A stretch of DNA of 64,000 nucleotides from Thunnus maccoyii (lineage: Eukaryota; Chordata; Actinopteri; Scombriformes; Scombridae): the NCBI RefSeq assembly GCF_910596095.1, contig NC_056533.1:28866662-28930661 (forward strand), in the 5' to 3' direction. The position numbers were made by a program, and so were the translations under genes. Positions 1 through 64,000 of the stretch are shown here, in pieces. Positions within the stretch are counted from its first letter, which is position 1, and each line of letters opens with the position of its first letter. The notes beneath the pieces were generated by a model. It saw only the letters and a program-made list of their open reading frames with translations, made no database searches and was not told the origin of the DNA.

Positions 1-3000
1 TCTTCAGGTCCTATTACCTCGTCTTCCCCTAATCTTGACTGGACTGCATTATCAAGCAGCTGCGTCTCAGCCACAAGATTGGAAGCCATTTTGGAGACAA
101 TTCTCCAGTCTCTAAGGATATCATCTGCAGTGGTGTACTGTGAGGTCACCGTAAATCGGATGATGCGTTTAGTGTGAATGTCTGCAGGGATGAGGTACAT
201 GGTGCCAGATCGGGTCAGTCTCCTCAACAACTCATCGGTTAAAGCATTTCCTGCCTAGGATGAGAAAACAATCACTATACATGATATATTCATAACAAAA
301 CACTGCAAAAAAACAAAACATAAAACAATTTGTCCTTGATCCATTCAAAGTTTCATCTCATTCTGATCATCACTGGTATAGCTCTGCCCTTCACCTGTGT
401 TTGATAAAACTACATTACACAATTCATTGGCACACCTTTGAACTAGGCGTGACCGGCCAGTCTGCACATTTCAACAATCATTAGCCAGTGAAGCACATGT
501 TGCATAACAAAGAGAAAACCAGATTTAACAGGAAGATTTTTGTAGTTGTACAAAAACTGTGATGTACTATAAACATTCATACTTTCAGACAGAAAACAAC
601 TAGGCCGAGGTGCCTCTCAGCAGGAACCTCAAAATTTGGGTCACTCCTTATCTGAGATTCCAAGAGCTTTGCCATCTCAATACCCTGAAAACCACAGAAA
701 AAAAGACACAAAGATACACTTTTCATTTGCTAATATTTGATATTTATTCCTAAAAATAATTTGCATGAAAACAACTGGCTGTAACTTACATGTCTGATAT
801 GAGCCTGGAGGTTTTTCAGTCCAAAGGAGCGCATGACAAACCAGAGCTTGAGAGAACGGAAGCGACGGCTGAGAGGAATTTGCCAATGCTGAACAAAAGA
901 AGAAAGTAGTGTTATCAGATGTAATTATTCCCTCTGATAGTTGAATCTTTAATTAGATGGAGATATGATGGGATCATACCATGAAATCGGTGGCTGCTTG
1001 TGAGTTTTCATGTCTCAGATAAACGGGATCAACACTGAATGTCTGCTGGAGCTTATATTTATCCTTTACCCTGAGGCAACAAAATTAAACCATATTACCA
1101 ACCAGCAAGCACAGTTTACATTGAGTTTGGTTTTAAATTTCATTTGAGACCCACTCTTATACATCATTTTAATTTCTGTAGAGGTGAGAAAAGGCTGTGA
1201 TGTTGTCTCTCACCAAAAAGCAGTGCAGTCAAAATGGACCATCATCCACTTGGAGGGGTTAAAGACAAAAGACTGTGCAAAGTCAATGCCCTCCAGGGAC
1301 CAGCGCAACTCAGGACAGAAGTAGGCTGAGCCAGCGTATGCAGCATCCACATGGAGCCAGAGTCCCTCCTCTGCACCTGTAAAATGTTTAAATCAAGTAT
1401 CTCCCAATACATCCAAACAGGATAATATGATGTTTGACTGTAAAAACAAAGTTACTGAAGACACTGTGGGAGTAAATATGAAGACATACACACTGGTCCC
1501 AGTTCAGATAGCTTGTCAAAGGCACACACTCCTGTAGTTCCTAAACTGGCACACAGCTGAACAGGAGAGAAACAAAATGTCAGATAAAATTCAACATTTA
1601 ATTGTGTATTTAAATTATTTTAAAAAAACAACACACGTTTTTCATGTTTTAACCCATGAAATACAAATTGTGTATACTCGACATTACCACTATATTTATA
1701 TAGCTTGCTGTTTTTATCTGTTTGAATGTGTTTTTCTACATTCAAGGCAGCTCTTTCATTTCAATAAATTATGAAAGTGAATATTTAGCTATTTGTCTGA
1801 TAAAGTCTAATGCAAGGACAATGGAAAGCTCCTCAGGTTTGAGACTCTACTGGTGAAAGCCATTGCACAAGTTTGATTACTGGGGAAGCAAACATCCAGA
1901 GGACAAATGATTAGCAAACATCATGATGTAATGGACACCAGGCACCAGATAAAAAAAAAGGACAATGTGGATTTGTTAGACTCTTACAGTGATGTGCTTG
2001 TTGTTTAGCAGCTGACTCTCAAATATCAAGTTTTGAATTTTCCTTGTATGCACCAACAAGGGATAGCTTATAGAACAGTTCCTGCTTGCATCTGCTTTAC
2101 CACACAATAATACAACTTAAAATATAATGTGTTATTAATGGCATAAACCATGCAAAATTAACTAGTATGGTAAACACCCCCCTACTCCCATGACACCCAC
2201 CTATCCTTCAGTACCTACCATGAAAGGGACCAGTCCCATCATCCTGTCTTCTTGTATGGCTTGTTTCAAAGTGTCTCCTCTCAGAGACAGCTGCTCATCA
2301 GTTGGCAGAAATCTGATCTTCACCAGAGAGATCAGCCCTGCCTTCTCAACTGAGGAATGGGCCTATGAATACAGCAGCACACCACATCAGTTTTATTTCA
2401 TCCAACTGATAGGAAGTTATTGTACAAAAAGTGGTAACATTGACCTGATCTGAAGCATAAGCCACCAGTCTTGAATTAAGGACCGAGTCGTCCACATCCT
2501 GGTCGAGCTCAGCCCGCAGCTGCAGAATTTTGTCTTTCCTGGCTGCCAGCAGAGCCACCAGTGTACTCTCACTGACTGTGCTCTAACAGGAGAGTAGATG
2601 TAGAGGGCAAAGATGGTGAGCTGATTGCTGTGTAAAGGGTTTTGTGCATACAAAAAAAAAACAGATCAAGGTGTAGCAAACCTGAAGTATGCCTCCACCT
2701 CTGCTGTCAGAATGGTGATGCAGGAAGAAGGAGGGTAGCCCCAGGGCTTTACACAGCCAGTCCATCACATTCATTTCCAACTCTGTACAAGCAGGGCTGG
2801 AGGCCTGTATAAAAACATCACAGACAATATAGTTTCTCAGGATGGCGTGACTTTGTTGTTCTAACATTTTTGCTTTTTTAATTGTGGGGAAAAGAGTGTA
2901 GGCTGTTCCCTTACCCATGTGAATCCAACACAATTGATGGCATCAGCCAACATGTCCCCGAGCATAGAGGGCCATGAAGTCAGACTGGGGTAGTAGGCAT

Positions 3001-3458
3001 GCATATGAGGACTCTGCCAGTGAACAACCTTGGAAAAAGATGAGAAAACACTTGATTTCTTTCCATACTTCCATAATGTCATAATGATTTCAGTGTGTTT
3101 CAAATTGCTCATATGATGACAGATAACAGTAGGAACTTACTCCTGGCATGATGACTTTCTCTATGTCATTGAAGATACTCTCCCAGTCCTCTGGTTCTGC
3201 AGGTGCAGTGTCAGGGAGAAGCTCCCTCATGTAGCCTGGTTTCACATCTGGAATCACCCTCCTCTCCCTGATAGAGCTCAGGTACTGCGTGATGTAGTCC
3301 ACCAACTCCTTACCTGATCAGTAAAAGGCACTGTAACAACTGGAGTGATATTTCTAATAAAATATATAATTCATGTTTATTTTACTTATTGTAAAATACT
3401 ATTAACACAGACAATGGAAACCATGATTACCTCTGCGATTGTATTCCTCAGCCTGCAT
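1..3458 (-). CDS. hdc: Histidine decarboxylase (hdc), 3' end outside the window
   Basis: PLP-dependent decarboxylase that makes histamine from histidine. Twelve exons read on the minus strand: 3458-3431, 3313-3141, 3028-2915, 2804-2682, 2582-2445, 2362-2219, 1556-1490, 1376-1214, 1070-980, 888-790, 684-583, 254-1. All borders are GT/AG and the frame is unbroken for about 498 codons; the gene runs off the left edge. Visible marks are the group II decarboxylase segment [12 protein letters not shown], the HVDAAYAG segment and the PLP-lysine motif NPSKWMM, whose Lys falls at codon 305 as in human HDC. The start ATG at 3458-3456 opens a short 28-nt coding exon. In exon 7 only the GTATGT donor after 1490 keeps the frame and gives GPVCAEEGLW (human GPICAREGLW). 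Similarity is higher to HDC than to DOPA decarboxylase (for example [13 protein letters not shown]), but this was judged by eye. Confidence 0.93.
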
Positions 3459-6400
3459 TTTCTTTTCAGATGCGAGGTCTTCGAGTTAATTCGCTGTGTG
3501 TAACAGGTGGCTGCAATGATGCTGTCTGTACTCAGAAGCAGAGATCACAGAACTATATAGACGCTGTTGTGAAGTACACGCCTTAAATTGGTGACGCATT
3601 TCAACCACCAAACAAATACCCTCCAATGTCCATCTTTGGAATCTATGGTAGCATCACCCACTGACTCCACATTTGCACTAAATATTTACCCTCCTATGTT
3701 GGTAATGATTTATTTATTTGTATCTCAGTGAAATTATACTGTTTTTAACAAGAATATATCAATAGTGAATGTGATGCAAATTCTTTGTGCAACAGGCCTA
3801 CGTCAATCACCCTGCACTCACATCAAATATTTTTTAGCTGCATATCATCCCCTATGCAGCTGAAATATAGCCTATTTTCCATATATGGTCAAATATGTTC
3901 AGAATATTGTTGAATAATCAAATAGCATATTTGCAGTATGTTGCAGCAGTCACATCTTATTGTCTGTTTTTACTTATTTGAAAATATACTTTAATTGATT
4001 TTTACCCAATTGAATACGTTGTAATTTACAGTCATATTTTGTAAATTACACAAAAATGATTTTGCTGTTTTTTTGCAAAGTATAGCCTGAATGGATTCCT
4101 TCCACATATGTAAATAAATTCTTAAGATATTAGATGATGTTTTTCATAGGACTGAGCACTAGGAAACAGATTCTGAGATTAAAGGCATAAAAAATGTAAT
4201 ATTTCAAGATCATAGCACTATACTATGACTATAACTGAATCCCTTATTTTTTTTCATTTTTTCCAAATTACATTAATTTACCCATTAATAATGATAAAAT
4301 TAAGGTATTTTTTAATGGTATTTCAAGGGATTCTTATCTCATAGCACAATATTTTGAGAATAAAATGTTAGTATGTCAAGACAAAAGTCATGATATCATA
4401 TGTCACGGTAATTACATGAAACATATTTATATAAGAAAAAGCTTTAAAGATGAGGACTTAGTGGTTAGATGAGAGCTAAAGTTACAGAGAAAACTGATGG
4501 GCCTACCATTTATCCTGGTAGATAAATTTGCTTAGCTTAGCATAAAAAGTGGAAACAAGGGACAATATCTTTCCTGGCTTTGTCAGAGGTAAAAAAAAAA
4601 TCCACCAGCACCTCTAAATCACATTATATCTCGCTTATTCAATTTGTACAAAAACACTACATCCATAAGGGTAGTATCAATTTTCTCACGCTCGAGGAAA
4701 GAAAGCAAATTTCCAAAAATATGAATTAATTTTAATATATTCACAGTTTGGCCAAAATATTTGACTCTTGATGATGTAATGACCACATAATATGACTATT
4801 CTTGCATCATAAACCCATAAAACAAATGTGACATATCAGCTGGCAGACAAAACAGAAATGCTGTCCTCATAAGTTGATACAATTGCCATTCTCTGCCATT
4901 TCCACCTCTCATTTAGCCTGAACGCATTACAGAGGATGACTGTTAGAGCAAAGTGATATTTGTACAGGATGATGACTCTTCACAAACAAAGTATAGGGGA
5001 CATTACAAAAAATAAACAATGAATGAACATACAGTAAAAGGTAATAGGATGATGAAGGCAAACCCATCCATGTCACAGCTTATCGCTGCCTTTTAAAGAT
5101 GAACAAAAGCGTGAGCAGCACCTGGACTGTTCACACATGGTGCTGTTTACTGTTCATTGTGCTCGACATGTGTTAGCTCTCATCCAGCTCACTGGGGAAG
5201 CCAAATGTTGGAGTAGATTTCACTGTAATTCAAACATGCTGAGCACACATCAGTGTTTTAGTAAGCAGATTATGACGAGAGGCAGTCAATTAATTCCACT
5301 GACTCAGTTAAACTAATAAAGCACCAGAGGATGTTTATCTAAACCATCTCAAACCTGTAGTCCAACTCATTCATATTTAAACTGCAGGTTTAATACACTT
5401 AGATGTTATGTTCATTTGGTGGAAATAAGAGTCTGCACACAGTTTTTTTCTGTCCAACAACTGTAAAAGAAATTGGGCTTTTTCACTCATATTCAAAATT
5501 TAGTGTCATTTTTATTGTTGTATAAACACATCTGTATTTGAGTTTAATTTAGAGACACAAGGATTAGTCAATTAATTGATTATTTTAACTATTTTGATAA
5601 TAGATTGTTGCTTTTCTAGGAAAGACAAAAAAAAACCCAAAAAACAAACATTCTTTGGTTTTAGCTCCATAAAAGTGAGGATTTGCTGATTTTCTTTGTC
5701 ATATCTGTGTCATATAGGATATTAATATAAATATTGTTGGGTTTTGAACTGTTGGTTGGAAAAAACAAGGGATTTGAAGACATCTTCTTGGACTCTGGTA
5801 AATTATAATGAGCATTTTTTGATATATATAGACTAAACAATAAGTATTAATCGATTAATTAAGCAATCAACAGATTAATTGATAATGAAAATAATCCTCA
5901 GTTAGTTTCATTTTTAGTGTTTCATCCATTTAGGTGCATTTCTTGATCCAGATTAAAACACCGGAGTGTTTCAGTGTCAGAGAGAAAGTTGACTTTTTGT
6001 AGCATGTTGTACACAGTCAGCAGATATGATTCACCACATTACAAAATGTTCCTTTCATTAAGTACACAGTTTAAGCCCAAATTTGCGATCAAACTGGTCA
6101 TAATTAAACACATGGACAGTATGTTGGTTTAGTTTAGTCCTCTGAATCACATTCAACCTTAAACCCACAAGTTCTTCAAATCTAAGCAATAAATGCTCCA
6201 CAGACTTTTGATCCCACTGAAGGCAGAGAGTCCGGTAGAAGGCAATGACTAGAGTAATGGCAAGTGTATATGTGTACATGTGTGGCACACAATACACAGG
6301 AATAAGTGTTATGTGATATGGAGCAGAGCACAGTGTGACTATTGTGCTCCGTGTGTGCCTTTACATCTGTGGGTCAGAGCCTGATGAAAGCAGGTTTAAC

Positions 6401-7590
6401 CATAATTGTGCAATTGAAGCTCAAGTGCTGCCTTGTGACATCAAAGTCAAAGTGCTCCGTGCGGTATCTTATTTTGCTGCTTTTATTCAAATAAGCTCAA
6501 CTTGAATGTCAAATTTCAACGTGACATCCTACTATCACAAAGAAAACCTCAGGCTTGATCATTCAAACCAAAAGTCTGAGACATTTCATAGAAAGAGGGT
6601 TTGACCACTTAGTTTGACTGACCTGTCTGTGAATGAAGGTGAAAAAAGGAAAAAGGAACTACAACATGATTTGTTATTGCTTTTATACTGTTTTTCAGGC
6701 TTGTGACTGTAAGGTCCATGGTGTGATCCCCAGATTTGTAAGATAAATCTAAGAGGCAAAAATGAGAGCTTGCCTTGCCTTCCCTCATCACCAATACCGA
6801 GGTTCCCTTGAGCAAAGCCCTTAATCCCTAACTACTTTAGTGGAGCCTCTCAGTGGCCCACAGATCAGACTGGTTGTACTGTGTCTCCACAAAAGCAACA
6901 TTACTCTCAGTGAAACATCGCTTGGTAATTGGTTGAGAAAATTATGTCACTTTTAATGTTTATCTTGTGGATTTTAATTTAACCCTATGAATGTCTTTGT
7001 TAACCTTGTGTTTTTAAAAGCACTGTACAAATAAAACTGTTCTCACTACTAAATTGATTCCTCCCACTTCTCTCTCTCACGATTATTTAAGATGTAATTG
7101 AATTTTCTTCAGCACTTAAGAGTCGCACAAAGCAAAATACTTACTTCTAAACATAAAAAATGATTGGATATGTTTAATCCCCACAATCAAAAATTGAAAT
7201 ATGACAGACTGTGAAACCTGTATGATGTATAGGTTCAATTCAAAGCCACTTGGCAAAGTGGCATTTTAGTAAACATATGCTGATTTTTTTTTTAGACCAC
7301 ATTGCTTCACAGATGCAATTATGAATTAATCTGAACTTTCCCTCATAGAAATAACACATAGGTATCTTCACTTTGGTTGATATGTTTCGCTGTTCTGTTG
7401 GCTCACTTTACAAGTAGACCAAAGGTCATCACCAGCCACAGAACAACAGCAATGCAGCTGGTATTGCTCAGAGAAACTTGAGCTTAGTAATGTAGAGGGT
7501 GTAGGGTTGTAGGCAGGGGATGAAACAGAGAGGATTAGGTTAGAGCCTCAAAAGATACCTTTTGGATGATTTACGTTCTACCTTAGATCA
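3459..7590. other. Intergenic region upstream of hdc
   Basis: AT-rich DNA between the hdc start and the LINE fragment at 7.6 kb. No open frame looks coding. It holds one degraded MITE (about 5562-5905, listed separately). The hdc promoter should lie just above 3458; the 5'UTR sequence next to the ATG is visible, but no clear TATA or CpG-rich core stands out. Confidence 0.6.
5562..5905. mobile_element. Degraded hAT-like MITE of the ATTAATCGATTA family
   Basis: Terminal blocks rich in ATTAATTGATTA and TTAATCGATTAATTAAG surround a body similar to the better copy at 34436-34811. Shared blocks include TATAGACTAAACAA and ACTATTTTGATAAT. Ends are approximate and no target-site duplication was resolved. 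Confidence 0.55.
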
Positions 7591-7599
7591 CTTACACTA

Positions 7600-8295
7600 A
7601 AATCATTTCTGTCTGATTTGGAGACCATCGTACTTCCCATGTTGACTATTCTCTGTAGTCAGTCAGCTTTATCGCTCCTGCAGATGGCTCATAATGCAGC
7701 AGTGCAACTTCTCACTGGCACCAAAAACAGAGACCACATCATTTCTGTACTGGCCTCTCTTCACTGGTTACCAGTCAAATACAGAATTCATTTTAGGATT
7801 CTTTTATGTGATTTAAAGAACAGCATGGACTGACACCAGCTTATTTTTCTGAACTCCTCATCCCCTGTTCTACCGCCAGACCCCTCAGATCTGCTGACCA
7901 ATCACTGCCGTCATGCTACACTCCCAGTTCAAACTGAGAGGTGATTGGGTGTTTTCCACTGTTGGCTCCCATTGTTAGATCCGCCCCCTCAACTGATATT
8001 TTTAACACCCACCTTCAGGACCCATGTCTTTTCTTTAGCCTTTTACTAATCATCATGAAGACTTATGATGATGGTCACACTTTATTGATATTTTTCTCTC
8101 TATTATTTATTTGTTGCCTGTGCAATGCTGTTATGTTTTTAGGATTTAATCCCATTTCTTAACTTTATTCTACGCTTTTATTAATTTCCCCTTTGATCTT
8201 CATAACTATGTCTGTGTTTTTATTTGATTGTATTTATCAGTCTCTGTAAAGCATTTTTGTTGTTTTTAAATGTGATCTATAAATAAATTGACTAG
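7600..8295 (+). mobile_element. L2/CR1-type LINE 3' fragment
   Basis: The open stretch 7618-7833 reads as the C-terminal end of a non-LTR reverse transcriptase. Segments such as MAHNAAVQLLTGTKNRDHI and SVLASLHWLPVKYRI are typical of the conserved end of fish L2-like ORF2. Further matching peptide pieces (ARPLRSADQSL) follow after stops and frame shifts, so the copy is dead and 5'-truncated. The 3' tail with GATCTATAAATAAA near 8273-8286 resembles the L2 3' end. It lies in intergenic DNA between hdc and usp8. Confidence 0.8.
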
Positions 8296-8968
8296 ACCTG
8301 AATACTTCATATCATCTTAAAAACAAGAATCATCCTTATTGGCCAATGACGTTGACACTAGAGCCTGACAAATAAATTAGCCAGGTCAATATATCTTGTT
8401 GAATTTAGATAATCAAAGATATACCATATTGGGTATACAGGAAATTGCAGTATAGATATACCATAAATATGTTTGGGGTAATATAGAAATAGTGTGATCA
8501 TTACATAGTTTGTCCACCAGAGAGCACTAATGAGGTTTATCTTTCAAAAATGACCCACACATATCTTGGTCACAATTCTTTAATAGCTAAATTTGAGGGA
8601 TCCTCATTGAAAATGTTAAGTTAATATATGTGTTTTCTTAAAAAAAAAAAAAAAAGAAAGAAAAGAAAAAAGAAAAAAGGCCAATATATTGTTAGATAAA
8701 AACAAACAAAAAAAACAAAACCCCTCCCATATATCTATGTTGGTATTAGCCTAAGGGCTTCAGTACTGGTTGGGCTTTAGTTGGACCATGCAAAGAATTT
8801 GACTCCAGTAGCTCTCAATATACTTCTACATGGTACAGAGAACAAATTCACAGGAAGATACAAATTTGTTTCCAGTATGTCTGGAGATAAATGTTCTGCA
8901 TTACATAACATTCCCTTGAGGGGATAAATTATATGTTATTTGATATAGACACATAGCTAAACCAAGAC

Positions 8969-8995
8969 AACAAACAAACAAACAAACAAACACAA
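8969..8995. repeat. (CAAA)n microsatellite
   Basis: Six to seven tandem CAAA units are directly visible. They are preceded some 300 bases upstream by an A-rich tract (8640-8720). Confidence 0.9.
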
Positions 8996-9549
8996 ACATA
9001 GGAGTCAGCTGGACAATTCGGTGGTGCCAGAGAGCATAACAGCAGTGCAAACTCATAACAAGAATAACAGACATAACAATGTGAACAATGTGTGACTGTT
9101 ATATGAACAATGTCAAGAATCTGAAATATTCTACAGCTACAAGATGTGATGATAGCATGCAGGAAATACAGCAGTGCAATTGTTTTAGGCACTTTAGATG
9201 TATAGATTATTATCCATAATGAAATACCATCAGGGAGGCATTTGATCGGTCCCAGATTGATTCTGCAGCATGATGACACCAAACATACAGCCAGAGTCAT
9301 AAATAACCATCTTCAGCAACAAGACAAACAAGGAGTCCTGCAACAGATGCAAATGGCTATAGATTTACTATGATGTTTAGATATGAAAAATATTGAATTA
9401 TGTTACTATTCTAACTCATGGAACCCTGAAATAACTTACAAGAGGACCCCAAAGCACAAAAAAGCTTTAAAAAAAATGCAACTCTATACTTCTGTGTTTA
9501 CCTCAGAGGAAAATATTGTACCAATACATTTACCTGACAGATAAATGTT

Positions 9550-9783
9550 ACTGGTTACGTTGCAGATTCAGATTTTACTCACATCACACGTTGACTTGTG
9601 TACTTAACTTGAACACAAGTGAGGTACATTCAGGTACATTGTGCTAATAATACCTCTCTTTCACTCTTCACTTTTAAGTGAAAATTTGAATGCAGGACTT
9701 TTACTTTTACAGTATTCTTACTGTGCAGTCTTAATAGTTTTACTCAGGAAAGAAGTTTTGAGTACTTCTTCTACCACTGCCAG
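9550..9783. mobile_element. Degraded MITE with CAGTGGTGGA-type ends
   Basis: The right end reads GTACTTCTTCTACCACTG, and the body has 'dilute' versions of GAGGTACATT and CTTTTACTTTTACAG. It belongs to the same family as 36982-37400 and 33000-33110. I recognise this family as common in percomorph genomes and probably hAT-derived. The left end was not resolved. Confidence 0.5.
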
Positions 9784-10289
9784 TACCAACATTTAGTTAG
9801 AGAAAAGATGAAAATAAAGCAAGACAGTGTAAGAGGCAAAGTAGCTTACACCTGCCCTGCTGTAGTCTTAAATTATCCTCACCAGTGCTTGTATGATGAA
9901 GCAATACACACCTTTACTGTAATGTCTGGTAAGTTTGCAATAAGGAAATAAATTCCATAGGGCATGGTAAGGAACCTGTTCCTCCACAGTTACACCATGC
10001 ATGAACTCTTTAAATGAAACTAACTGCCTACAGGTGTTGCACAGGGTATGCTCTCTTAAAGGGGCAGCCACTTATTTGCCATGGTGCAAGAAATTATTCA
10101 CTTAATGCTTAATTCTTACATTCAAACATAGAAAAAACATATATTTTAACCATAGCTTATTAACCGCTACACAAAGATGAATAAGAACAACAAAAACAAA
10201 TTAATTCCAAAGTTTGGCTCATACACAGAGTTTAGCTGGGGCCCCCAAATCACTAATTCGGCCCCTGAACAGGACAGAGAAAGTGGTCA

Positions 10290-10700
10290 GTGAAGCAAAA
10301 AGTGATCTCCATGGAAAACACCCAACTGGCCTTTGTAAACAGTGTAGGGAGACAATGGAGCATGTCATGATTTAATGCGGGAAATATGAGGAAGAGAGAA
10401 GAATGATGACAAGTCTACGTAGGCTGGGGAGGGTGGATGAAGGATTTGATTGAATGTGTGGATTCTGTGAGGGGTAGGAAGTTGGTGTTTGGTTTCTCGA
10501 GAGAAACTGGATTAATCACAAGACTCTAAAGACATCAGACTATAGTGACGGATAAACCCAGTAGGAGGCAGTAATGCAACTCAAAGGATGCCAAATGCTG
10601 AAAAACACCAAAGAAGAAGAACGCGAACTCCAGAAGGTGGTAGTAATGTGACGTTAAGGGTGCCAGCTGCCGCAAAACATCAACGAAGAAGAAGTAGAGG
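10290..10700 (+). mobile_element. LINE 3' end with duplicated GAAGAAG tail
   Basis: Frame-broken peptide HPTGLCKQCRETMEHVM followed by GKYEEERRMM resembles the C-terminal Cys/His tail of an L1/Tx1-like or jockey-like ORF2. It is followed by a 3' tail in which a unit of about 65-70 bases occurs twice (about 10557-10620 and 10621-10695). The unit runs from a GTAATGCAACTC-like block through GCCAAATGCTG-like sequence to AAGAAGAAG. It lies immediately upstream of the inferred first exon of usp8. Confidence 0.6.
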
Positions 10701-10773
10701 AAGAAGAGGAACAAGGAATCAGGGATCAGCTGTCAAAAAAGTAGCTAAAGTGTAAGCAACGAACCAGAAAGAG
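10700..10773 (+). promoter_or_regulatory. usp8: Probable usp8 first (non-coding) exon and core promoter area
   Basis: The stretch ends in a good donor, AGAG|GTAAAT after 10773, and the next usable acceptor is TTTTTCCAG at 11461, just ahead of the ATG exon. Together they would make a 5'UTR exon spliced to 11462-11637. The transcription start is not visible as a TATA element, and the GAAGAAG LINE tail abuts it. This is inferred only; cap-site data would decide. Confidence 0.4.
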
Positions 10774-11533
10774 GTAAATCTTCAAATCGACGTGAGCTTA
10801 TCAAACTATCAGCCAGTAAATATGAGTGCGCATTATTACTAGAAGATATCAGAACATGGATGATTGCGGTTATAGCCGTGACTACCTGTGTTGTAGTTAA
10901 AATAGCTCACAGTAGCTATACTCAAACTGCGTGAGCTCACAGCGCAGCTTGCTAACTAGTAGCTAGCTGGCTAACTGGAACGGTTACGAAGCTAAGTTTT
11001 TGTTTAATTAGCTACGTGATGTTTATGTTAAACTGGTGGTTGGTTTGTGATTCGCTTTAAATTACTTCGGTTTATTTGTCCTTTAACTGACCAGCAGGCA
11101 TCCTGTCAATGCAGATATAGTCGCTGCTAACGTTAGCCAGGAAACTATTTCATGTTGTTGTCGTCAGTGTTGTTGATGTCCTGCGGCAGCAACAGTCTCT
11201 GGTAGCTAAGATGTGACTTCTTATCGATATGTCATTATATATATCTTATAGATATATCGATATGTCCTAATTCTGGCCATATTCAATGCTTAATGACAGC
11301 TAACGGTTAACTTAGTTAAAAACTCAATTCGATTATTTCACCTCGCCGACGCGTTAAAGCTAATAATTAATGGTAAGTTAGCTGGCGTTACTCTTCAACC
11401 GATAGCTTGATGTTTTGGAAGCAGCGTGTGTTTACTTTGTTTTGCTGTCACATTTTTCCAGAGATGTCCATACAGTGTGTACAGCACTGAATGGTTGCCT
11501 GCCTGTGAGCTGTGATTTAACACACCCGCGAAG

Positions 11534-14500
11534 ATGCCTGCAGTTTCCACCGAGGTGAAGGAGCTGTATCTGTCCACATCTCTGGGTGACCTGAATAAGA
11601 AGGCTGAAATTAAGCCAGACAAGATAAGCACCAGAAAGTATGTTTGAAGGATGGATTCACAATGTTTCAAGTCTGTCTTAAAATAACAGAGGTGCCCATA
11701 TGAACACTGAAAGAGGTTTTCCTCGCTGTAATCATTCCTCCTCTTCATACAGGTTATTAAGATCCCCTTCAAACGTGCTTTCAATGTAAGTGATGGGGGC
11801 CAAAATCCACAGTGTGTCCCACTAGTCATTTTGTGCAAAAATGCATTAAAAAGTTTATCTAGAGCTTATATGAGTCTTCAGCAGTCGGAGTTAGTCATAT
11901 CAAGTGGATATCTGCCGCCTTTACAGTCTTTTTAGCATCAAATGACCTCTTTTTGTTTCCTCGGACTGTTGAACTGAGGTGGAAATATAGTAACAAAAAG
12001 AGGGACTATGGCACTAAAAGGGCTGTAAGGTTGAAAGACATCTACTACATTTGACTAATATTGATGGCTGTAGCCTCATATTAACTCATGGATTTTGGCC
12101 TCCATCACTTACATTGTAAGTGCATTATAAAGGGATCTTCTAATGACCAGTATAAACACAAGGAATGGTAACAGTCCAGTTTAACATGCACTTGTTATAT
12201 GACACCAAAAGATCTATGAAAATGGTTTTCTTTTCTATCACTAAAGGTAGAGAATTAAGTTGTGTTTTTTTTCTCATTTACTGTGTTGCAGCTATGTTCA
12301 GAGTGCCTGTAAAATCTTCAAGGCGGCAGAGGAGTGCCGTCTGGACAGAGATGAGGAGAAAGCTTATGTACTTTACATGAAGTATTTAACAGTATATGAC
12401 CTCATCAAGAAAAGACCAGACTTCAGGCAGCAACCGGTATAGTGACTTGTTTATCATTAAATGTTGTATCGTGTGTTTATGTTTGTTACCAAAGAAGGTG
12501 CAGTGTTTCTTATGTAAAGACTTGTTTACCAGTGGAAATGCATCAAGAATTGATATCTGTTATTTCTGATTAAATTTCTTCCAATGTTCACAGGAGTATT
12601 ACATGACCATGCTCGGGACAACTAGCTTTAAAAGAGCCATTGAAGAAGCAGAGAAGCTCTCTGAAAGCCTTAAACTCAGGTTTGACACAATTTATTAATG
12701 CATACTCTGTATAAAAAAAAGACATTAGAACACGAGTATGTAATCAATTTTTTTCTTTTTTATTCAGCTAATCTTTTAACATTTATCATATAATTTAACA
12801 GGTATGAGGAAGTCGAGGTTCGGAAAAAGCTGGAGGAGAAGGAGAGACAAGAGGAGAAGAAAAGGAGGGAGGAAATAACTGAGAAAGATGGTGGTCGAAG
12901 CTCTCCCAAGGTATCATCAGCAAACAAGAAGGACAGCAAAAAGGTAGAGATGTCAAATTATAAATATACTCTCATTTTATTTGTATGTTAAACTTAAAAA
13001 CTGTGGCATACACTTAATTCCAAAGAGACTTACTTTAATCTTTACTTTGTTTACTGTATTTTGTCATGAATCAGCTCAAAGTCCAGACAAAACAAGAGAG
13101 ACCACACAAGTAATCATGGATTAAAGTAAAACAAATTAATTTAAGCAATGGTAAACTATACACAGTTTACTGTGGGATATGTAGATCAGTAGTATCAGTA
13201 TTGTGGTGAGAGCATGGATGTGAGAAAGTGTAATTTATGCAAGAGGTAAGGTGAAAAGCAAATCTAATAGAAACCAAAACAAAACCCTGCTAGAGAGAGG
13301 AGGCTCCTGGAGGAGCTTAGAGTGAGGAACCACAGGTGTATCCTGTGTGATTGCTCAGCTGATAACACTGATCTGACAGTAAACAGTCGTGCTGTTGTTG
13401 TAATGCAGCAGATCAGGAAAACGACCTGTGGAACAGGAATGACGGCACCAACAGCAGCTGTTCATATTTATTCATAAAATAAATATTACTGAATCATGAA
13501 TCAATCATAAAAAAAACACTCTTGTAACTTTTTATTATTTTCTTCACTCCTTTCTTATTTTCTATTTCAAGTACGTCTCACCTCCTTCAGGAAAATATGA
13601 TGTCGTACAGCTGCGTGTCTCCTATAATATCATCCTGAGCCTGAAAAGGACGTCAGACTTTCACAAACTAAATAAAATATTTTATTTAAATGTAGGCTAT
13701 TCTGTAGGCTATATAGCTGTTTTTATTGCTCCTTTACGTTGGTTTTGTTTTTTCAGTAACAAAATACAGCCCAACGCTGCTATAGATCTATAATTAGATA
13801 ATAAAAAAATTGGAGCAGTTATCAGGCTCAGCTCTGCTCTCCGTCTCTTCGTCATGGATGTATAAAGAGCTGCAGGTCTGTGTGTCTGTTTGACAGAGGG
13901 CGGGTCTGAGCTACACTAACGCAGAGCAGAGAGGCCACAGCTGCATTCATACAAAATCCGGCAATATGGCACCTTCCCATAGGGTTGTGCGGAGGTGTGG
14001 GTGTGATTATTTGTTCTTTAGAAAGTAACCGCTGTGAAACAATCAGAGAATAACGTTGTATTTACTTGATTCACGACTTTGTTCTTGCCAGTGCCACTTG
14101 CTCTCTTCATCTCGCTCGACCACTGCTGACTCTCTCTCACGCTGTCTGTCTCTCTCGCTCACTCGGGAGGAGGGGCAAACTTTGAATTTTGTGTGTTTAC
14201 AAACACAAATCCTGCATAGTTGCCTTTAAACTTTAGAGTTTAAACTGTTATTTTGTTAAATTCTACAAATTGATAGCTGACTTCCAGATATTTCATAGAT
14301 GAGGTGCTGTGCATGAGTAGTTTCCGTCTCCTCTAATGTTAATTTCCTTGATGAAAACTGATTAAATATGTTCGTCAATGACCTTTGGTGTGTGTACAGT
14401 ACTCTTTTCAATTTTATTAGGCTAACTTCTTTTATTTCCGTTGTTCAGAACAGAAAAATAAGTTTGTCATGTACTTTAGGCAACCAAAAAATTGGTTTCA

Positions 14501-15961
14501 AAACATTTTATTGGCCGCACAGCTCTCATTGTTTTTTAGTAGTTTTAAAGAGAGTATTGAGCCCCAGTTGTTGAATCGTGTTGGTTCAAAATAAAAATGC
14601 AAATCAGAACATGTGTGGATGTATTCCTTAACTTGATACCATCAGACCAGACACTTTCTGCAAAGCTACATTCTTAATCATTCAATCTGTGTTTTTAATC
14701 AGATAATGATGATGATATAAAATCTGAAGTGAAATAAGTTAAGTAAAAATATTGGTTTATAGCTGACAAAATTAACACTAGTCTCAAAATGACGTTGGAG
14801 TGAGTGAGGACATCCTATTTTGATGAATCCTTGCGTCTCTTCCTTCGCATCTCCATCTCGCGTCCTTGCCGGGAGGAGCTGAGACGTGAGGAAGAGACAT
14901 GAGTGAGGGAAGCGAGGAGCCATGTTAGCTTAATGAAAAACACCCGTAGTAACACTAGCAGCTTAACTATGGGGGTTGGTTTCTACATTTAATGATAGTG
15001 ATGTCAGCTGATCCAAATCTCATGTCTGAATACCTCACCCAATAGACTTGCAAGTGGAATCTGAGGAAAATATACAAATGTCATTGATTAATGTAATGGT
15101 CTCATCATTTGAGGTTTCTTAATGTAAGAGGGAATTAAGTTCATTAGAACTAGTCAAATCAACATTTTTGATACGATTTTTGTTTCTGTCTGTCAGGTAA
15201 AAGGAGAGCAGAATGAGTTGAAAAATACTTCAAAAGGTAAGCAGAAAATGTGTAGTTCTTCCTGAGATATTGTCGATCAAGAAACCCAGAAATTTTCTGC
15301 TATTAAGTGTGAAGCGGCTAGTTGTAATTCCCAATTTTATACATTTTTCCCGATGTGCTGATTGAATGACTTCATCTGACAGCAGCGGTACCGCCCGGTG
15401 GCATCACAGCTGAGAAACTTTTCCATATGATGAAGGACCAGACGATTACAATGATTGTAATGGATGCGCGAAGCCACGGGGACTTCGAGGAGTCTCACAT
15501 TCACGTCCCGGCTCAGACCTGCATCAGCGTGCCTGAGGAGGCCATCAGCCCAGGGTAAGGAAGAAGAGAAAGCAGTTTTGAGGACAAGGCTTCACAGATG
15601 GATGAAATGTTGGCTGAAATTGGTGTATTTTGTTCATCATCATTTACCTACCTGGCTTTGGCAGTGTGCTAATATTAGTAGTTGTGTCCTCCTCTCCTTT
15701 TGTTAACTAGTTTTTCTGTTTCCTACATTTGCGTCATTAACACAAACAGGGAATATTTTTCGAGCCCTCCTGAACTGGATTGTCATGACTTTTCAGAATC
15801 ACTGTGAATCAAATTGAGGCAAAGCTGCCAGAGGTGTCCAAAGAGCAGTGGAGGCGGCGGGGCTTTGTGGATTATATAGTCCTGCTAGACTGGTTTAGTT
15901 CTGTTACAGACCTTACAATGGGCACTACCTTGCAGAGCCTCAAAGATGCCCTCTATAAGGT

Positions 15962-16004
<43 letters not shown>

Positions 16005-19000
16005 GCCATTTGCGCACTCGCTCATGTGTGACTCCGCATGTGTATAAATAACAGCTGATTTTTTTCTCGTGAGTCATTGTGTTTTCACACTCCATAGTGG
16101 GACAGCATCACCATCCTGCGTAGTGAGCCAATGGTGCTGGAGGGGGGCTACGAGAACTGGCTACTGTTTTACCCCATGTACACAACCAACGCTAAAGTTC
16201 GGCCCCCTAGACAGAACATTACCAGCACCCTCCCTCAGTGTGAGTATAATCGGCGCAGCATACGCCTCCAGCTTTGGCACTCTGTCTTCACCAAGCACTG
16301 GGATGTTAGTTTTTGCAACTGCAAAGCCAGTGGAAGTGTTAATACAGCTGCTGTTATTTTATTTTAGGAAATTATAAAAACTTATGAATAAGTGGGTTAA
16401 ATTTTTCCTACTCAGATGTCATATTCTCCACAAAAAGATGTCTTAAAATAAATGTTCTTACGTCGGCTATGTAATGCACATCATAACCATTGTGTTCCAG
16501 CTCAGAGTCAGCATTCATTTCCTGTATTTGCAGTGTAAAGGCTTATATAGTACAGTGAGATATAATCAAAAATAAATAAGAATATAGTTTTAAAAATGTG
16601 TGTTAATCTTGTGTTACTCATCTAGTGTACCTGGGCTTTTTAGTTTCTTCTGTATAAGAAGGTGATTCTCTCTTAGATTGTTTTTTTTTTCCTCTAATGT
16701 TTTCAACAGTAAACTTCAGTTACCCATCTCTTGAGGAACCAAAGCCTCCGACCCCGCCTCCACCAGAGCCTGAGGTTAAACCTGAGCCGCAGGAACTCTC
16801 AGCTCCTCTGTTGGTGAACGGAGTTGCTCCAACAGAAGTCCCCACACCTACAATGTCTGTGGTTGCCGACAGATTACCGGACACTGTCGATTCCTCTGTC
16901 TCAGGCTCCACAAATTCTGGGCAGGACCTAAATAAAAGGGGACCTGCGGCAGGTACATCTAGCCAGCCAGCTTCCACAGCCAAGGCCTTCCCACAGGTAC
17001 TATACTTAAAAACAATAGGAGAATACAAAAAATTAAGGCCTCAAAGTGTCTTTAAGCATCACTTATGCTATCATCTTTTCCTCCCTTGTTGTCCTGTTCC
17101 AGTTTGACCGTACCAAGAAACCCTCTGTGCGAGTGTCAGATGAGCCGAAACCCAGCCAGAATGGGTCAGACAAGGACAGCACCCAGAACGGCCCATTTGT
17201 CCCCAACCGCTCCGTCAAACCATCCTTCAACCCCAGCACTTCTCTGTCTAAAGAAGAACAGAGTCGGATACACTCTGAGGCGGTGGCAGTGATGGAGAAG
17301 GCACGACAAGAACAGGAAAAACGCACCCAAGAGCGGCGTCTAGAGGAGGAGAGACGGGAGAGGGAACAGAAGGAGAGGGATTTGAAGGACAGGGAAGAAA
17401 GTGAGAAGAGGAAGAAGGAAGAGGAGGAGAAAAGACATCAGGAGAAAAAGAGGCTGGAGAGGCAGAAGGCAGAAGAAGAGGAGGACAAAGAGAACAGGGT
17501 GTGGGATGAGAAAGAGAGGAAGGGAAAAGAGCAGAGCTCTGACACACCCTCAAAGAGTATGTCGTTGGACTCGCCTGCTCCCAACCATACTGTCAGTGAA
17601 ATAAAAGTGAGTCCTCTCATCTGTCAATGTCGATCACTACTACAGGTTGATGTTTCATTTCACCTCTGTGTGCATAGGAAAGTGTATCAAAATAATAGGT
17701 TTACAAATTGTCTTCATGCAAGTTACAACACAATCATATGATGTTATTGGAGACGTCTGTCCTAAATTACACAATAAGGAATAACGGTTATTGCAGGGAC
17801 TTAAATCTAGGGTCCCCAAATTGTGGATAAAAGGAAACTTGTGAAAACCTCACCTTTCAAATGGTATTCTAACCAGCAAGACCACAATTGCACATTTCCA
17901 TAAAATCTCAACATATAGCCCAGTGATCAGATCTGATCAATTGCAGGATTTTAATCTTGGTTATGCTCCCAACTTCAGACCAAAAGACAATTATTTTTAA
18001 CCTAAAACTAATATCTAATATACCCCTTTCATACAGCTGATCATGCATATTGTCATAGGTCATCAATATGTGTGTTTAACCCACTTTTAACCCAGAGACT
18101 GCTGTTAATGACTGGTTATCTGCAGCTGTACTTCCACACACCTTTGCTAAACAATATAATTACACAGAATTACATTACAAATAGTAATTAGATAAATGCA
18201 ATAACTACATATGCAACAGAGGTCCATGCTTTGCAAAATATACAGAAACACTGGAGACACTTGTGTGGTGGTGTATGAATCATACAGTTTTATGGGAGCT
18301 GATGAAGGCCAGACATGTCAATGACATTGGGATTCAGAAGTACTTGTTTTATGCTATTCTATTTCTTTTGCCCTTACCTTAAAACATCCCTTATAATTAT
18401 TTTTGCTGTAAACCTTTAAGTGCAATGTGCATGTTTATTCCACAGAGGGAGCCCCTGACCAGAGCAAGAAGTGAGGAGATGGGTAGGAGCGTACCAGGCC
18501 TGCCAGACGGTTGGATGAAGGTAACAGACATGTTTGAATATGAGACACTCTAAAATTGTAACAAAGTTGAGTTAGTTGGAGTCATTGAAAATAGACTGAG
18601 AAAAGAGAAATGTTCATTTAAATGATAATTATTTCTGTGTGTCTGATTCATGTCTGTCACTAGTAGCCTAATGCTTTATTGCTCCTTCGTTTCGGCTAGT
18701 TCCTGGACACCGTGACAGGGACTTACAGATACTACCATTCCCCAACCAACCGCGTCCACCTGTACCCTCCTGAGGTCACTGTTCCTCAGACCCCACCCTC
18801 CACACCGCCAACAGTCAAACAGAAGCAGCCACGACCAGCTGAGCCTGACCCCAACCGCGAACGAGAGCAGGAACAGTCCAAATTAAAACGCTCCTACTCC
18901 TCCCCCGATATCAGCCAGGACCTGAGAGACGAGGCCCAGAAGAAGGCCACCGCCCCAACCACTGCTGCTACCATACCAACCATCAACAGAGAGACCAAGT

Positions 19001-22000
19001 AAGACACACAGAGATGTTTTATGACACTCTGATACCTTCTAAAGCATATATTCTATTTTACATTAGTCCTGTAACACATAATACCTTTGTAACTTGTGAC
19101 ACTATATCAGAGGGCTGTTAACTCTATTGTCATATTTAGGGTTATAATTGCTGGTATCTATAATCAGTGTTCTCTCTGTACCTTTTATGTCTCCAGACCT
19201 CCCAGTACTAAAGTCTATTCTAAAGTGGAGATTGCACGACCTTCGGCTGCTAAAATCCGCAACCTGAATCCTACATTCGGAGGCCTGGGTGCATCCTTCA
19301 CTGGCCTCCGTAACCTCGGCAACACATGCTACATGAACTCCATCTTACAGTGTCTGTGTAACACTCCTGCCATGGCTGATTACTTCAACAGCAATTATTA
19401 CCTGGACGACATCAACAGGTCAGGGCCCAGATAACAACTGTCAAGAGATTTGTGGAGATGAGGAAGATATTTAACATTTCTGCTCCCGTTCTCACCCTCT
19501 GACAGGTCCAACATCCTCGGCCATAAAGGGGAAGTGGCGGAAGAATTTGGTGTGATCATGAAGGCGCTTTGGGCCGGTCTGTACAAGTGCATCAGTCCGC
19601 GGGACTTCAAAATCACCATAGGGAAGATCAATGAGCAGTTTGCTGGTTATGATCAGCAAGACTCTCAGGAGCTGCTGCTGTTCCTGATGGATGGGCTCCA
19701 TGAGGACCTCAACAAGGTAGTACTCACACTAGATGCCAAGAGAAAAAATTAGGACGCTAGCACCAGCATGGCATAAATTATTTTAATTTTTAAAAAGTTT
19801 AATCCACATAAGCTCACGCTGACTGAAATATTAAGTGAATAAATATTAATTAATTTATTCCTTTCAACCACGGCTTGCTAAGGCCTTCTGCTACCCCTGT
19901 ATGTTGTTGCACGTTTGCCTTTTGATCATAAAAACTTAGTCTTTTTATAATTTTCCTTCTTTCTGTTTTTTTTTCACTGGGTTTCATTTTGATGGCATAT
20001 TAGAGAGTAAGTAATTAGCTGTGTGTCGTTGGTCCTCCTGCAGCAGTGTGAGTGTGGTATGTCTGCATCTGTCTGGTCTGATGCTTCATCAGAACCTCTG
20101 CATGTAGACCCAAGACATGCCTCCATTGCCTGTATCGACTGACTTTACTGGCTTCATTTTTATTTGAATGGAGGAAAGGACTAGAGAAATCAGAAAAAAG
20201 GACAAATTCAGACGATTTCATAGCTTGATATTTGACCTTTTTTCCATTTTTATCACGCTAAAACATCAAAAAGACATTTTTCTTAGCTAAGACCACTGTT
20301 GAGCTGTCACTGAAGACGGCAGCTGGGAGATAAAACCATGATGAATGTCTCCACCTGGGGGTCGACTGAAAGTAGTGCATCCACCCCTTTTTACTTTTCA
20401 AACTGTTTACTCTCTCAAATGTAAAAAATATGGTGCCATCTAACAACTGAGGACATGCATTTCTCATGACACACTCTTCCATCTCATCACATCTCTTTTG
20501 TGTGAAGTTCAGACCTGTCTGCCATCAGGCTGGCCCAGTCCCAGTCCACTTTGTCTCTCCAGGCTAATTGGTAATTCAGTCAGACTAATTAATGAGATAG
20601 TAATTAGCATTAAGTGTTAACTTGCCTCTCATATCTCCCTGCCCTTCATTCCGAGAGTGAACTGGATATGGCTGAACTGCATGCAAATGAACCTGAAAGA
20701 GATGAAATAGGTGATGAATATAAAGTCTGTCACTGAGGAATTCAGCCTGTAGCAGTTATACTCAATGGTAATTGCTGTATTTTGTGAGATATTTAACTAC
20801 GACTGGAATAATCTGTATCTGTCACCAGCTTTGGTGGAATCATGAAATCAGGTTTTGCCTAAGCTGCAGTTGTTCCCGTGTGCGATCATGTTGTTTTTCC
20901 ATCTCTGGTGTCAGGCGGACAACAGGAAGCGGTACAAGGAGGAGGAAAATGACCATCTGGATGATCAGACGGCAGCAGACGTCGCTTGGAGCAAACACAA
21001 GCTGCTGAACGAGTCCATCATCGTAGCGCTGTTTCAGGGGCAGTTCAAGTCCACCGTGCAGTGTATGACCTGCCACCGTAAGTCCCGGACCTTTGAGACC
21101 TTCATGTATCTGTCACTGCCTCTGGCCTCCACCAGCAAGTGCTCCCTGCAGGTCAGTCAAATGAATCAAAGCCTGTGTCCGGAGTTTATGTTAAGCTTTA
21201 AGCTTGTCAGACAGACTAAAGTGTCACTGTACTTGACTGAAATGAATGTTTTGTTCTGTATTACAGGATTGTCTGAGGCTGTTCTCCAAGGAGGAGAAGC
21301 TGACGGACAACAACAAGGTGTTCTGCAGACACTGCAAAGCTCACAGAGATTCCACCAAGAAACTGGAGATCTGGAAGGTCCCTCCCATTGTCCTTGTGCA
21401 TCTGAAACGGTCAGTAGTGATGCTTCTACCTGTGTATATTTAATTATGTAGACTAAGAGCAAATGCTGCCTACTTCAGTCTTTTTCAGTATAGAGATATT
21501 TTGCTTGTTTTTTATAATACTCATTTCCACTGTTTGGAAAAGATGAAGAAACTTTGAATTATAAGAATTTGGAATAAATCCTAATCTGTTATATGTTTTT
21601 TGGGGGGGAGAATTTCTTTCAGTGTTAATAGGTTGACAATATTATTCTCGCATCGTTTCCTGCAGCTTCTCCTATGAGGGCCGATGGAAGCAGAAGCTGC
21701 AGACCTATGTGGACTTCCCTCTAGACAGTCTGGATCTGGCCCAGTATGTCATTGGACCCAAGCAGAACCTGAAGAGATACAACCTTTATGGAGTTTCTGT
21801 AAGTAGAAGTGAAGTGAACAGTAGAATGACCAATAGATTTGTAAGCAACGTTAACATCTGCCAGCACTTTGCTTTTACAGTAAATTATCCATGAAACAAT
21901 TGTTTTTTAAACAAATGAAAATTTACTCATGAAAACAAACAAGAAAGGAGGATAAGAGATGCAAAAAATACACAGCACACAGCTATGTAGTATTATTACC

Positions 22001-22552
22001 ATCACTGTGTAGTAATATATTGTACATATTCTTTAATGCTGCCAGTCATTTGGTTGGGAGAGTCCATAAAAAGATGATAAAGGGATGTAAAACTTTTTTC
22101 TTGCTACTCAAATAAGCCAATATCAAATTATTTCTTGTACTAAACACAGTGTAGATGAATTCTCCTCTTGGTTAATGTTTTTAGCCACTTCAAAGCAAGA
22201 TGAAAAGGCAAAAGCAAGGGTACAAAAAAGAAAATAACCTGTTTTCATAGATGAGAATAAGTTTGCAGACGGCTTGATGAGTGCACAGATCAGAACTGCA
22301 GTCCTGATGATTCAATAAGTAACCCATTAAATGATTATGATATGATTATATAGCCGTTGAGATGGTTTTAACTGTCGTCTTCTCCTCTGCCAGAACCACT
22401 ATGGGGGCTTAGATGGCGGCCATTACACAGCCTACTGTAAGAACAGCATCAAACAGCGCTGGTACAAGTTCGATGACCACGAGGTGTCCGAAATCTCCAC
22501 CTCTTCCGTCAAGTCCTCCGCGGCCTACATCTTGTTTTACTCCTCCCTGTGA
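11534..22552 (+). CDS. usp8: Ubiquitin carboxyl-terminal hydrolase 8 (USP8/UBPY)
   Basis: Endosomal deubiquitinase acting on receptors and ESCRT-0. Coding exons: 11534-11637, 12292-12436, 12594-12679, 12802-12943, 15197-15236, 15386-15554, 15797-15959, 16098-16239, 16710-16996, 17103-17606, 18446-18520, 18700-18998, 19197-19418, 19506-19716, 20915-21151, 21267-21409, 21666-21798, 22394-22552. All phases agree; total 1086 codons (human 1118). Order of parts: USP8 dimerisation/MIT region (1-110), rhodanese-like domain (about 170-310), two STAM-SH3 motifs (FDRTKKP 427-433, VPNRSVKP 459-466), a Glu/Arg/Lys-rich coiled coil in exon 10, a WW-like segment (about 611-641), the 14-3-3 site RSYSSP (683-688), then the USP domain. 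Catalytic Cys763 (GNTCYMN), His1044 (GGHYTA) and Asp1061 are present. Both CxxC pairs of the fingers are kept. Exon 4 could alternatively end at 12910. Confidence 0.96.
11690..12210. mobile_element. Foldback (long inverted repeat) MITE in usp8 intron 1
   Basis: Left arm (about 11690-11815) and right arm (about 12085-12210) are imperfect reverse complements over roughly 120 bases. The best block is AATGTAAGTGATGGGGGCC on the left against the complement of GGCCTCCATCACTTACATT on the right. Outer ends pair GGTGCCCATAT with ATATGACACC. The element lies wholly inside intron 1 (11638-12291), just before the exon 2 polypyrimidine tract. No clear target duplication was found. Confidence 0.75.
12944..15196. 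other. usp8: usp8 intron 4, repeat-rich
   Basis: The longest usp8 intron. No exon-like open frame. CpG-containing blocks at about 13830-14180 and 14740-14940 look unlike the surrounding AT-rich DNA and resemble old interspersed repeats, but I could not name them. TC-rich runs occur at 14130-14165. Confidence 0.5.
15965..16003. repeat. (GT)n microsatellite at the start of usp8 intron 7
   Basis: About 19 uninterrupted GT units begin only five bases after the splice donor of exon 7 (donor GTAACT at 15960). Confidence 0.97.
20510..20730. promoter_or_regulatory. Candidate conserved element/enhancer in usp8 intron 14
   Basis: Inside the 1.2-kb intron 19717-20914. A compact cluster of homeodomain-type cores (CTAATTGGTAATTC, CTAATTAATGAG, TAATTAGCATTAA) is followed by an exact octamer ATGCAAAT near 20681. 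Base composition and motif density differ from the neighbouring intron. Only motif density supports it; conservation is untested. Confidence 0.35.
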
Positions 22553-24170
22553 CGGAGCTGCAGGACACAAAAGAGAGAGAAAACACTACAACAGAGCAGT
22601 GACGCTCAAGCCTAGAGGTTGTTTTTTTTTTTCCTTTTTAAGATCACAGCTCTGAGGACCTGGTGCACGGAGTTGCGGGTTGACTAGAGGGTGCACGCGA
22701 GGAACGCACTCGAGCAGGTGGCTGTGAAAATCCTGTCTGTCCTAGATGGGAGAGAGGAGAGGTGCAGGCACACTGTGCAATGCTTCAGCTACTAGAGGAC
22801 CCTATAGCTGTTAAAACATGCCGTCTGTTCATATTACTGATCATCTAGAGACTAAACAGATGCTCCTTTCACTCTGACACTACCTTCGATGGCTGTGTTG
22901 TAGGGCTGACAGCTGGTTCAGATGCTCTTCACCCTCATTTCTGTTGTGCTCAGCGTGGATGGCCGTATAGCAGAAGTGATCCTCAGCTTTCTCGTACTGT
23001 GTATACACCGGGGTTAACAGTTAGACGGCATGTACATACTTACAGATGCTGATGTTGCACATTCAAAATGTAAATATTCAAGGGCAAAGTGTTTATCTGT
23101 TAAGTGACCAAATTTTTTTTTTTTTTTCCTTGAAAGTAGCAGCCATTATAGTATCACCACATTCATGAAGACAAACCATGTGTTTTAAGGGTTAAATTCT
23201 ATAGCCTTCTAATGTTTAATATGATCTTTAATCACATGGAAAAGGCTGTGAGCGTTGAATTTTGCGTATTTCCTAAAGGGAAGTGGGAACTGATTGTTGC
23301 TTGTTCATATTAGCCACATTCTTGCACTTACACAATATGCAATCAGTTTAAGTTTTTTTTTTGTAATGTAGAACGCATCATTTAACTGCATACATTAATA
23401 CTCGACTCAGAATGCTTTAAAAACGATATCGATGCTGAGATCTTGTTCGTCTTTCTCGGTCCAGCCAGTGCGGATGCTACCTGCTTCTATAAAGTCGGTT
23501 GTAGGATTTAAAACACACTTAATTATTGACTTTATATCTCCAGTGCAAACAAAAAAAAACTATTTAGAGGACAAATAACTGGCATCTTTTCTTGGCTTTT
23601 AACAACGATGTTGGTTTTTTTTTGAAAAAGTAGGTCTCAAGGAGGCCGAAATTTAGATTTATCTGATTAATTTTACTTCTGTGTTCAGTACTGACCCAGG
23701 ATGATATGAATATGTGAGAAATTGACCTTATTCTCTTTCACAAGTGTGTTAATGTCAACACTTACTGCCTGCCTGACTGACCGACTGACCAACGAGAGCA
23801 AGCACAAAGTATACTCACATTTTTCCTGAATGGACCAGAGATCTGAAGTGGCAGGATTTGACTCTACTTCCTGAGTAGTTTTCTTGCCCAGCATGAGATT
23901 AGGAACTTTTATTTTCTTGTACATGTTGATTTTATTTCTTAACGCTCTAAAAATTGTTTCAGATATAACAAATATATTAACCTTATCAACTCATGACTAT
24001 TTATTAAAACTGCTTCAAATTAGCGTTTGTGTGTGGATGATTGTTTTATGGTATTTTTAGCATAACATATTCAGTGGTGCAAACATTTGGCTGTAATGAT
24101 AACACACAAGGCATTGCTAGATCATTTCATTTATTTAAGAACATAATTATAAAGCCACCAAGAAAATAAA
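22553..24170 (+). other. usp8: usp8 3'UTR and possible poly(A) signal
   Basis: There is no further open frame after the TGA at 22550-22552. The sequence becomes AT-rich with T runs, as expected for a long 3'UTR. An AATAAA stands at 24165-24170. An earlier ATTAAA near 24003 is an alternative. The exact end is uncertain. Confidence 0.5.
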
Positions 24171-24268
24171 CATCAGAGATGTTGCCTGTGCTGAGGAGCA
24201 GATTCAAACTCAGGGGAAATGGGCAGAAAGCCAGTCCCGTCATGGATTAAGCCTTGTGGTTAGAGAGC
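24130..24268 (-). other. usp50-like 3'UTR with poly(A) signal
   Basis: On the minus strand an AATAAA lies at 24135-24130, about 135 bases after the stop codon at 24271-24269. This would give a very short 3'UTR whose end overlaps the possible usp8 3' end. Confidence 0.5.
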
Positions 24269-27200
24269 TCAGAGTCCATGGATCTTTGGCTTTTGGAAGG
24301 GTTTGCGGCTGTAGAGCAGCATGTAGGCATTTGCAGATTGCACAAGGCTGTCCTGTACCTCTCTGACCGCTGAGTCGTCAAAACAGTGCCAGGTGCGCAA
24401 CAGGGCGTTGCGGCACAGAGCTGTGTAGTGACCCATGTTCAGATGACCTGTATGGTTCTAGAGAGGGAAGAGTTACTTTATATGGACAGCCCCCCAGCAA
24501 ATATAGAGGACAGAAATAGTAAGAAAAATGCTCATTTACTGCAAATATCTTTTAAATTCTGACATATTTTATTCAAACTTAAGCACTAAAAGGTGTTCCT
24601 GCTCTTTTATATGTAGCCATTTTAGAATAAAATACAGTCTTGACCTGATCTTTTGTTTAAATGCACATTTGAAACAGTTTTTGCAGTTTTCATTTACTGC
24701 AAGATGCATTGTAAAGAGGATATAATGTAGCTGCAGCACTTGATTGCCATAGTAAAATATGTATGATGTCATACACAAAATACAAAAATCAAAGAAAAAC
24801 TGTCACATGATGTAAAAAATCAAAACCCTGAACAATTAATTGACACTAATAACCAATAGATGACAGATTTTAAGTAAAATGTCTCATTAACAATCCCATC
24901 TATCCATGTTACAACTGCCCAGTGTAAAACAATGAACAAACGCTCCACTCACTCCACTGTTTTTATTGTCCCTTTAGTTTGATGTTTGGAGAAGAGAGAA
25001 GGAGGACGAAAGATTTTTAATAAGGTAGCTGAACATTTCTTGTGGAAAAACATGTTGGACACAATTTATTATTCCAAGTCGAGGTCTTTTATATGTTCTA
25101 AAACCTTTCTGGAGGGGATCTTTAACCACACCGTCCGGATCTAAATCATCAGCCAGGACTGCGTTTGCTGCTTTGAAACTCGCAGCCAAAAGATATTAAA
25201 ATGATCTTAGCAAGGAGGGCTTCTAATCTATTTGTCTGTGTGTGTTCACTCACCACAACAGCGTACAGACGGTATGAGGAACATGAGGTGTTCTGTGCTG
25301 AGCTGGATAGAAACGGGCTGAGATCAAGCTTCATGGAGAACACAACGTTTGTCCTCAGTTTCACCTGGTTTTTCCCCTTACAACCAAACCTGCAGAGGAT
25401 ATAAAGATGGCATTGATTTAAGAGGATATTACTGGTTTACAGCCTCTTGAATCTAACTAATACCATCAACATTCACTCTCCAGACTCTCCAGGGTATCTG
25501 CAGTATTTAGACTTCCTCATAATGGAATACACAACTAATGTTGGTGCATGTAGAATATAACTCTTCTTGAATTAATACGTGAATATACAGATGATTTATA
25601 GTCAATCATCCATAATTATATTTATTATTTACCATTCATCTTCTTTTTCTGAGCTTTCACATGTTTGGCCATTCGTCTCTCTCATTAACAAGATGGTTTC
25701 TGCCCACAGAACTGCTGCTTAATGTTGTCATGAGGGTATCTCAGACTCATAAGGTTATTTATGAAAGCATAAATGAAGACCAAATGCAGACTATTTGAGG
25801 CATGTTGAAGTATACTGATGATTGGAGCAAAAGGTTTCTCATACTTGCAAAAATTGATGTACTGTTTATTTATGAGACTCTGTTGTCTAATTAACATATG
25901 ACTTAACTGTGAGTCGACAGCCATAAATTGTATCATGATCAAAGTTTAAAGTAACTATCTCAAGCACTGCGTCACAATGACCTCTTCAATTAAACATTCA
26001 CCCTCACTATGAAGTTATACCTAACCGGTGCAGTTACATTTCTACCCACCGTTTCAGGTGCAGCATTAGTATTTCAGGGGTTTTGTCCAAAGTAGTTATG
26101 ACGGCTGTTTCTCTCCTCAGCCCACACGCTGAACACAGCATCTGCTCTCCTCCAGTCAGCATAGTCTGCTCAAAGAACAGAGACAAGCAGTCCTGTACGA
26201 CATAGAGACACAGTGAGGGTGAGAAAATGCAAAACAATAAGCTCAAGACCGCAATGTCTAGAATATGATATGCATATGTTAAAATATACCTGAATGGAGC
26301 ACTTGATGGTGTCTGTAGGAATTGGTAAGGACAGCACAGTGAAGGTCTGTGCGCTGTGTGCCTGGTGATCGCAGTGCATGCAGAGGGTCATGTAGCCCAG
26401 CTGGCCCTCAAACAGATTTGAGACGATGGTGGACTCTGTCACCGCCGTGGCACAGTTTCTGTTCTGGTCTTTCCTCAGCTGTTTTATTGAGGAGCGCATC
26501 TGACGCCTCCCAACCTTGTTAACATAAACAAACAGATTCACTCTGAATTTTTTAGTTTAAGTGATTTGCCACAGAGAGGCACAGCTTGAGTGGTAATGGT
26601 TACCACACCTTTTTAAGGTCATCATGGAGTGCATTGAGGAGGAAGAGCAGCAGTTCTTGGGCGTCCTGCTGGGAGTGGTTGTTGAACTGGGGGAAGATGG
26701 AGCACAGCACAGTCCTGGCCTCCACAGGGGCACAGCTGGAGCTTTTTCCCAGCCACATCTCCTCCAGCAGGCGGACAAACACCAAGGCCACCCGGCACTT
26801 AGACCTGCATGAACAGAGGTTAGACCACTGGGAAAAATGACTGAAAAACAGCCAGTCAGAGAAACACAGAGACAGTTGTCTCACCGTGCCAGCTCTGTCC
26901 GAATATCCTGATTGAGGAGGTTCTCCACTAGGGGCACGGTGGAACACAGACACTGAAACACAGCATTTAAGTAGCACGAGTTTCCAGAGTTGTCCAAACC
27001 ACACACGCCTGGAGTGTTCCACACCTGCAGACTCATTGCAGAGCTGCAGCCTTGTTTGTCATTCTCCATCACTTGACCACTGCTATCTTTCCTGCAATAG
27101 CAACGACACCACAGGAAAAACAACAACTTTTTCCTCTGCAATGTTGCACAATGTATTTTAACCTTATACATTATCAATATCAAAAAGTTAAATATGTGTG

Positions 27201-29125
27201 TCAGCTAATAGATAGTTGGTTGATAGAAAATTCAAGCAAAAAAGTTAAACATTTGCTGCTTCCAGTATCTCAAATGTGAGGATTTGCTGTTTTTCTGCTT
27301 TATAACATTGTAAATTAAATATCTGCAGCTGTTATACTTTGGCTGAAACTGGGCAATGGGAAATTGTCCCTTTTTTAATTAGGCTTTTTCACCATTTTCT
27401 GAAATTTTATAGACTAAACAATTAATTCATCAAAAACATAATCAACAGATAATTGGATAATTAAAATAAACAATTCTTAGCCACAGCCCTAATATTGAAA
27501 ATAATAAATATCTTTTTACTCTCCTTTTGTACTATGAACACAATTACCCATACCATTAAAACATTATTAAAGGAGTGTATATTAATTAATTAATCATGCT
27601 ATTTAATTCATAGAGCATAAATATGTAGTGCACAACTGTCCCTTAATGACATCACCGAAAATATGTGCAATCCTTAGAGCATGTACAATAATTCCACGTC
27701 TAATTGTTTGTTGTACTTGATTAATGACAGTCCTCACTGCTCTCCACACACAGCTTTGATTATAAAGTATTTTAAGAGTTCAAACACTTTCAAGAATTGA
27801 AAAACTAAGTATAACTCTTTTGTTTGCATTGTTTTTGTGAAGGGTACTATTAGCTTGAACTGAAACACTGTAACAAAAAGTCAGACTAACCTTTGCTTAG
27901 GAAGGTTTGTTACGCTTGTCTCTGGGTATGAGCTGCTGTTTAGCCGAGGCAGGATGGGCACGGTCACACTGTTGTCCACGGCCAGCTGAGAGGCCAGAGT
28001 TCTGGTAAACTCCGTCAGGTGGACCTGCCTACCTGAGCTCTGCAGAGTGTGCAGCACAAATGTGTTGATGCAGATCGCGTGTAGCGTCACCCAGAGACCA
28101 GGGAGAAACATGTCTACTGCTGATCCTTTTAGGTCTGACAGAAGGAACAGAGCAGGTCCAGTCCAGCCCTGCAGATGAGCTACAAATTGGGACAGTGAGT
28201 CTTCAGATGTCCGTTGGTGCTTTGACTTGACTGGTGGAGATGAAGAAGATGTTGACTCTGTGACTGTCTCTTTAACAGATGGAACAAAATGAATATTGAC
28301 CCCTAAGTTAGAGAAGATGTCTGTGAGTTTTCCCTCCATCCAAGCAGAACTGTCCAACTGAATCAGGTGCCTGTGGCTGCAGAAAGGTGTCAGCAGGTGG
28401 TCCACTACCTGCTCAACAACAGGTTTCCTACTGCGCCTCAGGAGCTGCTCTGGACAGTACAGGTACATGTTACAGATGAAGCCTGAGCTCATGTCACAGA
28501 GAACGGCAAGATAGAGAGAGCAAGGAGTCTGTTGGTAGGAAAGTCTGTATTTCTTCACAGCCAAGTTCTGACCAGGTGTGTATAAGGTCTGGTAGCGCCT
28601 GGTCAAGTAGCCACAGAAAGCAGAGATGGTCTCCAACTTTTCTGCATCCTCCAGCCTGGTCAGAGACAGGAGGCTGGTCTGGAAGCTGTTTCTTTTCAGG
28701 ACACCCTGCCATCCCTCCAGCTTCAGGGTCAACTCAGAGCCAAAGCTGCAGTTCTCGCCCACAGACAGACCGCTCTGTAGAACAATAGAGAACCATGTTA
28801 ACGCCTCGGCATACTCCTCCTCAGAGAGATCTGTGCTCTGCTCCTTGCTCTGATGCTTAGCTCTTGTCTTCACACCAGCAGCTCTCCTGACCAGCTCCCG
28901 GACGGCTCCTCTGTCCAGCACTTCCAGCAGGAGCTCTCTGGCTGTGTAGTAAACCTGGTAGGTGGGACCAGTCTGAATCCGGGTGAATGGCTTCACTTTT
29001 TTGGACCTGAAGATGTTGGGCAGACACAAACCGTCCGTCTGGGAGTCTCCATGCAGCTCGTCCACTAGGTGGCACTCCTCTGACATCCAGGTGCACTCTT
29101 TCACTGACAAAGCCTTGGCCTTCAT
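24269..29125 (-). CDS. usp50: USP50-type ubiquitin protease fused to a piggyBac-derived N-terminal domain
   Basis: Seven coding exons: 29125-27891, 27091-26885, 26804-26609, 26514-26290, 26192-26050, 25389-25254, 24457-24269. Phases agree at every junction, giving 776 codons. Residues 1-411 are a degenerate piggyBac transposase; residues 412-776 form a USP domain. Catalytic positions are kept: Cys451 (GNSCYLN), His724 (MGHYTAL) and Asp741 (CFDDS). CxxC zinc pairs are visible (LCMHC, LCSAC). Motifs EMWLG and LYAVVNH match human USP50 more than USP8. Intron positions and phases in the USP part equal those of neighbouring usp8, which it faces tail to tail. The join is exon 1 ending AAG CAA AG (phase 2) with donor GTTAGT, to an acceptor GCTATTGCAG supplying the final G. 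The unspliced frame would instead stop three codons after the donor. The start ATG is the first in frame; a 5' exon may precede it (acceptor TTTTCTTAG at 29137). The function of the fusion is unknown. Confidence 0.82.
27170..27495. mobile_element. Degraded hAT-like MITE inside usp50 intron 1
   Basis: The right part shares TTTTTCACCATTTTCTGA, TTTTATAGACTAAACAATTA and the end CACAGCCCTAA with the 34436-34811 element. It sits in the 799-base intron that joins the piggyBac exon to the protease exons. Confidence 0.65.
27891..29125 (-). other. Domesticated piggyBac-transposase-derived exon
   Basis: A 1235-base exon without stops. By eye it follows the piggyBac fold order: dimerisation region (about 55-120, LSEEEYAEALTWFSIVLQSGL); the R-F-LH-like segment (KRNSFQTSLLSLTRLED, 144-160); the first catalytic block (YTPGQNLAVKKYRLSY, 182-197) in which the usual VDE is VKK; the CDMSSGF strand (210-216); the second block QLDSSAW (256-262), with Asp258 kept but the following Asn lost; and the end segment AVDMFLPGLWVTLHAICINTF (336-356). 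The cysteine-rich C-terminal tail of active transposases is absent. No terminal inverted repeats or TTAA pair flank the exon. Transposition competence is therefore most unlikely; an open frame kept over 411 codons suggests selection. Confidence 0.78.
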
Positions 29126-29704
29126 CTCTGCTTGGTCTAAGAAAATGCCATCTCAAGATAGTGATGGCTTCTCCCACAACAAAGACCTCTGATCTGAAAC
29201 CAGCATGACACGGCAACAGATAAGCCACAAAAAACCCCCCTCAACTTCTGTGCGCTGAGGTGGATCTCTTATCCTATAGGGTGTCTGACAAACTATGTGC
29301 GCTGGGTGTGTTGGTCTGCTCTCAGGTGAAACACATTCTCTAACACTCATGAGGATCTGCTGTTGAGGTAGATCACCAGGGATCCTCTGCACCTACACAA
29401 CTGTGTCTTGGCAACCTATAAACATAACACTTTGACCGCAGTGCAGCTCTCATGACATGTTTTTGTCCTTTTGTGTGTGTTCTCAAGGTTAAGCTTGACA
29501 TTTAGCAAACCTTTTAAAGCTAAGGGCAACCATGCATGATATCCATTTCTTTCAAACGTCACAGTATTTGTGAACCTGAGCAGCTCTCCCTCACATAGAA
29601 ACAATCTTTTCTACACTCCTCCGGATGGCCCCTGTCATTAAGAACCTATTTAAACTTATTTTAGAGGCTATTTTTTTAAGCTTATGTTACAAAGACAGTT
29701 GCAG

Positions 29705-29769
29705 CAGTACCAGTGACAAAATATAGTAACATAAAATATTCATGTGACTATATTTTGTCACTCGTACTG
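29705..29769. repeat. Short near-perfect hairpin
   Basis: Left arm 29705-29727 (CAGTACCAGTGACAAAA...) and right arm 29747-29769 (ACTATATTTTGTCACTCG...) are reverse complements over 23 bases with one mismatch. The loop is 19 bases. Size and shape are similar to a microRNA precursor or to a tiny MITE. Confidence 0.75.
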
Positions 29770-32700
29770 GTAAAACTCTTGTTAATATTTTTCCTACTTT
29801 CCCTCCAAATCTGGAAAAGCCACTTCTCTTTTGCTGCAGTCCATCTTACTGCTAATGCCTCTGCCATGCGGAGGTTCATACTACACCCCTCAGATCCCAC
29901 CCAACTCTGTTCAGTTTCCTTGACCAGCCAGTGGGAGCTGCTAGTGCAGCATCAAAGACATGATCCCTCACTGGCTTCCCACAAAGAAACACCGCCAAAT
30001 GTTTTTTAAGAATGCACAACCACGCTGGAGGGTTGTGGGTGTTTTTGCCCTTTTATGCCTAAATGTATTCTTATTTTGCTTACAGACTGTACTGCTTGCC
30101 CTTGTCTTTGGTGCTGCTTATGTCTTGTTATTTAAGTGGCCCCCTACTCTTGAGTTTATTCTTAAAAGGTACAATCTGATCCTAATGTAAATAAAATTTG
30201 AGCTCCATCACCAACACAATACAGCATCTGAACTTATCACTCCCAAATCTATCTTGCACACATCTTTTGTTACACACACAACAGTAAAATCTAGAAAACA
30301 TTTTTTTTACATTAGTATTGCAAGTAAATACAACAGTAATACTTACTTATACTAATACTTAGTAATACTAATAATACTTGCATATATTATCAATTATGAT
30401 CAGTTGAAAGTCGAACAAAATGCTTTTTTAATGCATAAGACAAACTATTCAATTATATGAGTGAAATATATCTAATTAAACTTACTTGTGGGCTCTCACA
30501 GTATAAGCTTCAATGTGGACAACAAGGCTGAGTGTTGTCGCTGTTATATTTGTCATCAAATCTTTTTAACAAGCCAGTAAATCATGTGCTGTGTGGACAA
30601 ATAAATTCTAGTTTCGGACCTCCTCCTTTCCTCTCCAAACCGACAATCTTGATGAGGATGATAACACTCTGAGCAGTGTGAACTCTACATAGAAAAGATG
30701 CTCCAGTTAGTAAAACATTTTGCAGCAATAAAATGAAACATAAAAAACCTCAAACATGCACATAGCTGGCAGCATCTGCGCATACAATACCTACATCTAT
30801 ACATCTAAACTGCCTCTTGCCACCTGGTGGCCCAGATTGGACGAGAACTGCTGATCCAGGGCTGCGTATCTGAAACTGTGGGTGGTGCAGCTGGATGTTA
30901 TCACCTGGTTTCAGGTGCATTAACATCAGTGACCCTGTATGTTGTTGTTTCACAGAGCTCCTTCTATCAACTCAAGATCAGTTCAACAAAAAGATTCTGG
31001 TCAATTATTCAGCCAACATTGCTGCAATTTTGGCAAAACACATTTTTGCCTCCACAGATTTTTATCCAACATGCACCATGTGGGAACAAAAATATCTGCT
31101 GGGAGCCTTTATCATAGTTTCAGCCAAATAGTAATATTCTAAGCTGTTTGGCTGTGACATCCAAACATATTTAGCAATTAAGACACCAAAAAAAAGGTAT
31201 TTCTCTCTGCATTGTTTTGCCAGATCATTATCAAAAGTCCCCAAAGTACACATGTTCGTTTCACAATAATCCATCCATTGCCATCATTAGGCAAAAGTTC
31301 ACCTTGTGTACTGTCTGTGATCTTGAGAAGAAAGTATCTGCAAACAAGGTAGACAACAGGCCCAGCGAACGATGTAGATAATGTTTGAAAAAAAGAAAAT
31401 CTTTAAAAATTGTAAGCAAAAGGTGTAATTTAAGGTCTTAAGCCTCAGTGAAGGATGAACTGACACCAACAGATACTCAAACAATAACAGTGATTCGGTA
31501 AGTGTTTTTTCTACAGTGAATCTACTGTATATATGCAGCAGCACCGGGGCGTCGTGACAATAACTTGCCGTCTGTCATCGGGGGTGGAAGAATCACACAA
31601 TTAGCTTGAGGGCTCTGGAAGCTCTCTTGCATAAATCAAATCTACTTTCAAGCTCAAAATATGTTAATCCCCTAATATCAAAGGGCATCTTCTCTCCCTC
31701 AGTACGCCCTTTGAGCTTTCTGCAATTTCTAATGTAAGACCTATTCATTTACCCACAGAGAGCATAATCCAGTATCCACTGTTACAGGATGTGCTTTAGT
31801 GTGAAGTGGCCAGCGCATCATGTCACCCACACAACGAATAAGAAAATACGAAGGTGATGATTTTATTTCATGTAGGAGTCTCAAGTAATACACATGTCGA
31901 CTATATTTCACAGTATAACACCACTCAAATTATGTTAGGAGAATGCTTTTTAACAGCATCCTGCTGTTTTTCCTTGTGAAACTATGGTTGAAAGTGCAAT
32001 CCCAATGGATGAAACTGTCAGAGCTCTGGTGTTTTTTGACTTCTTAGGCGGATGCATCACCACTAGAGAACTGTTGTGTTATGTCCCCTATCCTGCAGGC
32101 TCCACAGCTGGCGGACAGCTGTAGCAAGTTGCAGTCTTGCAGTCTGCGTGTGGAAAAAACACACACAAATGCAAGGCCAATACACACACATTTCTCTGTT
32201 CATACATGCAGATCTGTTAATGATTGATTTAATATCAGTTTAAACTCTCAACATATTGTATATGAGAAGCATGCAAAGGTTTTACACATTTGAAACATGA
32301 AATCAAAATGCTCAGTCATAAATATGGCAGCAGGGGTTGTAGCATTTAATATAGCTTTCTTTTTACCCACTTTGGTCACATATTATTTATAAACAATGAC
32401 ACCAATTGTACTTCATATTCTGTGGTTGGCTTTTTGGCTTTGGTATGTTTTATGGGAAAGGAGTCACATGTGGTGGTACAGTTTTGTTTTTTTTTTAATA
32501 CTTTTTATTCCTGTTATTCATATAAATCAATTATAACCAACTGCATATAATAATGTTTTTCCCCATATCATAATTTCTATCCAATTTTACAGCTGTGGGC
32601 ATGTTTTGCAGACATGTTTAAGTAACTGAGTAACTCCTAAATAAGTTACTCTTAATATTCTTTGATAGAGACAGATACTCACCTCTTTTCTTCACCAATA

Positions 32701-32999
32701 CTCTGCATTTTCCCCAGAAAGTACAAAATCATTATTAATACAAAACAAAAAAAGAATGATATGATCCTTTTCGTAGTATATGTCTTCTTCTCTGGGCAAG
32801 ACCAGATGAGAGTTCCTGATGAGTCTTTCATTTACTGGGTTTGTGTGATGAAATAACGCATCTGAATTTCATTCGACTCATTTTGTTTATGATCACAGTG
32901 AAATTATTCTACTAGTGTTTCCTATATAACCTAAACACATCATATGTTATAAACTGATCATGGCTGCAGTGGAATAAAAATTACAGTCATTTCAAATAT

Positions 33000-33110
33000 T
33001 TTAATTTGAAAAGTCTCATCAAAATGGAAATACTCAAGTAAAGAGAACTTCAAACTTGTATTTAAGTACAGTACTTGAGCACATATACTCAGTATATATC
33101 ACCACTGAAG
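33000..33110. mobile_element. End fragment of a CAGTGGTGGA-family MITE
   Basis: The block ACTCAAGTAAAGAGAAC and the end block AAGTACAGTACTTGAGCAC leading to ATCACCACTG match the family also seen at 36982 and 9550. Only an end fragment is left. Confidence 0.5.
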
Positions 33111-34435
33111 AAAATCTAACAAAGCCACAAAGTAAAAAAAACACCAAGATGTCATTAGAGGTGAAACATCTTTACTGACACTCCCTCATTTTCCTCTGCT
33201 AATAACCTGTGAAAGGTCACCGCAGGGACTTCTCATAATGACATCTTGTCTGGCTCACATTAGCCACACACTGACTGGGAGAACCATTCATTTATATGAA
33301 TTAAGCACACAAGCAGTTATTTGCTTCCTTGGTAAATTCAAATGTCATTTTGAAGAATCAGCACATCAACATTTAGTGACTGAGTTTTTGCTTTGCGCCA
33401 TTAAGTGCTGATGCTGATAACATTTCTGCTTTCTAGTGGTGAAACACACAAACACAGACAACACACACACACTTCTTTGAGGAACAAATTGTCTTCACCT
33501 CTTCACCGCTGTGTCCTGCAGCCAGAGTATTCACTAATTCATGAGCAATGCAATGTATGTGAATAAAAAGCCAGTGTGAATATAAATCATGTTGTGTGAA
33601 ACAGCATTTCTAATTATAGCCGTGGTGTCTCCTGGGAGGTCTGTGGAAAAATACATTATGTTATGCCTCTGCTAGAAAATACACAGACCATAAGTGGTTG
33701 TGAAATAGTTGCATCAGTTGTGTTTCTGTACTTTTGTCTGGAACTGAAATGTCTGTGTGTTTGTGAGTGAGAGTGAGGAATGGAAATATCCGCGTACTAA
33801 GGTCAACTCTGTTTTGGAAAACATGAGGAATTGTTATTGTGGTGGGAATGTATGCAGGTTTTCTTGTCAGCAGTGTTTGGAAAACTGGCCATAATGTGGA
33901 AAATGAGAACAACTGATAAGTCTATCTTTCTTTTTTTTCAGGCTGGCTCAGCCAAACACCTGCAGAAATGTACTGAGGCCTTATAACTATATGTCAGTAC
34001 AGCACAGTGATCAGAGACGTGTTTGTACATCTGAAATGTTTATACAGAAGCCCAGAAGTCCTCAAAGATGGTATTTTCTTAATTATGAAGGAACAATTGG
34101 ACTCAATTTACTTCATTTTACCAGGATAATCTGCTTCAATCACATCAACGTTGCTCTCTAGGGAATACTGGGTACACATATTAAAAAATAAGCATTATAA
34201 CAATAAGTTAATTATCTTGTGGAAACAAGTTATTCACCTTTCATAAAGTTGACTCCAATAACTTTTTCGTCACTGCTTCTTTTGTAGATTTCCAGCTGAA
34301 TGATTTTCTTTGAGCAGCTGTCAGTATACTCATAAATACATAAATTGTCATATGAACATATAAGATATATATCATCTTTTGGACTCTGTTTTTTTTAAAT
34401 CATTTTCTTAGCACTTCATAAACATTCATGTAAAC

Positions 34436-34811
34436 TAGAGCTGCTGCGATTGGTCAATTAATCGATTAGTCAATTGACAGAAAATGAATCGCAAACTATT
34501 TTGAAAATCAATTCATCGTTTGGAGTCATTTTGCACGATAACATACAAAAGTTCCATCGTTCTTGCTTGTTAAATGTGAATATTTTCTGGTTTCTTTAGT
34601 CTTCTATGACAGTAAACTGAATATCTTTGGGTTGTGGACTGTTGGTCGAGACAAAGCAAGACATTTTAGCTTGCACCTCGGGCTTTTGCAAACAGTGATC
34701 CACTTTTTTCACCATTTTCTGACATTTTATAGACCAAACAACTAATCCATTAATCAAGAAAACACTCAACTGATTAAACAATTATGACAATAATCGTTAG
34801 TTGCAGCCCTA
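34436..34811. mobile_element. Intact hAT-type MITE with 8-bp target duplication
   Basis: The element starts TAGAGCTGCTGCGATT and ends GTTGCAGCCCTA, which are inverted ends. It is flanked on both sides by ATGTAAAC (34428-34435 and 34812-34819). An 8-bp duplication fits the hAT superfamily. The body carries no coding capacity, so it would need a transposase in trans. Confidence 0.88.
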
Positions 34812-36981
34812 ATGTAAACCAGTGAATCTTCTGTGGACTATGTAAGTGATGATGGTCTAAATCTGTTCTTTCATTTTCTAAACCTATTGTCCTTAGAGCA
34901 GAAAATAATCTCCATTTGAGGTGTCAGTGTGCACCTGCATGGTAGAGAAGCATCTTAACTCATAGTAAATCAACTTGTTCCTACAATATTTTATTTGCAC
35001 AAAATAATAAATAAATGAACAAATTAAATAAAACATTTTTTGGGGTCTTCCTGTTTGTTTGCACATAAAATAAGAGATGTTTCATTATGGAGACTCTCCA
35101 GCTAAATTGCATGTGTGTGTAATAAATGTGCTTTAGCAGGAACAGCTGTTGCTGCTGTGCGAACGGAGGGAACAGTGTGTTTTGAGGACATTGTGAATAT
35201 TAATAAGCTTTTAGAATGATTTTGTTTAAATGAGGGCACGAATTAGCACGTTATCCTTCATTGTTTATCACGTCAGCTTCAGGGTACTACAGTCCAACTG
35301 AGGACTAACACATTCTTCTCTAGCTGATCACTCTTCTACTCTCCTTCACAAAGTTACACACAACTTTTAAATATTGACTCATCTTAAACCCTCTCGTAGA
35401 AAGATACCCTGCAGTCACAGTGAACTTTAAAGTTTTCCGAGGTTGCGTCACTTGAATACAGACAGTAAAACTCTTGCTCTTATCAAGGTGAGTGCACAGG
35501 CAATTTGAGATTTTTTTTTATGAGCCTGACAAGGGAAACCAGCAGCTTGTTGTGTTTGCTCTCCTGTGTCCCGCAAAATGGCACATTGCTCAGAAGTCAC
35601 ATAAAATGCTACACTGATCTGATGTCACTGAACAGGACGCTTTGTAACTTTGGCAGTGGTTTGAGCTTTTCAAAGTGCAGGTCCCTGAGAGCCGACGTCT
35701 ATTTATAAAGTCACTTTGTGTTCTAACTTTAGTATCCAGCTCTCTGACCAACTCTGGTCTGAATATGGACACACATTCTGACAGTGAGCAGCCATAATGA
35801 ACAGCGTTAAGTTTTAGCAGATGGCTGTGGGGAAGCTTGAGCTTTGTCTCCACATTTCTTCAACCACACCGCCAAGCAGGTCATCGCAGTCATCACAAAT
35901 AACTCCTACGGAAGTTATTTCAGTACTTTCCACTGGAGGAAATTCGGTAGAAGCTTAGGCCGTTCTTGCTGAATCCCAAACACTAAGTTTTAATTGGCCT
36001 TCCAGGAAAGAGAATAGCATTCATGACCTTGAATTAGGAGTGAATGCTGTCAGCTGATGGGTGGTGAGTTGAGCTGCTTATCTGTGTGTTCCTGGGTTTT
36101 ATTTTTAACCTGACAACACCTGACAGGCCCTGAAACTGGGGGAGACCATGCCAAAGCATGAGAAAGCATGAGGAAGCATGAGAAATGAGGTATGTAGGTG
36201 CAAGACTGAGGAGAACCACACGTTTCATAGCTGTAATTTGCAGAAAAATGTGTTGATGAAGAAGCAGCAGAGAGGAAGGATGGAGGAGTCGTGTCTCATG
36301 ATGGCGGTAATGAGGCCTAAGTGGTGTTGATGTGAGCGGAGATGGAGACAATTAAACTGAAACCATAACATCTTTTTGTAGAAAGGAAAACAGGAAGACA
36401 GAGGGAAAGAGGAAGCTGCAGAGAAGTTTTGAGAAGGCAGGTGGACAGAGGACATGTGACGTAGTGGAAGTGAAGGCAGTGGAAAGTGCAGATGACATTT
36501 TGGTAAAGTCTTTGGCCTACATTTAGTCTCTTGGCACAAATCAGGCACCTTTACTTACATCAGAGTATTCCAGCAGGGTTTAATCACTGTGGCGGAGGAT
36601 TGTATTGTTACCAAGAGAGCAGAAAAACAACACATAGCTGCCCTAATTTCTCCCAGCAGGAAGTGGCAGTAGTGAAAAACTGAAGCCCAGCTGTAGCCGA
36701 TTATTGTGACACAACCAACTCCAACCTTTGTACTACGTTTCCCTTCCTTTGAGGTCAGGGTTGTATAAATGAATCTCATATTTATGCTTATTATGAACCA
36801 GTTTTCAACCAGTTTTCAACCTCATCTGGCCAAATATTTATCTATTCAGAAAGATGCAGGCTATTACAGGCAACCGTATGCACTTTTTGGTTCAGATACA
36901 ATTCACTTGCTATCTTAGAGAATAAGAATCCATTGCAAGAAACACAGGGGTTATAAAGCGCGCTTTATAGAGCACATAAGC

Positions 36982-37400
36982 AGTGGTGGAAAATTACGAA
37001 GTACATTTACTGTTGCTCAAGCTTGTTTACATGTTACTCAAGCACAATTTGAGGTTCTTGTACTTTAGTGCTACTTTATATGTGTACTATACATATAAAC
37101 GTACTACATTAGGGATGGTACTATGGAAAAATTATATTTTACATATTTGACAGCTATAGTTGCAGATTCAGATCATACAAAAGCAGGTAATTAGTATCTT
37201 TATTATAAACTATAATGCATTGTTACAGATCTAACTACCCAACTGTTTATGAAGTAGTTAAAACTGGCTCCAACTCAACCAACCACATTAAAATTAAGAC
37301 TTTTACTTATGTAGCATTTTTGAAAGCAGCACCTTTTACTTAAATGTAATGTAATGGAGTATTTTTGTAGCTTGGAATTACTGCTTTCACTTCAAGTGTA
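36982..37400. mobile_element. CAGTGGTGGA-family MITE
   Basis: The left end CAGTGGTGGAAAATTACGA is followed by GTACATTTACT, TGAGGTTCTTGTACTTTA and GTGCTACTTTATA. This is the typical start of a family I know to be abundant in percomorph fishes. The right end is eroded and no target duplication was found. Confidence 0.65.
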
Positions 37401-38282
37401 AGTGACAGCAGTCTCAGATAATTATGTGCAATATGATCCAGTGTTTTTGGCTCATATACCCAAACATTTATCCATCAAGATATCTAAGGTATCTGACACA
37501 AATCATTTACTAAACCCCTTTACAAATTTTGGTACAGAAAGCAATTTATCTTGACATTAAAAGATCTTGCTACCTCAGCACTGAAGAATATAATTTACAG
37601 GAACCCCAGAGATCATATGCTTTATTGAGCAAATAATACCCTTTACTTATCAAAAAAGCCTTTTCTTGTGGTGAAAATGCGACACCACACTACACTGTGT
37701 GATTAAACCAAAAATGGGCTGTCAGAGGGACTTTCAAAAGGCCACTATGACGTGGGGAAACCCATAGTTTCCACACAATTGGATGTCATCAGGTTCTTGC
37801 TAATGCAATTAGAGAAGTTGGTAAATACACTGGGCTGCTTGTATTGGGACATGAAATGGCATCACAAGCTTGTTGACAAGCCAAGAAGTGTGACTATTGC
37901 AAGACAGGCAAAGCCAAGTGTGAAACTTTAGACGTCTGTTATGTAATCCTGCTTGTTTCTCTCTGTACTGTTTTATACCTAAAAAGCAGGTGGGAATCTC
38001 TGCGCCAAGACGACAGCCCTAATATATGGTAGCCAGAGCTACATTTAGCCGGTGGCTCAAAGCCCGTGTCCCCGGCACTCGCAGTGTAATTCAGTCTGCC
38101 TACGTGCACATTAAAAAAGGTGGAGGTGGCAGCTCCGTGGTCAGCACTTCTCCACCGACAAGGATCTCATGGCTGCGTCGTCATACAAAATTCAAGTTAC
38201 AAAAACACCACTTAACTGAGGCAGAGAGCCATCCCTGACCATGAAGAAAGAAGAGAAGGAGACCAAACTCTTTGCCAGTAAT

Positions 38283-39644
38283 TTTATTTTGAGATATTTT
38301 GTAGAACAGGGGAACCAATGATTACAAAAAAAAAAAGTTCATATGTGTTCTACATGCTACACCTTAACCTAATTCATCATGCTTGCCTGGAAAAAGTACA
38401 TAGAAATTTAACAAAAAACGTACAATTAAAACTGACGTACATTATACTCACCATTAACTTTACTTTTAATGTACCTTTCTCTTACCTCCATGCACGCAAT
38501 TTTTTTTACATTACATTTAGATAAAAAATTAAGACTTTTAGGTGCTTCTTTAAACCATAAAGCAGTTTTTCCACTAAAGACAGAATGCACCTATAAATAA
38601 AAAAAAAAAAAAAAAAAAAAGAACAAAAAGAATGATATCCATTAGGACGATATTGATGGAAAATGGAAAGCCTCAACTTCTTTTAGAACATAACAGATGA
38701 ATTTTGCATCCTACCATAAAAACAAAAAAGGAACACTTACACGCCCATATAGTGCCGAAATGAAAAATGGAAGTCTGTCCAACTCCTCAATCTTCAACAA
38801 TCACATTGAAATAACACATTTTGATAAAATAAATATCGCACATCTGCTAGAAATAAATAATGATTACTGAAACACCTTACTATGTTAAATGCTAAAGTGA
38901 GACAGATTTCATCTACGCGACCACTTCATTTCATGGTATGAGGATGGTCATGTGTGTAAAGCACTAGTGCGGCTTCGAGTGTCTCTCGCGGCTGTTACCT
39001 TGAGGTAGATAACACATTTACATTAACGCCTACGATAATGGTTGCTGCTGGCATCATGTGTCAGATTTACAGTATGAAAGGGTTATAAAGGAAGCTTTCT
39101 TTTGGGGAAAATGTTATAAAGTCATAATTGAGAAATAATAATAAAAAAAAAACAAAACAAGACAACCCATCCCCATTTTTTTTCTCGTGTATCCCGTCCC
39201 AGGAAAGGCTGTTTGAAAGCACTTTAAAAGCCTACAGCAATGTTATCGTCTACCATCCTTCCTCATGTCGCACCCTACAGCCAAACGTCTCTTAAATCCT
39301 TTCCCGCCTGTCCATCTTTCTTCTAGCAACTTCTCTCCTGCTCTCTGTTCGTCTACAGTACTTAAGTGTGTGAGTGACATGCCAGTTTAGCAATGAGGGC
39401 GTAGACATTAACCCATGAAGGCCTGGTGATCAAGGCTCAGAGTGATGACCAAAACTCCTTAAATATAATAAATCACCCATCTCAACTCTTAAAAAAAACA
39501 AAAACAAAAAAAAAAAATTAAAAGTAACTGTAATAAAAAAAGGTATGAAATGATTCAAGTACAATAATATACCATATTATTAAAAAAACAACATAAAAAC
39601 AAATCTGCCTAGATTTTGCACTGTGAGGGAGGATATATATTTCT
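38283..39644 (-). other. mapk6: mapk6 3'UTR
   Basis: Non-coding AT-rich sequence after the mapk6 stop (39647-39645). A minus-strand AATAAA lies near 38288-38283. It includes A/T runs (a 20-base A run at about 38600) that could affect stability. The boundary is inferred from the signal only. Confidence 0.5.
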
Positions 39645-48647
<9,003 letters not shown>

Positions 48648-49190
48648 CTAATATTTGGTCTCTTGCCTATTAAAGTCCAATGCTAACACAAGCAGGAGGA
48701 TTAACGTGATAGATAAGCTATCAGCCACTGCTTCAACGGCTGAGCTAACTGACCCCTGTACAGATGACTACCAAGTCCCCCTTGACCCCTGTCTAGACGT
48801 CACTGTCAGATGCGGGACACTATTGTGTAGTCAAACTTTCTTTCCATCTTGGATTAAGGAGAGAAAATTTTTAAAAAAAGTTGTTGGTAGACTAGTGTTT
48901 ATAAACTTCAATGGAATGGATGTTGAGGCCAATTAAAAAGCACTTGAACTATGTTAAACTCTAAAAGCACGTAGTTGCATCCTCACAGTGCAGGTACATT
49001 CAGTGTATGACTGGTCCTGAGCAGCTTCATATGAAATGTGCCAAAATGCACTGTTGTGTGTGTATGTGTGTGTATGTATATATTTGTTTTTTTTTGTATT
49101 TATTTATCTATCTGTATAAATTTTCCTGTCACCTGATTAAAACAAAACTGAAATGAGTCTGGCCTTAAGTCTTCAAGGTAATTTTTCACC

Positions 49191-49258
49191 CTCAATGATC
49201 AGGTGGCTCAAGCTCGCCACAGTCGCAATCGAAATCCTCCATTTTAGTTGGGTATAAC
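49191..49258 (-). other. mapk6: Possible mapk6 5'UTR exon with a 16-codon uORF
   Basis: A strong polypyrimidine tract and acceptor (TTCTTGTCTTTCAG, AG at 49260-49259) open this stretch; a weak donor G|GTGAAA follows 49190. Inside, ATG at 49242-49240 opens the short acidic frame MEDFDCDCGELEPPDH, ending at 49192. It lies between the inferred first exon and the coding start. Transcript support is not available. Confidence 0.4.
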
Positions 49259-50095
49259 CTGAAAGACAAGAAAAAACAGAACAAACAGGGTAAGAAAACA
49301 AACTATACAGGATACAAACGTGACTAAATTCCCTCTGGCTATTCTACACCGGTTTTTTTTTTTTTATTGTTTCAACCTGACATTTCAAAACTAATCTGGT
49401 CATACCTCACCCTTATGGTGAGTTTCGGAATTCATAAAAACAATAACAGACAAAAAAAACAACCCGTCTCATTCACCGGCTTCTGTTTAAACGTGGTGTC
49501 ATCAATGGAAACTAACCCCTCCCCCGCCCGTTTAAGCGCTTGCTGTCCGGTTTCTGGGTATCGATAAAATTGTGAGAAATCCCATAGACGTTTAGCTACG
49601 ATTAACACCGGCGAGGATACTTGGAAACCGTTACAGACAAAAAACGAAGCGTTTAATCCGAGTTTTACACGCTCATGCCGCCTATTTTTTTGGCCTTTGG
49701 TGTCTGTGACCGGCTGGCGGAAAGGAACCAGGAATGGAAGCTAAACTGTAAAGCTGACAAGCTACTGACAGACGTCGAGTTGCTTTTAATTTATCACATA
49801 AACATGGCCACCCGCTAACACACACATACACCAAGTGATACGTAGGAAACAAAGATCTTAACACACGGCCTGTTTCATAAACAGCAAGCACATCGTTATA
49901 ATGAAAACCCACCGATACCGCGAACAAAGGAGTCGTTGTTGGCGGAGGCTCCTGACTACGTGGTACAGCTCTCCTGGCGCTAAGCAGCACAAAGCCGACG
50001 TCGGTTAAACCGCGTAAGACGACCGCTAATCTACGCTAGAACGACATATAATGTAAATAATAGTGACAAGAATCGACATAAGAGACGGTACTTAC

Positions 50096-50240
50096 AGTCC
50101 TTATTTGTCGCATTGGTGTGTTTTTATTTTTAATCAAACCCAGCTAAGGTTTGAGTGCGCTCCGCTCCCCGAGCTTTGCGGATCTGTTGCAATCGCCATT
50201 TAGGCTGGGCAGAGCTATAAAAGGCGGTGCTGACGTCACG
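50096..50240 (-). promoter_or_regulatory. mapk6: mapk6 promoter and first non-coding exon
   Basis: A consensus cAMP-response element TGACGTCA lies at 50231-50238, then a TATA-like TTTTATAG (minus strand, about 50222-50215). Next comes AAATGGCG (about 50199-50192), similar to a YY1 start-site motif, then GC-rich sequence. A good donor GACT|GTAAGT ends the exon at 50096. The order on the minus strand is that of a short core promoter followed by a 5'UTR exon of about 95 bases. Confidence 0.6.
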
Positions 50241-53200
50241 ATGCCGCCTTCAGGAACTGTAGGAAATATGTCACTTTCTAAAAAAAATAACTTTTAAGAT
50301 GTATTTTGAAATACATGTTTGGTGTAATGCTATATTTTAGTCAAGATAAGATTAAATAATAATAATAATAATATTTAATAATAATTTTTGTTTTTTTGTT
50401 TTCTATTGTCTATGTATCTGTTTGTTCCTCTGTATATGAACATGTGTACAATTAAGAAAGTGAAAACAGAAAAAAGGAAATCCCCACCACGTGAGACCAC
50501 CACTATGAGCACAGATAATGTATCTATTAAATGGTATTGTCTGTAATGCTAATGTACTTATTGTCATGTAATGTATTGTTTATTAGCCTATTACAAGTTC
50601 CTCAGTTCTTAACTATTCTTAACTAATTGTTACTGTTGATTATTATTTTTTTATGTTTTTTTACTATCATTCCCAGTTATATAGATAATACTCTGTAATC
50701 ATTCTCAGGTTCACCGAGTTCATCAGGGACGCACTAAGTACAATAGTACTATCTTAGATGCAGTAAATTAACTTGATGTGGTTATTAACCTGAGTTTACA
50801 TCTTAATCACCAATTTAATTCAAGCTATATTATTTACATTAATTTACATATATATTCTTTTGTATTTTATAAGTATTTTCCACATCCCAAGAGACATTAC
50901 TCCTCTTATTCTCTCTCATATTTTTTGTAATAACCTTGTTAGTTTTTTGAATATTCTCAACACTAATAAAAATATAATACAAATAAACAGTAGAGTACAT
51001 GAATTGCATAGATTTTAACCTCATGTAATGTCACCAACTGATGGTTGAAGAGATACTTTTTATTTTGTTTTAATTTAGCTAATTAATCTGGTGGTTAACT
51101 TTTATTTATTGTTTGATTATTGTGTGTTTTTGCTTTTGATAAGTTAAATAAAACCTTGATCAGCTTATACATAATGCCAGATTGTTTTGCCACAGCAGTA
51201 TGAACCAGTCTGACTGATTTGTAAAATAAAACAAAAGACAAAACTGAAGCTACTTTAAGCAGTGCAGTGCATATTTTTGGCATTCTCACGTTATATATTA
51301 TAATAGACTGTGTTATGTAAGAAAGCTATATCATTAACAGAGAACACCGGACTACGCGACTGGTCGTTTTTTTAATACAACATTTGGATTTCCGAGTGGC
51401 ATTTCAAAGCAACAGGAGTCATTCAAAACGTTAGTTTGCAGTCGGAGATCACGTGACAGCGGTAGATTCAAAATCCAGCTCATTATTTGTAGGTGTATGG
51501 CTTGAATTATGATAACAGGCTACAAATGCCACTAATACTAGCAGCAAACAACACGAAAACTATAATCTTCTTCATCTATACAGCACTTTCAAAGTTCAGC
51601 AGCAGCTGACTGCTATTAGGCCTACTAATAATGGGCATAGCCTAGTGTAGCCTAGAAAGAAATGGAGGAAAGATGTTTGTTTTAACTGTTTTTGCTGTCA
51701 CTGATTGTAAGATATTTTGCAGCCTCCTTAAAATATTAACTGAATGCTCCCTGCTTGGGGAAAACAACACTTTATATCCCATAAGGAGTGCTAAAATAAT
51801 CGCAGGATACACAAAAATGTTGCAGACCAGGCACCTTACCTGAACTGTTGGCATATCTAATTTTTTTTCTTTTCTATTTGCAGCTGTTTATTTTTTTGTC
51901 TTCTTCAAATAATCATTCGAGCGTAATAGAAAATCTGGAGCTATCTAGGCCTGACCATGCTACAGTCTGCTCATTTTCTTTCTTCTGTTTTTCCATACAG
52001 CAGCTGTTGTTTGTCTCCTCTCTGCAAATAGGCTGTTGTTTTCCGTATTGGCCCACGATTTGTTTTCCACTAGTTGTTTTTGCCCCTCGCTGGCATTAAA
52101 TGTTGTTGTCAGATTATTTCACAGTATTGCATTAGTCGTGTCAGTGACAAAAATCCCCCGGACAGGTCACTCACTGCGTCTTGCGGATTTAGAAAGTCCA
52201 TCTGGCACCGAGATGCGCAGGGTGTTTTCTCTTTTAGCGGCCCGCCCTCACATCACACATCCACACGAGGCTTTATTTATCCCGTAACAAAACAAAAGTC
52301 GAGATATCAATGGATGCCCTATTTTCCTCTGTTCACATCCCTCATTCAGATTGCGACTGGTGTCCTGCACAGCGCCTGGTCCTCCCTCAGTGTGGATGCT
52401 GTGAATGGACGGACGGATGGGGCGGGTAGGCAGCAGCATCACAGTCGCAGCGGTCTACATCAGCATCCGCAGGCAGACCATGTGAGAGCCCATGTGCCCG
52501 AGAATGCAGATGCCTCTCACAGGCCGGGATGGGCTCTGCGATGGAGACCATAACTGCATGCGGACTGTTACGGGATGCGACAGACTTGGAGAGTTATTGT
52601 CTCGTGTTGTCGGTCAAAGAGAAAACACATGATATTCTGTGTCTCTCATATGCTACTCTTTTAGGGATTTAGGTGATAGTGACAGTTTGAGATGATATTT
52701 GTCTCATGTATACAGTATGTTTATAGGGAAGTTATGTAATAATATTGGCTTACTATAATTCTAATATTATAGGATTAGAGAATAAAGAAGTTATGAATGC
52801 AGTAGAACCTTTCTTTATTTTTTAGGTTGCTGAGATATACTATACTGTGTTTAAGGTCTGCATTTTTATTGTTTGTTTGAATAAAACCAACGTATGAAGA
52901 TTGTCTATTTTCCATTTATTCATTGATTTTGCGTTCACATGATGTTAAATCCTACAAATGACATGTTACTTTACTAAGTTTTGATTCCTTTCCACTATTT
53001 GAAGGTCAGAGGTCACATGCAAAGACTTCTTTTGGTGAAATCTTTTGCACGTGTTTTCTGATTGGGGTTTGAAGCCCATGTCATCTTTTTTTGACATGGG
53101 CCCCGCTGACAGACTCAACATCTCCCACAACTCAGAAACTAAATGTTTTTAAAAAATTAAAAAAAAAAAAAAACTCTTTTCATGAGTGTCTTAAACATTA

Positions 53201-56200
53201 TTGCTCATTTATTATCTCCCATAAAACCTCATAAAAAAATCCTTTCACAGGAGTCGCTGATTGATTCTAAAGCTACACAAATAATTAAGAATCAGATCTA
53301 TAAGATGAGGTGTGTATTGGGACTGCATTTTGCCCTCTGCTGTTGATGAATGAATGGGGGTCAGAATGGAAAGCTGCGCACTGTATCTTGACCTACCTGT
53401 TGATCTGAAAAGATAATTCCCTCACATTTAACTGCTTTTATCATTTGAATTTGCCCTCTTATCACCTAACAATGTTTCTCCACCGGGGTTACAACAGTCC
53501 TTGCTGCAGGCCTCCATTAAGATACAGACAGTTGACATCATGTCTTAACCCAACACATTTGACTATGTAATTTAGCTGATTACAGTGGCGTCTTTAACTG
53601 TCACTCACAGTTACTGTTAGTGCTGTATTACGTCAATGCTCTATAGGTCAAAAAGAAAACAAACACTGAATTCTTGCAATCCAGGGGTCGTGTTTGTTTA
53701 GCACAGTGTCCCTTGTGTGACGCCGTTTACCTGTGTTCATCTGTTGGTGATAGTGGTATGACTCTTTCTCTGTCTCTCTCTCTCACACACACACACACAC
53801 ATACATTGACACTTCACCTACAGAGCATCTGAGTGCGTCGCCCCATTCCTGCATTGCTATGACAAGACATATAATACCTGTTCTTTTATGTTTCACCTGG
53901 TCTCTTTTTTAAAATATTTGCTTGTGAGTTCTCGGCAAAAAACACACGCTTTTTATAAAAAAATGACATCTCACCAGTTATTGCCACTTACCCAGCTTGA
54001 AATTCTGCTGAGCCGACATGAAGCAACATGGTACAGAAGTTAATAGTCCATCCAGGAGAATGTATATGCTGTATATCCAACACTGCTGGTCCGACAGGGC
54101 AGACAGACAGGTGGAGAAGTTCCAGTGCAGTCCAGTGAATGCGTGTATCTGTAGGTGTGTGAATGTGTTCTCAGAGCTTTGGCAGTGTGTTATCCTACTC
54201 CATGTGCCTCTGGTTGTGAGGTGGAGCTCCATGGAGAGTTAATATAGGCCAGGCCAGAGAGGGGAGGAGACTGCTCTGTGTATGGCTTGGCCTGTCAGTG
54301 TGTCAGACCTAACTACTATTAGAGTCCACTGCCACCACCAGTCTCTCTCTCTTTCACTGCTTTGTTTTTTTTTTCTCTTATCCTCTCTTTTTTTTCTTCA
54401 TGTTTTGGTCTAGTCTGTTGTAAGCAGAAACATAACCAATCCTTTGTATCCTGGACTGAAATACATTCTTGTTTCTGGGTGAGAACTTTGCAAATCCAAT
54501 TTGGTGATTCATGGGTTTTTTTGTTTTTTTTTATATGTCATCTTAAATCAAAGGAATACACAGTCCTAATGGGTTGTGAATGTTCTACATTTCTTTGGAA
54601 TAGGAAAACCCCCTAAAACACATTGGAATAAAGTGAAAAATGCATGCTAATCAACATATTACAGAGCATGCACATGCAGTATTGTTAGTCATATATTTTC
54701 ACAAGTTACAAATCCAGAGGTCCACAATATACGTTTCTGCAAGAAGACAGTTTTATGTGTGTGCAATACATCCTCTGAAAGGGGGAGTCTTGGTGTTTTA
54801 TTGACCGCTGTAATGTTCAGTATCAGCGGGGGGTTCATGAAGTTGTGATTATACAAATGCCAGAGAAGAGTCGGTGCTGATTCCTCTGCTTTTCATTCTG
54901 CCTCTCAAATCTAACTTTTCCTTCTTGAAACTTGTGTCTGTCTGTTCTCTCATATTCACAATATCACACTGGGTCTGCCACTCTGCCTGTGAGACACGAC
55001 TCCCTCCTCCATCTTGATCTGTCTGTCATATGGCAGGTTGCTGCTGGCATCTCGACAGACTGGCACTGTAAGGAAATGTGTGCGTGTACATTTGTTTGAT
55101 ATTTAAACCAGACTGCTGCAGGGTCTAGACCAGCTGTGTGTTATCAAAATACCCAAATGGACGTATGAGGAAATGAGGGCAAAGCTGTGGGTATTGTGTT
55201 TGCCAATATTTTGCTTTTCCTCTGACTGCGTTCTTATTATTGTATTATTGCTCCCATTCAAGAGATTGATTGATGATCTGTGATGCCTGCAGCATGAACC
55301 TGTGTGTTCCTGTGGGCTCGCTGCCATGCGAACTCTGTAACATACATTTGAAGGATACTCTGTATTGGCAATGCTGGATTCAGCTAATAAACACCATTAA
55401 TTAATGAATCATGAGCACAGTGAGAGGTCATTATATAACATAAATTACACACACAATATGGCCTTCTCTCTGTCATTGGCGGCCAGTATGACCAATACTG
55501 ATCTCTGCTGCCTCTGCTGTGTGACCATACAGCGGCTGGTCTTATGTAACAGTCCGTCTCACCGGACCTGAAGGCAAGGTGCAGAATGGATCAAGACAGA
55601 GCATGAATTCAGGCACTGCCTTTAACTTCAGCCACTACTTGAGCTTTACAGGAGCTGTGTTATCCATGTACACCCCGTTCATGTCACAGATGACCACACA
55701 ACTCAGGTATTTCACAGCGTTGTGAAAGAGGCCCGCTCAGAGAAAGTGTTCACTCCCCGCTGTGATTGTGTCTGAAGTGCAAGAGAGAGCAAACATATGC
55801 ATAATGACATCCTTTTGTGGTTTCACAGAGGTTTGCATTACAGTATAGGTGATAACTCACTGGACTATCTTTAAATGCTCAGATAGTCAGTGCTATCCAA
55901 CTGATGTGTGATGTGGACACTTATTTTCTAAATCTCTCTGGTCCCTGCCAGATATTGTGGAGAAAGCCTCCTCAGCAGTACCCATTAACTCGGAGTGAAC
56001 TGGGTGTTTCATCTCACTCTCTTCCTACGTCAGCACAGAGGATGTCCACACACCGCCGTTCAAAGGTAAAGCAAGCTTTAGTGTCTCAAGAAATCTGCAC
56101 ACACTCCTGCAGTACAGTTATGTCCACGTCCAGAACAGATGGGATCTCATTCAGCTGTTTAAATGATTTACTCTTAGGGTAGAGTGTTAGTGGGACGTGA

Positions 56201-56369
56201 CAGTATTATTATGTAACACACAATAGTGCCACCAACACTGGCCTGGAATTAGCTTGTTCTTTTTTTCCTTTATAGGGTGACGTGCAGTTGGTGATTTAGT
56301 TTCAGATTTGGGATGTGGCCAGCACGCCTGGAGGGTCTGAAGTGTTAACAGGCTCATCAATTGTACATA
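50241..56369. other. Intergenic region beyond the mapk6 promoter
   Basis: No supported gene. It is AT-rich with short A/T runs and a CA run (53784-53801). A GC-richer patch at about 52100-52620 is listed separately. Confidence 0.55.
52100..52620 (+). other. GC-richer patch, possible untranslated first exon
   Basis: It stands out from the AT-rich surroundings by its CpG and GC content (GGACGGACGGATGGGGCGGG near 52405). Short open frames exist on the plus strand (for example 52074-52553), but none resembles a known protein and no consensus donor is obvious. It could be a promoter or first exon of a gene that continues beyond the window, or an old repeat. Confidence 0.25.
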
Positions 56370-56970
56370 TTAAAGGGGACCTAACATGCACATTTCCAGG
56401 TCTATATTTATATTCTGGGGTTTTACCAGTATATCTTTGCATGATTTACAGTCCAAAACTCCTTCTTTATCTTATACAGGCCCATTATGTAGCCCTTCAG
56501 TTTAGGCTCTGCCTCAAACAGGCTATTTTAGCTCCTGTCACTTTAAGGGCCCCCTGTCGATGAGCCCACTCTGTTTTGATTGTTTGGCTCCCAGAAACTG
56601 CCCCTCGGCAGACTTCCAGCAGGTCTGGAGGCTACATAAACAAACAATAGTAGTCAGATTTTGGTTCTTTTTCTCGTTCTTTACTCAAAATGGAAACTTC
56701 TAAGATGCATCCGTACATGTTTGAGCCTGAGTCTGATCTGAATTACATAAGTGGACAACATGAACAATCCATAGAACAACTGCAGCCACAAGGGCTATCT
56801 GACGTCATCATGAGGAGGAAGTAGAGGTAACGTTGCAAATGGACTGTTCAGAGCAGGCTGAAGGCCTGGCTTTTGACTTGCAGGGAGCATTTTACACACA
56901 TTCACCTCAAGTTTTGGAAATTTGACCATGTTTAACAGAAGATATCCAACATCATAACAATATATAAATG
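56370..56970. mobile_element. TTAA-flanked MITE, copy 1
   Basis: It begins TTAA-AGGGGACCTAACATGC and matches, in opposite orientation, the element at 63195-63797. Shared blocks include GATTTACAGT, ATTCACCTCAAGTTTTGGAAA, TTGACTTGCAGGGAGCATTT and GACGTCATCATGAGGAGGAAGT-like sequence. The right terminus is eroded, so its end is approximate. There is no coding capacity. Confidence 0.75.
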
Positions 56971-57290
56971 ACAGAACAGACATTTGAGCATCAACAAGTC
57001 TTCCTCTATGCATGCATCAATCACTTTCCAAATCTTTTCAATCAATTTTCCTGTTTTCTGTTTTGGATTCTGAGCTAAAGTGAAGTGAAGGTTACTGTAC
57101 TGTACATAAAGCATTCATTCACATCACAACATTTATATGGGCAAACAGTATGCCCCAAATGAAATGCCTGCTTTGCAATTAAATGCAGATTGTGAAGAAC
57201 AACAAGAATCTAGTTACCAGTTTGGCTGCAGAGCTTGAATCTTTCACCTGTTTTACCAGCGTACCTGCTTTACATCACAAAATCAAGAGG

Positions 57291-57350
57291 AGAAGAGAGG
57301 AGAGGAGAGGAGAGGAGAGGAGAGGAGAGGAGAGGAGAGGAGAGGAAAGG
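57291..57350. repeat. (AGAGG)n pentanucleotide repeat
   Basis: About eleven tandem AGAGG units, with one late AGAGGAAAGG interruption. Confidence 0.93.
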
Positions 57351-58019
57351 ACCATCTGCCTTTGCTTTGCTGTCCTCTCACCATCTGTGAGTGGAGCATC
57401 CCAAGACCTACAGGGCTCGGTTTGTATATCCATGTGTGTGTGTTGGGGAGGATTGTGCCATCCTTTCTATGAAGTGATGTAACCTGTTTGCCTCCTCCTC
57501 GTCCTCATACAGATAATAAAAAAATACAATTCTCTGGATATTCTGCAGAGAAATTATTAAATGATCTGGCAGGGACATTGTGTGTGTTGTGCGCTCTGTG
57601 TGTTTGATGTGACTGAATTTGTTTGTATGAGGTCAGAGATAAAACTGGGTATTTGGTGATGTAAGAGGATCAGACGCTTTGGAATCTGGAGGTTTCTTAA
57701 CAGGACTTATGCAGAAACCTTTCACCCGTACATTGGTGCTTGTGTGTTTACCCGTACTCAGTAGGTTCTGATAACAAACATGTAATTAAAGTCACTGTCC
57801 TGGCCAAATTTCCTACATCTTGACAGGTCGTTTAGACAGTTTTGGATGGCATGGCCGTGAATTAATCTGGTGTAAATTTAGATGGAGCTTTAATTAGCTT
57901 GGTGAAGCATGCCCGCACTTATTTAGACAACTGGGGTGATAATCTTACAGTATGTTGTGCTTCTAGCTCACTTTTCTCTAAGTATTATCTACTAATATGC
58001 ATTACAGTATGTTAAACCT

Positions 58020-58945
58020 GATTCCATAGACTGTATAAAAATAATGGACACGGTCACTGTGACGTCACCCGTTGGTTTGTGAACTCCCGTTTTGAAGCCT
58101 CGAGTTTGGCATTTCGACCATTGCCATCTTGGTTTTTTAGTGCCAGAAGTGATGAGAAGTGACCATATTTGGAGCGTGGAACTGCGGAGGAGCTCCCTAG
58201 GGTCAAACTACAGCACATGTATGTATTAAAGAGAACTGGATACAGCGTCGGAGGCGGGGCCCTGTTCATTCCTATGAAAGTTGGTCAGTGGTGCATGAAG
58301 CCAAAAAAGCCACTTCCTGAAAACATACACTGCCTGCTCTATGGACCCAACGTGCGCAGCATGCTCACTGGAGATGGCAAATTACCATTTTAGACCTCTG
58401 GTTAGAGGCTGGCTGGAGATAAAATGATTCAATCGTGCGGCTCTTCTAGACGTTCGAAATATGATCGGACCAAATGGATCAAATTCTGATGAGTCATTTC
58501 GCATGGGTTGTGAGCCCAATAGCATCACGTGACGCTGTAATTACACGGTTTGGCCACTATGTCAAATTGGCTTCAAAGCCCAGCACTCTTCCTATATCCA
58601 ATTCTCTTTATACATCCATGCTGCAACATCTCACACACTGCTGTGGAAACAACTTGTCAATCACAAGGTAGCCACACCCTAAAGCATATCCTGCTTTATC
58701 GTCTATTTACTCTTAATGGGGCAATAATTTACAAAATGAACATTATGCTGTATTGATGAAGACTTGAAACTAGCGATTGAGACCATAAACTCATTAGGAA
58801 ACTGTTTACTGAGGTGATAAATCAAGCGAGAATTGTCTCATTTTTCCATTCTTTTCGGAGCCAGTGGAGTCGCCCCCTGATGGCCATAGAGAGAATGCAG
58901 GTTTAAGGCACTTCTGCATCGGCTTCACTTCTCAGACCCGGAGCT
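58020..58945. mobile_element. Composite teleost interspersed repeat
   Basis: The left block (ACTGTATAAAAATAATGGAC, GTGACGTCACCCGTTGGTTT, TTTTGAAGCCTCGAGTTTGG) and the right block (GGAGTCGCCCCCTGATGG, GAATGCAGGTTTAAGGCACT, CTTCACTTCTCAGACCCGG) are sequences I recognise as the two ends of a common percomorph repeat of unclear class. The middle may include other insertions. Confidence 0.5.
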
Positions 58946-61900
58946 ACCAACTTGGATGATTCACTTGATCCATATCTTTTGGGGGCTACAGAGATAAGAA
59001 GAAACAACAGAAATTTATTTTATTTCGAGCAAAGATTTGCCCTCTTGCAAAAGATTGAAATATATCCTCAAGACCTAAATGTAGATTTGGTTAACAAATC
59101 AGAACCAAAGTTAATTTCAACAAAAAAATCTCACACACAATCTCACTAGGTAAATTACTTCCAAACAATTTGATGACACACTTCAGTGGAAACTTTTTTT
59201 TTTCTTTTTATGGTGGTAAAACCATAAAGATTAGAAAACAAGGTCATAGTTACAGGCTGCCTGTGATTTCTCCCCACAGTTGTGACGGCACAAATCCCAG
59301 CACAGCCCACTGTTCAATGTCTGAAAGAGATCATAAAAGTAATTGCAACAAGAACACGCTGTTCACAGTATTACAATGGAAAAAGACAGACAGAGATTGA
59401 GAGATAGTGAGGCAGCTGCAATTTAAAATATTGTGTATAATAACTGTTATCTAGATGTGTGTAATATCAGCGCAGCACCTCACATGCTCTTTTTACTGCA
59501 TACAAGGTCTTATTACTCATAATATTTGGGTTTCAAATAAGATCAAGGACATCTTGTGTCATTATCAGCACTCTGCTGTCTGAGTATATTTCATAACTCT
59601 TACTTTTGTCTCTGCCTGCCTGTTTTGTGCGTGTTGTTGGTCCCGTATCAGATGTTTTCCCTGTTAATTATCTACATGTGTGTTGTGTCAGTGGCTGACT
59701 AATTGTATGCTTGCATGTAAACACTGGTGTTTTTTTGTCAAAGAGAGAGAGTGTGCGTAGCTGTCTGTGCTTCTGTGTATTTGTGTGAGTCGAGGTCATG
59801 ATGCTGTTCCCATCAAGTGGACCTGTGACTTAGTTTTCAACAATTACATAACATTCCTGTTATCTTTCCTCTCAGACTTTCCTTTGCAGAGGCACATTTC
59901 CATTCGCTGACTATTAGCAGCTCTCTCCGATCCCCGACAGCCGCAGCATCAAGCCTCTTATCTCACCTTGGGTAACACCAGCGATATGTATAGGATTGAT
60001 TGGCCTCTTCTCTGAGAGTGTGTGTCACAAGTGCTGAACAGCAGCCCTCTCCATTAATCATAGACTGATTCCAGCTGAACCTGAAACTCACACAGATTGC
60101 TCAGCATGTTGGCTTCCATCCTTTTTCAGGTTCCCATCAGCTAAACTCTACAGAGAGGATGGTGCAATGATTTGTAGCAACAACAGGCTTGCGTAGAACA
60201 CAGCCCGGCATGAGGCCTGTCTTTCAGATGTGGCAGCAGTCAGTTAATAGCACTGCAGCTGCACTTATTGCCCTGCTTCCTTAGCCTCCCTGATTTGGCT
60301 CTGTGTGTCTGGCCCTGTGGGTCGATGCAGCACTAGAGCTGGGGGAAAGCACACAATGTTCAGTTATATTGGCAGAGTGGCAGTTCTAATGGGGGGCCTG
60401 TCTGGCCAATCTTGGCCTGACCTATCCAAGCTGTCACTGCGATCTGCCCACCCCTTGCATACAAATTATTTGATAAAAGGGTTTCACAAGGCTCTGCTTG
60501 GATTGGCTATCTGCACATCTCTGGGCTGACATCAGTGGCCACCTGCCTCAAAAATGCTGAGGGTCCTTATCTGAGATGAATTCTTCAAAGACATGCCATG
60601 GTTTGAAAGTCAATACGCCTTCCTCACCAGTGACCAGCTTTGAAAATGTGATTTTCCAGTCACATGACAAGCAGGTCTGTGGCAGTGTATTGATTGGTCT
60701 GTGTAAAGCATCACTCATTAATCTCTACTACTATGGAGTGGTGTCATAAGAAGAGACGTGGAAAAACACCTTGCAGTTGCATCCTTCCTCTATCAGGGGA
60801 CACTGAACCCAGGTTTGTTTTGCAATAACATGTAATCCTGTACCACGGAATGCTACAGCCCTCTGACCAACTGAGGTGTGTGTTCATTGGGTAGCCTGGA
60901 CACTTGTGTGTCTGTGTGTGTGTGTGTGTGTTTATGTGCGTATGTGTTTTCCCAGCTGCACTACATGCTCCACAGTACACCCTAGAGTGGGCTGATAGGT
61001 TGAAGCAGAGTTTTTTGGTGGATGGGTCATTGTAGTTCAGCTGCAGTGGCGTCTCTGCTCCTCTGCACTGCTGAGGAATATATTGCATAATAAAAAATGG
61101 AAGAGGATTAAGGTTCTTCTTTGCATCGGTTGATCACATCCTTGCAGCCTGCATAACTCTTATCACTAAGGATTTGATAGGGAGATCGGTCGGTGCAGAG
61201 ATCACCCAAAAATCCTTTTAGGAGCCTGTCAGAATTTGGGATAGAGGGACTGTATCATACTCCTGTGGTTACATAAGGGGCCTTTGCCTCTGCTATACCC
61301 CCCATATCCTGTTGAACTATTTCTCTTTTTTGTCTAAATGAAAACATCTCCTGTGATGTCACAATGTAAATGCTCCAGTAACGATGAGACAGATCAATAC
61401 ACAGGGTTTGCTATGAGTGTGTGGTGTGTGTGTACATGTGAATATGTGTGCACGGATGTGTCCTATTTATAGCTGGTAATGAATGGATGACCGTGTGCTT
61501 TCAGATAAATCCAGTGTCACAGATACAGGCTAAGGCGACGAGCCAGGTCTGATTTTATCACTGGTAATTCCCCCGTCAGACACTTGGGAATGTAATGAAA
61601 GACTAAATCCGAATGAGAGGGGTTACAAATATTTTGCCTCTTCTAATCTGCATTTAAGAATTTATATTTTTAATCACAGCTCTCCCTTTGCATATCTAAA
61701 TTAAGAGTGTTGATTTCCATAAAAATGAAACCCAACACTGGTGGGTGTATTATTTTTGAAGCCACCAAAAAACAAATTCCTACAACGGAAAAATATAACC
61801 TTGATTAGATAATCAGAATCCAAATTTTAGCTTCTGTGCATGAGGACAGATAAGAGAGAAATCAATGGCTGTTTTTGTTTAATTGCATAACTCGTCTTAG

Positions 61901-63194
61901 TCATGCATGAGCAGTTGAACTCCGTAGGCTGTGTTCCTTTTCAAACTGCAGAGGAGAGAAGAGCAACAGAAGTGTCTGATGTGGAGTGGCAGCTGAGATC
62001 AGTGTCGAAAGCACAAATAGACGGAGGCGAGGCCCAAGTCCAGAATGATGATCACTTGCAAGACATTCAGGTACACGTGCAAATTTTGTACCTGAATTGT
62101 GAATCGTACTGAACCGTGTCTTCAATCTTCAGTCTCAAATTACAATGATCCCCTTTTGTTTCTGAGATATTTATATATTTATATATTTATATACGGTATA
62201 TACTGAATTTTTCAGTTGCTTACGGCGTTGTCATAGTCTTTAGGAGGAAATGACTGTCCTATATTGGTATGCTATCAAATCTGAAAGGTGAACAAGCACA
62301 AACGCACTACATTTTGCTATTTCTAGGCGAGGGCCCGAGGCTTTGTCAGCAAGTCTTTCGCTTCTGTGTATGTACTGTTCTCTGAGACTTTGAACAAATA
62401 TTGCCTTGCACTAATCCCTTTCCTGAGACAGGAGAGCGTCTGTGGCCTAGAGACAGGCTTAATGAATAAATTTTACGCAGAATAGAAATGGAAAATGTAA
62501 GAGGGGAGGAAGATGCAAATCTAAGATTCACAAAAACAGAGCAAACTACAGTAATAGGAGTAAGTGGGAGAAATATAGCAGATAATTTAGATTATTGCAT
62601 CATTCCTATCCAATTTTGTGTGTATTTATTTTGCATTGCATTTAATAAGAAATATGTAGAATTTGATTATGTCCTAATGTCCACAGAGATTTTGTAACAT
62701 TTAGATAAAGGCAGGAAAGCATCTCTGCAAAACAGTAATCATATTGAGAATATTAGTTATTGGTAGTGCAGTAAACAGCACACAAACTGTAATAAAACAT
62801 TATCTTTATAATACACACACAGAGGCCACCCAGTTATTGCCAGTCACAAGACCACTAGCTATATTGATATTAATGTTTATATTTAGTTTGCTGAATGCAA
62901 GTCAGCATTCACACGTCTCTCTATTTATATTCTTAAGAGAAGACACACCTTTATGCACTACTTCATATTTAAATATGGTTCACTAGCAGCCTAAAAATAT
63001 GGTTCAACAATCAACATTGTCAATCTACAAGCAGGGGTGTGTGTAGCATGCTGCCACATGTCCACATCTGCTTATCTACATTTTTTTCTGTGTGTGATTG
63101 CTAAAATCATATAGTTTGATGTTTTAGTAAGTGAGTTTCGACCAATAAACACATGGAACAGGTCATGGTAGGGCCCTCACAAAACATTCTTTCT
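58946..63194. other. Intergenic region with no supported gene
   Basis: A GT run at 60911-60931 and an ATATTTAT-type run at 62166-62195. Stretches near 59880-60300 and 61480-61750 look less repetitive than their surroundings and might be conserved non-coding DNA. No exon with good borders and a plausible protein was seen. Confidence 0.5.
60911..60931. repeat. (GT)n microsatellite
   Basis: Ten or so GT units flanked by related TGTG sequence. Confidence 0.9.
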
Positions 63195-63797
63195 TTAAAG
63201 TGGACATAACATGCTTTTTGTGATTTTCTGTCATGGTCAAAGTTCCAAAATTTGAGGTGAATGTATGTAAAAATGCTCCCTGAAAGTCAAAAGCCAGGGG
63301 TTCAGCTTTCTCTGAATGCTTCTTTTACAAAGGTACCTTTACTTCCTCCTTGTGATGACGTCAGATTGTTTGTGCCTGCCCATAAATATATGTCCGTTCT
63401 ATAGTCTTTGTTGCTGAGGTTGTTCTATGGATTGTACAAATTGTCCACTTGCATATTTCAGATCAGATTCTAGCTTGAACATCTATGGATATATTTCAGA
63501 AGTTTCTGTTTTGAGTGAAGAATGACAAAGAGAAGTGAAATCCTACTACTATTGTTTGTTTATTCAGCCTCCGCAAGCTAACCAGTCAGAACAGAGTGGG
63601 CTCATGCGGAGGGGGGCCTTAAAAAGACTGGAGCTAAAACGGCCTGTTTCAGACAAAAGCTGGACTGAGGGGCTGCATAAAGGACCAGTATAAGATGAAT
63701 AAGGAGTATTTTGAACTGTAAATCGTGCAAAGATATTCCAGTAGAACCCCAAAATAAAAATATAGACCTTGAAATGTGAATGATACGTCCCCTTTAA
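63195..63797. mobile_element. TTAA-flanked MITE, copy 2 (inverted relative to copy 1)
   Basis: Left end TTAA-AGTGGACATAACATGC, right end GATACGTCCCCT-TTAA: inverted termini AGKGGAC with a TTAA on each side (63195-63198, 63794-63797). TTAA duplication is the mark of piggyBac-type transposition, but assignment to that superfamily rests only on the four-base flank. Its sequence matches copy 1 at 56370 in reverse. Confidence 0.78.
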
Positions 63798-64000
63798 GAT
63801 CACACATACTGTAAGTCACACATACAGCATAACCCTAAAACTTGACACTGATGAAGCATTTAGTAATAAATCTGATGTAAGGGTACCTTAAATATATTCA
63901 ACTCAAATGATGCAAAGTAACAACCAGTGATGATTGTTATCTTATGTGTTGTGGGAATTTGTCCTCAGGAGTAAGTTACAAATGAGGACCTGAGGGCTCA

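What the first reader, a model, noticed from the sequence alone, without database searches (positions are those of the whole stretch)
24269..29125. A piggyBac transposase domain spliced in frame onto a USP50 deubiquitinase
Seen: a 411-codon stop-free exon with piggyBac layout ends at AG|GTTAGT in phase 2. The next exon starts at a good acceptor in the matching phase and runs through a complete USP domain, and all seven exons keep one 776-codon frame. Known: domesticated piggyBac proteins (PGBD1-5) and one transposase-host fusion (CSB-PGBD3) exist in vertebrates; I know of no description of a piggyBac-USP fusion. Inference: a DNA- or chromatin-targeting module may have been joined to a deubiquitinase, so the enzyme could remove ubiquitin at genomic sites.
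Basis: partly seen in the sequence, partly recalled or inferred. Interest (0 to 1): 0.93.

Follow-up and report, generated by a model that had tools for sequence, protein, structure and literature searches.

The report
Fish USP50 gene beginning with transposase
In a fish genome, the first predicted coding exon of the deubiquitinase gene USP50 is an old, apparently single-copy piggyBac transposase remnant that reads in frame into an enzyme domain with intact catalytic residues; if transcripts confirm it, this is a new transposon-host fusion gene.

Summary
Seven minus-strand exons (29125 to 24269) join with GT-AG borders into one 776-codon frame. Exon 1 (411 codons plus 2 bases) scores above Pfam's cut-off for the piggyBac domain DDE_Tnp_1_7 (30.5 against 22.4 bits). 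Exons 2-7 encode a full USP domain (199 bits) with catalytic Cys, His and Asp in place. The exon-1 protein matches only itself in its own 782-Mb genome, where the family profile finds 119 other matches. It therefore looks like an old domesticated remnant, not a recent insertion. Its six intron phases equal those of the neighbouring convergent USP8 gene; four of six positions coincide in the alignment. Against a simple 'DNA-targeting' reading, the C-terminal cysteine-rich domain is missing, the third catalytic Asp is uncertain, and the similarity is remote. No transcript or orthologue could be examined, so a separate intronless gene beside USP50, or an alternative isoform, is not excluded. CSB-PGBD3, the piggyBac fusion I read about, uses the transposase as a 3' terminal exon; here it is the 5' exon. 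I judge it probably a genuine fusion, a new variant of a known kind.

The parts
27891..29125 (-). Exon 1: piggyBac-derived domain, 411 codons + 2 nt, ATG at 29125, donor AAG|GTTAGT
   Evidence: Pfam DDE_Tnp_1_7 30.5 bits; frame; no other match in genome
28493..28495 (-). D211 codon, first putative catalytic Asp (VLCDMSSGFICN)
   Evidence: alignments; coordinates
28352..28354 (-). D258 codon, second putative catalytic Asp, 47 residues after D211
   Evidence: alignment and spacing; one profile alignment put a gap here
28112..28114 (-). D338 codon, possible third catalytic Asp (GSAVDMF); assignment uncertain
   Evidence: gapped alignments; coordinates
27092..27890 (-). Intron 1, 799 bp, phase 2; no AATAAA, two ATTAAA; holds an interspersed repeat at about 27231-27496
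26885..27091 (-). Exon 2: junction, in-frame ATG at 27069 (residue 420), USP Cys box (C451)
26609..26804 (-). Exon 3 of USP domain
26290..26514 (-). Exon 4 of USP domain, first Zn-ribbon CxxC (C591)
26050..26192 (-). Exon 5 of USP domain, second CxxC (C641)
25254..25389 (-). Exon 6 of USP domain
24269..24457 (-). Exon 7: His box (H724), Asp (D741), stop codon
24130..24135 (-). AATAAA poly(A)-like signal, starting 134 nt after the stop codon
18700..22552 (+). Neighbouring convergent USP8, catalytic 3' half (seven exons read here); six introns with the same phases 2,2,0,0,2,0 as the USP50 gene

Best explanation
This is a fish USP50 gene whose first coding exon is a long-domesticated piggyBac transposase core. 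Inferred history: the catalytic 3' half of USP8 was copied in inverted orientation next to USP8, without USP8's 5' exons. A piggyBac copy lying upstream then supplied the start codon and a phase-2 splice donor, and it splices into the inherited USP8-type acceptor. Shown: the open frame, the domain matches, the lack of a second detectable copy, and the shared intron phases of USP8 and this gene. Inferred: that the join exists in mRNA. Also inferred is how the protein would work: the USP part is an active deubiquitinase, and the transposase core acts as a dimerising or weak DNA/chromatin-tethering module, probably without transposition activity because the cysteine-rich domain is gone and the stretch between the second and third Asp is shortened.
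For: One 776-codon frame through seven exons with GT-AG borders. DDE_Tnp_1_7 above its cut-off, and still found within the joined protein (28.9 bits). Above all 999 controls with two own-genome profiles: 13.0 against at most 6.0 bits and 13.1 against at most 3.6 bits. D211-D258 spacing of 47 residues; the corresponding positions are 47, 47, 47, 46 and 43 apart in five piggyBac proteins of this genome. UCH matched over profile 1-254 of 254, best solved relative USP8. C451, H724, D741 and both CxxC pairs line up with USP8. Intron phases 2,2,0,0,2,0 in both USP8 and this gene. Exon 1 is 52% GC in a 37% GC background, with GC3 0.62 against 0.65 for the USP part. Its own frame has the best codon score of six (0.293 per codon); 450 overlapping non-coding window frames reach at most -0.122 (model trained on the USP50 and MAPK6-like exons, background taken largely from the same non-coding stretch). 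No AATAAA in intron 1, one after the USP stop. No second copy of exon 1 found in the genome (its first look gave only 4 candidates).
Against: No transcript evidence. Exon 1 reads on past the donor for two full codons to its own stop (TGA at 27883-27881), so it could be an intronless gene of 414 codons, and two ATTAAA signals lie in intron 1. Exon 2 has an in-frame ATG (27069), so USP50 could start there. A donor of this score or better occurs 88 times in 128,000 bases (both strands), so one near the frame's end is only mild evidence (about 2% per 30 nt, before a one-in-three phase match). A better-scoring donor inside exon 1 (28032) would break the frame (donor table recalled). The piggyBac similarity is remote: single-sequence comparison found nothing significant among 657 ORFs of 50 residues or more from 28 piggyBac loci, all six frames (best E 0.51), and the best PDB match, piggyBat, had E 0.33. 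No orthologue could be examined, so purifying selection is untested. The paper read calls human USP50 'head-to-head' with USP8, whereas here the two genes converge; orthology was not tested by a tree.
Confidence: 0.66

Rival explanations
1. Two neighbouring genes: an intronless domesticated piggyBac gene of 414 codons (stop 7 bases after the putative exon end) and a USP50 gene with its own non-coding 5' exon, starting at the exon-2 ATG (27069).
For: Own stop right after the donor; ATTAAA at 27607 and 27379 in intron 1; in-frame ATG in exon 2; donor-like sites are not rare.
Against: A consensus-like donor in the right phase sits within the last codons. Exon 2's acceptor aligns, within one column, with a USP8 intron that receives coding sequence in the same phase 2. 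No AATAAA in intron 1.
Confidence: 0.22
2. Both products exist: alternative first exons give a piggyBac-USP50 fusion and a USP50-only protein, comparable with the two products of CSB/PGBD3. (This overlaps with the best explanation; the odds are not exclusive.)
For: In-frame ATG at the start of exon 2; CSB-PGBD3 precedent (PMC2268245, passages read).
Against: No second 5' exon was identified (none was searched for beyond the USP8-remnant test); no RNA data.
Confidence: 0.3
3. Exon 1 is a degenerate transposon piece that stays open by chance and is not translated with USP50.
For: Remote similarity, missing cysteine-rich domain.
Against: 423 open codons against at most 238 in 500 simulations; codon score and GC3 like the USP part. 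Many rows of the genome-wide piggyBac list contain stops.
Confidence: 0.05

Closest known systems
CSB-PGBD3 (ERCC6-PGBD3) fusion of primates
   Same: Host protein and piggyBac-derived domain joined by splicing
   Different: There the transposase is an alternative 3' terminal exon at the C-terminus ('exon trap', PMC2268245 passages). Here it is the 5' exon with a donor, at the N-terminus, and lacks the cysteine-rich domain
Domesticated PGBD1-5 genes
   Same: piggyBac-derived coding sequence in a vertebrate
   Different: Most of the PGBD1 group carry SCAN and KRAB domains and the piggyBac4 group a Zn-ribbon (PMC9499001 passages). A USP partner was not seen in the paper searches
Human USP50
   Same: Neighbour of USP8 and related to the USP8 catalytic domain, 36.6% identity (PMC11405836 passages); here 131 of 367 aligned residues are identical to the neighbouring USP8
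   Different: Human USP50 is described as lacking the acidic residues for catalysis and failing on a model substrate, though the same passage notes reports of activity. The fish protein has Cys, His and Asp at the USP8 positions. The human N-terminus was not compared in any call. That paper says head-to-head; here the genes converge
USP8
   Same: Catalytic domain and all six intron phases; four of six intron positions coincide in the alignment, one is 1 column off, one 5 columns off beside a gap
   Different: No trace of the two USP8 upstream stretches tested was found beside USP50

Membership tests
piggyBac-derived domain (DDE_Tnp_1_7) | Profile match above curated cut-off | tested here: met
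   30.5 bits, cut-off 22.4
piggyBac-derived domain (DDE_Tnp_1_7) | Three catalytic Asp (DDD) | tested here: inconclusive
   D211 and D258 line up with spacing 47. D338 lines up in two alignments but with large gaps; another placing by eye would delete it
piggyBac-derived domain (DDE_Tnp_1_7) | C-terminal cysteine-rich domain | tested here: not met
   One Cys after residue 290 of exon 1. PMC9499001 names PGBD5 as a CRD-deficient relative reported to be functional (passages), so this does not exclude membership or activity
Active piggyBac transposon | Several copies and TTAA target sites at its ends | tested here: not met
   Only itself found. No TTAA in 29126-29400, two in 27700-27890
Active piggyBac transposon | Terminal inverted repeats | not tested
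   Not searched for separately
USP deubiquitinase | Complete UCH domain with Cys, His and acidic residue | tested here: met
   UCH 1-254 of 254; C451, H724, D741
USP deubiquitinase | Ubiquitin cleavage | not testable with these tools
   Needs an enzyme assay
USP50 orthologue | Neighbour of USP8 with a USP8-derived catalytic domain | tested here: met
   Adjacent, convergent, shared intron phases. Adjacency in human from PMC11405836, which says head-to-head, so the orientation is unresolved
USP50 orthologue | Gene tree grouping with tetrapod USP50 | not tested
   No tetrapod USP50 sequence was fetched
Host-transposase fusion gene | Single reading frame through both parts with splice sites | tested here: met
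Host-transposase fusion gene | Chimeric transcript and conservation across species | not testable with these tools
   No RNA and no related fish genomes; scans of the prokaryote and virus collections found no relative
piggyBac 3' terminal exon trap (as CSB-PGBD3) | Transposase is the last exon, after host exons | tested here: not met
   It is the first predicted coding exon

The most novel reading that the evidence does not exclude
A fish deubiquitinase carries at its N-terminus a piggyBac core that still binds DNA or chromatin, perhaps with a remaining acidic active site, and so removes ubiquitin at chromosomal sites such as stalled forks. The chromatin role of USP50 would then have, in fish, a transposase-derived tether coupled to an active protease, while mammals kept only a ubiquitin-binding pseudo-enzyme.
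Probability: 0.15. Interest if true: 0.9.

Novelty: new variant of a known kind. Interest (0 to 1): 0.62.

Why it matters
The piggyBac fusion described in the paper read (CSB-PGBD3) puts the transposase at the end of a host protein, as a 3' exon trap. A transposase used as the 5' exon, supplying the start codon and splice donor to a duplicated host enzyme that lacks its original 5' exons, would show another route by which duplicated genes gain new N-termini. It would also give a testable link between a transposase domain and the chromatin role reported for human USP50, and it predicts that fish USP50, unlike what is reported for the human protein on a model substrate, can cleave ubiquitin.

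Tried and rejected
Recent insertion or assembly artefact: judged unlikely. Exon 1 has only itself as a match in the genome, it lies inside a 41-Mb contig, and ORFs from 28 piggyBac loci of the genome do not match it significantly.

Hidden remnants of USP8-like upstream exons next to USP50: two USP8 queries against 22601-39600 gave one chance-level hit (E 0.62).

Relatives in other collections: genome contigs and viral contigs gave none (15 and 16 pattern matches, none confirmed). These are prokaryote and virus collections, so this says nothing on age.

Structure prediction: not available. Whether D338 is the true third Asp therefore stays open.

Slips of mine, mended: three loci (L001, L005, L006) were read on the wrong strand, redone. 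In one search the USP8 exon-6 end was one base short and the second catalytic position of L017 was read one residue early; one search has the corrected alignment and L017 values, another the corrected exons. In one search three of the five USP8 donor positions (b, d, e) were mis-set by me and are not used. The codon coordinates of the three Asp are those.

Rows dropped: L007 left out of the first profile (stops inside). 28 of 52 ORFs (length 180 or more) kept for the second.
Full report
What is there. On the minus strand of a chromosome-sized contig (G000 contig 1; genome 782 Mb in 54 contigs; that it is a fish is my reading of the genes, not a call), seven exons between 29125 and 24269 join into one 776-codon frame with GT-AG borders throughout. 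The intron phases are 2,2,0,0,2,0. Exon 1 is 1235 nt and contributes 411 codons plus two bases. The open stretch is 423 codons stop to stop; simulations with the same dinucleotide make-up gave at most 238 in 500 trials. In its own frame exon 1 has the best codon score of the six frames (0.293), above all 450 overlapping non-coding window frames (at most -0.122). Its GC3 (0.62) is like that of the USP part (0.65), in a background of 37% GC. Part of that score simply reflects GC content: the two next best frames of exon 1 reach 0.202 and 0.108. The model was trained on USP50 and MAPK6-like exons, and the background came largely from the same non-coding stretch, so the control is not fully independent.

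Exon 1 is piggyBac-derived. Pfam DDE_Tnp_1_7 matches at 30.5 bits over residues 94-259 (cut-off 22.4), and 28.9 bits in the joined protein. Two profiles built from piggyBac proteins of the same genome give 13.0 and 13.1 bits; the best of 999 controls gives 6.0 and 3.6. Both also match the C-terminal helix region weakly but in the right order (ICINTFVLH ... EFTRTLASQLA). D211 and D258 lie 47 residues apart. In five piggyBac proteins of this genome the corresponding positions are 47, 47, 47, 46 and 43 apart, though three of these five have themselves lost one Asp. D338 aligns with the third Asp in two alignments, but with gaps, and another placing by eye would lose it; the D2-D3 distance is 80 against 111-124. 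The cysteine-rich domain is absent. Single-sequence searches are too weak to show the relation: best PDB hit piggyBat at E 0.33, best of 657 ORFs from 28 piggyBac loci at E 0.51.

It appears single copy. The exon-1 protein finds only itself in the whole genome at E up to 10 (4 candidates in the first look). The family profile lists 119 other matches, many with stops (a lower bound, since 116 of 253 candidates were scored; this exon is not among the rows). That is the pattern of an old, kept sequence rather than a live transposon.

The USP part. UCH is matched over its full length (199 bits). The best solved relative is USP8 (8xpn, 2.1e-62). C451, H724, D741 and two CxxC pairs line up with USP8. 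USP8 itself lies next door on the plus strand; its catalytic half was read here as seven exons from 18700 to 22552. The two genes converge. The six introns between those USP8 exons have phases 2,2,0,0,2,0, as in USP50. On the alignment four of the six positions coincide, one is one column off, and one is five columns off beside a gap (by eye both fall within an Arg before Ser or Thr-like residues). Identity is 131 of 367 aligned residues. The acceptor that receives the piggyBac exon is therefore most likely the inherited USP8 acceptor, in phase 2.

Is the join real? The donor AAG|GTTAGT scores 7.85 on a recalled vertebrate table, within the range of the other five donors of the gene (6.12-9.26). 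Sites this good occur 88 times in 128,000 bases, so the match is mild evidence. A higher-scoring site at 28032 would break the frame. Exon 1 would otherwise run into its own stop seven bases after the exon end. Intron 1 has no AATAAA but two ATTAAA; an AATAAA starts 134 nt after the USP stop. Exon 2 has an in-frame ATG at 27069. RNA is needed to decide between fusion, two genes, or both isoforms.

How it would work. Published work describes human USP50 as chromatin-associated, supporting replication forks, and as lacking the acidic residues for catalysis, while noting reports of activity by others (PMC11405836, passages read). The fish protein keeps Cys, His and Asp, so I infer an active deubiquitinase. 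The transposase core has no cysteine-rich domain, the part described as important for contact with transposon DNA. The same source notes that regions flanking the catalytic core also contact DNA and mediate dimerisation, and that CRD-deficient PGBD5 was reported functional (PMC9499001, passages read). Dimerisation or weak DNA/chromatin contact is the remaining function I think most likely. A KKVK stretch at residues 42-45 resembles a nuclear signal (recalled motif; position).

Known or new. No paper in the held library contains both USP50 and piggyBac. Further searches showed no piggyBac-deubiquitinase fusion in what they listed: 20 of 4,787, 15 of 36, 0 of 0, 12 of 97 and 10 of 72 papers. One survey of domains that co-occur with transposon domains was searched in its main text for DDE_Tnp_1_7, UCH, deubiquitin and USP, with no occurrence (PMC12062965; supplements not available). 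Subscription papers and protein databases were not available. The closest relative in kind is CSB-PGBD3, where the transposase is a 3' terminal exon, and the authors describe piggyBac in general as a 3' exon trap (PMC2268245, passages). A zebrafish survey of 2009 lists USP50 under missing genes in zebrafish (PMC2809080, a flattened table seen as a passage), so its distribution among fishes is an open question. Whether the fusion is restricted to fish, and its age, could not be tested.

The Asp codon coordinates were off by one and are mended. The USP8 identity, the intron-position count and the L017 residue are corrected. The head-to-head wording of the human paper is now told.

Noticed in passing
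window 27231-27496 (approximate): Intron 1 carries an interspersed repeat: 40 other matches at 71-88% identity in the genome (40 of 1399 candidates scored).
   Followed up: partly
window 29866-30031 (approximate): Upstream of exon 1 lies another dispersed stretch, with 39 partial matches elsewhere in the genome (40 of 75 candidates scored).
   Followed up: no
window 29697-29777: A palindromic stretch of about 80 bases matches its own reverse complement at 81%, possibly a small inverted-repeat element.
   Followed up: no
L005 (677-aa open frame), L017 (621-aa) and L001 (567-aa): Three other piggyBac-like proteins of this genome have long open frames but one changed catalytic position: third Asp to Asn in L005 and second Asp to Asn in L001, second Asp to Ala in L017. 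Some may also be domesticated genes.
   Followed up: no
window 39645-48647: Upstream neighbour on the minus strand: two stretches match the protein kinase domain (47933-48647), and it looks like MAPK6 (recalled). About 10 kb without an evident gene separates it from exon 1, judged from the ORF list only.
   Followed up: partly
window 28032: A second donor-like site inside exon 1 scores higher than the predicted one but lies in phase 1 and would shift the frame.
   Followed up: partly
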